Positions 1 to 64,000 of a DNA stretch of 64,000 nucleotides are shown here, one piece after another (position 1 is the stretch's first letter; each line of letters starts with the position of its first letter). The notes under the pieces were generated by a model. That model was not told where the DNA came from and ran no database searches. It saw nothing but the letters and a program-made list of their open reading frames with translations. This DNA comes from Pyrus communis. Its lineage: Eukaryota; Streptophyta; Magnoliopsida; Rosales; Rosaceae. Made by a program: the position numbers and the translations under genes. The stretch lies in assembly GCF_963583255.1 (NCBI RefSeq), contig NC_084808.1, positions 7,959,501 through 8,023,500 on the forward strand. Reading direction: 5' to 3'.

Positions 1-1779
1 TTTTCATTAACTATGATGCTCAACACCCCAAGTTAACCGTGATGCACTAATTAACTCTCAAATTTTCCTTATGTTATTGAATTGGATGATGCATGCGACA
101 ATTCAAATCATTCTCCAATGGTTCTCAACATGAATGCATAGAAGAGATACAATGAGAGATCATTATGCTCTATGAAAATTATAAGTGTTGACGAGGCAAT
201 TGTAACTATGAATGCATGATACTTTTGCCAAGAATTCAATTAACGCGGTTGTGACTAGCAACCTTCACTACTCATGTTTATAAACTTGTGACGATTAGGT
301 GAAACTCGTTTATAAACTAGCATCGAGTTTATGCATGAAGACTAAGTATGCATCCCTAATCAACATACAAAAACAAGTTTTTAATAAACATGATAATTGA
401 ATTACAATCACAACTTAACAAATCACAATTGGAAGAAATCAATTCATATTTCAAACATGTTCATGGCTTCAAACTTTCCCCTAACTAATTAGGGGTTTAG
501 CCACTCATGATTACAACAAACTTAGAGAGTAATAACAAAGTAAATATTGAAAACAAGAATCGAAGTACACCTAAAAATTCCAACAACTCAATCTTGAATT
601 GTATGAACGTTTAGGCCTCTTCTCCTCTAGTTGCTGCGGCACAAGGGGTTTTGGTGAGTTTTGGTGGTTATGGATGATGTAGAATGATGTGTTTAGGGTA
701 GGGATGGATGTAGGGGAAGGCAAGGAGTGTTTTTGGGCAGAAAATATGAAGAATGGTGAAGTATGGTAGTGCTAGAGAGAGGGGAGGAATTTCTGGCGTG
801 AATGAATGTGTATGAGAGATGGTTTTCTGAAATGGAAGAGTGTGTATTTTGTGGCTGCAATGCATGTTTATTTATAGGTGAAATGGGGGGAACATGATGA
901 CTAGGAATTAGGTGGAAAGCTGAAATGGTGATGGGAGATGTATGTGGCAGAAATGCATGTGATTAAAGGGTGGGAATGCATGTGTTTTGACAGAAAATAA
1001 AAGGGAATGTTGGAAATCTGGAATGGGAACCCACGGCATGGTTGTTTTCTGGTGGTGAATGGGTTTATGTTTGAATGGTGCATGTGGGTTGATTATTTAA
1101 AGGGAGTGCATGTGGAATAAAGGTTGGAATGAACATGAAATGCACGGTTTTGAGAGATGATTATGGATGCATGTGTTGAATGATTATGGGTGTATGTGGG
1201 TGGAAATGCATGTGGGAATGCATGTGATTTGGCTGAAATGAAAGGTAGTGGGAAGTGCATGTAAGCCACGGCAAGGAATGCATTTTCTGAATGAATGAAG
1301 ACAGGTTATGTGGAAGGGCTTGAACAAAGGTAGAAGCATGGCACAAAGGTGAATGGGTGATGTGTGAATGTGGTTGAATGATTAAAGTGTAAATGATTAA
1401 TGAATGGTTCTTTGTTGATGGTGGAAATCTGAAATGATTAAGTGGAATGTGCATGTGGCTGCAATGATGGTGTTTTGCACGGCAATGATGGAGAAAGAAT
1501 GTGTGGATGTATGGTTGTGTTGGTGATGAATGTGAACTCTTTGTTCTTCATTTTCATTCCTTTGGTCTTCAATTTCGTCCATCTACTTGGCTTTAAGCAT
1601 ATGCAATCCATTCCAATCTCTAATTTGCTCCAAAAGGCTCCGAAAGGCATCCTTTTGCATCCTTAGCCATATGAACCTATAAACACACGAAAATGACTTT
1701 AGACACTAAATTAAGTAAGAAAACACAACATAAATGCATAAGAACTAGCTAACAAAGGCGCATAAATATGCTTCTATCA
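1..1779 (-). mobile_element. Athila-type LTR, partial (cut by window start)
   Basis: The sequence is near-identical in order to the two LTRs of the complete Athila element at 28967-31200 and 38763-40997. It ends in the same terminus (reverse complement TGATAGAAGC) at 1779. The LTR start lies outside the window, so I cannot say whether this is a solo LTR or one end of a full element. It holds an extra block of roughly 80 bp near 1266-1345 that is missing from the other two LTRs, so it is a separate, older insertion. It sits inside the 5' LTR of non-autonomous copy 1. The five bases after it (TGTGT, 1780-1784) are the expected half of a target duplication. Small open frames inside it recur only because the LTRs are alike. 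Confidence 0.85.
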
Positions 1780-2247
1780 TGTGTCATGTGTGGAGAAGGA
1801 CCCTTTAGCTAGCTAATCACCCATCCATATCCCCAAATTCGTCCAAAGTTTACTTAAGTCTTTTAGTTACTTGTTTTTCTTTTAAATTCGTCAAAAACCT
1901 AATCCCCTTTATTTAGTTGTGTCAAATCTGTCCTAATTGTGAGTTTGAGTGTTTTTGAGTCAAAACCAATTCTATTTTCGTCCAAGTCAAGTCCTAGAGT
2001 CTAAATTGAGTCTTTTTTATTGTTTTGAGTTGTTTTGAGTCTTTTAAGTTTGTTTTGAGTCATACAAGTTTAGTTAAGAGTCTTTTGATTTTGTTTACGT
2101 GTTTTGAAGTATATTTTTACATCTTTGAGTCAGTTTTCATTAGATTAGCAATCCCTCCTAATCCCCGGCCAAGAACGATCCCTACTTATAACTATACTAC
2201 AATTGTCAAACGAGGGTTTAATTTGTGCGCGTATAAATCTCGCATCA
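1780..2247 (+). repeat. 5' LTR of copy 1, 3'-terminal part
   Basis: This matches the end of the complete plus-strand LTR at 54418-56458 and finishes with the family terminus CGCATCA, directly before the primer-binding site. The part that should precede it has been displaced by the Athila LTR insertion ending at 1779. Confidence 0.85.
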
Positions 2248-2252
2248 AATTT

Positions 2253-2270
2253 TGGCGCCGTTGCCGGGGA
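2253..2270 (+). promoter_or_regulatory. Primer-binding site (tRNA-Asp) of copy 1
   Basis: TGGCGCCGTTGCCGGGGA is the exact complement of the 3' end of plant tRNA-Asp. It lies 5 nt after the LTR end and primes minus-strand DNA synthesis. The tRNA-Asp choice is characteristic of Athila-group elements. Confidence 0.9.
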
Positions 2271-2425
2271 TGAGCAACTTTGCTAATCCCTTGGTTCTTT
2301 TCTTTTTTTTGGTTTAGTTGTTTTCGTTTTAGTTTCTAACTTAGTGTTGTTTTCTTTGTTTGTTGTTACTTTTGATATTTGATTTAGTTCTCTTTCTTTG
2401 ATTTTAGGTACTAGAGAAGTAAGAT

Positions 2426-3760
2426 ATGGATTTTGCTAGCATTCAAGCTCAATTGGCAAATCTTACTTCTAAATTGTTGCCATATGCCGAAAGGACCACA
2501 ATGCAGAGTGTCCCTACATTTGGTGCTTCATATAGGCAAGGATTTCAAGCCAATCAATGTCCACAAAGAGATGGGAGGGATCATTCAAACTCTATATGGT
2601 GGGAAGATCAACAAGTTCAACGTGAAGCATATTGGCAACCATATGAGGAGTTCTATTCAAGACCTATGCAGCCACCACAACTTCATATGCAATATGCTCA
2701 ATTAAATTCAAATTCGCCAATAGATTATATTCAAATTCTTAATGAAATAAATTCTTTGGCGCAGGGGTCACAAAATCAAGCCAAGGAGGCTCAACAAGAA
2801 GCATATTGGCAACCATATGAGGACTTCAATACAACACCTATGCAGCCACCACAACCTCCCCCACAACAATTCCAATCAAGTTCAAGTATGTCCATGGATA
2901 ATGATAAAAAATTTCAATTACTAACCTCTTTGATGCAGGACGAACAAAATCAAGACAAGAAGTTGGGTAAATTGGACGAGCAATTTGGGCAGATTATGGA
3001 GTTCATGAAACAAATTCAAGAGCAAAGTGAACTTTCCAACTCAACTATTGAAAACTCGAAGGAAGATTTTGAAATCCATAATGCTATCACTTTGGGAAGT
3101 GCTATGGAGGTTGGAGCTGACCTAAAAATGTCCAAACATAGCCTAGAAGTGGATGAACAGCTGTTAATTGAGGAGGAGAAAGAAGACATGCACACGGCAA
3201 GGGTAGAACAACCCTTGCCGCAGCCCCCTAAGCCCTCTAAACCACCCACCACCAGTAAGGACGTCCCAATTCCATGTTATTCTGATGTTATTCCACCCAA
3301 TGTCCCTTTTCCTAGCAGGTTTTTGATTCCCAACCAAGAAGAGAGTAAAAAGGACATCGTGGAAGCCTTCCCAAAGGAGCAAAATGCTATTCAAATTCTT
3401 GGTGCAACACAGCAAGTTTTAGATGGTGTTGAATTCTTCAAAGGACTTTGTACACCAAGAAGAATGATTCAAGAGAAGGTAGTGGCTGGAAAAGATGTAG
3501 AAGGCATCAAAGAGGACATATTTGAAACCACAATTCCCAAGGAAGTTGGATTTTATGACACAGGACAAGTCATAACTTTCGAAGGGGTGTTTATTCTGGA
3601 GTTCATTTTGGAGCACACAGGTAAGCCGCCTCCCCGAATTTCAATTTTCTTTTATACTAACATGTGGTTAATGATTCAGGCACCCAATCTGGAATTTAAA
3701 CTATTATCGGATCATTTCAAGTATCACCGCCCATTCAAAGATAAATTCCATGCCGTTTGA
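2426..3760 (+). CDS. Gag/pol remnant frame of copy 1 (444 residues, no enzymes)
   Basis: This is an uninterrupted 444-codon frame starting at an ATG 155 nt after the primer-binding site. Three blocks align by eye with the gag-pol protein at 33135-38645. Residues 1-60 resemble the post-gag segment (QAQLANLTS). About 270-360 resemble the linker before the protease ([20 protein letters not shown]). The last ~45 resemble the segment before reverse transcriptase (GKPP, IQAPNLEFK, LLSDHFKY). The gag core, zinc knuckle, protease active site, RT, RNase H and integrase are all absent. Between the blocks is a tandem duplication of a unit containing EAYWQPYE and PMQPPQ (near residues 68 and 125). Keeping an open frame through several in-frame joins is striking for a defective element. 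The function is unknown; it may be a truncated Gag-like protein or simply a young relic. Confidence 0.6.
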   Translation: MDFASIQAQLANLTSKLLPYAERTTMQSVPTFGASYRQGFQANQCPQRDGRDHSNSIWWEDQQVQREAYWQPYEEFYSRPMQPPQLHMQYAQLNSNSPIDYIQILNEINSLAQGSQNQAKEAQQEAYWQPYEDFNTTPMQPPQPPPQQFQSSSSMSMDNDKKFQLLTSLMQDEQNQDKKLGKLDEQFGQIMEFMKQIQEQSELSNSTIENSKEDFEIHNAITLGSAMEVGADLKMSKHSLEVDEQLLIEEEKEDMHTARVEQPLPQPPKPSKPPTTSKDVPIPCYSDVIPPNVPFPSRFLIPNQEESKKDIVEAFPKEQNAIQILGATQQVLDGVEFFKGLCTPRRMIQEKVVAGKDVEGIKEDIFETTIPKEVGFYDTGQVITFEGVFILEFILEHTGKPPPRISIFFYTNMWLMIQAPNLEFKLLSDHFKYHRPFKDKFHAV

Positions 3761-3772
3761 TTTTATTTATGT

Positions 3773-3814
3773 GTAAAAAAAAAAAATAAAAAAAAATAAA
3801 AAAAAAAAAAAAAA
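3773..3814 (+). repeat. A-rich tract between gag remnant and cassette
   Basis: Runs of A broken by single T residues directly follow the gag remnant. A matching A or T tract lies at the same place in copies 2 (13528-13550), 3 (24571-24592) and 4 (56718-56767), so it was present when the cassette joined the family. Confidence 0.85.
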
Positions 3815-3842
3815 GATACTAAACATGGAGAAAGGTGGAGCT

Positions 3843-4499
3843 TCACAAAGGTTGTTTACGTGAAGCCCCACTACGAGGCGCAGAAGCGGAAGGCGCAGAA
3901 GCGGGAGGCATCGGAGCGGAAGCCATCGGAGCGGGAGGCATCGGAGCTAGAGCATTCCAGGCCTCAATACTTGGCCAAGCGCTGGATGACCCAGGAAAAA
4001 GGTGCCTCTGGAGATAAGACGCAAGCCTTTGACGGTCATTGTGAATTCGACCCTCAGATTCTTGCAGCTCATCAAGCTTCCTCTTCATGCCCGTCGAATA
4101 GTTGTTGGCAAGTACGTGCAAACTTCTATTCTCATGCTTAAGCAGTTTGATCTCCTGCTTGAGACTTTCCACCTCTGCCATCAATGATTCCACCTGACGG
4201 GAGCGGGCAAGCAGGCGTTGGCCCATGTTGGACACAGAACTCGCACACTGAACACTAAGTGCAAGGGACTCTTGAACGGCCAACTCATCGGACCGTCCTG
4301 ACAGCAGCCTACTATCTTTTGGTGTGAGGAGGTTCCTAGCTACTATTGTAGCTGTTGTGGCGTCCTGCATCACAGAGTCTTCACCTGAAAGAGGACCGTT
4401 AGAAGATAAGAAAGAAGGGCGCCATACGTTACCTTGACGCGGCGCGCCCGTATCACTGCTAAGGCTCAATTCCAAGCTAAGGTTCGATGAGTTTGCCAT
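3843..4499 (-). CDS. Antisense zipper protein of the LARD cassette, copy 1 (218 aa, intact)
   Basis: This open frame runs opposite to its host element. I do not recognise the family. Visible parts: residues about 5-13 hold LSLELSL, an LxLxLxL pattern like the EAR repression motif; residues 15-30 hold GAPRQGNVWRPSF; the middle has RNLLTPKDSRLLSGRSDELAVQES. Around residues 105-130 leucines recur every seventh position (SL-MAEVES-L-KQEIKL-L-KHENRS-L), a perfect zipper without a canonical basic region before it. The tail is rich in Ala, Pro and Met and ends SRKQPL. There is no signal peptide or membrane segment. The start is the ATG giving MANSSNLSLEL, shared with copy 3. Homologues lie at 12841-13497, 23915-24547 and 56799-57488. 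A dimeric nuclear or RNA-binding role is only a guess. Confidence 0.7.
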   Translation of the reverse strand: MANSSNLSLELSLSSDTGAPRQGNVWRPSFLSSNGPLSGEDSVMQDATTATIVARNLLTPKDSRLLSGRSDELAVQESLALSVQCASSVSNMGQRLLARSRQVESLMAEVESLKQEIKLLKHENRSLHVLANNYSTGMKRKLDELQESEGRIHNDRQRLASYLQRHLFPGSSSAWPSIEAWNALAPMPPAPMASAPMPPASAPSASAPRSGASRKQPL

Positions 4500-4603
4500 T
4501 TTTCAAAAGTGTTCAAAGAGAAGGGATGGAGTTAAATTTCAAAGGGCCGGAGTCAATTTTCAAGAATGGGAAATCTTCAGAGTGTGTTTGTTGTGGTGAT
4601 CGA

Positions 4604-4760
4604 TAGCTCAATAAAAAAGCCAAGGCGACGCGTCCACCAATTCAAAAAGCCAGAATTTCCGGCGTAATTTAGGCGACGCTTTCTCGGCTTTTCAGAAGGC
4701 GCGTTCAACTTTGTCAAAAGATTTCTTCTTTTCAGACAACACGTGGAGGCCATCATCGCA
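4604..4760 (-). promoter_or_regulatory. Putative promoter of the antisense gene, copy 1
   Basis: On the minus strand there is a TATA-like stretch (TTTTTTATTGAG, 4608-4619) about 110 nt before the ATG. Further upstream lie ACGCGT (4627-4632 and near 4700), TTTTGACAAAG carrying the W-box core TTGAC, and the G-box core CACGTG (4740-4745). The same set stands upstream of the other three copies. No transcription evidence is available. Confidence 0.4.
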
Positions 4761-4866
4761 ACTACACATCTTTAGCCGACAAGCGCAAAGTTCGGCGACG
4801 CTTTCTCAGCTTTTCAGAAGACGCGTGCAGCTTTGTCAAAAGGAGCCGCATCTGCACTACCACGTG

Positions 4867-4957
4867 TCGTTCAGAAAGCGAAGGGGCGTCGTTCAGAAAG
4901 CGAAGGGGCGTCGTTCAGAAATCGAAGGGGCGCCTGCTCAGAAATCGAAGAGGCGCC
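4867..4957. repeat. 22-bp minisatellite in cassette, copy 1
   Basis: There are about four imperfect units of a 22-bp motif containing GTTCAGAAAGCGAAGGGGC. The same array is at 23453-23544 (copy 3) and 57836-57921 (copy 4), and is reduced in copy 2 near 12437-12478. It lies upstream of the antisense gene. Confidence 0.85.
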
Positions 4958-5358
4958 ATTATTTCAAAAAGCCGGATTTGCGGGATCAAAACGTTTGTCG
5001 ACAAAGGTAAAAAGTACCACCACTTGATATTATCTCTATATATGTCGACCTTCGTCTTTTATGGCAGGGCAAACCTGAAGAAAATGCCCAACTCTCCCTC
5101 ACCTCTGAGGGCGCACTCCCAGCAAAGCCTTTCGAAATACTCAATTCTTTCTTCTTCCCCAAAGATGATACCAGATGCTTGGAGTACATATGACCCAGGA
5201 GGAAGCAGCACAACAAATACATGTGCTGATTCATTCACCGCTTCTTCAAAAGCAAAGGTATCTCATATCATCAAGGTCAAAAGCAAAAGTATCTCATATC
5301 ATGCTCTTTCCCTGTCTTTTTCTTTGTCCTTGTTCTTACTCGCATGGCAAAGTAAAAG

Positions 5359-5431
5359 AAGCAATCAGCCGGCACTTGGAGTCAGTCTTCCGATCTGGAG
5401 CCAACTGCCTGGAATCTATTCCTGATTGCTT
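5359..5431. repeat. Conserved hairpin-forming inverted repeat in cassette
   Basis: AAGCAATCAG and its exact complement CTGATTGCTT lie 53 nt apart. The same arms are kept in copy 4 (58289-58361) and copy 3 (22978-23050, opposite orientation). The role is unknown. Confidence 0.6.
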
Positions 5432-5890
5432 ACCTAGCGTTGCTCTCGAGTAGTCATCTTCAACGGTTGATACACTTCCGGAGAAGGGACCACTTCTGCA
5501 AAGGGGAGCGAGTAAGGCAAGTGAAAATGATACATTGAAGCATGTGGAGACAAACATAGGCTGAGTTATCCTCCAACCCTTTTCAATACGAATTGGAAAG
5601 ATTGAACAAAGAAACAGACCAAAGGAGTAAGCTCAGACCTTCGGGGGAGACCAAAAGAATCCTGCTGCCCAGTTCAAGAGTAGCACAAAGGAAAATCAAC
5701 GATGGGAGGAGCCCCTGTGGAATCAACAACATCAAGCCTCAATGAAATCAACAAGGAGAAGATGGAATTTACATTCCACAACCAGATTTGCGTCTCTAAA
5801 CTCTTCTCTTTGTTATTTACATTCTGCCATGTTTAGTATGTTTAAATGCTTTTTGTGTGTTTACTTATGCTTTGTATGATTTTAAGCTTA

Positions 5891-5931
5891 AAACATTGAG
5901 GACAATGTTTGATTTAAGTGTGGGGGTAACT
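5891..5931 (+). promoter_or_regulatory. Stem-loop plus internal polypurine-like G-run, copy 1
   Basis: AAACATTGAGGACAATGTTT (5891-5910) is a perfect 8-bp stem with a four-base loop. Six nt later comes AAGTGTGGGGGTAACT (5916-5931), which copies the core of the terminal polypurine tract at 7571-7584. The pair recurs in all five non-autonomous copies and in the complete Athila element, about 1.65 kb before the 3' LTR. It could act as a second plus-strand primer. Confidence 0.6.
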
Positions 5932-6800
5932 AATGTTGTTAATGCAAATTCGTGGGATTTTATCGCCCATAACTTTAAAGGTTGTTCCTTACTGTTTTAA
6001 GGTGTTTTTAAGATGTTTTAGAGTGTTTTAGTATGTTTTGTTTTTATAAATCCGAAAATCACATAAAAATTTGAAAAACATGTTTTGAAAAACCTAAAAA
6101 GAGTGTTTTGAGTCGTTTTTGTGTGTTTGTGTCTTAGGGTACCTTCCAACACAATGATGAGGATTTGGTTTGTAATTGCATGACTGTTAAAGAGAATTAT
6201 AAACATGGATGAAAGTTTGATTTACTCTTGGTATATGTTTGGTTATGGTTATAATGTATGACTTCACATGCAATCATAAAAGAAAAATTCGTTTTTGTAA
6301 CATGCTTGAAGGAAGGAACTCAAACAAACGCTACAACCCTGTGAGACTCGAGCCATTACTTTCTTTGGAGAGTTATTTTCTGTGATTCTTTGTTTTCTAA
6401 AGTTGTTGCATGATCTCATTATTCCTTGCTTGGTTGCTACTTAGAATGCAATTGTATCATGATAGAACTAAATGCTAGAACTTATATCCGTTTCATTCAA
6501 AGCATGATATTGATTGCATAACATATATCAAGATGAAGTTGTGTAGTTGCCACCATAGCCAAATAGCCTTACTTCCCATATTTCGTATATATTGTAAGTC
6601 TTAACCCCGTTGAGCCTCGTTTAACCTATTTTCTTTGCTAACCACATCAACCCTTACCTAGCCTAGATTAGGACCATCCGTACCCTTGTTCTTAAAAGAT
6701 AGTGAGCATGACTTAAATGAATTCCTTTTGAGTACATTATGAAAGAAAATGAGTGTGGGGGAGAGAATGTTTTGTTCTTAAGCGTTTATGTATGTTTTGA

Positions 6801-6801
6801 G

Positions 6802-6837
<36 letters not shown>
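6801..6837 (+). repeat. Poly-A tract in copy 1
   Basis: A run of about 37 A residues lies in the non-coding part between the internal G-run and the polypurine tract. Matching T-rich tracts occur at 32483-32531 and 31966-31989 in the minus-strand Athila element. Confidence 0.9.
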
Positions 6838-6840
<3 letters not shown>

Positions 6841-7570
6841 TGAAAAATATATGTAAAAGAAAAACAGAAAAGAAAAGAAAGAAAGGAAAAAGAACTTGTT
6901 CCCCCTTGATCAAAAGTTGAGTTTTCATTCAAAAGTGATTTCTACGTTAATTCAAATGCTTTGCTCGCTATTTCTTTGAGAACCTCTGTTTTCCATATAC
7001 CTTCTTTAGCCAAACACCTTTAGCCCCGTTACACCCCTTTGACTTCTATCTTGATCGTTATGTGTTTAATAATGTGGAGTTTGGAATTGATATGAGCTTA
7101 TGGAATCACTGGTTCTCATTCTAAGTAGTAGCATTCCATTCATGAGATCATATTCATGTCGTTATCGTAAATTCAGAAAATGCTTTCCTTGTTATAACAT
7201 ATGTGAGTGTTCGTCTACATGTTTACATCAATCTTCTCACATATAACTAGTGTAGGGTGTGTAGTCAGAAAATCTATGTGAAAATAGAGTGCATTCTAGT
7301 AAGGAATTGAGGGAATTCTCTAAGGCATGTTACTACATTCAAAACATGGTTTTAAATGCTTAATTGTGAACTAGTATGTGGTGACTATGAGTAAGAATGT
7401 ACTTAAGTGTAAAAATGGCTAAAATCTGTGGGAATAATGATTTTTAACTTGTCATGTGCTTTGGAAATCCCTGAGACGTTTGTTGGAAGGTTTAGGTTGT
7501 GTTTTACTTGTTCGTTTTGTTTTGTTTCTGGTTTCTTTTGTTTTGTTTTGCTCGAGGACTAGCAAAGATA

Positions 7571-7584
7571 AGTGTGGGGGTATT
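7571..7584 (+). promoter_or_regulatory. Polypurine tract of copy 1
   Basis: AGTGTGGGGGTATT sits directly before the LTR start TGATAGGAGC, the position used to prime plus-strand DNA. Confidence 0.85.
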
Positions 7585-7944
7585 TGATAGGAGCATTTTC
7601 ATGCGACTTAAATGGCTTGTTCTCGTGCATTTACGTTATGTTTCTTTAGTTATTTTAGTACTTTAAGCTATTTTCGTGTGTTTGTAGGTCGAAAGGGCTA
7701 AAGGAGCAAAAAAATGCATTTTGGAGACTTTTGGAGCACTTTTGGGCTAAGGACGGATAGCTTATGCTTGAAGCCAAAGTGTTGGACGAAATTGAAGACC
7801 TAATTGGAGCCAAAGTGTTGGAACCTTGTTCTCTTTAGTTTTAGGACATTTAAACCTTTCCTAATCCCAATCATGCCATGCATAACACACATCCATTCTA
7901 ACACATTGTCATTGCACATGCATTTCCTTCATTAGTTAACCCAC

Positions 7945-8217
7945 ATGCACTTATCACTTATCATCACCACATATCATATCACTTAATCACTTATCACTTA
8001 TCATCACCACTTAACCACTTATCATATCATAACCACATATCATATCACTTATCACTTATCACTTAACATATCATCCACCTACTTCACCTACAACATCCAC
8101 CTACTTCACCTACAACATCCACTTCACCTACAACATCCACCTACTTCACCTACAACATCCACCTACTTCACCTACAACATCCACTTCACCTACAACATCC
8201 ACCTACTTCACCTACAA
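7945..8217. repeat. Tandem repeats in U3 of the copy 1 LTR
   Basis: First there are short CACTTATCA-type repeats (7945-8075). Then come about seven units of a 22-bp motif built from CACCTACTTCACCTACAACATC, with 18-bp variants (8077-8217). An equivalent array is at 54939-55120 in the copy 4 LTR. It lies about 30 bp upstream of the TATA box. Confidence 0.85.
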
Positions 8218-8249
8218 ATGACATAGCCATATGTTCCCTCCACTACTCC

Positions 8250-8257
8250 TATAAATA
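8250..8257 (+). promoter_or_regulatory. LTR TATA box, copy 1
   Basis: TATAAATA followed by CCCTTGCATTC; the same context is found at 55153-55160 in copy 4. It probably sets the start of element transcription. Confidence 0.6.
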
Positions 8258-9115
8258 CCCTTGCATTCATTCATTCATGGACATCTCATTTTCATACACA
8301 ACACATTACAAACACATTCTCCCTTCCCTAGCCGTGAGCTTCCCATCTCTCCCCTTATAATCCAAACACCATTTTTCCATTCCACACTTCCATCCCCCAA
8401 ACCAATTATCCCTAGACCTTATGCTATTGTGCCGCAACAAAGAAGGAGAAAGAAGAGAGGAGAAGCCTTGGACGTTTTGGCTATTCAAGCTTGGATTGTT
8501 GGAGCGTTTCTAGGTGTATTCAATCTTTGTTTTCAATGTTTAATTTATATTCTCTTTGTTTTGTTGTAAACATGAGGAGCTAAACTTGTTTTAGCTAGGG
8601 GAGACTTTGAAACCATGATTATATTTGCAATATGAATTGATTAATTCCAGTTGTGATTTCATAAATTGTGAATGCAATTTACTTAACCGTTTGATGGATA
8701 ACTTATTCTTGTTTGTTGATTAAGGGTGCACACTTAAGTTTGCATGCATGAATTTGGGGCTAGAATATAAGGGAGTTTCACATAATCGTTACAAACTTAT
8801 ATTCACAAGTAGTTAAGGTTGTTTTCACAATCATGTTAAGTAAATTCCTAGCATGAGTATCATGATGTCATAGTTACAAGTGCTTTGTCAATACTTATGA
8901 TTTTCATAGAACGTAATGATCTTTGATTGTATCTCTATTATGATGTCATGTAGGGGACTTTTGAAGAATGCTTTGGGTTGTCGTATGATGTCATCCAATC
9001 CAATAACTTAAGGAAAATCTGAGGGTTAATTAGTGATGTCACGGTTAATCTAGGGTGTTGAGGTTCATGGTTTATCGAAAAGCAACTGGAAATCAATTTG
9101 TATGCAAGTGTGTCA

Positions 9116-9782
9116 CTCTTCTCTTGAATTGTATGAACGTTTAGGCACTCTTCTCTTCCATTCCTCATACGTACAAAACAAGGAGAATTGAATTTAAACA
9201 TTGAAATCAAAGAAACACCTAAACATTCCAACAACTCAAACTTGAATTGTATGAACGTTTAGGCACTCTTCTCTTCCTCGTTGTTGTGGCACAAGGTCTA
9301 AGGATAGTTTGATGGTGTGAATGGTTTGGGGAGTGGTGTTTGGATTAATAGGGAAGGCAAGGAGTGTTTTTGGGCAGAAAATATGAAGGATGGTGAAGTA
9401 TGGCTGTGTTAGAGAGAGGGAATGAATTTCTGGCTTGAATGAATGTGTATGGAAGAGTGTGTTGTGTTGTGAATGGAATCGTGGAGATGCACGGCATAAG
9501 GGAATTGGAAAGGTTTAAATGTCCTAAAACTAAAGGGAACAAGGTTCCAACACTTTGGTCTATTAGGTCTTCAATTTCGTCCCAACACTTTGGCTCCAAG
9601 CATAAGCTATCCATCCTTAGCCCAAAAGTGCTCCAAAAGTCTCCAAAATGCATCTTTTTGCTCCTTTAGCCCTTTGGACCTACAAACACACGAAAATAGC
9701 TTAAAGTACTAAAATAACTAAAGAAACATAGCGTAAATGCACGAGAACAAGCCATTTAAGTCGCATGAATATGCTCCTATCA
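9116..9782 (-). repeat. 3' LTR of copy 2, truncated
   Basis: It matches 15460-16113 of the other LTR of copy 2 and ends with the terminus CTCCTATCA at 9782. It starts in mid-LTR at the junction with copy 1, where a short CTCTTCT stretch is shared by the two sides. Confidence 0.85.
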
Positions 9783-9797
9783 AATACCCCCACACTT
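9783..9797 (-). promoter_or_regulatory. Polypurine tract of copy 2
   Basis: AATACCCCCACACTT on the plus strand is the complement of the AAGTGTGGGGGTATT tract, directly next to the LTR terminus. Confidence 0.85.
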
Positions 9798-11460
9798 ATC
9801 TTTTGCTAGTCCTCGAGCAAAACAAAACAACAAAAGAACACGAAACTAGACAAAACGAACAAAACACAACCTACACCTTCCAACAATCGTCTCATGGATT
9901 TCCAATGCACATGACAAGTTAAAAATCATTATTCCCACAGATTTTAGCCATCTTTATACTTAAGTACATTCTTACTCATAGTCACCACATACTAGTTCAC
10001 AATTAAGCATTTAAAACCATGATTTGAATGTAGTAACATGCCTTAGAGAATTTCCTCAATTCCTTACTAGAATGCACTCTATTTTCACACAGATTTTCTG
10101 ACTACACACCCTACACTAGTTATATGTGAGAAGATTGATGTAAACATGTAGACGAACACTCACATATGCTATAACAAGGAAAGCATTTTCTGGATTTACG
10201 ACAATGACATGAATATGATCTCATGAATGGAAAGCTACTACTTAGAACGAGAACCAGTGATTCCATATGCTCATACCAAATTCAAACTCCACATATTGAA
10301 TACATAACATCAAGATAGAAGTTGAGGGTTGTAACGGGGCTAAGGGTAATGGTTTAACAAAGAAAGGTAAAGTAAAACAAATCTTCTTAAAGTAATAGGA
10401 AGCGAAGTAATGAAATTGACAATTAAACTCACTTTTAATGGCAGAAATCAACTTTTAAACACAAGGGAAGATTCATGCAACAACTAGGGTCAAATTCACT
10501 CTTTTGGACCCTTCCTTCAATAACCAATACTTGTGAGATCATTCTCACTTATTTTTCAACTCTTTTTCTTTCTTTTCAACAATTTTTTTTTTCTTTATTT
10601 CATTCTTTAGCCGTGCCCTATTATCTTCCCCCACACTTATTTTCTGCAATATATTGATCAAAAGGAGTTCATTCTAAGTCATGCTTCACTATCCTTTAAG
10701 AACAAGGGTATGGAAAGTCCTAATCTAGGCTAGGTGAGGATAATGTGGTTAACAAAGAAAATAAGCTTGAAAAGGCTCAAAAGGGTTAAAACTTACAACA
10801 AATAAGAAATATGAAAAGGGATAGGCTTTTTGGCTTTGGCTTGACTAACAACGTCATCTTATTGTATGTTATGCAATCAATATCATGCTTTGAATGAATT
10901 GGGCATGAGTTCTAGTATTTGGAACTATAATGAAATGCATTCCAAGTAGCAACCAAGCAAAGAATGATGAGATCATGCAACGACTTTAGAAAACAAGAAA
11001 TCACAGAAAATAACTCTCCAAAGAAGGTAATGGCTCGAGTCTCACAGGGTTGTAGCGTTTGTTTGAGTTCCTTCCTTCAAGCATGTTACAAAAACGAATT
11101 TTTCTTTTATGATTGCATGTGAAGTCATATATTATAACCATAACCAAGCATATACCAAGAGTAAATCAAACTTTTCTCTATGTTTATAACTCTTTTTAAC
11201 TGTCATGCAATTACAAACCAAATCCTTATCATTGTGTTGGAAGGTACCCTAAGACACAAACACACAAAAACGACTCAAAACACTCTTTTTAGGCTTTTCA
11301 AAACATATTTTTCAAATTTTTATGTGTTTTTCGGAGTTATAAAAACAAAACTTACTAAAACACTCTAAAACATCTTAAAAACGTTTTAAAACAGCAAGGA
11401 ACAACATTTGAAGTTATGGGTGATAAAATCCCACGAATTTGCATCAGATATACTTAGTTA

Positions 11461-11507
11461 CCCCCCCCCCCCCCCCACACTTAAATTAACCATTGTCCTC
11501 AATGTTT
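11461..11507 (-). promoter_or_regulatory. Internal G-run (16 nt) plus stem-loop, copy 2
   Basis: There are sixteen C residues on the plus strand (11461-11476), followed by CACACTTAAA and an imperfect form of the stem-loop CATTG-TCCT-CAATG (11488-11507). It is the same element as 5891-5931 but with the G-run expanded from 5 to 16. A run of this length may also be partly a sequencing or assembly error. Confidence 0.6.
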
Positions 11508-12579
11508 TAAGCTTAAAATCACAACAAACAAAAGTAAACATAACAACAGCAACGAAACATACTAAACATGGCATAATGTAAATAACAAAGAGAAGAGTTT
11601 AGAGACGCAAATCTGGTTGTGGAATGTAAATTCCATCTTCTCCTTGTTGATTGCATTGAGGCTTGATGTTGTTGATTCCACAGGGGTTCCTCCCATCGTT
11701 GATTTTCCTTTGTGCTACTCTTGAACTGGGCAGCAGGATTCTTTTGGTCTCCCCCGAAGGTCTGAGCTTACTCCTTTGGTCTGTTTCTTTGTTCAATCTT
11801 TCCAATTCGTATTGAAAAGGGTTGGAGGATAACTCAGCCTATGCTTGTCTCCACATGCTTCAATGTATCATTTTCCTTGCCTTGCTTGCTCCCCTTGCAG
11901 AAGTGGTCCCTTCTCTGGAAGTGTATCAACCGTTGAAGATGACTACTCGAGAGCAACGCTAGGTAAGCAATCAGGAATGGATTCCAGGCAGTCGGCTCCA
12001 GACCGGAAGACTGACTCCAAGTGCCGCTGATTGCTTTCGTTTACTTTGCCATGCGAGTAATAACAAAGGCAAAGGAAAAGACAGGGAAAGAGCATGATAT
12101 GAGATACTTTTGCTTTAGACCTTGATGATATGAGATACCTTTGCATTTGAAGAAACGGCGAATGAAGCAGCACATGTATTTGTTGTGGTTGTCTCCACAT
12201 GCTTCGATCGACCGTTTCCTTTTGCCTCATCTGTACTCCCGGTATCTGGTATCTTCTTTGGGGGAGAAAAAATTGAGTATTTCAAAAGGCGTTGCTGGGA
12301 GAGCGCCCTCAGAGGTGCGGAAGAGTTGGACATTTTCTTGAGGTCTGCCTTGCCATAAGAGATGAATGTCGACATATATAGGGATTTCTTAATAACAAGT
12401 GGTGGTACTGTTCTTTTACCCTTATCGACAAACGTCTCTTCGATATCTGAACGACGCCTCTTCGATTTCTGAACGACAAAAGTAGTCACGGGCGCTGCTC
12501 TGTCACCACGCGTTTTCTGAAAAGCAGAGAAAGCGTCGTCGAACTTTGCGCTTGTCGGCTAAAGATGTGTAGTTGCGAT

Positions 12580-12735
12580 GATGGCCTCCACGTGTTATCG
12601 ACTTTGTCAGATATCTTTTGACAAAGTTGAACGCGTTTTCTGAAAAGCCGCGAACGCGTCGCCGAACTTCACGCAGGAAAATCCGGATTTTTGAATCGGT
12701 GGTCGTGTCGTTTGGCTTTTTATAGCGGTATCGAT
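12580..12735 (+). promoter_or_regulatory. Putative promoter of the antisense gene, copy 2
   Basis: CACGTG (12589-12594), TTTTGACAAAG (near 12616), ACGCG sites near 12632 and 12654, and a TATA-like TTTTTATAGCG (near 12717-12727) lie in the same order as in the other copies, about 115 nt before the ATG at 12841. Confidence 0.4.
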
Positions 12736-12840
12736 CACCCCAACATACACACTCTGAAGATTTCCCATTCTTGAAAATCTACTCCGGCCCTGAGAATTAA
12801 CTCCATCCACCCCTTCTCTCTGAACACCTTTGAAAAAAAA

Positions 12841-13497
12841 ATGACTAACTCATCAAACCTTTGCTTAGATTTGAGTCTCACCAGCGATCCGGTTGCGCCC
12901 CGTCAAGGTAATGTGTGGCGCCCTTCTTTCTTAGCTTCTAACGGTCCTCTTACAGGTGAGGACTCCATGATGACGGATGCAACAACAGCTACGATAGTAG
13001 CTAGGAACCTCCTCACTCCTAAGGATAGTAGGCTGCTTTCAGGACGGTCCGATGAGTTGGCCGTTCAAGAGTCCCTCGCTCTCAGCGTTCAGTATGCAGG
13101 CTCTGTGACCAACATGGGCCAACGCCTACTTGCTCGCTCCCGTCAGGTTGAATCGTTGATGGCAGAGGTGGAAAGTCTCAAGCAAGAGATCAAGCAGCTG
13201 AAGTATGAGAATAGAAGTTTGCATGTGCTTGCAAACAACTATTCGACGGGCATGAAGAGGAAGCTTGATGAGCTGCAAGAATCCAATGGTTGAATGCAAA
13301 GTGACCGTCAAAGGCTTGCGGCTTACTTCCAGAGGCACATTTTTCCTGGCTCATCCAGCGTTTGGCCAAGTATTGAGGCCTCGAATGCTCTAGCTCCGAT
13401 GCCTTCCGCTCCGATGCCTTCTGCTCCGATGCCTTCCGCTCCGATGCCTTCTGCTCCGATGCCTCGTAGTGGGGCTTCACGTAAACAACCTTTGTGA
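12841..13497 (+). pseudogene. Antisense zipper protein of the LARD cassette, copy 2 (one nonsense codon)
   Basis: It begins MTNSSNLCLDLSL and aligns throughout with the intact copies at 3843-4499 and 23915-24547. A TGA at 13291-13293 replaces the CGA found at the same place in copy 3 and cuts the protein to 150 residues, after the zipper. The frame then continues open to the usual end SRKQPL at 13497, so this is a single-base nonsense change and not decay over the whole length. The LxLxLxL motif and all four zipper leucines remain. The tail is a 15-bp tandem repeat encoding Ala-Pro-Met-Pro-Ser (about 13391-13464). The 150-residue form could still dimerise if it is made. Confidence 0.7.
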
Positions 13498-13523
13498 AGC
13501 TCCATCTTTCTCCATGTTTAGTA

Positions 13524-13555
<32 letters not shown>

Positions 13556-13556
<1 letters not shown>

Positions 13557-14068
13557 CAAATCAAACGGCATGGAATTGGTCCTTGAATGGAAGGTGATAC
13601 TTGAAGTGAACCGGCATTGGTTTGAATTCTAGTGTAGGTGCCTACATTACTTTGGGCAGGTTGTGGTGGCTGCATAGGCGTTGAATAGAACTCCTCGTAT
13701 GGTGGCTGCCAATATCCGTCTTGTTGAGCCTCATTGTCTTGATTTTGTGAGCCCTGCACCAAACAAATTAATTCATTAAGCTTTTGATTATAATCTATTG
13801 ACGAACTTGAGTTTGGTTGGGCATATTGAATATGAGGTTGTGGTGGCTGCATAGGTGTTGAATAGAACTCCTCATATGGTGGCTGCCAATATCCTTCTTG
13901 TTGAACATGTTCAGGTTCCCACCACATAGAGTTTGAATGATCACTCCAATCCGAATTGTAAGTATTGGAAAACACGTTATTCCTTGATTGAAGATCAAAT
14001 GTACCAACGCTTTGCATTTGGGACCTTTCCATGAGCTGTGACAAAAGAGAAGCATTATCAAGTGCCAT
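13556..14068 (-). CDS. Gag-like remnant frame of copy 2 (170 residues)
   Basis: This is the counterpart of the 444-residue frame in copy 1. It starts MALDNASLLSQLMERSQMQS. It keeps the twice-repeated unit containing GYWQPPYEEFYSTPMQPPQ and ends shortly after it, joined to the extreme end of the longer frame (IQGPIPCRLI against the KFHAV region in another frame). A large in-frame deletion has removed the rest. The ATG lies about 160 nt from the LTR, as in copy 1. No recognised domain remains, and I treat any coding function as doubtful. Confidence 0.45.
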
Positions 14069-14204
14069 GTTGTGCTTCTCTAGTACTTGAATTCAACAAA
14101 CAAAACACAAATCACAAACTAAAACTAAAATATATAACGGAAACTAAAACTAAAACTAATAAGAAAACGAAAATAACAATCCAAAGGATTAGCAAAGTTG
14201 CTAA

Positions 14205-14222
14205 TCCCTGGCAACGGCGCCA
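14205..14222 (-). promoter_or_regulatory. Primer-binding site of copy 2 (one mismatch)
   Basis: TCCCTGGCAACGGCGCCA on the plus strand differs by one base (T for C) from the tRNA-Asp 3' end seen in the other elements. Confidence 0.85.
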
Positions 14223-14227
14223 AAATT

Positions 14228-16113
14228 TGATGCGCGATTTATACGCACACAAATTAAACCCTCTTTTTGTCAATTGTAGTATAAGTATAAGTAGGGATCG
14301 TTCTGGACCGGGGATTAGGAGGGATTGTTAATCACTTGGATTTGACTCAAAAACGTAAAAACAAAGTTAAAAACGTTCACAAAGACTCAAAGGACTCAAA
14401 ACAAGTTCAAAAGACTCAAAACTGCCTAAAAACACTAACTAGGCAGTTTCTGACTTTAAACCCAATGTTGGACGAATTTAAGATTATGGTTTGATTCAAA
14501 CGTAAAAACACAATATAAAACACTATACTAGACTCAAAGAATGCAAAACTAAACTTTAAAACACTAAAACAAACCAAAAGACTCAAACATCACCCAAAAC
14601 ACTCAAAACTGCCTTAAAATCACTTTCTGGGCAGTTTTGAGCACTTTGGTGAATTTGGACGAATTTGTGTAACAAATTGAATCAAAACTCTTATAAACAC
14701 AAACTAAGACACTTTCTAACTAAATTAGACAATAAAGTAAAGGGGGATTGAGTTTTGGACGAAATTAAATTAAATGTACAGATTCAAATTAAAACAGATA
14801 GTAAAGATGAATTTGATGGAATTGAATGGATGGGAAGCTAGCTAAGGGGTTCATCTCCACACATGTTATACTTGCATAATAAAATGATTTCCAATTGCAT
14901 TTCAATAAACCATGATGCTCAACACCCCAAGTTAACCGTGATGCACTAATTAACCTTCAAATCTTCCTAACGTTATTGAATTGGATGATTCATGCGACAA
15001 TTCAAAACATTCCCCACAAGTCCTCAACATGAATGCATAGAAGAGGTACAAGCAAGAATCATTACGCTCTATGAAAGTTATAAGTGTTGACGAGGCATTC
15101 GTTACTATGATTGCATGAAACTTATGCCAAGAATTCGTTTAACGCGATTGTTTATAAGCAACCTCCACTACTTGTGAATATAAGTTCGTAACTATTAGGT
15201 GAAACTCACTTATATTCTAGCGTCATATTCATGCATGAAAATTAAGCGTGCACTCTCAATAAACATACATAAATAAGTTATCAATCAAACGGTTAAACAA
15301 ATTGAATCCACAACTTATGAAACGCAATTAGAAGTAATCAAATCAAAATGCAAGCACAAACATATATTTCGAATTCCCCCCTAACCAAGGGGGGTTTAGT
15401 TCCTCATAACTTTGAAATCAAAGAAACACCTAAACATTCCAACAACTCAAACTTGAATTGTATGAACGTTTAGGCACTCTTCTCTTCCATTCCTCATACG
15501 TACAAAACAAGGAGAATTGAATTTAAACATTGAAATCAAAGAAACACCTAAACATTCCAACAACTCAAACTTGAATTGTATGAACGTTTAGGCACTCTTC
15601 TTTTCCTCGTTGTTGTGGCACAAGGTCTAAGGATAGTTTGATGGTGTGAATGGTTTGGGGAGTGGTGTTTGGATTAATAGGGAAGGCAAGGAGTGTTTTT
15701 GGGCAGAAAATATGAAGGATGGTGAAGTATGGCTGTGTTAGAGAGAGGGAATGAATTTCTGGCGTGAATGAATGTGTATGGAAGAGTGTATTGTGTTGTG
15801 AATGGAATCGTGGAGATGCACGGCATAAGGGAATTGGAAAGGTTTAAATGTCCTAAAACTAAAGGGAACAAGGTTCCAACACTTTGGTCTTCAATTAGGT
15901 CTTCAATTTCGTCCAACACTTTGGCTCCAAGCATAAGCTATCCATCCTTAGCCCAAAAGTGCTCCAAAAGTCTCCAAAATGCATCTTTTTGCTCCTTTAG
16001 CCCTTTGGACCTACAAACACACGAAAATAGCTTAAAGTACTAAAATAACTAAAGAAACATAACGTAAATGCACGAGAACAAGCCATTTAAGTCGCATGAA
16101 TATGCTCCTATCA
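14228..16113 (-). repeat. 5' LTR of copy 2
   Basis: It spans TGATGCGCGATTT at the left to CTCCTATCA at the right (1886 bp). It contains a tandem duplication of about 118 bp (15419-15536 against 15537-15654) that carries GAACGTTTAGGCACTCTTC. The bases after it (ATTGT) would be one half of a target duplication whose partner is lost. Confidence 0.85.
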
Positions 16114-18137
16114 ATTGTGGACCACACATACACCCACACTCATTTCTCTCTCTCTGCCCTATCCCAATTCCCTCTCTCTCTCCCTTTCCTATCTTCTTCG
16201 TACGAACAACACCAAAGCCTTTGGAAACTTCACGGATCGAGGAAACAAACTACATATTTGTGCTCATGAGGTTCTTAGGAGTTCAACCATACCCATTTCA
16301 GGTAAGGGAACCTTCATTTTCACATCGAACCCAAGAGGTGTGGATCGGGGTACTGTTCATGCACACGTTAATTCTTGTGTTTTTGGGAATTTCAAGCTTG
16401 TAGGAAGCTTGGTGAGGTCCTTAGGAGGCTCGGGGTGGTTCGTTTGAAGGTTTTGGACGTCGGGATCGTGAGTTACAGGTTTGGCAGGATTTGGTGGAGT
16501 TTTCCCGGCGAGATTCCATTAGTTTTAGTGCTTGCAAGTGGTAAGGATTTGTTCCTCTAGTTGTAAGCTTCATTTTGGTACCAATTTTGTGAAATTTGAA
16601 TGAAAAACGAGTGAGATACGAAGTTTGGAAGTTTTCCCGGTTTTCCAGCGATGGCGACGGTGCCGGAGAAGATGACAGAATATTCCGTCAGTTTGGATGG
16701 AATATTCCTAACGGCGTTAACGGAATCTGTTAGGCTTAATGGAATATTCCTGACGGCGTTAACTAACACCGTTAGTGTGTCAGGCACGTGCCTGCGCGTG
16801 GGCAGCGCGTGGGGGCGCGTGAGGTGTCAAAAAATTATTTTAAAAATATGGGGATGTTCGTGAGGTTGAGTAGATCACGTTGGTGTATTCATGCACCCCA
16901 TTTGAGCATTGTATGAGAAGTTATTTCGTAATGTTGGTTATGTGCTTTAAAATTAACGTTTTTATAGTTGTTTCGCATATAGGTGAGACCTATCCCAAGG
17001 ACGAGCGCAGTCACTCGAGGCAAGGGGGTTACGACCCTTCTACATACTAGTGAGTAGGTTTTTGGTTTTCCGTATATACCTATATACGTTTTTCCCATAA
17101 AGTGAAGTGAAACGTTTATACGTTTGTATGCCATGCATTATGTTTGCCCGTTTAATTATGCATTATTCGTTGCATATATACATATGTTTGGTGTTGCGGA
17201 CGCAGGTAAGTGCAAGGTAAGTTATGGTTTATGTTTATGCTTAGTGGTGATATGAGATGCATAGAGAGCTCATAACCTGCACCCCCGGTGTTAGTGCTCC
17301 CGCCCAAAGTTGGGCACAGTCCTTCACGTGATGTTCACCTCCCGCACCACACGCTCATCTTGGATCCAAATTAGGTGCATAGTCTTGTCGTACAAACCAC
17401 TTTAGGTGGTTCCGACTTGTAGGTGACCCGCGATTATTCGCCCAGTCTTCATGTGATCATAGCACTTGAGCGTACTTATTTACAACCAGTCTTGTCGTAC
17501 ATACCACTTTAGGTGGTTCCGACTCGTGTGCAAGTGTAGTTAGTGAGTTGGAGATTTGAGCTCTAGATTCAGTCGTACAGGTCACGTTAGGTGACTCCGG
17601 CTGACAGATTACATGGCATTGATTGGCATTACCTGAGTACTTGCATTTTGTTTAGATGTATTCGACATGGCATATTTCTGACATGACTTATATATATGTA
17701 TATATTCTATTTTTCTGGGATGTATACAGGTTTTACGGCGAAGGGTCAGAACTTTGTTTATGAAATGATTTTTGAAAAGCTTTGTTTTTGTCCACTCACA
17801 TTTTCTGTTTTGCACCCCTCCAGGTTCTAGTTTGGCTAGCACTTTTGGTGGCTCCCCAGAGGATTTCCCGGCTTATCTGACAAATTATCACCAGTGTCGG
17901 ACCACCTTTGGGTGTGTTATTTAGTGTTTGTTTCTTCCGGACTGCACTAGGTTTTCCGTGCTCAGAACATTGTTCTTCACACTTACGCTTGCACATGTAT
18001 GTTATTTACGCATTGTATAGCTTGGTTTTTATTTATTCGTACTTTTATTATTATTTATTAGCTTCCGCACTGTGCATATGGTTACATCACTTCTACATGA
18101 CGACCAACATGCCATGATCTCAGTCGGGGTGTGTCAT
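16114..18137. repeat. Unresolved LTR-like remnant, possibly a chromovirus LTR
   Basis: There is no convincing gene. The end TCGGGGTGTGTCA resembles the terminus of Del/Tekay-type chromovirus LTRs, and a similar CGGGGTGTGA lies at 54180-54189. Inside are a GC-rich block of GCGTG repeats (16785-16822), paired ATATTCC/GTTAAC motifs (16680-16775) and three hairpin repeats (17387-17601). I could not find a matching second LTR, primer site or polypurine tract. The left end may have been cut by insertion of copy 2. The short open frames here show no recognised domain. Confidence 0.35.
17387..17601. repeat. Three repeated hairpins with paired base changes
   Basis: Units at 17387-17416, 17494-17523 and 17572-17601 share the plan GTCG-5 nt-stem-5 nt loop-stem-TC-CGAC. 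Units 1 and 2 use ACCAC/GTGGT. Unit 3 uses GTCAC/GTGAC, with two stem pairs changed on both sides. The outer GTCG pairs with CGAC, or with CGGC by a wobble in unit 3. Confidence 0.7.
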
Positions 18138-18289
18138 ATACGGTTACGTTTCAAAAAAAAAAAAAAACATGTAAATGGGCGAAAAGGGGGGTAAATGGGT
18201 TAAAAATAGATAAATGGGTAAACGGGTATATGGTTACAGTTAAATGAGCACGCGGTTATGGATATGGTTAACCGTTTATAAACGGTTAT
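18138..18289. repeat. hAT-like subterminal repeat DNA, left part
   Basis: It is rich in variants of AAACGGTTA, GGGTAAACGG and GGTTAACCG. The tract continues after the copy 3 insertion at 42159-42215. Such clustered motifs are typical of subterminal regions of plant hAT elements. I see no transposase and no terminal repeats, so the assignment is tentative. Confidence 0.35.
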
Positions 18290-20846
18290 TGATGCGAGAT
18301 TTATACGCGCATAAATTAAACCCTCTTTTTGTCAATTGTAGTATAAGTATAAGTAGGGATCGTTCTAGACCGGGGATTAGCAGGGATTGTTAACCACTTG
18401 GATTTGACTCAAAAACGTAAAATAACAATATGAAACACTATACTAGACTCAAAGAATGCAAAACTAAACTTTAAAACACTAAGACAAACCAAAAGACTCA
18501 AAACAACACAAACACACTCAAATCTGCCTAAAAACCACTTTCTGGGCAGATTTGAGCACAAACACAAATTTGGACGAAATTAAGTTGTAACTTGACTCAA
18601 GACTCTTAAAAACACAATATAAAACACTAAACTAACTCAAAGAATGTAAAACTAAACACTTAAAACATTAAAACAAACCAAAAGACTCAAACATCACCCC
18701 AAAACACTCAAAACTGCCTTAAAAACACTTTCTGGGCAATTTTGAGCACTTTGGTGAATTTGGACGAATTTATGTAATAAATTGAATCACAACACTTATA
18801 AACACAAACTAAAACACTTTCTAACTAAATTGGACATTAAAGTAAAGGGGGAATTAGATTTGACGAAATTAAATAAAATGCACAGATTCTAAATTAAAAC
18901 AGAAAGTAAAGTGAATGTGATGAAATTGAATGGATGGGAACCTAGCTAAGGGGTTCATCTCCATACATGTTATACTTGCATAATAAAATGATTTCCAATT
19001 GCATTTCAATAAACCATGAATGCTCAACACCCCAAGTTAACCGTGATGCACTAATTAACCTTCAAATCTTCCTAACGTTATTGAATTGGATGGGTTAGCG
19101 CATGCGACAATTCAAAACATTCCCCACAAGTCCCCTACATGAATGCATAATAGAGATACAAGCAAGAATCATTACGCTCTATGAAAATTATAAGTGTTGA
19201 CGAGGCATTCGTTACTATGGATTGCATGAAACTCGTGCCAAGAATTCGTTTAACGCGATTGTTTATAAGCAACCTCCACTACTTGTGAATATAAGTTCGT
19301 AACTATTAGGTGAAACTCACTTATATTCTAGCGTCATATTCATGCATGAAAATTAAGCGTGCACTCTCAATAAACATACATAAATAAGTTATCAATCAAA
19401 CGGTTAAACAAATTGAATCCACAACTTATGAAACGCAATTAGAAGTAATCAAATCATAATGAAAGCATAAACATATATTTCGAATCACCCCCTAACCAAG
19501 GGGGGTTTAGTTCCTCATAACTTTGAAATCAAAGAAACACCTAAACATTCCAACAACTCAAACTTGAATTGTATGAACGTTTAGGCACTCTTCTCTTCCA
19601 TTCCTCATACGTACAAAACAAAGAGAATTGAATTTAAACATTGAAATCAAAGAAACACCTAAACATTCCAACAACTCAAACTTGAATTGTATGAACGTTT
19701 AGGCACTCTTCTCTTCCTCGTTGTTGTAGCACAAGGTCTAAGGATAGTTTGATGGTGTGAATGGTTTGGGGAGTGGTGTTTGGAAGGATGGTGTTTGGAT
19801 TGTAAGGGAAAGCACGGCACAAGGGAGTTTGATGTCTACATTTCTGCAATGGATGAATTTCTGAAATGGAAGTGTGTATGAGAATTGTGTTGTGAATGGA
19901 ATGAATGCAATGGATGCTTATTTATAGGTGAAATGGGGGGAACATGACAGCTAGGAGGGAATGTGGCTGCATGTTTGAATGATTAAAGGATGCATGTGGG
20001 TTGGAATTGCATGTGCAATGAATATGTGGCTGCATGTGCAAGGGGACAATCTGAAAATGCATGTGAAAGCATGTGTTGGCTGCAATGATGAAATGGATGG
20101 CAGTGCATATGGCTTAATTAATTAAAGGGAGTGCATGTGCAATGTTTTAAAGGATGGAATGCATGTGAATATGATGGAAATCTGATGGGAATGGGAGATG
20201 CATGTGCTGATTTATGCATGTGATTAAAGGGGGAATGATGATGAATGCATGTGAATTATTTATGAAGGGAATGCATGTGCAATGAAGTGGAATGACAGCT
20301 AGGTTGAATATATTTAAAGGGAGTGCATGTGGCTTGGTTGGAATGAATGAAATGCAATCTGAAATGGGAGATGGAATGGAATGCATGGCAATGATGGTGT
20401 TTGTGTGAATGATGGCAGATTGTGTGGATGAATGATTAGGGTCTTGTAAGGGTGGAAATGCATGTGGAGTGCATGGTTGTGTTGGTTGAATTAAAGAATG
20501 GGAATGCAATCTGAAATGCATGTGAACTATGTTGGAAAGAAGGGGAAGTCACGGCTATGGGAGAATATGAATGGTTTTAAATGTCCTAAAACTAAAGGGA
20601 ACAAGGTTTCAACACTTTGGTCTTCAATTAGGTCTTCAATTTCGTCCAACACTTTGGCTCCAAGCATAAGCTATCCATCCTTAGCCCAAAAGTGCTCCAA
20701 AAGTCTCCAAAATGCATCTTTTTGCTCCTTTAGCCCTTTGGACCTACAAACACACGAAAATAGCTTAAAGTACTAAAATAACTAAAGAAACATAACGTAA
20801 ATGCACGAGAACAAGCCATTTAAGTCGCATGAATATGCTCCTATCA
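18290..20846 (-). repeat. Left (3') LTR of copy 3
   Basis: It is 2557 bp, from TGATGCGAGATTT to CTCCTATCA, followed directly by the polypurine tract complement. The ~118-bp internal duplication is present near 19523-19705. Confidence 0.88.
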
Positions 20847-20861
20847 AATACCCCCACACTT
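20847..20861 (-). promoter_or_regulatory. Polypurine tract of copy 3
   Basis: AATACCCCCACACTT on the plus strand, next to the LTR terminus, identical to copy 2. Confidence 0.85.
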
Positions 20862-22559
20862 ATCTTTTGCTAGTCCTCGAGCAAAACAAAACAACAAAAG
20901 AACACGAAACTAGACAAAACGAACAAAACACCACCTACACCTTCCAACAATCGTCTCACGGATTTCCAATGCACATGACAAGTTAAAAATCATTAGTCCC
21001 ATAGATTTTAGTCATCTTCACACTTAAGTACATTCTTAATCATAGTCACCACATACTATTTCACAATTAAGCATTTAAAACCATGTTTTGAATGTAGTAA
21101 CATGCCTTAGAGAATTTCCTCAATTCCTTACTAGAATGCACTCTATTTTCACACAGATTTTCTGACTACACACCCTACACTAGTTATATGTGAGAGATTG
21201 ATGTAAACATGAAAGACTAGCATCTCACATATGTTATAACAAAGAAAGCATTTTCTGGATTTACGATAATGATATGAATATGATCTCATGAATGGAATGC
21301 TACTACTTAGAATGAGAACCAGTGATTCCATAAGCTCATATCAATTCCAAACTCCACATATTGAATACATAACATCAAGATAGAAGTTGAGGGTTGTAAC
21401 GGGGCTAAGGGTAATGGTTTAACAAAGAAAGGTAAAGTAAAACAAAGGTTCTTAAAGTAATAGGAAGCGAAGTGATGAAATTGACACTTAAACTCACTTT
21501 TAATGGCAGAAATCAACTTTTAAACACAAGGGAAGATTCATGCAACAACTAGGGTCAAATTCACTCTTTTGGACCCTTCCTTCAATAACCATTGCTTGTG
21601 AGATCATTCTCACTTATTTTTCAACTCTTTTTCTTTCTTTTCAACACTTTTCTATTTTCTTTTTATTTTTCCACGAATTTTTTTTTCTTTATTTCATTCT
21701 TTGGCCGTGCCCTATTATCTTCCCCCACACTTATTTTCTGCAATATATTGTTCAAAAGGAGTTCATTCTAAGTCATGCTTCACTATACTTCAAGAACAAG
21801 GGTATGGGAAAGTCCTACTCTAAGCTAGGTAAGGAGTGATGTGGTTAACAAAGAAAATTGGCTGAAAAAGGCTAAAAAGGGTTAAAACTTACAACAAATA
21901 AGAAATATGAAAAGGGATTGGCTTTTTGGCTTTGGCTTGACTAACAACTTCATCTTATTGTATGTTATGCAAACAATATCATGCTTTGAATGAAACGGAT
22001 ATAAGTTCTAGCATTTAGTTCTATTATGATACAATTGCATTCTAAGTAGCAACCAAGCAAGGAATAATGAGATCATGCAACAACTTTAGAAAATAAAGAA
22101 TCACAGAAAATAACTCTCCAAGGAAGGTAATGGCTCGAGTCTCACAGGGTTGTAGCGTTTGTTTGAGTTCCTTCCTTCAAGCATGTTACAAAAACGAATT
22201 TTTCTTTTATGATTGCATGTGAAGTCATATATTATAACCATAACCAAGCATATACCAAGAGTAAATCAAACTTTTCTCTATGTTCATAACTCTTTTTAAC
22301 AGTCATGCAATTACAAACCAAATCCTTATCATTGTGTTGGAAGGTACCCTAAGACACAAACACACAAAAACGACTCAAAACACTCTTTTTAGGCTTTTCA
22401 AAACATATTTTTCAAATTTTTATGTGATTTTCGGAGTTATAACAACAAAACATACTAAAACACTCTAAAACATCTTAAAAACACCTTAAAACAGCAAGGA
22501 ACAACATTTGAAGTTATGGGTGATAAAATCCCACGAATTTGCATTAACAACATTAGTTA

Positions 22560-22598
22560 CCCCCCCCACACTTAAATCAAACATTGTCCTCAATGTTT
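22560..22598 (-). promoter_or_regulatory. Internal G-run (8 nt) plus stem-loop, copy 3
   Basis: Eight C residues (22560-22567) lie before the perfect stem-loop at 22579-22598, the counterpart of 5891-5931. Confidence 0.6.
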
Positions 22599-23452
22599 TA
22601 AGCATAGATTCACACAAAACATAAGTAAACACACAAAAAGCACTTAAACATACTAAACATGGCAGAATGTAATTAACAAAGAGAAGAGTTTAGGGACGCA
22701 AATCTGGTTATGGAGTGTAAATTCCCTCTTCTCCTTGGTGATTGCATTGAGGCTTTGATCTTTGTGATTCCACAGGCTTACTCTTGAACTGGTTTCCGCC
22801 CATCGTTGATTTTCCTTTGTGCTACTCTTGAACTGGGCAGTAGGATTCTTTTGGTCTCCCCCGGAGGTCTGAGCTTTCCCCTTTTATCTGTTTCTTTGTT
22901 CAATCTTTGCAGGAGTGGTCCCTTCTCTGGAAGTGTATCAACCGTTGAAGATGACTACTCGAGAGCAACGCTAGGTAAGCAATCAGGAATAAATTCCAGG
23001 CAGTCGTATCCAGATCGGAAGACTGACTCCAAATGCCGGCTGATTGCTTCTTTCACTTTGCCATGCGAGTAAGAACAAGGACAAAGAAAAAGACAGGGAA
23101 AGAGCATGATATGAGATACTTTTGCTTTTGACCTTGATGATATGAGATACATTTGCTTTTGAAGAAGCGGTGAATGAATCAGCACACTTCAATCCGCCAT
23201 TTCCTCCTGGGTCATCTGTACTCCAAGCATCTGGTATCATCTTTGGGGAAGAAGAAAGAATTGAGTATTTCGAAAGGCTTTGCTGGGAGTGCACCCTCAG
23301 AGGTGAGGGAGAGTTGGGCATTTTCTTCAGGTTTGCCTTGCCATAAAAGACGAAGGTCGACATATATAGAGATAATATCAAGTGGTGGTATTGTTCTTTT
23401 ACCCTTGTCGACAAACGTTTTGATCCCGCAAATCCGGCTTTTTGAAATAGTG

Positions 23453-23544
23453 GCGCCTCTTCGATTTCTGAACGACGCCCCTTCGATTTCTGAGCAGGCG
23501 CCCCTTCGATTTCTGAACGACGCCCCTTCGCTTTCTGAACGACA
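23453..23544. repeat. 22-bp minisatellite in cassette, copy 3
   Basis: There are four imperfect units built around CCCCTTCGATTTCTGAACGAC, homologous to 4867-4957. Confidence 0.85.
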
Positions 23545-23663
23545 CGTAGTCGTGCGGATGCGGCTCCTTTTGACAAAGCTGCACGCGTTTTCTGAAAAGC
23601 AGAGAAAGCGTCGCCGGACTTTGCGCTTGTCGGCTAAAGATGTGTAGTTGCGATGATGGCCTC

Positions 23664-23802
23664 CACGTGTTGTCTGAAAAGAAGAAATCTTTTGACAAAG
23701 TTGAACGCGTCTTCTGAAAAGCCGAGAACGCGTCGCCTAACTTACGCCGGAAATTCCGGCTTTTTGAATCGGTGGACGCGTCGCCTTGGCTTTTTATAGA
23801 GC
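23664..23802 (+). promoter_or_regulatory. Putative promoter of the antisense gene, copy 3
   Basis: CACGTG (23664-23669), TTTTGACAAAG (near 23691), ACGCGT sites (near 23704 and 23727) and a TATA-like TTTTTATAGAG (near 23790-23800) precede the ATG at 23915. A second possible TATA, TATATAGA, lies at 23363-23370. Confidence 0.4.
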
Positions 23803-23914
23803 TATCGATCACCACAACAAACACACTCTGAAGATTTCCCATTCTTGAAAATCGACTCCGGCCCTTTGATAATTAACTCCATCCACCCCATCTCTTTGAA
23901 CACTTTTGAAAAAA

Positions 23915-24547
23915 ATGGCAAACCCATCGAACCTTAGCTTAGAATTGAGTCTCAGCAGTGATACGGGCGCGCCGCGTCAAGGTAACGTATGGCGCCCTTC
24001 TTTCTTATCTTCTAACTGTCCTCTTACAGGTGAAGGCTCTGTGATGCAGGACGCCACAATAGCTACAATCGTAGCTAGGAACCTCCTTACTCCAAAAGAT
24101 AGTAGGCTACTGTCAGGACGGTCCGATGAGTTGGTCGTTCAAGAGTCCCTCGCTCTTAGTGTTCAGTGTGCGAGCTCTGTGTCTAACATGGGCCAACGCC
24201 TGCTTGCCCGCTCTCGTCAGGTGGAATCATTGATGGCAGAGGTGGAAAGTCTCAAGCAAGAGATCAAACTGCTTAAGTACGAGAATAGAAGTTTGCATGT
24301 GCTTGCAAATAACTATTCATCGGGCATGAAGAGGAAGCTTGATGAGCTGCAAGAATCCAATGGTCGAATGCAAAGTGACCGTCAAAGGCTTGCGGCTTTC
24401 TTCCAGAGGCACATTTTTCCTGGCTCATCTAGCGTTCCACCAAGTATTGAGGTCTCTTCTTCGATGCCTCCCGCTCCGACGCCTTCGGTTCCGATGCCTT
24501 CCGCTCCGACGCCTCGTGGTAGGGGTTCACGTAAACAACCTTTGTGA
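23915..24547 (+). CDS. Antisense zipper protein of the LARD cassette, copy 3 (210 aa, intact)
   Basis: This is an intact frame, MANPSNLSLELSLSS to SRKQPL, opposite to its minus-strand host. The ATG at 23915 is chosen over in-frame codons just upstream because all copies share the MxN(S/P)SNL start. Like copy 1 it has the LxLxLxL motif, the VWRPSF block, RNLLTPKDSRLLSGRSDEL and the heptad leucines of SLMAEVESLKQEIKLLKYENRSL. The tail is shorter than in copies 1 and 2 (about three Pro-rich units). Many substitutions separate it from copy 1, yet the frame stays open, which hints at recent selection or recent origin. The family is unknown to me. Confidence 0.7.
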   Translation: MANPSNLSLELSLSSDTGAPRQGNVWRPSFLSSNCPLTGEGSVMQDATIATIVARNLLTPKDSRLLSGRSDELVVQESLALSVQCASSVSNMGQRLLARSRQVESLMAEVESLKQEIKLLKYENRSLHVLANNYSSGMKRKLDELQESNGRMQSDRQRLAAFFQRHIFPGSSSVPPSIEVSSSMPPAPTPSVPMPSAPTPRGRGSRKQPL

Positions 24548-24686
24548 AGGCTCCATCATTCTGCCATGTTTTTTTTTTTTTTTTTTTTTTTTTATTTTAA
24601 TCAACATGCTTTGTTTTATTCAGTGCATTGGGTTGCCTCCCAAGTAGCGCTTTCTTTTACGTCTTGCAGCCGGACGAAGAACCCAA

Positions 24687-24731
24687 TCACTCCAGGATAT
24701 GTTCACGAATCGGATGAGAACTCCGAGTCAT
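24687..24731 (-). pseudogene. 14-codon gag stub of copy 3
   Basis: [14 protein letters not shown] followed by TGA. This is the start of the Athila gag-pol protein ([14 protein letters not shown] at 38645), joined directly to the sequence that normally follows the pol stop (TCTTCGTCCGGCTGCAAGAC). It records an internal deletion of nearly all of gag-pol. Confidence 0.85.
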
Positions 24732-24832
24732 AAACTAGTACCTAGAACAAGAAACAAAACAAGATTAAGAATCTGGAATAAAATAAAAACAAACGAAAAT
24801 AAAACAATCCAAGGAATTAGCAAATTTACTAA

Positions 24833-24850
24833 TCCCCGGCAACGGCGCCA
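24833..24850 (-). promoter_or_regulatory. Primer-binding site of copy 3
   Basis: TCCCCGGCAACGGCGCCA on the plus strand is the exact tRNA-Asp 3' end, five bases from the right LTR. Confidence 0.88.
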
Positions 24851-24855
24851 AAATT

Positions 24856-26773
24856 TGATGCGAGATTTATACGCGCACAAATTAAACCCTCTTTTTGTCG
24901 ATTGTAGTAAGTATGTAAGTAGGGATCGTTCTAGACCGGGGATTAGGAGGGATTTTTAACCACTTGGATTTGACTCAAAAACGTAAAATAACAATATGAA
25001 ACACTATACTAGACTCAAAGAATGCAAAACTAAACTTTAAAACACTAAAACAAACCAAAAGACTCAAATGAGCACTTTGGTGAATTTGGACGAAATTGGG
25101 AAATAAAATGAATCAAAACACTCATAAACACAAACTAAATGTATTTCTAACTAATCTAACACTTTAAAATAAATGGGGGATTGGTTTTGAACGAAATTAA
25201 ACTAAATGCACAGATTCTAATTAAAACAGAATGTAAAAACGAAATGGATGAAATAAAATGATGAGAAACTAGTTAGAGGGTTCCTTATCCACACATGAAC
25301 ATATACATATAATTTGATTCCCAGTTATGACTTCAACAAACGATGAATGACAATGCTCCAAGTTAATTAGGTCCGCTTAAACTAACTTTCAGATTTCCCT
25401 AGATTCATTGGATTGAATGGGATACGCATTACAACCAAATTATTCTTAATCAAAGTCCCTAACCATGGAATACGCATGATAGAGACATTCAACAAAGATC
25501 ATTAAGTTCAACGGAAATCATAAACATCGACTAGGCATTCATAACTATGGAATACGCATGTTAATCCCGCCTAGGGTTTACTAAACACAATCGTGACTAG
25601 CGATCTTTACTACTCATGAATATAAGTTCATAACGATTAGGTGAAATTCCCTTATATCCTAGCATCAAGTTTAGGCATGCAAATTAAGTGTCGACCCTCA
25701 ACCCACATACATAAACAAGTTCTTAATCAAAACAGAAAAGTAAACCACATCTAAAGTTCATGAATTCATAACTGGAGTAAATCAAATCATAACCAACATA
25801 TGTTCATGGCTTCAAATTCGCCTCTAACTAAAAAGAAATTAGTTCCACATGTTTAACATAATTGAACAACAAGTTAAATTAAACATGAAAACAGAAACAA
25901 AAGAAGAAAGAAAACACAAATTGATGGAATTGAATGGATGGAAAGTTAGCTACGGGGTTCATCTCCACATATGTTATACTTGCATAATAAAACGATTTCC
26001 AAATTGCATTTCAATAAACCATGAAACTCAACGCCCCGGGTCAATTAGGTCCGCTTAAATTAACCGTCAAGTTTTCCTTAAGTTAATGAATTGGATGGGT
26101 TAGCGCAACGCAATTCACAACATTCTCCAAAAGTCCTTTACGTGAAAAGCACAATAAAGATACAATCAAAGATCATTAAGCATCATGAAAACTATAAGTG
26201 TTGACGAAGCATTCGTTACTATGGAATACGCATGAAACTTATGCTAAGAATTCGTTTAACGCGATTGTTTATAAGCAACCTCCACTACTTGTGAATATAA
26301 GTTCGTAACTATTAGGTGAAACTCACTTAAATTCTAGCGTCATATTCATGCATGAAAATTAAGTGTGCACTCTCAATAAACATACATAAATAAGTTATCA
26401 ATCAAACGGTTAAACAAATTGAATCCACAACTTATGAAACGCAATTAGAAGTAATCAAATCAAAATGCAAGCATAAACATATATTTCGAATTTCCTCATA
26501 ACTTTGAAATCAAAGAAACACCTAAACATTCCAACAACTCAAACTTGAATTGTATGAACGTTTAGGCACTCTTCTCTTCCATTCCTCATACGTACAAAAC
26601 AAAGAGTATTGAAATTAAACATAGAAATCAAAGAAACAACTAAACATTCCAACAACTCAAACTTGAATTGTATGAACGTTTAGGCACTCTTCTCTTTCTC
26701 TTCGTTGTAGCACAAGGTCTAAGGATAGTTTGATGGTGTGAATGGTTTGGGGAGTGGTGGAGGAATGGAAGAG
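24856..26773 (-). repeat. Right (5') LTR of copy 3, first part
   Basis: It starts TGATGCGAGATTT after the primer site. It holds two related blocks, about 25250-25850 and 25920-26510. Both contain the rooted pattern around GTTAGC/GGGTTC, the CGATTAGGTGAAA motif and ATGCATGAAA, and only the second has an equivalent in the left LTR. The LTR resumes at 41081. Confidence 0.8.
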
Positions 26774-28966
26774 TGATGCGAATTTTATAGCGCACAAATT
26801 AAACCCTCTTTTCGTCAAATTGTAGTATAAGTATAAGTAGGGATCGTTCTGGACCGGGGATTAGGAGGGATTGTTAATCACTTGGATTTGACTCAAAAAC
26901 ATAAAAACAAAGTTAAAAACGTTCACAAAGACTCAAAGGACTCAAAACAAGTTCAAAAGACTCAAAACTGCCTAAAAACACTAACTAGGCAGTTTCTGAC
27001 CTTAAACCCAATGTTGGACGAATTTAAGATTATGGCTTGATTCAAACGTAAAAACACAATATAAAACACTATACTAGACTCAAAGAATGCAAAACTAAAC
27101 TTTAAAACACTAAGACAAATCAAAAGGCTCAAAACATCACAAACACACTCAAATCTGCCTAAAAACCACTTTCTGGGCAGATTTGAGCACAAACACAAAT
27201 TTGGACGAAATTAAGAAATAAATTGATTCAAAACACTTAGAAACATAAACTAAGACTCAAAGAATGCAAAACTAAACTTTAAAACACTAAAACAAACCAA
27301 AAGACTCAAACATCACCCAAAACACTCAAAACTGCCTTAAAATCACTTTCTGGGCAGTTTTGAGCACTTTGGTGAATTTGGACGAATTTGTGTAACAAAA
27401 TGAATCAAAACTCTTATAAACACAAACTAAGACACTTTCTAACTAAATTAGACAATAAAGTAAAGGGGGATTTAGGTTTTAACGAAATTAAATAAAATGC
27501 ACAGATTACAATTTAAAACAGAATGTAAATATGAAATAGATGGAATTGAATGGATGGGAACCTAGCTAAGGGGTTCATCTCCATACATGTTACACTTGCA
27601 TAATAAAATGATTTCCAATTGCATTTCAATAAACCATGAATTCTCAACACCCCAAGTTAACCGTGATGCACTAATTAACCTTCAAATCTTCCTAACGTTA
27701 TTGAATTGGATGATGCATGCGACAATTCAAAACATTCCCCACAAGTCCTCAACATGAATGCATAGAAGAGATACAAGCAAGAATCATTAAGCTCTATGAA
27801 AATTATAAGTGTTGACGAGGCATTCGTTACTATGGATTGCATGAAACTTATGCCAAGAATTCGTTTAACGCGATTGTTTATAAGCAACCTCCACTACTTG
27901 TGAATATAAGTTCGTAACTATTAGGTGAAACTCACTTATATTCTAGCGTCATATTCATGCATGAAAATTAAGCGTGCACTCTCAATTAAACATACATAAA
28001 TAAGTTATCAATCAAACAGTTAAACAAATTGAAACCACAACTTATGAAACGCAATTAGAAGTAATCAAATCAAAATGCAAGCATAAACATATATTTCGAA
28101 TCACCCCCTAACCAAGGGGGGTTTATTTCCTCATAACTTTGAAATCAAAGAAACACCTAAACATTCCAACAACTCAAACTTGAATTGTATGAACGTTTAG
28201 GCACTCTTCTCTTCCATTCCTCATACGTACAAAACAAAGAGAATTGAATTTAAACATTGAAATCAAAGAAACACCTAAACAATCCAACAACTCAAACTTG
28301 AATTGTATGAACGTTTAGGCACTCTTCTCTTCCTCGTTGTTGTAGCACAAGGTCTAAGGTGAGGTTTGGTGGTGTGAATGGTTTGGGGAATGGTGTTTGG
28401 ATTAATAGGGAAGAGAAAAGTGTTTTGGTGGCTGCTGCAAGGGTGTGGAGAGGTTTTGACGAATTTCTGGAATATGGAAGAGTGAATGAGAATGAATTGA
28501 ATGTTGTGTGAAGTGTGTATGGTTTTTATAGGGAGATGAATGGATGGGAGAGGGAACATGACAGCTAGGTTAAGTGAATGCATGTGCAAAACAGCTAGGA
28601 TGGCTGAAATTGTAAGGGGAATGCATGTGCAATGTTGGAAATCTGATGGGAGAAAGGTGGATGCATGTGTTGGCTGATTTAAAGAATGTGAGGGAATGAT
28701 GAAAGGGGAAACATGACAGCTAGGTTATGATGATGAGTGCATGTGGCTGATTTATGAAGAGTGAATGCATGTGGCTGCAAGGTGTGAATGATTATGGGTG
28801 CATGTGGCTGCAATGGATTAGGAATCCTTCAATTTCGTCCATTCCTTTTGCACCAAACATAAGCTATCCATTCCAAGTCCAATTTTGCTCCAAAATGCTC
28901 CAAAATGCATCTTTTTGCTTCCTTAGCCATATGAACCTAAAAACACACGGAAATAGCTTAAAGTAC

Positions 28967-31200
28967 TGATGCGAGAATTATACGCGCACAAATTAAACCC
29001 TCTTTTTGACAATTGTAGTATAGATATAAGTAGGGATCGTTCTTAACCGGGGATTAGGAGGGATTGCAAATCACTTGGAAACTGACTCAAAAACGTAAAA
29101 TAAAGTTTAAAACACTAAACTAAACTCAAAGAATGTAAAACTAAACACTTAAATCACTAAAACAAACCAAAAGACTCAAAACAGCACCAAAACACTCAAA
29201 ACTGCCTTAAAACACAATCTGGGCAGTTTTGAGCATTTTGACTACTTTGGACGAAATTGGGTAATAAATTGATTCAAAACACTTATAAACACAAACTAAG
29301 ACACTTTCTAACTAAGTTGGACACTAAAGTAAAGGGGGATTAAGGTTTTGACGAAATTAAATTAAATAAAACAAGTTAATAAACTAGGCAGATTGTATAA
29401 ACGGATTTGAGAAACAAGATGATGGATGGATTAGTTAGAGGTCCATTCTCCACACATGACACATTTATATATGAATCGATTCTCCAATTGTTTTTCATTA
29501 ACTATGATGCTCAACATCCCAAGTTAACCGTGATGCACTAATTAACTCTCAAATTTTCCTTAAGTTATTGAATTGGATGATGCATGCGACAATTCAAATC
29601 ATTCTCCAATGGTTCTCAACATGAATGCATAGAAGAGATACAATGAGAGATCATTATGCTCTATGAAAATTATAAGTGTTGACGAGGCAATTGTAACTAT
29701 GAATGCATGATACTTTTGCCAAGAATTCAATTAACGCGGTTGTGACTAGCAACCTTCACTACTCATGTTTATAAACTTGTGACGATTAGGTGAAACTCGT
29801 TTATAAACTAGCATCGAGTTTATGCATGAAGACTAAGTATGCATCCCTAATCAACATACAAAAACAAGTCTTTAATAAACATGATAATTGAATTGCAATC
29901 ACAAATTAACAAATCACAATTGGAAGAAATCAATTCATATTTCAAACATATCCATGGCTTCAAACTTTCCCCTAACTAATTAGGGGTTTAGCCACTCATG
30001 ATTACAACAAACTTAGAGAGTAATAACAAAGTAAACATTGAAAACAAGAATCGAAGTACACCTAAAAATTCCAACAACTCAATCTTGAATTGTATGAACG
30101 TTTAGGCCTCTTCTCCTCTAGTTGCTGCGGCACAAGGGGTTTTGGTGAGTTTTGGGGGTTATGGATGATGTAGAAGGATGTGTTTAGGGTAGGGATGGAT
30201 GTAGGGGAAGGTAAGGAGTGTTTTTGGGCAGAAAATATGAAGAATGGTGAAGTATGGTAGTGCTAGAGAGAGGGGAGGAATTTCTGGCGTGAATGAATGT
30301 GTATGAGATATGGTTTTCTGAAATGGAAGAGTGTGTGTTTTGTGGCTGCAATGCATGCTTATTTATAGGTGAAATGGGGGGAACATGATGACTAGGAATT
30401 AGGTGGAAAGCTGAAATGGTGATGGGAGATGCATGTGGCAGAAATGCATGTGATTAAAGGGTGGGAATGCATGTGTTTTGACAGAAAATAAAAGGGAATG
30501 TTGGAAATCTGGAATGGGAACCCACGGCATGGTTGTTTTCTGGTGGTGAATGGGTTTATGTTTGAATGGTGCATGTGGGTTGATTATTTAAAGGGAGTGC
30601 ATGTGGAATAAAGGTTGGAATGAACATGAAATGCACGGTTTTGAGAGATGATTATGGATGCATGTGTTGAATGATTATGGGTGTATGTGGGTGGAAATGC
30701 ATGTGGGAATGCATGTGATTTGGCTGAAATGAAAGGTAGTGGGAAGTGCATGTAAGCCATGGCACAAAGGTGAATGGGTGATGTGTGAATGTGGTTGAAT
30801 GATTAAAGTGTAAATGATTAATGAATGGTTCTTTGTTGATGGTGGAAATCTGAAATGATTAAGTGGAATGTGCATGTGGCTGCAATGATGGTGTTTTGCA
30901 CGGCAATGATGGAGAAAGAATGTGTGGATGTATGGTTGTGTTGGTGATGAATGTGAACTCTTTGTTCTTCATTTTCATTCCTTTGGTCTTCAATTTCGTC
31001 CATCTACTTGGCTTTAAGCATATGCAATCCATTCCAATCTCTAATTTGCTCCAAAAGGCTCCGAAAGGCATCCTTTTGCATCCTTAGCCATATGAACCTA
31101 TAAACACACGAAAATGACTTTAAACACTAAATTAAGTAAGAAAACACAACATAAATGCATAAGAACTAGCTAACAAAGGCGCATAAATATGCTTCTATCA
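28967..31200 (-). repeat. 3' LTR of the Athila element
   Basis: From TGATGCGAGAATT to CTTCTATCA. The TATA box (plus strand TATTTATA, 30360-30367) lies in reverse orientation, as expected for a minus-strand element. Confidence 0.93.
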
Positions 31201-31216
31201 AATTCCCCCACACTTA
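31201..31216 (-). promoter_or_regulatory. Polypurine tract of the Athila element
   Basis: AATTCCCCCACACTTA on the plus strand, next to the 3' LTR. Confidence 0.88.
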
Positions 31217-32487
31217 GCTTTTGCTAGTCCTCGAGCAAAACAAATAAACAAAACATAACCTAAACCTTCCAACGTTCACCTCAGGGATTTCCAATGGTAC
31301 ATGACAAGTTAAAAATCATCATCCCCACAGATTTGAGTCATCTTTACAATTGAAAACATACTTAATCATAGTCACCACTTACTAGTTCACAATTAATCGA
31401 TTAAAAGAATGTTTTGAATGTAGTAACATGCCTTAGAGAATTTGCTCAATCCTTACAAGATATGCACTCAATTTTCACTCAGATTTTCTAACTACACACC
31501 CTATACTAGTTATATGTGAGAAGATTGATGTAAATATGAAAACGAATGCTCACATATACGTATAACAAAGAACGCAATTTATGGAGTTAATAAGCATGTT
31601 TAGAAATGATCTCATGAATGGAATGCTACTACTTAGATGCGAGAACTAATGACCATATGCTCATACCAAATTCAAACTCCACAAATTGAAACACATAACA
31701 CTCAAGAATGAAGTCAAGGGTTGTAACGGGGCTTGGGGTAGTGGTTAACAAAGAAAAGATAAGGAGAACAAGCGTTCTTCAAGTAATAGTAAGCAAAGTA
31801 GTGTACTTAAGACTTAGAATTCATTTAGATTGCAGAAATTAACTTTAAAACACAAGGGGAAGACTTAGACAACTCCTTAGGGCCGAATTCATTGTTTTGG
31901 ACCCTTACTTCAACAAACAATACTTTGGAATTCTTTTCAACTCTTTTTCATACTTTTCACGCCTTTTTTTTTTTTTTTTTTTTTTTTTCTTTTTCTTTTC
32001 TTTCATGCCGTGCCTATGGCACACAAATTCTCACACAAGAACACTTCCCCCACACTTGTTTTCTGCCAACATAAATCGAAAGAAATTCAATTTGAATCAT
32101 GCTTTACTAAGCTTTAAGAACAAGGGTGTGGATGGTCCTAATCTAGGCTAGGTGAGGATAATGTGGGTTAACTTAAACATAAAATGACATGGGATACACG
32201 GTAATATGGCTAAGGTGGTGGTCACTACACAACTTCATCTTGAATCTGTGTTATGCAAATCAATAACATGCTTTGAATGAAATGGGCATGAGTTCTAGCA
32301 TTTGGAACTAAATGATGAAACGCCTCTAAGTAGTAACCAAGCAAAGAATAATGAGATCATGCAACGACTTAGAAAACAAAAATGCACAGATTCTAACTCT
32401 CCAAATAAACGTTTAGGCTCAAGTCTCACAAGGTTGTAGCGTTAATTTGAGTTCCTTCCTTCAAGCATGTTACAAAAACTGATTTTT

Positions 32488-32534
<47 letters not shown>

Positions 32535-33134
32535 ATTGCATGTGAAGTCATAAGTTATAACCACAACCAAGCATACACAAAGAGTAAATCAAACTTTCAT
32601 CCATGTTAATCACTCTCTTTAACAGCCATGTAATTACAAACCGAATCCTCATCATTGTGTTGGAAGGTACCCTAAAACAAAAACAAACACACAAAAACAC
32701 TTTGAAAACAACTCTTTTTGGGTTTTTAAAACAAATTTTTCAAATTTTTATGTGATTTTCGGATTTTTACTTCAAAACACACTAAAACACACCAAAACTG
32801 CTTAAAAACACTTAAAAACAGCAAGGAACAAGTCTATAAGTAAAGGGGTGATAAAATCCCATGAATTTGCATCAAAAACACTTAGTTACCCCCACACACT
32901 TAAATCAAACATTGTCCTCAATGTTTCAAGCATAAAATCACACAAAACACAAAGAAACACACAAACAGCAAGTAAAACAACTAAATAGGCAGATTCGAAA
33001 TAAACAACAAAGTGAAGGGTTTAGGAACGCAAATCTGGAATTGGAGTGATTCCTTGAGCTTCCTTTGTTGAATTGCATGGGTTGCCTCCCAAGTAGCGCT
33101 TTCTTTAACGTCTTGCAGCCGGACGAAGACACGT
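31217..33134 (-). other. Non-coding 3' region of the Athila element
   Basis: No coding frame with recognisable similarity. It contains two T-rich tracts (31966-31989, 32483-32531), the internal G-run complement (32889-32893) with the perfect stem-loop at 32907-32926, and, just past the pol stop, the conserved GGGTTGCCTCCCAAGTAGCG stretch (33079-33098, plus strand) that all deletion derivatives share. Confidence 0.75.
32889..32926 (-). promoter_or_regulatory. Internal G-run plus stem-loop, Athila element
   Basis: Five C residues (32889-32893), then the stem-loop AAACATTG-TCCT-CAATGTTT at 32907-32926. It lies about 1.7 kb from the true polypurine tract. Confidence 0.6.
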
Positions 33135-36100
33135 TCATGCTCCATTAGAGCCCACGGCATGGAGTGGGATCTCCTCCACGACATGCTCCACAAAGTTCTC
33201 ATAGTATGGCTTCAATCTATGTCCGTTCACCTTGAACTCGTGGCCACTTTTTAAGCTTTGGACTTGGACTGCACCATGAGGAAAAACATTAGTAACAACA
33301 AGAGGTCCAATCCATTTAGAACGTAACTTACCAGGGAATAACCGAAGTCTTGAATCAAAAAGCAACACTTTCTGCCCCTTGGAGAACGTTTTGGTACGAA
33401 GCATCTTATCATGATAAGCCTTCGTCTTGTCCTTGTAGATGCGAGCATTCTCGTAAGCCTCGTTCCTAATCTCCTCAAGTTCATCTAATTGGAGCTTCCT
33501 ATGAACTCCAGCAGCGTCTATGTCCAAATTGAAGGTTTTCACAGCCCAATGTGCCTTGTGCTCTAACTCAACGGGCAAATGACATGGCTTACCATATATA
33601 AGCCGAAAAGGTGACATGCCAAGGGGAGTTTTGTAAGCCGTACGATAGGCCCACAATGCATCGTCCAAGCGCAAACTCCAATCTCTTCTTGAGGGTCCCA
33701 CGGTTTTCTCTAGGACTTGTTTGATCTCCCTATTTGAAACCTCCGCTTGCCCATTGGTTTGAGGGTGATAAGGTGTGGAAACCTTATGAGTAACGTTGTA
33801 CTTCTTGAGCAAAGCTTCAATGGTGCGGTTACGAAAGTGAGAACCCCCATCACTAATTAAAACTCGTGGCATCCCAAACCTAGCAAAAATATTAGATTTC
33901 ACAAAATCTGCAACAACCTTAGAATCGTTAGTACGGGTGGCTTTGGCTTCCACCCATTTGGAAACATAATCGACAGCTAGCAAGATATAAGTGAAACCAA
34001 AAGATGGAGGGAAGGGGCCCATGAAATCAATACCCCAAACATCAAAAATTTCCACAAAGGAGAGAGATTGTTGCGGCATTTGGTCCTTAGGCCCTATGTT
34101 ACCTGTTCTTTGACACTTATCGCATGTTACACAAAACATTTTAGCATCTTTAAAGAGATTAGGCCAATAAAATCCAGATTGTAACACCTTTAGGGCTGTC
34201 CTTTGGGTGCCAAAATGTCCCCCACATGCATAAGTATGGCAGAATGTAAGAATGGAATTAAATTCAGATTCGGGCACACATCTACGCACAATCTGATCTG
34301 GGCAGAATTTCCATAAATATGGGTCATCCCAAACATAAAAACGTGCATCATGAACAAGTTTATCACGTTGGAACTTGTTTAGGGTACTAGGAACTTGCTT
34401 AGACACCAAGAAATTGACCAAATCGGCATACCAAGGGGTTCTTACCTCAATGGACAGAAGTTGCTCATCCGGAAACGTTTCTAAAATGGGGGTGGACTCT
34501 TCCTCACGCACCATTCTACTTAGGTGGTCAGCCACCACGTTTTCACACCCTTTCTTGTCTCGGATTTCAAGATCGAACTCTTGAAGTAGGAGCATCCAAC
34601 GAATGAGTCTTGGCTTAGCCTCCTTTTTGGTGAGAAGATACTTCAAGGCTGCATGGTCAGTGAAAACAATTACTTTAGTACCAAGAAGATATGATCTAAA
34701 CTTATCTAAAGCAAATACAACCGCCAAAAGTTCTTTTTCGGTTGTAGAATAATTCAATTGAGCATCATTTAAAGTGCGTGAAGCATAATAAATAACATGT
34801 GGCTGTTTATTTTTCCTTTGACCCAAAACAGCCCCAAGTGCATAATCCGATGCATCACACATCAATTCAAAGGGAATGGACCAATCCGGGGGAGTTATGA
34901 TGGGTGCCGTGGTGAGTAAGTCTTTTAGATGCTTGAATGCCTTCTCACACGCCTCGTTGAACTCAAAAGACACATCCTTTTGGAGTAGGCGGCATAGGGG
35001 TTGTGCAATCTTGGAAAAGTCCTTGATAAATCGTCGATAGAATCCTGCATGGCCAAGAAAAGAACGGACCTCTCTAACCGACGTAGGAGAGGGTAAGTGA
35101 CGTACAAGATCTATTTTAGACTTATCAACTTCAATTCCTTTTTCAGAGATGATATGACCCAAAACTATACCTTGTTTAACCATAAAATGACATTTTTCCC
35201 AATTCAAAACAAGGTTAGTTTCCATGCATCTTTTCAAGATTAAAGTGAGATTATGCAAACAAGCATCAAATGAGTCTCCAAACACACTAAAATCGTCCAT
35301 AAATACTTCAATTATCTTTTCAACATAATCAGAGAAGATACTTACCATGCATCGTTGGAAAGTGGCCGGTGCATTGCATAAACCAAATGGCATACGACGA
35401 TATGCAAAAGTACCAAATGGACAAGTAAAGGTGGTCTTTTCTTGATCATCCGGCGTTATGACAATTTGATTATAACCCAAATAACCATCAAGAAAGCAAT
35501 AAAAAGAATGACCGGCTAACCTTTCAAGCATTTGATCAATGAATGGCAAAGGGAAGTGATCTTTCCTTGTTGCGGCATTTAGCTTTCTATAGTCAATGCA
35601 CACCCTCCAACCGGTTTGAATGCGTGTAGGCACAAGTTCATCTTCTTCATTCTTCACCACAGTCACTCCGGATTTCTTTGGCACAACTTGAACCGGTGAA
35701 ACCCAACGGCTATCCGAGATAGGATAGATCACCCCACAATCTAGAAGCTTGATAATCTCCTTTTTCACAACTTCCATCATTGGAGGGTTGAGCCGGCGTT
35801 GAGCCTCTCTGGTTGGTTTAGCCCCCTCCTCTAAAAGTATGCGATGCATGCAAGTTGTAGGACTAATACCCTTTATGTCGGCCAAGGTCCATCCTATGGC
35901 CGTCTTGTGCTCTTTCAACACCCGAATCAATTTCTCCTCCTCCATTGTTGTGAGGGATAAGGAAACTATGACAGGCAACGTCTCATTGTCTCCCAAATAG
36001 ACATACTTCAAATGATCCGGCAATGGTTTAAGCTCAAGAATGGGTGCCTGAATCACTGAAGGTAACAACTTGTTAGTCGAAACAGGAATTGGACTCGGTT

Positions 36101-38645
36101 TTGGAGGCTTACCAAAGTGTTGTGGCAATGACTCAAGTGCAGCAACCATCTCGGCCTCATCCTCACTTCTAGGCACGGCAAAACCAGATTTTTGCCCAAT
36201 TCCTTGTGCAATTGTTGTTTCAAGTGTATCCCTCTCCAAAGAATCGAGAAATTCCTGCGCCAAATCATCAATTATATCAATAGAAAAGCAAGAATGATCG
36301 TCCTTAGGAAATTTAATACTTTCAGAAAGATTGAAATCAATGACTTCCCCATCAAATTCCATCGTTAAAGTTCCTTTAAACACATCTATCTTGGTGCGGG
36401 CTGTTTTCATGAAGGGCCTCCCTAATAGAATCGGTAATGGGGTGGGATGGGGTGAATCCTCCATGTCAAGCACGTAGAAATCCGCTGGAAAAATCAAGTT
36501 ATCAACCTGTACCAAAACATCTTCCAAAACACCCTTTGGATATGCATTAGAACGATCGGCTAATTGAATTATCACACCATCATTTTTAAGCTCACCTAAG
36601 TTCATAGATGCATAAATAGAGTATGGCATAACATTAATCGAAGCCCCTAAGTCTAACATGCATTGTTCAAACTTAGTATTACCAATAACGCACGGAATTG
36701 TAAAACTACCCGGATCTTTGCATTTAGGGGGTAATTTCCTTTGTAACACAGCAGAGACATTTTCACTTACCTGGACCACCTCCTTGTTTGAAATCCTCTT
36801 CCTCGTTGTGCAAAGCTCTTTTAAGAACTTGGCATACTTAGGGACTTGCTTGATTGCATCAAGGAGCGGAATGTTAACTTGAACTTTCCTAAAGGTTTCC
36901 AAAATGTCCTTTTCACTCTCCTCCTTCTTTGATTGCCTAAACCTGCTAGGAAAGGGCACGTTTAGTGGAATAGAACTTGACAAAGTCGAATTTGGACTTA
37001 CCTTAGGCATATTGGACGGTTTTGGCACAATAGGGGGCTGCGGCAAAGATTCTTTCACCCTTGCCGTGGCCTTTATTCCTTGTTCCTCCTCTTCTTGCAG
37101 CAACACGTCCTCTTCTTGACTTGTTTTGGACGTGCTTGGGGTGGTTTCGACCTCCTTACCACTTCTCAACATGATTGCCTTGGCAGATTCGAATCCTCCC
37201 CTTGGATTGACAATGGTTGAGCTAGGGAGCTTGCCTTTGTCTCGGAATTGTCCTACAAATTCTGCAATCTGCCCAATTTGTTTCTCCAAGTGATCCACCC
37301 TTTTGTCTTGGTTTTGCATGGCTTTGGTTTGATCCTCTTGCCCCTGAGACAAATTGGTAAGTAATTTAAGAAGTGTTTCATTTCCCAACGACGTACCTTG
37401 ATTGTTTTGGGCAGGTTGTGCTTGGTTTGGATTGGGGCCGAATGGCTTGGTGTAGAACCCCGGGGGTTGTTGTCTAAAGCCTCCTTGTTGTTGAGGTTGT
37501 TGAGGTTCCCTCCACTTGAAGTTTGGATGGTCTCTCCAACCCGGATTGTATGTGTTGGAATATGGATCATTCCTTGGTTGATTTTGGCTTGGAAATCCAA
37601 TGGCGTTTGCACTCTCCCACCCACCATTCTCAATCAATTGAGGGCACTTTTCCGAAGGATGACCTTGAATAGAACATACGCCACATACAATTGGACTATG
37701 GATCTTCATTCCTTCGGCCATCTGAGACACAAGAGAAGTAAGATTAGCTAATTGAGTTTGAAGGTCGGATTGAGAACTTACCTCATTCACTTGTTGCCGT
37801 GGGGGGTCCCTTTGCCCAAGTCCTTCATATTGTTGTGCATTTAGAGCACGGTTTGCAATTAGGGTCTTGGCTGCCATAGGAGTTTTGTCCACCAATGCAC
37901 CTCCCGCCGAAGCATCGAGCATTTGCCTTTCAATGGGAAGAAGGCCCTCATAGAAATATTGAAGGAGAAGCTCCTCCTTCATTTGATGTTGAGGACATGA
38001 TGCAACAAGGGCTTTAAAACGCTCGTAGTATGCCGGAAAAGATTCTCCTTGACTTTGTTGGATTCCGCTAATTTTCTTCCTCAAGAGAATGACTCTTGAA
38101 GTAGGGAAGAACTTCTCCAAGAACGCTCTCTTCATGCTCTCCCAAGAAGTAACGGTCCCGGGTGCCAATTCATAAAGCCAATCTTTAGCCTTTTCCACAA
38201 GAGAGAATGGAAAAGCTTTCATCTTCATTATATTCCCATCAACGTTAATGGGTGTCATGCTTGAGCATACAACTTCAAACTCCTTCAAATGCTTGTTTGG
38301 ATCTTCCATGGACAGCCCATGGTACTTGGGAATATGATGCAGCAAGCTTGACTTCAATTCGAACTCATCGGTCTTGCCAAGGGCCGCCCTTGGGTATTGG
38401 ATGCACAAGGGTGCGGCATTGGCCAATCCCGAAGCGGAAAGCTCCTTGATTGTTCGGTTGTCCTCTGCCATGTCTTCTTCACCCACTCTTGCCGTGGGTT
38501 CCTCTTCTTCAAATTCAGAAACGGACTCGGAACTTTCACTTGATTCGCTAGGTTCTGGGTTCTTTCTCTTTCGTCTCAACTCTCGCTCGAAATCGTCGTC
38601 AAAGTCCAAGATATGTTCACGAATCGGATGAGAATTCCGAGTCAT
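33135..38645 (-). CDS. Athila-type Gag-Pol polyprotein (1836 residues)
   Basis: One uninterrupted frame codes for capsid protein and all enzymes of replication. In order, with approximate residues: Gag core 100-290 ([22 protein letters not shown]); a CCHC zinc knuckle near 325 ([14 protein letters not shown]); aspartic protease near 667 ([10 protein letters not shown], with the DLGA form usual in Athila); reverse transcriptase 960-1160 ([20 protein letters not shown] near 1115); RNase H from about 1262 ([27 protein letters not shown]); integrase zinc domain near 1470 (H..H..CVTCDKC); and the integrase core with catalytic Asp near 1538 (GIDFMGPF), Asp near 1598 (SDGGSHF) and Glu near 1633 ([10 protein letters not shown]). 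There is no separate envelope-like gene and no chromodomain. The protease and RT signatures plus tRNA-Asp priming place it in Athila. The start ATG is the first after the leader and the start retained in the stubs of copies 3 and 4. Confidence 0.95.
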
Positions 38646-38739
38646 AAACTAGTACCTTAAACAAGAAACAAAATAACATAAGAATCTGATCTATTAAGAA
38701 AACGAAAATAACAATCCAAAGGATTAGCAAAGTTGCTAA

Positions 38740-38757
38740 TCCCCGGCAACGGCGCCA
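38740..38757 (-). promoter_or_regulatory. Primer-binding site of the Athila element
   Basis: TCCCCGGCAACGGCGCCA on the plus strand, exact tRNA-Asp 3' end, five bases from the 5' LTR. Confidence 0.9.
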
Positions 38758-38762
38758 AAATT

Positions 38763-40997
38763 TGATGCGAGAATTATACGCGCACAAATTAAACCCTCTT
38801 TTTGACAATTGTAGTATAGATATAAGTAGGGATCGTTCTTAACCGGGGATTAGGAGGGATTGCAAATCACTTGGAAACTGACTCAAAAACGTAAAATAAA
38901 GTTTAAAACACTAAACTAAACTCAAAGAATGTAAAACTAAACACTTAAATCACTAAAACAAACCAAAAGACTCAAAACAGCACCAAAACACTCAAAACTG
39001 CCTTAAAAACACAATCTGGGCAGTTTTGAGCACTTTGACTACTTTGGACGAAATTGGGTAATAAATTGATTCAAAACACTTATAAACACAAACTAAGACA
39101 CTTTCTAACTAAGTTGGACACTAAAGTAAAGGGGGATTAAGGTTTTGACGAAATTAAATTAAATAAAACAAGTTAATAAACTAGGCAGATTGTATAAACG
39201 GATTTGAGAAACAAGATGATGGATGGATTAGTTAGAGGTCCATTCTCCACACATGACACATTTATATATGAATCGATTCTCCAATTGTTTTTCATTAACT
39301 ATGATGCTCAACATCCCAAGTTAACCGTGATGCACTAATTAACTCTCAAATTTTCCTTAAGTTATTGAATTGGATGATGCATGCGACAATTCAAATCATT
39401 CTCCAATGGTTCTCAACATGAATGCATAGAAGAGATACAATGAGAGATCATTATGCTCTATGAAAATTATAAGTGTTGACGAGGCAATTGTAACTATGAA
39501 TGCATGATACTTTTGCCAAGAATTCAATTAACGCGGTTGTGACTAGCAACCTTCACTACTCATGTTTATAAACTTGTGACAATTAGGTGAAACTCGTTTA
39601 TAAACTAGCATCGAGTTTATGCATGAAGACTAAGTATGCATCCCTAATCAACATACAAAAACAAGTCTTTAATAAACATGATAATTGAATTGCAATCACA
39701 AATTAACAAATCACAATTGGAAGAAATCAATTCATATTTCAAACATATCCATGGCTTCAAACTTTCCCCTAACTAATTAGGGGTTTAGCCACTCATGATT
39801 ACAACAAACTTAGAGAGTAATAACAAAGTAAACATTGAAAACAAGAATCGAAGTACACCTAAAAATTCCAACAACTCAATCTTGAATTGTATGAACGTTT
39901 AGGCCTCTTCTCCTCTAGTTGCTGCGGCACAAGGGGTTTTGGTGAGTTTTGGGGGTTATGGATGATGTAGAAGGATGTGTTTAGGGTAGGGATGGATGTA
40001 GGGGAAGGTAAGGAGTGTTTTTGGGCAGAAAATATGAAGAATGGTGAAGTATGGTAGTGCTAGAGAGAGGGGAGGAATTTCTGGCGTGAATGAATGTGTA
40101 TGAGAGATGGTTTTCTGAAATGGAAGAGTGTGTGTTTTGTGGCTGCAATGCATGCTTATTTATAGGTGAAATGGGGGGAACATGATGACTAGGAATTAGG
40201 TGGAAAGCTGAAATGGTGATGGGAGATGCATGTGGCAGAAATGCATGTGATTAAAGGGTGGGAATGCATGTGTTTTGACAGAAAATAAAAGGGAATGTTG
40301 GAAATCTGGAATGGGAACCCACGGCATGGTTGTTTTCTGGTGGTGAATGGGTTTATGTTTGAATGGTGCATGTGGGTTGATTATTTAAAGGGAGTGCATG
40401 TGGAATAAAGGTTGGAATGAACATGAAATGCACGGTTTTGAGAGATGATTATGGATGCATGTGTTGAATGATTATGGGTGTATGTGGGTGGAAATGCATG
40501 TGGGAATGCATGTGATTTGGCTGAAATGAAAGGTAGTGGGAAGTGCATGTAAGCCATGGCACAAAGGTGAATGGGTGATGTGTGAATGTGGTTGAATGAT
40601 TAAAGTGTAAATGATTAATGAATGGTTCTTTGTTGATGGTGGAAATCTGAAATGATTAAGTGGAATGTGCATGTGGCTGCAATGATGGTGTTTTGCACGG
40701 CAATGATGGAGAAAGAATGTGTGGATGTATGGTTGTGTTGGTGATGAATGTGAACTCTTTGTTCTTCATTTTCATTCCTTTGGTCTTCAATTTCGTCCAT
40801 CTACTTGGCTTTAAGCATATGCAATCCATTCCAATCTCTAATTTGCTCCAAAAGGCTCCGAAAGGCATCCTTTTGCATCCTTAGCCATATGAACCTATAA
40901 ACACACGAAAATGACTTTAAACACTAAATTAAGTAAGAAAACACAACATAAATGCATAAGAACTAGCTAACAAAGGCGCATAAATATGCTTCTATCA
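38763..40997 (-). repeat. 5' LTR of the Athila element
   Basis: 2235 bp, nearly identical to 28967-31200. The promoter TATA (plus strand TATTTATA) is at 40157-40164 and drives the minus strand toward gag-pol. Confidence 0.93.
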
Positions 40998-41080
40998 AGT
41001 ACTAAAATAACTAAAGAAACATAACGTAAATGCACGAGAACAAGCCATTTAAGTCGCATGAATATGCTCCTATCAAAGAG

Positions 41081-42158
41081 GAGTGGTGGAAATGGAAGGA
41101 TGGTGTTTGGATTGTAAGGGAGAGCACGGCACAAGGGAGTTTGATGTCTACATTTCTGCAATGGATGAATTTCTGAAATGGAAGTGTGTATGAGAATTGT
41201 GTTGTGTATGGATGAAATGCAATGGATGCTTATTTATAGGTGAAATGGGGGGAACATGACAGCTAGGAGGGAATGTGGCTGCATGTTTGAATGATTAAAG
41301 GATGCATGTGGGTTGGAATTGCATGTGCAATGAATATGTGGCTGCATGTGCAAGGGGACAATCTGAAAATGCATGTGAAAGCATGTGTTGGCTGCAATGA
41401 TGAAATGGATGGGAGTGCATGTGGCTTAATTAATTAAAGGGAGTGCATGTGCAATGTTTTAAAGGATGGAATGCATGTGAATATGATGGAAATCTGATGG
41501 GAATGGGAGATGCATGTGCTGATTTATGCATGTGATTAAAGGGGGAATGATGATGAATGCATGTGAATTATTTATGAAGGGAATGCATGTGCAATGAAGT
41601 GGAATGACAGCTAGGTTGAATATATTTAAAGGGAGTGCATGTGGCTTGGTTGGAATGAATGAAATGCAATCTGAAATGGGAGATGGAATGGAATGCATGG
41701 CAATGATGGTGTTTGTGTGAATGATGGCAGATTGTGTGGATGAATGATTAGGGTCTTGTAAGGGTGGAAATGCATGTGGAGTGCATGGTTGTGTTGGTTG
41801 AATTAAAGAATGGGAATGCAATCTGAAATGCATGTGAACTATGTTGGAAAGAAGGGGAAGTCACGGCTATGGGAGAATATGAATGGTTTTAAATGTCCTA
41901 AAACTAAAGGGAACAAGGTTTCAACACTTTGGTCTTCAATTAGGTCTTCAATTTCGTCCAACACTTTGGCTCCAAGCATAAGCTATCCATCCTTAGCCCA
42001 AAAGTGCTCCAAAAGTCTCCAAAATGCATCTTTTTGCTCCTTTAGCCCTTTGGACCTACAAACACACGAAAATAGCTTAAAGTACTAAAATAACTAAAGA
42101 AACATAACGTAAATGCACGAGAACAAGCCATTTAAGTCGCATGAATATGCTCCTATCA
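41081..42158 (-). repeat. Right (5') LTR of copy 3, second part
   Basis: It resumes the LTR interrupted at 26773 and ends CTCCTATCA, followed by the GTTAT target duplication. It is nearly identical to 19772-20846 of the left LTR. Confidence 0.88.
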
Positions 42159-43604
42159 GTTATGGGTATGAGTATAACGGTTTAGACAATTACCCAACGG
42201 GTAAACGGTTATGCGGGTTGCTTTTCAATGATTATAATGATTGCTTCAAATAAATTAAAGTATGACCATTTGTACAGTTGGTAGACACGTTAATATTTGC
42301 ACCTAAATCTAATCAAGAAGGGACTAAGGTCATCCACAGTACTCCGAAAGTTTGAGTTTGGTTCTAATTTTATAGAATTCAAACTTCAATTTGGTTGAAA
42401 AATCATGAGTGATTCCAATTCTTAAATTCTTATATTCAATGATCTAGACAATAAATCGCCAATTCTTTTAGAAGGTGAAGACAATAATCAATGGTTTAGA
42501 GGAAATTAAATGGGTACACAACTAATAGATAAAACTCACCGCTATCAAACTCACACTACTATTAAAACTAAGGGCGAGTAATTGACGATTTCTATATACA
42601 AGAATTAAACTCAACCTAAGCATCCAAATCTAATGCTAAAATTTTCCATTCCTTTTAAAATTTTTCTTGATATCTATTACCTTGCTTCTGTATATATCAA
42701 ACTGGGTGTTTTTTTTTTTTTTTTTTTTTTTTGTCAGAAATATCAAACTGGTGTTTGGCATCCTGTTATTAAACTAAACTAAGGAAATGATCTTGATAAT
42801 TTAAAAAACAAAAGACCTAACTAAGGAAATAATTTTTTGACATCATTTTCTCCCTCTGCATATATCCTTGGTAATTTTTATTCCTTAATTTTACTTTCAT
42901 TTATTTAATCTAGAAGCAATTTTGTATAACTACATAGAAATCACTTCCTTTCAACTAATCAAGAAGCAGTACATTGTCCCTGGACTCACATTGGAATCGA
43001 ATTATAATCCCCCATTAAACAAACATGTAATAATTAAGCATCTAAGCCTAATGAGTATTTGGTTGTCACATGAGCCTAATGAGCACAGCTTTAACCAAAT
43101 CTTCAAAAGTCCATGAGTACCCCTCGACAAAAATCGATTAAGGTGACCCCATAATCATTTCTCAAACCTAAACCACATCCATTAAAGTCACTCAGCTAAC
43201 TTTGATAACCCTTTTTAGCTTTAAAAAGCTAATCTTTGTTAAGTTCATTGCCCATTAGTTAATCAAGCACATCCTTATTCTAATGAAAGAATGATTAAAT
43301 GTTTACTTGCTTTTTATCAAATGTTCACATCAATCATGTCAAAGCTGACCCAAGCCACTAAGTGCATGCTTGGAGGGTTGTTGTGCCTCTCTCTTCCTTT
43401 TCTAATTCTAGGCTGTTATAGTTTTAGAGGCTTTGATGTGGTGGTCCGGCCAGCTCCATCAAGCTTAATTTCCTTCATGCTTAGCCATTCATGGTTTTCA
43501 TTTAAAGGTACAAAACAAAAGGCCCTATCGATTCTCTTTATGATTCCATAGTGGTTCGCATGTGTTCTCTCTCATAACATGTTTGGATACCCTTCCACTT
43601 AGTA
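42159..43604. other. hAT-like repeat tail, then intergenic DNA
   Basis: 42159-42215 continues the AACGG/GGGTAAACGG-rich repeat of 18138-18289. The rest is AT-rich, with a T-tract at 42711-42732, and I see no gene or element boundary in it. Confidence 0.5.
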
Positions 43605-43607
43605 CTA

Positions 43608-43757
43608 CAGCCTAGTGATATTTTTCTTCACTTGTAAGTGAGAGGTCTTAGGTTCGATTCTTACGAAAGGTGAATTTAGATCAAATTATTGCTTGCCCAT
43701 TGTGAGACTAAGCTCCCCCTTAGTATAGATAATATCGTTTGTTTAAAAAAAAAAAAA
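43608..43757 (+). mobile_element. tRNA-derived SINE
   Basis: About 150 bp starting CCTAGTG, with an RNA polymerase III B-box GGTTCGATTC (43651-43660), then a TGTGAGACTAAGC block, TAGATAATATCGTTTGTTT and an A-tail (43745-43757). The order and wording match a SINE type common in Rosaceae as I recall it. It inserted about 600 bp upstream of the next gene. I could not define a clear target duplication. Confidence 0.7.
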
Positions 43758-44235
43758 GATAAAAAAAAGGGAAAATTTAAAATAGGTTCAATTGTTACTG
43801 ACTTTTGACTTTTGACTTTTGAAATAGGTCCAATTTTTAGTTACTTTGGACCCATTTCAAAAAAAACCCCAAAAAAAAACATGTTTGGGTGCCCTAATCA
43901 AAACCTGTTTTTCTCCAAATGAATTCAAACTCGAGTGCAGAAAATGAGTACATTGGCATAAAAAATATAGAGAGTGGCAATCATGTCCGACCCCTGTAAT
44001 ATTATAATTAGAACGCATTGTTTTAGCCAACTTAACTACACAAATTTTTGCTTTTATGACAACTTGTGACATCAAGATAGTCCCTTTGTTGGCAACTAGA
44101 TTTTATTATTATTCATATCTAAACAACCTTTCCAACTGTAATATCTCATCTGTCCAAATATCTTTTGGTGGAAGCTTTTGGGCGTGCAAAGCGAGTGGAG
44201 AGGGAACAAGATTTATTCAGTGATTTTTGCATGTC
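43758..44235. other. Upstream region of the FORKED1-like gene
   Basis: It contains a threefold 10-bp repeat around ACTTTTGACT (43798-43823) and is otherwise AT-rich. No other gene is visible. Confidence 0.4.
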
Positions 44236-44244
44236 TATTTATAT
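44236..44244 (+). promoter_or_regulatory. Putative TATA box of the FORKED1-like gene
   Basis: TATTTATAT lies about 90 nt before the ATG at 44335. Confidence 0.4.
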
Positions 44245-44334
44245 GCTTATTTGACACCGAGTAGTTCCAATCTCATATTCTGTTAATCTCCATCTCCGAA
44301 GTACCCTTTTAGCTCCCATTTGCTGCTGAAGTGC

Positions 44335-46682
44335 ATGGATTCACATTTCACTACTCCAACTCCTTCGGAGTCGCATCCTGAGACAATGGATTTTCTTTCC
44401 CTTGCATGGTGCAACTTTGCAGTGCAAGCTTTTCAACCAGACCAACAAGATCGATCCGTGGTTCTACTCGACGATCCAATTGTGAAGTTTGAGAACCACA
44501 ACAAGAGTCCTTACACTGTAAGTCGAATTCGTCGCACTTCTAGTTTTTTATTTTGTCAGACCATAAGAAAGTTTACAACATTGATTTTATAACTCTCTCA
44601 GAAGCTAGACAAGATGGATGATGCAGATCTCAAGCCTCCACCACCATGGAAATACAATGATGTGAAGGTGAAACACATATACGATGCATATAAATACATC
44701 TTAGCTAATTGAATATCTTAAAACCAATTTTGTTGATAACATACTGTAGTTTTGTTTTCTTTAGTCGTTTATATGGATGCAACAAGCTATGCATCCAGAA
44801 TTGAACTACAACGGCTTTTTACGGAACAAATGGGTACGTAGAATTGGTTCCTACGTTGTAATATACTGCATTTTTCTATACGTGTATAAAAATTGGAGGT
44901 ATCACTCTATTACGTTGCTCATACATTCTTCTGTTATGCAGATGTCATGGAACATGGTGCCATTTAAGAATATGTCGATCAAGAAATGGCTTAAAGACAT
45001 TAAGCGAAGGCGGAAAGAGGAGCACAGGCTGCAAAGAGCTGAAGTCCATGCAGCAATATCAATGGCGGGGGTAGCGGCTGCGCTTGCTGCTATTGCAGCT
45101 GAAAAATCAGAAAATGATGAGTCAAGCACTGCCAAGGAAGCTGCAGTCGCTTCTGCAGCCGCGCTGGTGGCGGCCCAGTGTGCAAAAGTTGCAGAAGCAA
45201 TGGGGGCAAGAAAGGAGCAGCTCAGCAGTGTAATAGGTTCAGCCATGAATAGCACAAGTGCAAGTGACATCTTAACTCTAACAGCTGCAGCTACAACATG
45301 TAAATATCCTATATCCCTTATCTTTGTTCCCTAACTTGGTTTAAAACATAAATGAGCTATATGTGGTGGTGCCTTGTGTAATCTGGGTATTGATACGGTT
45401 AATGCGTACGTGCGAATCCTGAAGAGCGATGTATTGTAGGCCCCACATACATCAAATGTTAGAAATGTACGACTGGCAGTAGCACAGCTCATCTAGTACT
45501 ACATATGAACGGTTAAAGATGGACACAAAAAGTACATCTCAACCATTCATACCTAATCCAACAATGAAGGAATTAAATATTCAAACCAATACGAATAATA
45601 AGGGATTTTCTATGATGCTCTGAGTCTCTGATACTCAAGATTTTTAACGATTACAGTATTTTCCTCTAACTTTTTTCTGGGTCTTTATTTTTCCATTGGT
45701 GGTGTTTGAAACATATAGCGTTGAAGGGAGCAGCGACATTGAAAGAAAGAACAGGATGCTGCAACAAAAGACTAAATGGGACTGCACCTGTGATGCCTAT
45801 CGAGGATAACCCTGAGGAGGTTGATTTCGACTTTGAGAAGTATAGATCAATGCTTGCAACAGGTGCCCAGCTCACCACTGAAACACCAGACGGTTTGTAC
45901 TTCTACTTTAGATCTTCATTAATTTAACCATTTCTTTAAAGAAATTGACCAAAACGACGAGTTTCTAAAACCCAATTGCTGAAATGATTTAACTCTCGAC
46001 ATAATCAAACATTGATGACATGTCGATCAAATACTGAAAGTGATCTTTTCAGCAATTGAACTATGTAATTTTACTGCAATCCTGATTCTCCGACTCTCGA
46101 ATGAGCCTGGATTTCGGTTTCGAATTCCTGAATTTCTATGTTGTTTTACTCATCTGGGCGCTAATTGAAATTGCAAATTATGTGTTTTTAGGGAAGTACA
46201 CAGTTAGATCGGTGTCCGTCATCCTCAACAATGAAGCCAAGGTCTGCATGTTTAACGTGTTTTCTGCCATTTTTGTCACCTAAAGCATTAATCAGAGCCT
46301 AACCTTTAATTCTTAATTCAACTACACAGGTTCTTGTTCAAATGAGGAAGCTCGGTCTGTTGAAAAGCAAGAAGGAATGTACGTCGAGTAAATGAAAAAT
46401 TCCATAAACAAGCTCAACTTTATCGCTACAATCTAATCAGTGGAGCTGTTTTGTGTTGTCTCAGGTATCATACTGGACATGCATGCGGAGCTGTATAAAG
46501 ATTCAGAAGCCGGTGAGAATGGTACAGGTTATCTCATCGTGTTAACGACGAGTAAGGGGATGTTCAAGCTGGACATGGAAGCCGACTATCAGCGGTACAA
46601 GGCATGGGCGACGACCATTAACCATATGCTCTTGGTCTCTACTTCGTTTACGAAATATCATCTTCAATACTACAAGAACTAG
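44335..46682 (+). CDS. FORKED1-like / VAN3-binding-protein-like protein (DUF828 + PH domain)
   Basis: Eight exons with GT-AG introns read as one 388-residue protein: 44335-44517, 44602-44667, 44765-44833, 44942-45299, 45719-45892, 46192-46241, 46330-46378, 46465-46682. Phases fit at every join. The N-terminus has the family's ETMDFLSLAW motif. Exons 3-5 give the DUF828 'auxin canalisation' region: WKDIKRRRKEEHRLQRAEVHAA is approximated by LKDIKRRRKEEH, then Ala-rich helices (SMAGVAAALAAIAAE, AAVASAAALVAAQCAK) and the LKGAATLKER block. Exons 6-8 encode a plant PH domain (GKYTVRSVSVILNNEAK to YQRYKAWATTINHML). Characterised family members bind VAN3 ARF-GAP through this region and act at the trans-Golgi and plasma membrane in PIN/auxin transport and leaf vein closure. 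At 388 residues it resembles the shorter family members. It is convergent with the PIG-B-like locus. Confidence 0.85.
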
Positions 46683-48072
46683 TGTTCGATGATTATTTAC
46701 AAATATCATCTATCACAAAGATCATTGTGTTGCTGCACCTATGTGCATATTTGCCCTGTACTTTTGTAACTATAAATCAATTCACCATTCCTGCTTTAAC
46801 ACAATCATTTCTGCTGAAGAACCTAATGGATAATCTCAAAGCATAACTACAATGCGACAACAAATAAAGAGATGGAAAGGATGAACAGCAATTATGTTAA
46901 CTCTCATTAATCATTAACCAAACAAGAGAGGGAAAAAAGCGAGACAAGTAATTACCATAGGAATACAAAAGCTTATGTACTACAACAACACAACTGTTCG
47001 ACATTTTTAGACCACATCGCTAATATCAGTCTTAACACTTGCAAAAGATATAACCAAATGACTCGCGGATGGAAGCCGAAGACTCTCATCAACTATCAAA
47101 GGATACCATTCTCCTACACTTAATCCCTAATGCGATACTATACTTAAACTCGTTATTAGAACTCACTATGATGATTATACTTGAACCTATGTATTGTGTC
47201 AACTCTTCACTATTAATGAGAACTTTTCTACCCCGTGGACGTAGCCAACTTAGGGTGAACCACGTACATCTTGTGTTTGCTTCCCCATCTTTATCTTTCA
47301 ACATATTCACCAACACTTAATGACCGGAGCTACTATGCGAAGTTCACAAACTTAACACTTTACGTTGTTCCAAAGTCTCACTAATTGTGTGCATCAACAT
47401 CCTTCAACGTGCTTTTATAACCATTAGATGTGTGGTCAAAATTCAAAAACCAAGATCTAATGGTTAAAAAACATAAAGTATACAATATTCTGGACCACCA
47501 TAGAACTTTTGAAATTACAGGGCATCATTTGGAGTAGTGATACTGATGAAAAAGGAGATTGTATGAACGTGTTCCTCTCATTTGGGAATTGTTACAGCTT
47601 TTTAAGCTCAAGATGTTGGAATTGTGTCAATGTCTTTTTCTTTTACCATTGTGTTTCTATATCATAATTGCTATCTGCAGTTCTGTTTTTCTCAGTAGAA
47701 ACTAACAAATATATGTTCAATAATCTGTAAAAGGCCGAACATCCATTTTTATATAATTGCTAGCAAATTCTTAGGGGCTCTATGTTCAACATATTAGGTC
47801 CTTTTATCAACTCGATGGCAAAATGAAATGTAGTGTCAAGTAGATATATCAAACAAAGACGCAGAAAAAACAATGGAAACAAAATAATTATTAAAATCCG
47901 GGGTTAATGAATGGAAAAAATTGTTACATTAGCATTGACGATCTGAAGTTGGAATCTACTGAGGCAAGCAGAGTCTCCAATAACCCCAAGCTCTGGCAAT
48001 CCACTCCATTCATCAAGACCTAAAGTCAATAACTTGTTCCAGCTGGAGTGATAATAGTTGCATAAACAATAA
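46683..48072. other. Intergenic DNA between two convergent genes
   Basis: It holds the 3' ends of both genes. AT-rich with no domain-bearing frame; the small open frames near 47069-47320 overlap on both strands and show no similarity that I recognise. Confidence 0.5.
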
Positions 48073-51000
48073 TCAGTCGCCTGTCAAACCATATACAATA
48101 ACTGACACTTGAAGATGACGGTCCACTTTGAAGTGAGCATGGAAAAACCTTTTTATCTGTCATCATAGGCCAGATATAAGTTTCAGTGCTAGCATGGCAA
48201 GCAATTTAAGAAGTAACTTTTTTATTTGGCATAAATGCAACACTGCAGCAGTAAAATTATGAGTTGTAGCATGCACCTCTCTGAAAGAATGTGAGATCAG
48301 AAAATCCCTCAACTGTTTTTCTTCCGAATCAAATAATACAATGTGACTAGGGAAAGACCAATTCTTTGCAAGTTCTGACGTAAAACCAACAGGATCCATC
48401 ATGAATTGGTCTGATTCATCTAGGATTCCTTTTTCTTTACTGTCGACAAAATTTCCAACAGTGTACAAGTTACAAAACCACTTGCATGAAGAGCGGCAAC
48501 AAAGAAATAATTCTTTCCAAGTAGTTAAAGATCAAACCTTGGTGAGCAGTCTAGGAATCTCATCGGAAGGTTGCGGTGAACTGTAGAGTAGTAAGGTGTA
48601 GCGTGGCAAGGCATCAGAAAAAGTACATTTGTCACTTTTCCGTGAAGCACTTCTTTGGATAGATAGTATGTAACATCCTCGGTTCCTCTCTGTTTAGGCA
48701 TGTTCAAAAGTGTTATCCAAAAGGAAAGATGGAAGAGGAATAGGGACCATAAAACAACTTAAATAAAAACATTCAAGATAGTAGTAGAGTATAGCATTTA
48801 AAGTTGAGTACATGCCAAAGAACAATAAAAGTTACCCAGCCCTTGTGTTTATCAGAAAGCAAAATGAGTACCTGATGAACCAAACTCATATACAGGGCCA
48901 TTGGAATATTGGTAGCAAGCAAGAAAAAGATGGCCAACTGCATTTTTGCAGGGCATTTGTTATTGATATTCAATGGTTCTTTTCCTTTACCATTTGCAGA
49001 AACCAATGTTCTTAATGCAGCTAAGGAATGCCCAGAGTACATCAAAGCTATAGGAAGTACGGGCAGAACAAACCTGTAACTCAAAAGTCAAATTAGAAGA
49101 GTATTAGTTGTAAACAGAATGAACGATCAAAGAACCATTTTAATTGTATAAATAATAGAAGAGGTACCTGAATTCTTTGTGGCCTAGCACACTATAAAGT
49201 CCTCAAACCCATGAAATAAGGCCAGAAAGCTTCCAATGTTTGGATTGCATGATTCCAGCAACAGAAAATGGTAAGAAAGAGAATATCATGACTGTAAATC
49301 CTTGAGTGAAGTACCAGTACCACTTGTGAGTCCCATAATAGTCTCCACCAGCAGAAAGAAAATTGAATCTTAGAAAATTAAGAGGTACAAAGAAAGTAAA
49401 GAGAACGATTATAATGTCAATACAATTATGCAAAGCTACACATAATTGACATGAATGCATGGACTGGTTCCATAAGGGCTTAGACAATTCATTAAGATTT
49501 TTTGTCACACCTTGAAGTGGTGCTGCCATCTTTCCTAGATGTTGCTTAACTTAAAACACGGGGACTACTAAAACGAAAATAAGACATGATTTACCAAATT
49601 ATTTACATAATCAGGTAAAAACTCATATTATATAAGGCCAGACTGGTTTTAAATGACAGACACTTCGAGGTATCATTACTGTCTTCATCACCTTTATCAC
49701 TTGCATATCACATTTCCTTAATCACCAATAACCCTACAGCTGCCGCTTCTTTTATATAAGGACCAATTGGTGCGACAACAAGTTTCTCTTCTTTTGCATC
49801 TATCCCAATCGCATCATTGCACACTCATCAACTATAACTCCATGTTACCATTAAAGCCAAACTTCAAAAAACTCACAATTCAAGCTTCATTAAAAATTAC
49901 AAGTCCACTGCCGAAATAAAAGAGAAAACAAACAGGACAAATATCATTATGGGAATAACCTATGATATAATTCAGAAGCACGAACAATTCACGATAAAGT
50001 TCCTAATAATTTTAAGCACTATGGAAATGTATTCCGAGGGAGATTGGCTATACTTACCCCATGGGAGCCACTTCCAGAAAAATGAATCTCAGTTTATCAC
50101 GTGTCAAAAATAGCTCAAGAAGGCCAACATACAGCCATATGATAGCAATCGTTGGTCTGATAGCACAAGCTAATGCGGCAATAATCAAACCCCACTTCCT
50201 TGATTCCAAAGGAAGTTTGCTGTAAGAAGGCCTTATACAGGGCCAGTAGTACAGGCTCACAAGGGTAAGAACAGTCTCCAAACTATTTGAAAATGTACGT
50301 GTGATACAGTAAAACATAAACCGATTAGTCAATTGTGAAAACAGCTGGAATTGAGTTAAGTACATACTTTACCAGAAAGAGCCTGATGTTTACAATAGTG
50401 TTTTCAGCCGGTAATAGTAATTGAAATTCACTATTTAAAATAAACATAGTGTTAGACATGAAATATTATCATTACAGAAGTAAAGAGCCCCTCCTACAGA
50501 AGGATACAGCCCATTTAGCAACGCAGTCACCAAAGATGATGACAGAGAGCTTATACAAGTATAAATCACCAAATGCAGCAAAAAAGGACTGAAACAGCCG
50601 AAGTGTGGTGCAGCAGAAGTGTGGTGCCATTTGAGGGTGCAGTTAAGCAGAAGGAAATCAAGGGAAACCTTACTAGAAGAAATACCAATGCAACTGAAAA
50701 ATCTTATTTAAGTTTTCTGAATCACTTGATGATAGCATTTCATAATAGCTTCTATGAGCAACAATGAATATTTAAAATCAGAATAAGATTATTTTCTCAA
50801 GTGATGCATCTTTCCAAACTTGGTGCAGCACCAGGGGCAGTGGCGTTTTAGCATTCATACAACTGACCCCTTGTTGTTTCCAATAGTCATTTCTTAACTA
50901 GTAACAAGTAAGAACTTTTAGCTCCACAACTCAGCTTAACATACAGTTCATAGGAATCCGTTCTTCCTTACATACAAATATATATAACATAAAATGTCTA

Positions 51001-51477
51001 ATGTTGTAAAAGCCATTACCATGAACCATGGGTTATCAAGACCCATCATGGCAATCGCTTTGTAAAGGAAAGCAAAGAGAAACGGATGCAAATAGCTACG
51101 AATCCCCTTTCTCCACTCCCACGCCAAATGGCCATACCTGTCATTTGCACAACAATTTATATTGTACTTACCCTTTTAAATCAAGAATCTTCACCCTTTA
51201 CCTAGTAAAAGAAAGGTGAAATTAGTGGGTACCCGAAAGTTATGCGATGCGCAACTTCAAGGGCTTGCCAGTGTTCATCAGGGTTAAAATAGGTCTGAAT
51301 CAACAGAGCATTTGCTATTTGAAAGGCCAAGCGGGGTGCAAAAACTTTCTTGGAGGAGCCTAGAACGCCAAGTTGTGAGGCTTCTTTTTGTTGTGGACCT
51401 AATTTCGACGGAACTGGGTTTTCTGTTTTGCCTGATTCTGCTGATGGTGAGACAGCAACACTCTGTCTTTGCCTCAT
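48073..51477 (-). pseudogene. PIGB: PIG-B-like GPI mannosyltransferase 3 (APTG1 type), probably broken
   Basis: The family adds the third mannose to the GPI anchor in the ER membrane. Exons, 5' to 3': 51477-51233 (YFNPDEHWQALEVAHRITF), 51137-51020 (YGHLAWEWRKGIRSYLHP), about 50588-50508 (FFAAFGDLYLYKLS), 50344-50058 (TRTFSNSLETVLTLVSLYYWP, ALACAIRPT), about 49380-49168 (FNFLSAGGDYYGTHKWYWYFTQGF, then LGHKEF), 49073-48872 (RFVLPVLPIALMYSGHSL), 48689-48538 (RGTEDVTYYLSKE, MPCHATPYYSTVHRNLPMRFLDC), 48439-48277 and 48156-48073 (RFFHAHFKVDRH, TGA stop). Faults: an in-frame TGA at 49203-49205 between ISWV and GLYSVLGHKEF; I cannot find the exon for the ~20 residues before VPLNFL; and the start of exon 3 is disturbed by a 16-bp tandem duplication. 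The other splice sites and frames are good, so the damage is recent or is an assembly error. Confidence 0.75.
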
Positions 51478-53735
51478 AGTTCCACCCAATTGAAAAAACT
51501 TCAGTGGGTAAGGCAAAGCTCGAATTTCTTCAAATTAGAAATGCAAACCATTCAAATCGATGAATTTCAAATCTATAAAATTGAAATTCAGAGCTTGGAA
51601 AATGCATCATTAGGGTAAACAGGGATTTTAATTCAACTACTAAATTATATAACAGCAAAATGAATTTTACAGGGTTCCTCTAATCAGTCAAATTAATGAA
51701 AATTAACAATAATTACAGCAACAGTTAAATCAACAAAAAATACAACTGTGGAGATTGATTGAGATATTAAACCCTAACCCTTATCGTTATTTCAACAGAA
51801 AGGATGTAAGTAATTGTGTAAATTCGTTGGGTTTGATTGAGTACATTTTCCCCCAAAAAGTAATATACTCGTAGCATTGGAGCTATATCCCTATTTCTTG
51901 ATTCAAAATTACATGGAATAAAGTGACTTCTCTAATCAAATCTAATCCTTTAACACTAAACAAGGCCAAATAGAGAAATATCTAAATCATAACTTGATAT
52001 TGATGCAGCCAGTTATAGTTGCACGCCTGGGATGCCAAACCACAACAGTATCCTTCGTGGCCGATCAAGGTGACATTTATTTACAGTGTGCATCAACGAC
52101 TCCAAAAAGAAACTGATAAGGAACCAATTAAGATAATTTCCAACCGAACCTGCCATAGGGTCCTGGGTCAGAACATAACTCGTTTTGACACAAAACTCAT
52201 CTCTAATGGAGGAGGGTTAGGCCAAAAAAATTTAGGACCACAAGGTTAAAATATAGCCAAATGGCCAAAACGCTGGCCAAACATAGTCAACCTTGAAAGT
52301 TGGGCCCAGCTGTGCTACTAGCTAACATCATGTAGCCTCTTTTTTTTATTTTTTTTTTCAAAGACGAAATTAAAAGAAGAATTAAAATTTTTAATTTTTT
52401 CCTATAAATACCTTAGTTATTTCTACACCATTTCTCATATCTCTTTCACCCTTCCATATTATCTTACCTCATTTTAATGTCTAAGTTGTTAACATGCAAG
52501 TAAAATTAAAATATTTAATAACATGAAACTTAAAACAATATTTTAATATGATAGTTTATTCAATTAACCGATAAAGTTAAAGAACAAACTTAAAATAATA
52601 AATTATCGAAGGGGTTAAAAAATAGCCCCCTTTGGTTGGAGAGTGTATATAGATATGACCAGGTTCATCTTTTGGATTAAGAACTTCCCAAAAACCTCTG
52701 TTTGAGATGAGGTAATGATTAGTTTGATGTGTCAATGGAATTTCTTCTTAGCTTTTCTTTAATGAAGTACTAATAAGTTTTCCTCTTTCTTTGGTTTTGT
52801 GTTTATCTCCCTCTCTTCACAGCCGACCAATGGAGGAAGATGTAAGTTATACTACTTTTGAGATTATTTAGTGCATCTTTGTTATGTTTCTCTTTGGTAT
52901 TTTCTCTATCTTTTCTCATATCTGAGATTGGGAATATGGTTGAGTTCTACTGGTTTTCCATTCTCTTCTCACCCCAAACCCCTAAAAGAAAAATAAACAA
53001 GAGATGGCATGTGTTTGACGTTTACCTGATAATGCCATCCTGATTCTAAGATTGTTATGTCTTTGTAATTTTACAACAATCTCTGGTTTCTCTGTCACAA
53101 TTACATTGAAAGGAACAGACTTCAATTGCTTAGCATCACTTGATTGCTGATCGCCTCGTAAGCTTTCATACCTATAGTAAAGTTAACTGCATTACTTGAT
53201 TACAACTTTCGATTTGGACTTATTGTAGAAACACAGTTGCAGAGGCACAGTAAAGAATAAAACCAATAACAAAAGTCTAGAATACTTGGAGTTGACATGG
53301 AACTGGAAAATAGGAAGGTTGCAGGGGTCATGTATCAGCATTTCTGGTCAATCAACTAGAAGAAAGCCTTTACCCTTTAGGTTGCACTTTCAATTGGATG
53401 CGTGCTTTATTCAATCATTTACAAACTCAACACCCCAACACACGTATGAAGTGGCATAACCACTTGCATTTGTTTACAGACATTTAATATACTTAGTACT
53501 TGAGTCTCTTGAGTCCATCAAACAAGTTTTGGGTGAAATCACTTGCCATTAATCAAGGCAGGTCATATGCCAGAGTAAAGACTAAAGCCAGAGTCTGTAT
53601 TGCTTTGTATTTTTATGCATATTTCTTTTAATTCTCCTTTTGTTGACTTGGTGCCACTAACCAAAGACATTTTCATTAAAAAGAATATGTGTTGTATGCA
53701 GCTTTATATAATCAGTTTTAGAAGATGTATTTGAA
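51478..53735. other. Gene-free AT-rich DNA upstream of the PIG-B-like locus
   Basis: It probably includes the promoter and 5' leader of that locus (51478-51900). A T-rich tract lies at 52341-52359. I see no further gene or element with readable ends. Confidence 0.5.
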
Positions 53736-53945
53736 TGCATGATGATTTCGTGTTCAAATAATTTAGTATTCGAAACCGTAAACCAACAAGAACCGAATCG
53801 AAACCGGTGTAGATCAAACCGTAAGGTTCTAGTAATAAATTTAAACGGAACCGCACCAAACCAAATCGTTGATATTTTTCGGTTCCAGTTCCGGTTTAGA
53901 GGTGGAACCACACCGAAATGCACCATGCCCACCCTTAATCGCACC
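53736..53945. repeat. Low-complexity ACCG/GGTTC repeat, hAT-like
   Basis: Inverted runs of AAACCG/ACCGAA on the left and CGGTTCC/CCGGTTT on the right face each other, as in subterminal regions of plant hAT-type elements. No transposase or defined ends. Confidence 0.35.
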
Positions 53946-54186
53946 TAAGCATAATATTAGGACCCATTAGTAAAACTCCACTAAAACAATAAAATTTGGG
54001 AAAACGGAGTGCAAATTTGGAATTAGGGTATCGCAATACGCTAAGAAGGGTCCCTGAAAAATTTTGTAAAAAGTCAACAAGAAGGTCGACGATCAACCCT
54101 AAAAAGTCAATCGAGACGCCCCGGTGGTTAACTACGTTAAAACTTTGGAATTTCACTAAATCGATGTCCAAAACGGACTCGGGGTG

Positions 54187-54417
54187 TGATAGGAGTATAT
54201 TTATGTGACTTTGTTATCTTATTTCTTTGCATTTACTTAGTTAATTTCCATTTATTTTGGTAATTTAAGTTATTTTCGTATTATTGTAGGTCCAGTTGGT
54301 AAAGATGACAATAAATGGCAAACTAGAGCAATTTGGAGCAGTTTTGGACTTAGATTGGATAGCATGCGTGGATAGTATATGGGCTGGACATTTTGGTGTT
54401 TAAATGGTGTTAAACAT
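54187..54417 (+). repeat. LTR fragment of a related element (5' start only)
   Basis: It starts TGATAGGAGTATATTTATGTG, a diverged form of the family LTR start, and runs about 230 bp before copy 4 begins. The preceding bases CGGGGTGTGA resemble a chromovirus LTR end. Confidence 0.6.
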
Positions 54418-56458
54418 TGATAGGAGCATATTCATGCGACTTAAATGGCTTGTTCTCGTACATTTACGTTATGTTTCTTTAGTTATTTTAGTTCTTTATG
54501 CTTCTTTTGTGTGTTTTCAGGTTCTAAGGGCTTAGGGAGCAAGAAAGTGCATTTTGAGGCTATTTGGAGCATTTTTGGGCATGGATTGGATAGCTTATCC
54601 ATGGAGCCAAAGTTTGGACGAAATTGAAGACTTGAAGTAGGAAAGTTAAATCCTAAAAAGACCTCATGTTTAAGCATCATTGAAAACTCCTACGCATTTT
54701 AGAACACAAAAACAACATTCCTAGCAACCTTAGGACATTGTCGTGTGTTTCCTTGTGTCTCCCTTCCTTGCCATGCAAGGAAGGGCTTTGTTCCCTATTT
54801 TAAATACTTAAACACTACCACTTATCATTCACCACATATCATTCACCACTTATCATATCATACATTCATTTATCACTTATCATAATCATTCACTTATCAC
54901 TTAACATATCATACACTTATCACTTATCACTCATAATCACCTACAACATCCACCTACTTCACCTACAACATCCACCTACTCACCTACAACATCCACCTAC
55001 TTCACCTACAACATCCACCTACTTCACCTACAACATCCACCTACTTCACCTACAACATCCACCTACTCACCTACAACATCCACCTACTTCACCTACAACA
55101 TCCACCTACTTCACCTACAAATGACATAGCCATATGTTCCCTCCACTACTCCTATAAATACCCTTGCATTCATTCATTCATGGAGATCTCATTCCATTTC
55201 ACAACACAACACCCCTCAAACACTTCCATTATTCCCTAACCGTGAGTCCCCCTTCCACCATTCCTCATCCATTTCCATAATTCCCCAAACCTCACCTTAG
55301 ACCTTGTGCTACAACAACGAGGAAGATAAGAGGGCCTAAACGTTCATACAATTCAAGTTTGAGTTGTTGGAATGTTTAGGTGTTTCTTTGATTTCAAAGT
55401 TTAAATTCAATTCTCTTTGTTTTGTACGTATGAGGAATGGAAGAGAAGAATGCCTAAACGTTCATACAATTCAAGTTTGAGTTGTTGGAATGTTTAGGTG
55501 TTTCTTTGATTTCAAAGTAATGAGGAACTAATCCCCCTTTAGCTAGGGGGTGATTCGAAACTATGTTTATATTTGCAATATGAATTGATTACTTTTGGTT
55601 GGAATTTCATAAGTTGTGGATTCAATTCGTTTAACTGTTTGATTGATAACTTATTTATGTATGTTCATTGAGATTGCAAGCTTAATTTTCATGCATGAAT
55701 ATGACGCTAGAATATAAGTGAGTTTCACCTAATCGTTATGAACTTATATTCACAAGTAGTGGAGGTTGCTTATAAACAATCGCGTTAAACGAATTCTTGG
55801 CATAAGTTTCATGCGTATTCCATAGTAACGAATGCCTCGTCAACACTTCTAATTTTCATTGAACTTAATGATCTTTGTTGAATGTCTCTATCATGCGTAT
55901 TCCATAGTTAGGGACTTTGATTAAGAATAATTTGGTTGTAATGCGTATTCCATTCAATCCAATGAATTTAGGGAAATCTGAAAGTTAATTTAAGCGGACC
56001 TAATTAACTTGGAGCATTGAGTTTCATAATTTATCGAAAGACCAACTGAGAATCAATCTTGTATGCAAGTATAACATGTGTGGAGAAGAACCCCTTAGCT
56101 AGCCTTCATTCCATTTATTCCATCATCCATATTCACATTTACATTCTGCTTAGTTTATTAACTTGTTTTGTTATTTCAATTTTCGTCAAATCAAAACTCT
56201 TCCCCCCTTTTTCCTTATTGTTCAATTTAGTTTATGTTTTAAAGCATTTTGAGTCTTTGGTTTGTCTTAGTGATTTAAAGTTTAGTTTTGCATTCTTTGA
56301 GTCTAGTATAGTGTTTTAAACTTTATTTTACGTTTTTGAGTCAAATCCAAGTGATTAACAATCCCTCCTAATCCCCGGTCCAGAACGATCCCTACTTATA
56401 CATATACTACAATTGATAAAAAGAGGGTTTAATTTGTGTGCGTATAAATCACGCATCA
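54418..56458 (+). repeat. 5' LTR of copy 4 (complete, 2041 bp)
   Basis: From TGATAGGAGCATATTC to CGCATCA. It carries the 22-bp minisatellite (54939-55120), the TATA box TATAAATA (55153-55160) and the ~118-bp duplication with CCTAAACGTTCATACAATTC (about 55330-55520). It is the best reference LTR for the family on the plus strand. Confidence 0.9.
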
Positions 56459-56463
56459 AATTT

Positions 56464-56481
56464 TGGCGCCGTTGCCGGGGA
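56464..56481 (+). promoter_or_regulatory. Primer-binding site of copy 4
   Basis: TGGCGCCGTTGCCGGGGA, exact complement of the tRNA-Asp 3' end, five bases after the LTR. Confidence 0.9.
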
Positions 56482-56582
56482 TTAGAAAATTTGCTAATTC
56501 CTTGGATTGTTTTATTTTCGTTTGTTTTTATTTTATTCCAGTTTCTTAATCTTGTTTTGTTTGTTGTTCTAGGTACTAGTTT

Positions 56583-56627
56583 ATGACTCGGAGTTCTCAT
56601 CCGATTCGTGAACACATCCTGGAGTGA
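56583..56627 (+). pseudogene. 14-codon gag stub of copy 4
   Basis: [14 protein letters not shown] then TGA, the same breakpoint as in copy 3 (24687-24731). It is followed by TTCTTCGTCCGGCTGCAAGA, the sequence found just after the pol stop in the Athila element. The shared join shows that copies 3 and 4 descend from one deletion event. Confidence 0.85.
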
Positions 56628-56771
56628 TTGGGTTCTTCGTCCGGCTGCAAGACGTAAAAGAAAGCGCTACTTGGGAGGCAACCCAATGCACTGAATAAAA
56701 CAAAGCTTGTTCATAAAAAATAAAAAAAATAAAAAAAAAAAAATTGAAAAAAAAAAAAAAAAAAAAAGAGA

Positions 56772-58687
56772 TACTAAACATGGAGAAAGATGGAGCCTTC
56801 ACAGAGGTTGTTTGCTTGAAGCCCCACTACTGGGCAAAACTCTAGAAGCGGAAGGCATAGATGCGGAAGGCATAGAAGCGGGAGGCATCGGAGCGGAAGG
56901 CATCGGAGCAGGAGGCATCGGAGATAGAGCATTCGAGGCCTCAATACTTGGCCAAACGCTGGACGAGCCAGGAAAAATGTGCCTCTGGAAGTAAGCCGCA
57001 AGCCTTTGACGGTCACTTTGACGGTCACTTTGCATGCGACTATTGGATTCTTGCAGCTCATCAAGCTTCCTCTTCATGCCCGTCGAATAGTTGTTTGCAA
57101 GCACATGCAAACTTCTATTCTCGTACTTAAGCAGTTTGATCTCTTGCTTAAGACTTTCCACCTCCGCCATCAATGATTCCACCTGACGGGAGCGGGCAAG
57201 CAGGCGTTGGCCCATGTTGGACACAGAACTCGCACACTGAACACTAAGTGCGAGGGACTCTTGAACGGCCAACTCATCGGACCGTCCTGACAGCAGCCTA
57301 CTATCTTTTGGAGTGAGGAGGTTCCTAGCTACTATTGTAGCTGTTGTGGCGTCCTGCATCACAGAGTCTTCACCTGTAAGAGGACCGTTAGAAGATAAGA
57401 AAGAAGGGCGCTATACGTTACCTTGACGCGGCGCGCCCGTATCACTGCTAAGGCTCAATTCCAAGCTAAGGTTCGATGGGTTTGCCATTTTTCAAAAGTG
57501 TTCAAAGAGAAGGGATGGAGTTAAATTTCAAAGGGCCGGAGTCGATTTTCAAGAATGGGAAATCTTCAGAGTGTGTTTGTTGTGGTGATCGATAGCTCAA
57601 TAAAAAAGCCAAGGCGACGCGTCCACCGATTCAAAACGCCGGAATTTCCGGTGAAAGTTCGGCGACGTTTTCTCTGCTTTTCAGAAAACGCGTTCAACTT
57701 TGTCAAAAGTTCACGTGGAGGTCATCATCGCAGCTACATTTTTGCCGACAAGCGTAAATTTCGGCGACGCTTTCTCTGCTTTTCAGAAGACGTGTGCAGC
57801 TTTGTCAAAAAGAGCCGCATCCGCACTACTACGTGTCGTTCAGAAAGCAAAGGGGTGTCGTTCAGAAATCGAAGGGGCGCCTGCTCAGAAATCGAAGAGG
57901 CGTCGTTCAGATATCGAAGAGACATTTGTCGACAAGGGTAAAAAGTACCACCACTTGATATTATCTCTATATATGTCGACCTTCGTCTTTTATGGCAGGG
58001 CAAACCTGAAGAAAATGCCCAACTCTCCCTCACCTCTGAGGGCGCACTCCCAGCAAAGCCTTTCGAAATACTCAATTCTTTCTTCTTCCCCAAAGATGAT
58101 ACCAAATGCCTGGAGTACAGATGACCCAGGAGGAAACAGCACAACAAATACATGTGCTGATTCATTCACCGTTTCTTCAAAAGCAAAGGTATCTCATATC
58201 ATCAAGGTCAAAAGCAAAAGTATCTCATATCATGCTCTTTCCCTGTCTTTTTCTTTGTCCTTGTTCTTACTCGCATGGCAAAGTAAAAGAAGCAATCAGC
58301 CGGCACTTGGAGTCAGTCTTCCGATCTGGATCCGACTGCCTGGAATTTATTCCTGATTGCTTACCTAGCGTTGCTCTCGAGTAGTCATCTTCAACGGTTG
58401 ATACACTTCCAGAGAAGGGACCACTCCTGCAAAGATTGAACAAAGAAACAGATAAAAGGGGAAAGCTCAGACCTCCGGGGGAGACCAAAAGAATCCTGCT
58501 GCCCAGTTCAAGAGTAGCACAAAGGAAAATCAACGATGGGAGGCAACCAGTTCGAGAGTAAGCCTGTGGAATCATCAAGATCAAGCCTCAATGCAATCAC
58601 CAAGGAGAAGAGGGAATTTACACTCCATAACCAGATTTGCGTCCCTAAACTCTTCTCTTTGTTAATTACATTTTGCCATGTTTAGTA
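56772..58687 (-). other. Antisense-gene cassette, copy 4
   Basis: It is bounded by TACTAAACATGG (56772-56783) and CCATGTTTAGTA (58676-58687). Order of parts as in copy 1. The minisatellite is at 57836-57921, and CACGTG is at 57712-57717. Confidence 0.7.
56799..57488 (-). pseudogene. Antisense zipper protein of the LARD cassette, copy 4 (one nonsense codon)
   Basis: The frame starts MANPSNLSLEL at 57488 and ends SKQPL at 56799. A TAG (plus strand CTA, 57411-57413) replaces the Trp of VWRPSF, so normal translation would stop after about 25 residues. Downstream the frame stays open for 187 codons from an internal Met, with the zipper leucines intact. The tail holds extra Ala-Pro-Met/Ser repeats and a small duplication (QSDRQSDRQ). 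As in copy 2, the damage is a single base. Confidence 0.7.
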
Positions 58688-58739
58688 TGTTTAGTTGTTT
58701 TTTGTGTGTTTACTTATGTTTTGTGTGAATCTATGCTTA

Positions 58740-58780
58740 AAACATTGAGGACAATGTTTGATTTAAGTGTGGGGGGGTAA
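58740..58780 (+). promoter_or_regulatory. Stem-loop plus internal G-run (7 nt), copy 4
   Basis: Stem-loop AAACATTGAGGACAATGTTT (58740-58759), then AAGTGTGGGGGGGTAAC. Counterpart of 5891-5931. Confidence 0.6.
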
Positions 58781-59094
58781 CTAAGTATTTTGATGCAAAT
58801 TCGTGGGATTTTATCACCCATAACTTCAAATGTTGTTCCTTGCTGTTTTAAGGTGTTTTTAAGATGTTTTAGAGTGTTTTAGTATGTTTTGTTTTTATAA
58901 ATCCGAAAATCACATAAAAATTTGAAAAACATGTTTTGAAAAACCTAAAAAGAGTGTTTTGAGTCGTTTTTGTGTGTTTGTGTCTTAGGGTACCTTCCAA
59001 CACAATGATAAGGATTTGGTTTGTAAATTGCATGACTGTTAAAAAGAGTTATAAACATAGAGAAAAGTTTGATTTACTCTTGGTATATGCTTGG

Positions 59095-61537
59095 TGATGC
59101 GAGAATTATACGCGCATAAATTAAACCCTCTTTTCGTCAAATTGTAGTATATATGTAAGTAGGGATCGTTCTGGACCGGGGATTAGGAGGGATTGTTAAT
59201 CACTTGGATTTGACTCAAAAACGTAAAAACAAAGTTAAAAATGTTCACAAAGACTCAAAGGACTCAAATCAAGTTCAAAAGACTCAAAACTGCCTAAAAA
59301 CACTAACTAAGCAGTTTCTGACCTTAAATCCAATGTTGGACGAATTTAAGATTATGGCTTGATTCAAATGTAAAAACACAATATAAAACACTTAACTAGA
59401 CTCAAGTAATGCAAAACTAAACACTTAAAACACTAAAACAAACCAAAAGACTCAAACATCACCCAAAACACTCAAAACTGCCTTAAAATCACTTTCTGGG
59501 CAGTTTTGAGCACTTTGGTGAATTTGGACGAAATTGGGAAATGAAATGAATCAAAACACTTAAAAGCACAAACTAAAATGATTTCTAACTAAATTGGACA
59601 TTAAAGTAAAGGGGGATTTATGTTTTGATTAAACTAAATGACAGATTGTAAATTAAAGCATAAGGAAAAGAAGTAAACACAAAATGAATAAATCGACAAC
59701 TAATGAAATGAGATAACACAAATAGAGATGTAGCTAGAGATTCGATTTCACCATTGCTAAACCAAGTCCATGCTTGTTAAGTCAGATTATACTCAACCCT
59801 CTACTTATTTCTTGAGTTTGTTTCACTTAGATATGATCAGCCATATGATGTGTGGATTTGATCAAATGTCCCTAATCATGAACCTAATTGTGATGTGCAA
59901 CTTTGGTTCCTAATCAAGAATATGTAATGCATAAGAAACTTTCACAAAACCAAAGGGAACACTTGGCAGGATGTTTGCAAAACATTCCCTTCATTCATTC
60001 ACATATCCACCAAGATTATGCATGATGTGTGCTTTAATCTTGGCTAAACAACCTGTGGTTAATTCAAATGATGATCAAGCACTAAAATCAACACACTAAG
60101 TCACAATTAAATTGGAGAATGAAACAAGAAATAGATAGATTAAATGAGAATTCTGAATTAACTACATGGCACTCTTGCAAGATTACATCGAAAGAGAAAG
60201 TTCCTCATGGTACAAACAAAGAGAATCAAAGAAACACCTAAACATTCCAACAACTCAAACTTGAATTGTATGAACGTTTAGGCCCTCTTATCTTCCATTC
60301 CTCATTCTTACAAAACAAAGAGTATTGAAATTAAACCTTGAAATCAAAGAAACACCTAAACATTCCAACAACTCAAACTTGAATTGTATGAACGTTTAGG
60401 CACTCTTCTCTTCCTCTTCGTTGTAGCACAAGGTCTAGGGATAGGTTGATGGTGTGGATGGTTTGGGAAGTGGTGGAGGAATGGAAGGATGGTGTGGATG
60501 GTTTGGGAAGTGGTGGAGGAATGGAAGGATGGTGTTTGGATTGTAAGGGAGAGCACGGCACAAGGGAAGTTTGGTGTCTACATTCTGAAATGGATGAGTG
60601 AATGAAATGTAATGGATGGACTTTGTGAAGGGCACGGCCCCAAGGCAGTTTTGTTGTGAATGAATTGTCTTCAAAATGAGATGAATGAATGAGTATTTAT
60701 AGGTGAAATGGGGAAGGTTGTGGCTGTGTAAATGGACTGAATGAGGAAGAAAACTTGCGGATGGGAAAGGGAGAGAGTAATGGAGCAACATGGAGTGTGT
60801 GTGATCCCCCAACAATCAGATTGGATCTAGGAGTTGTTTAACTCAAATGGCAGAGCATAAATCAGATGGAATGATGGGTTTCTGAGTGTGATACCTGCAA
60901 AGCATGGACATGATCTGCAAGTGTGGTTTATTTAATCCAAAACACATGTGGAATGTCTGCAAGCATGAAGGGGATAACCTGAAATTGGTTATAATACTAT
61001 GGGAATGGCAGAAAGCACACGGCATGGACAAAGGGGGTTGGAATCACATGGAATGATGGGATGAAATGGAATTTCTGGAATAAAGGATGCAAGGAATGGA
61101 CATAATCTGCAGGTATGTGGATATTTAATCCAAGAAACATGTGCAAAGTCTGCCACAATGGAGTGGACAATCTGAAACTTGGTTAGAATAATCTGGACAT
61201 AGGGATGGAAGTGCAAAGGTGATTTGTTTCGGATGTGGAAATGCACAAGGGAGCTGGAAATGCATGAGAGTGCTCGGCAAAGTGTTTGAACATGCATGTG
61301 AATGCATGTTTTGATGTTGGAACCACCCAATCTGACTTCAAGCTTTTTGACTTGTTTAGATTCACACCAAAATGGCCGAAATGCACTACATTCCTTCATT
61401 TGCCTTCCAATTGATTTTATTACACACTTGGCTGCACACTAACACCAAACAATGTAAAATGCAACTAGTTTAATCCAAAAACAATACAAAAACGCCAAAT
61501 AAGAAAGATATATATGCATGCAAAATATGACTTAACA
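59095..61537 (-). repeat. 3' LTR of copy 5, divergent terminus
   Basis: The left part (TGATGCGAGAATT onward) is the common family sequence, but the right end is CTTAACA (5' terminus TGTTAAGTCATATTTTG), not CTCCTATCA. The inverted TG...CA rule still holds. A 40-bp tandem duplication lies at about 60450-60529. Confidence 0.8.
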
Positions 61538-63079
61538 AATACCCCCAAACCTGGTTTTTGCTAGTCCTCGAGCAAACTTGAAACTAAAACACACAAAACT
61601 CAAACATCTAACTAAACCACTTTCGCTGGCTAAACGATTGCACTGAGCATGTGCAACAAGCCTTTGAACCCCTAGGTGTCCCTAGTTGGAGGAGTTGTGT
61701 CTCCTGAGGGTTTACAGTGATGACACCCACAAACATTTACAAAATCTGCAAACAACTTGGTTAAAACATGCTTTAAACAAACTAATAAGAACCAATGAAG
61801 ATTTTGTTTGTCATTCATTCAACTCAAAAGATTGCCACTTCAAAGAATCGTATCAATTGAAACGTATAAAGATATTTCTCAAAGTCTTACAACTTCAAGA
61901 TCACCATACCCAAATGCTTAAGAAGGAATTCGCCTCAACTCTACTCCTCACAGAATCCACTCAAGTTTTCACTCAGATCTTAAGGTTTAGTCTCTCAACA
62001 ACATATATGAGTGAAATTATGTCAATGAAATCAAAATTCTCACATATGAAATCTGAAATGGAAGCACAGTTTCTGAGTAGATCTCATGAAATGAATCAAA
62101 TGCTAAGAATATAGATAACACACACACTTACCATCACCCATGAATACATCCTCAATGATCAGCTAGGTCTTTCTCAAGATTGTAATGTAAGGCTTAGGTT
62201 ATAGGTTACGAGAGAAGTGATATGAAATACTAGAGCTTGGGGCTTACCAAAGTGTTCTTGAGGATCATGCTCTTCACTTGCATTTGTTTTCTTTCTTCTT
62301 TGTTTTTGGCATCCAGGCCCTATGTCTTATAATGAGGAGATTTGGAACTTGTATCCATTTTAATTCTCTTCTTTTCTTTTTTTTTTTTTTTTTTTTTTTA
62401 TAACCCCCTTTTTTTTTTAGAAACATCTTCAACATAGGTGCTCTCGGTACATGCCACAATCTTGTTCTAAGCTCAATTTACTTTTAGTCTTCATCACCTT
62501 GGTATTCCCCAAACTATAAGGTATGGCTTGTAATGGGCTAGAATGTGGTGTGGGTGATGAAAGACTTGGGCTAAAGTGTTTGGCTGCAACGAGGGTGAAT
62601 GGAACACACAAATGGGTAGGATTTAAGCCTTTTAGTAGTTAAACATGCATAGCCTAACATCATTTCATTGAGTTCATTCACGAATGATACTAAACACATG
62701 GTATCTGCAAAGAGAGTAATTCTTAGCATCCAATCAAAATAGAAGTAATGAGATCATTTAAAGTGAAATTGAAAGAAAGAGATAGGAGTAGAAACACTAT
62801 AAACCCTCTCAAAGAAGCAAATAGGCTCAAAATAACTCACTAGGGTAGTCTCCACTATTCTTCTTCCAGAATTTGAGTATGGTACCTCTATCATCATAAT
62901 TTCAAGAGTTATAGCTTTATAAATGACAACAAGATGCAACTCTTTTCCATAGCAACCTAATCGTTTGTTTTCAAACATAGTCCTCATATACATTCGTATT
63001 AGCATGCAAAAACACTCTTAACCGAAACTAACACATAAAACAAACACAAAACACAAACCTTCCATCCCACACCCCCAAA
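61538..63079 (-). other. Non-coding internal DNA of copy 5
   Basis: It starts with AATACCCCCAAACCTGG, a polypurine tract complement slightly different from the family form, and has a T-tract at 62378-62399. A 142-codon open frame at 61686-62114 shows no similarity that I recognise and is probably chance. Confidence 0.5.
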
Positions 63080-63321
63080 CCAAATCCTTATCATTGTGTT
63101 GGAAGGTACCAAAAGACACAAACACACAAAAACGACTCAAAACACTCTTTTTAGGCTTTTCAAAACATATTTTTCAAATTTTTATATGATTTTCGGATTT
63201 ATAATAACAAAACATAATAAAACACTCTAAAACATCTTAAAAACACCTTAAAACAGCAAGGAACAACATTTAAAGTTATGGGTGATAAAATCCCACGAAT
63301 TTGCATTAACATCATTAGTTA

Positions 63322-63359
63322 CCCCCCCACACTTAAATCAAACATTGTCCTCAATGTTT
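63322..63359 (-). promoter_or_regulatory. Internal G-run (7 nt) plus stem-loop, copy 5
   Basis: Seven C residues (63322-63328) and the perfect stem-loop at 63340-63359, counterpart of 5891-5931. Confidence 0.6.
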
Positions 63360-64000
63360 TAAGCATAGATTCACACAAAACATAAGTAAACACACAAAAA
63401 GCAACTAAACATACTAAACATACTAAACATGGCAAAATGTAATTAACAAAGAGAAGAGTTTAGAGACGCAAATCTGGTTGTGGAATGTAAATTCCATCTT
63501 CTCCTTGTTGATTGCATTGAGGCTTGATGTTGTTGACTCCACAGGGGTTCCTCCCATCGTTGATTTTCCTTTGTGCTACTCTTGAACTGGGCAGCAGGAT
63601 TATTTTGGTCTCCCCCGAAGGTCTGAGCTTACTCCTTTGGTCTGTTTCTTTGTTCAATCTTTCCAATTCGTATTGAAAAGGGTTGGAGAATAACTCAGCC
63701 TACGTTTGTCTCCACATGCTTCAATGTATCATTTTCCTTGCCTTGCTTGCTCCCCTTGCAGAAGTGGTCGAGAGCAACGCTAGGTAAGCAATCAGGAATG
63801 GATTCCAGGCAGTCGGTTCCAGAACAGAAGACTGACTCCAAGTGCCTTTGATTGCTTTTGTTTTACTTTGCCATGCGAGTAATAACAAGGACAAAGGAAA
63901 GGACAGGGAAAGAGCATGATATGAGATACTTTTGCTTTAGACCTTGATGATATGAGATACCTTTGCTTTTGAAGAAATGGCGAATGAAGCAGCGCATGTA

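What the first reader, a model, noticed from the sequence alone, without database searches (positions are those of the whole stretch)
3817..5838. A conserved gene cassette carried antisense inside a gag-pol-less retrotransposon family
Seen: copies 1 to 4 each hold a ~2 kb block with a ~210-218 codon frame opposite to the element (3843-4499, 12841-13497, 23915-24547, 56799-57488), with the same upstream and downstream order. Copies 1 and 3 are fully open despite many substitutions, and copies 2 and 4 each have just one nonsense base. The complete Athila element lacks the block. Known: antisense genes occur in autonomous Tat-lineage elements; I do not know of one in an Athila-derived deletion family. 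Inference: the cassette gives the element a selectable function, or was captured from a host gene.
Basis: partly seen in the sequence, partly recalled or inferred. Interest (0 to 1): 0.88.

Follow-up and report, generated by a model that had tools for sequence, protein, structure and literature searches.

The report
Antisense accessory gene shared between retrotransposons
Young, defective jumping elements in what appears to be a pear genome keep one small, apparently useful gene on their reverse strand, and the same gene sits on the reverse strand of a different lineage of jumping elements, which suggests that retrotransposons exchange accessory genes.

Summary
Four block copies in an Athila-derived, pol-less LTR-retrotransposon family carry a 210-229-codon antisense frame (aORF); two are open, two have one stop each. 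It behaves as a protein gene: core dN/dS is 0.12-0.27 in all six pairs, and in ten elements holding both frames aORF pN/pS is 0.12 against 0.91 for the sense gag remnant. In the window's own genome (pear, by its hits) the first look gave 4065 candidates; the 150 best were scored, 146 without a stop. Twelve of twelve sampled elements share LTR-aORF-tail-LTR.

No evidence for a captured host gene was found. A relative of the gene, with its leader, lies antisense to a Tat-type pol in other elements of this genome, often upstream of an antisense Transposase_28 gene. So it is a known kind of antisense accessory ORF, moved into or kept in a defective Athila derivative. The model shows a 96-residue helix, and the N-terminus keeps an EAR-like LxLxL motif. 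I infer a coiled-coil adaptor that recruits TOPLESS-type corepressors; this is untested. The literature searches showed no description of the gene.

The parts
3843..4499 (-). aORF copy 1, 218 codons, open, antisense to the element
4461..4475 (-). EAR-like motif L-E-L-S-L, residues 9-13 of copy 1
   Evidence: translation; motif statistics (coordinates by arithmetic from the ORF start)
3999..4286 (-). residues 72-167, predicted single long (coiled-coil type) helix
   Evidence: AlphaFold model, (coordinates by arithmetic)
3817..5744 (-). block of copy 1: aORF plus upstream leader, between gag remnant and Athila tail
4607..4618 (-). TATA-like box 108-119 bp upstream of the copy 1 ATG (weaker form; copy 3 has TTTTTATAGAG at 23791-23801)
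   Evidence: promoter is inferred
5261..5469 (-). leader segment 79% identical over 210 bp to the segment upstream of a Tat-type aORF (L064)
3775..3814 (+). A-rich tract (element sense) at the junction of gag remnant and block, copy 1
2426..3760 (+). gag-derived remnant frame of copy 1, 444 codons, no codon-level constraint
5745..7583 (+). Athila post-pol tail of copy 1; its 3' LTR begins at about 7584
12841..13497 (+). aORF copy 2, one stop at codon 151
11657..13525 (+). block of copy 2 (element on minus strand)
13556..14068 (-). gag-derived remnant frame of copy 2
23915..24547 (+). aORF copy 3, 210 codons, open; element lacks the gag remnant
22748..24568 (+). block of copy 3 (element on minus strand)
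56799..57488 (-). aORF copy 4, one stop at codon 26; element lacks the gag remnant
56768..58590 (-). block of copy 4 (element on plus strand)
63518..64000 (+). truncated fifth copy of the block, leader part only, cut by the window end
28967..40998 (-). complete young Athila without the block; LTRs 99.8% identical, AGTAC on both sides if the right end is set at 40997

Best explanation
The frame is a real protein gene, an antisense accessory ORF (aORF) with its own leader and a probable promoter. A related gene belongs to the antisense region of Tat-type (Retand-like) retrotransposons of this genome, opposite to pol and often upstream of the antisense Transposase_28 (TRP28) gene. An Athila-derived, pol-less family also carries it, most simply because recombination or template switching joined leader plus aORF to an Athila LTR, 5' region and tail. 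Proteins of complete Athila elements would mobilise that family.

Shown: antisense position, protein-level constraint, sharing with Tat-type elements, young age of sampled copies. Inferred: direction Tat to Athila (about 0.65). Inferred mechanism (about 0.35): an antisense transcript from the TATA-like promoter makes a dimeric coiled-coil protein whose N-terminal EAR-like LxLxL motif recruits TOPLESS-type corepressors, and so alters transcription of the element or of host genes that limit it, comparable in role to the antisense HBZ protein of HTLV-1.
For: Constraint: core dN/dS 0.12-0.27 in 6 of 6 window pairs. aORF pN/pS 0.147 (16 rows, 120 pairs) and 0.122 in the 10 rows that also hold the full gag remnant, whose pN/pS is 0.912. 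Differences from copy 1 by codon position: aORF 53/34/186 over 12 loci; gag frame 60/58/53 over 12 loci, or 53/34/39 if only the nine loci with the full remnant are summed.

Sharing with Tat-type elements: nine gene models (seven Pyrus, two Malus baccata) join the aORF to a downstream ORF; the downstream parts match each other in 36 of 36 pairs at E <= 1e-10. Three of the nine (P0156, P0170, P0171) match PF04195 at E 0.0008-0.0097. In the own genome 16 of 150 scored type-B aORF places (15 of the 51 best) have TRP28 downstream on the same strand at 2.5-5.9 kb. 31 of 53 TRP28 places and 32 of 150 type-B places (29 of the 51 best) have an RT like that of L063 downstream on the opposite strand; none has it upstream on the opposite strand. 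L063 itself holds this pol opposite to TRP28 with an extra RNase H, PF13456 E 2.5e-15. Leader homology: protein E 4e-10, DNA 79% over 210 bp, E 2e-46.

Activity: 12 of 12 sampled elements keep LTR-aORF-tail-LTR; in 5 of 12 the compared LTR part is 100% identical.

Protein: helix 72-167, block pLDDT 78-98. LxLxL in 39 of 72 and LxLx[LVI] in 60 of 72 N-termini, against at most 4 and 5 after shuffling. TATA-like box about 110 bp upstream of the ATG.
Against: No transcript, protein or binding evidence was available. LxLxL is short; the 72 rows are relatives of each other, and 12 lack even the relaxed form. The model as a whole is weak (mean pLDDT 65.8, pTM 0.36), and PDB searches by profile and fold gave nothing significant. 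The three PF04195 matches are below its curated cut-off. The 195-aa RT piece of L063 has no Pfam match of its own; it is called RT from its alignment to the window's Athila pol, and 'Tat-type' rests on the extra RNase H in that one stretch, read by me as the archaeal-type RNase H of Tat elements. All other pairings rest on coordinates. 118 of 150 type-B places have no such RT row within 13 kb, and only 150 of 4282 RT candidates were scored. Two type-B places and one TRP28 place also have an RT on the same strand upstream, and two type-B places a TRP28 on the opposite strand, both from an inverted pair on C9. 14 of the 20 best type-B rows hold a stop. A trans-acting protein helps a non-autonomous element only if it favours its own copy; the constraint may be inherited from other carriers. 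Direction of transfer is not shown. The 150 scored aORF places and the 12 sampled elements are best matches, not random.
Confidence: 0.55

Rival explanations
1. Passenger: the aORF works in autonomous carriers, and the Athila-derived elements only inherit recent, still intact versions by recombination; it does nothing for them.
For: The family is mosaic: divergence differs by region and the closest relative of a copy changes along the block. Singletons show a weaker third-position bias (13/9/27) than shared changes (8/5/38). Some copies carry stops: window copies 2 and 4, 4 of 150, 1 of 12.
Against: Singletons still lean to third positions. Copies 3 and 4 lost the gag remnant but kept the aORF, and 11 of 12 sampled elements have it open. 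No autonomous carrier of the window type was found: of 150 type-A places none has TRP28 within 13 kb and two have an L063-like RT row within 13 kb, one downstream at 10.1 kb and one upstream at 5.9 kb. Many type-B copies are themselves broken (14 of the 20 best rows).
Confidence: 0.3
2. Deletion derivative: an autonomous Athila-lineage parent carried the antisense aORF with TRP28 between pol and 3' LTR; one internal deletion removed pol and TRP28, so no transfer between lineages happened in this family.
For: The Athila tail resumes at position 7925 of the complete element, about 60 bp past its pol stop (7864), the usual site of 3' extra ORFs (with arithmetic); one deletion would explain copy 1.
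Against: No such parent was seen: the complete Athila lacks the block, and in 12 of 12 sampled elements only gag-derived and protease-to-RT linker parts match between the LTRs. The one TRP28 neighbourhood read has the Tat-type pol.
Confidence: 0.2
3. Host-gene capture: the frame is a transduced plant gene.
For: Own leader and TATA-like box; EAR motifs are typical of plant repressors (PMC6283911 and PMC9956375, starts of abstracts in the listing).
Against: No host homologue seen: 62 hits in the 240-763 aa class (2 of them unnamed) and 29 in the 395-1258 aa class, all named ones Malus or Pyrus. Those with host domains look like insertion-fused gene models.
Confidence: 0.05
4. RNA-level role: the antisense transcript, not the protein, matters, for example as double-stranded RNA that dampens the sense RNA. 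This need not exclude a protein role.
For: Antisense transcripts of retrotransposons can make dsRNA (PMC7264820, passages); the 210-bp leader is 78-79% conserved between a Tat-type copy and copies 1-4, while the other matched upstream pieces of 100 bp or more are 67-71%.
Against: Codon-position bias, in-frame indels and low pN/pS require selection on the protein at least somewhere in the gene's history.
Confidence: 0.1

Closest known systems
Antisense Transposase_28 (TRP28, PF04195) ORFs of Retand/Tat elements (PMC11963269: abstract, background, first part of the structural results, discussion)
   Same: Antisense to gag-pol, between pol and 3' LTR; in this genome the aORF relative lies in such an antisense region, upstream of a TRP28-like ORF.
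   Different: The aORF has no PF04195 match up to E 1, is about 220 aa, and also lives in an Athila-derived element without TRP28.
Antisense gene23 of maize Grande, and aORFs of rice RIRE2 and Silene Retand (PMC7264820, passages)
   Same: Antisense accessory gene; in Grande it has its own promoter and a nuclear protein.
   Different: No sequence relation was tested here; no pol-less Athila-derived carrier is mentioned in the passages seen.
Extra ORFs of Athila elements (Steinbauerova et al. 2011, recalled, not read)
   Same: Extra coding capacity in the 3' part of Athila.
   Different: As recalled, those are diverse and not linked to Tat antisense genes; the present carrier is a pol-less derivative.
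HODOR, high-copy repeat of apple, 9,716 bp, found also in pear (PMC13334179, PMC6901071, passages)
   Same: Similar size (the element in L032 is about 9.4 kb by arithmetic), same hosts, high copy number.
   Different: HODOR's sequence (KX869746) was not available, so identity is untested; no coding gene is mentioned in the passages read.
LARD elements (as defined in PMC4668562, passages)
   Same: Pol-less, presumably mobilised in trans.
   Different: LARD interiors are described there as conserved noncoding DNA; here a constrained gene is present.
EAR-motif repressors of plants, and pathogen effectors that bind TOPLESS (titles and starts of abstracts, listing)
   Same: LxLxL motif.
   Different: Retrotransposon-encoded; no DNA-binding domain detected by Pfam; binding untested.

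Membership tests
Athila lineage (carrier element) | LTRs and post-pol tail homologous to a complete Athila | tested here: met
   tail 75-83% identical, LTR parts about 69-90%
Athila lineage (carrier element) | Athila reverse transcriptase | tested here: not met
   pol is deleted; between the LTRs only polyprotein residues before the RT match in the 12 sampled elements. It is an Athila derivative, not an autonomous Athila.
Antisense 3' extra ORF (aORF-3R) | ORF antisense to the element, between the coding region and the 3' LTR, conserved across copies | tested here: met
TRP28-type antisense ORF of Retand | Transposase_28 domain PF04195 | tested here: not met
   no PF04195 match up to E 1 in the aORF; the TRP28 part of the gene models has no convincing match in the window (best E 0.16)
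Tat/Retand antisense region (for the type-B relatives of the aORF) | antisense to a pol with the extra RNase H of Tat elements | tested here: met
   one stretch read; PF13456 taken as that RNase H; RT by coordinates: 32 of 150 type-B places, 31 of 53 TRP28 places
EAR-motif corepressor adaptor | LxLxL or DLNxxP motif | tested here: met
   LxLxL in 39 of 72 rows; copies 1 and 3 have it
EAR-motif corepressor adaptor | binds TOPLESS, represses transcription | not testable with these tools
   needs binding and reporter assays
HODOR | sequence identity to KX869746 | not testable with these tools
   record not held; only size and host agree
Captured host gene | non-TE homologue in the host or relatives | tested here: not met
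   (two length classes) and the 120 listed of 1399 hits

The most novel reading that the evidence does not exclude
Plant LTR retrotransposons carry a mobile accessory gene, exchanged between the Tat and Athila lineages, that encodes an EAR-motif coiled-coil protein recruiting the host TOPLESS corepressor. A defective family keeps it because the protein favours the copy that makes it: a plant counterpart of retroviral antisense accessory proteins.
Probability: 0.27. Interest if true: 0.82.

Novelty: new variant of a known kind. Interest (0 to 1): 0.62.

Why it matters
The function of antisense genes in plant retrotransposons is an open question (PMC7264820, PMC11963269). Here one such gene occurs apart from TRP28 and pol, shows protein-level constraint, and is carried by young pol-less elements, which gives a simple system with many natural variants. 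The EAR-like motif gives a directly testable function. The case also shows an accessory gene shared across two Ty3/gypsy lineages, with a neutral reading frame in the same elements as an internal control.

Tried and rejected
Considered and set aside: host-gene origin (no homologue outside Malus/Pyrus in the length classes seen; breadth beyond the 120 listed of 1399 hits is unknown). Chance ORF. Membership in PF04195 itself. Weak Pfam matches such as FBF1, ZapB and YabA are all below their cut-offs and taken as coiled-coil composition. PDB by profile (11 rows, best E 0.11) and by fold (10 rows, best E 4.9) led nowhere.

Short 'ena' and 'lgn' contigs of about 1 kb might be transcript assemblies, but the listing does not tell, so no expression is claimed. 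The upstream exon-like segment with a GTAAGC donor, and the acceptor inside the ORF that several gene models seem to use, were noted but not tested.

Rows dropped or chosen: one search dropped one of 62 sequences (P0176) for too few aligned core columns. In one search the gag control used 10 of 13 elements (copy 1 and the 12 loci); three lack the full remnant, and copies 2-4 were not tried. The gag totals include three loci with partial or distant remnant matches. and one search used the 51 best type-B rows plus one lower row that I had added because it lay near a TRP28 place, and part of the RT and type-A rows; one search repeats the count with all 150 type-A, 150 type-B and 150 RT rows and all 105 TRP28 matches clustered into 53 places, and its numbers are the ones reported.
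Full report
WHERE THIS IS. The window maps to contig C6 7959501-8023500 of a 487-Mb assembly. The species is inferred, not given: the closest named database proteins are from Pyrus ussuriensis x communis and Malus. The window is dense with nested LTR elements. A complete young Athila (28967-40998, minus strand, LTRs 99.8% identical) lies in it; with its right end at 40997 it has AGTAC on both sides.

THE OBSERVATION. The four frames are at the stated places, antisense to their elements; two are open and two have one stop each. Copies 1 and 2 keep parts of a gag-derived sense frame; copies 3 and 4 have lost it, so the antisense frame is next to the 5' leader. From 5745 copy 1 matches the Athila post-pol tail, so the block is about 3817-5744. 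A fifth, truncated block copy sits at the right edge.

IS IT A GENE. In the window copies core dN/dS is 0.16, 0.23, 0.27, 0.17, 0.12 and 0.14; the low-complexity C-terminal tail gives 0.23-1.49 and is little or not constrained. Variable core columns are 20/13/56 by codon position, and neutral simulations gave more amino-acid changes in all six pairs (P 0 to 0.016); the lack of stops alone would not be remarkable (P 0.14-0.42 per pair). Indels inside the ORF are 12, 21 and 24 bases. In the own genome the first look gave 4065 candidates, of which the 150 best were scored; all 150 span residues 1-218 and 146 have no stop inside. These are best matches, not a random sample. Among 33 rows (22 distinct) the variable columns of codons 1-150 are 21/14/65.

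INTERNAL CONTROL. Twelve of these elements, on ten contigs, were fetched. All twelve have LTR, aORF block, Athila tail and LTR; nine have the long gag remnant, two a different one, one a short piece. The aORF is open in eleven of twelve. Over ten elements with both frames (copy 1 and nine loci), pN/pS is 0.122 for the aORF and 0.912 for the gag remnant. The compared part of the LTR pair is 100% identical in five of twelve and 96.9-99.9% in the others, so the sampled copies moved recently.

MOSAICISM. In those ten elements the two halves of the gag remnant differ by 0.8 and 1.1% on average, the aORF by 4.2%, block parts by 2.2-5.6%, tail parts by 6.8-10.2% and the start of the 3' LTR by 9.5%. 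In the window the relatedness of copies changes along the block. Regions have different histories, as template switching between co-packaged RNAs would give. The recent spread of the gag-remnant module is unexplained; one guess is that it carries the packaging signal of the present autonomous partner.

WHERE THE GENE COMES FROM. The protein search gave 1399 hits, 120 listed; all named ones are Malus or Pyrus. Searches in longer length classes gave 62 hits (2 unnamed) and 29 hits, all named ones again Malus or Pyrus. Nine of the longer gene models, seven Pyrus and two Malus baccata, join the aORF to a downstream ORF; these downstream parts match each other in 36 of 36 pairs. In three of the nine (P0156, P0170, P0171) Pfam finds Transposase_28 at E 0.0008-0.0097, under the curated cut-off. 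The leader of these models is colinear with the window block: protein E 4e-10; DNA of one Tat-type copy 79% over 210 bp plus shorter pieces. A TRP28 piece was searched in the own genome, and so was the aORF of the TRP28 type, called type B. One stretch downstream of TRP28 (L063) holds pol on the opposite strand, 28-34% identical to the window's Athila pol, with an extra RNase H (PF13456). PMC6317226 ties an archaeal-type RNase H to the Tat lineage (passages); that PF13456 here is that domain is my reading. The RT piece itself had no Pfam match.

By coordinates, using all listed rows: 16 of 150 type-B places (15 of the 51 best) have TRP28 downstream on the same strand, and two have one on the opposite strand, from an inverted pair on C9. 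31 of 53 TRP28 places and 32 of 150 type-B places (29 of the 51 best) have an RT row like L063's downstream on the opposite strand; none has it upstream on the opposite strand; one and two have it on the same strand, upstream. Most lower-ranked type-B rows (67-88% identity) have no such RT row nearby, so they may sit in other, unread carriers; only 150 of 4282 RT candidates were scored. Of 150 type-A (window-type) places none has TRP28 within 13 kb, and two have an RT row within 13 kb, one downstream at 10.1 kb and one upstream at 5.9 kb. So relatives of the gene are found in Tat-type elements as well as in the Athila-derived family, and the two kinds of carrier are largely distinct. 14 of the 20 best type-B rows hold a stop, so many Tat-type copies are broken. 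A FastTree protein tree, rooted at its midpoint, places TRP28-linked Pyrus sequences with Malus ones (support 0.936) and the window type in another mixed clade (0.939); at least two gene lineages seem to predate the split of the genera.

HOW IT MAY WORK. The model (mean pLDDT 65.8, pTM 0.36) has a disordered N-terminus, short helices, one confident helix at 72-167 and a disordered Pro/Ala-rich tail. The otherwise variable N-terminus keeps LxLxL in 39 of 72 and LxLx[LVI] in 60 of 72 rows; shuffling gave at most 4 and 5. The EAR consensus is LxLxL or DLNxxP (starts of abstracts of PMC6283911 and PMC9956375, listing). A TATA-like box lies 108-119 bp upstream of the copy 1 ATG, and one Tat-type copy has one at a similar place by eye. 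I infer an own promoter, as reported for maize Grande (PMC7264820, passages), and a corepressor-recruiting dimer. Expression, localisation and binding are untested.

WHAT IS KNOWN. Antisense ORFs with TRP28 occur in 97% of recently active Retand clusters (PMC11963269: abstract, background, part 1 of 2 of the results section on structure, and discussion read). Its Table 1, as seen, has no Malus or Pyrus cluster. The pear LTR survey does not use the word 'antisense' in its text (PMC4668562), nor does the Rosaceae TE paper (PMC11197308). Literature searches listed nothing that describes this gene, judged by titles, abstract starts and the passages read; most subscription papers are not held, so that is weak.

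VERDICT. A real, constrained antisense accessory gene; a new variant of the known antisense-ORF kind, notable for its pol-less Athila-derived carrier, its occurrence without TRP28, its sharing across two lineages and its EAR-like motif. The rivals listed are not all exclusive of each other, so their odds need not sum to one.

Noticed in passing
window 2426-3760 and loci L031-L034, L037, L038, L040-L042: The gag-remnant module is nearly uniform (0.8-1.1% divergence) in elements whose other parts differ by 2-10%, and its open frame is not constrained (pN/pS 0.91): a recent spread of a 5' module by recombination, perhaps a packaging signal.
   Followed up: partly
database proteins P0003, P0005, P0006, P0008, P0009, P0020, P0055, P0112, P0121-P0124: Pear gene models named 'S ribonuclease' or 'S2-RNase' are this retrotransposon protein, some of them fused to other sequence: annotation errors in public records.
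   Followed up: partly
window 3775-3814, 13526-13551, 24569-24593, 56731-56767: An A-rich tract in the element sense marks the junction between gag remnant or leader and the block in all four copies, as a template switch onto a poly(A) tail might leave.
   Followed up: no
database proteins P0121-P0125, P0154: Pear gene models where the aORF is followed by another shared stretch of about 200 aa (88% identical between P0121 and P0123); no Pfam match in that part of P0121 and P0123.
   Followed up: no
window 5261-5469 (and L064 48-257): The leader segment is better conserved between a Tat-type copy and the window copies (78-79%) than the other matched upstream pieces (67-71%), and the block there contains a consensus-like splice donor.
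   Followed up: partly
own genome, TRP28 places: The TRP28 match breaks after about residue 104 and resumes about 190 bp further on in many places, as if the antisense gene had an intron.
   Followed up: no
window 44777-45334: A 185-aa open frame between the Athila-related repeats, not examined.
   Followed up: no
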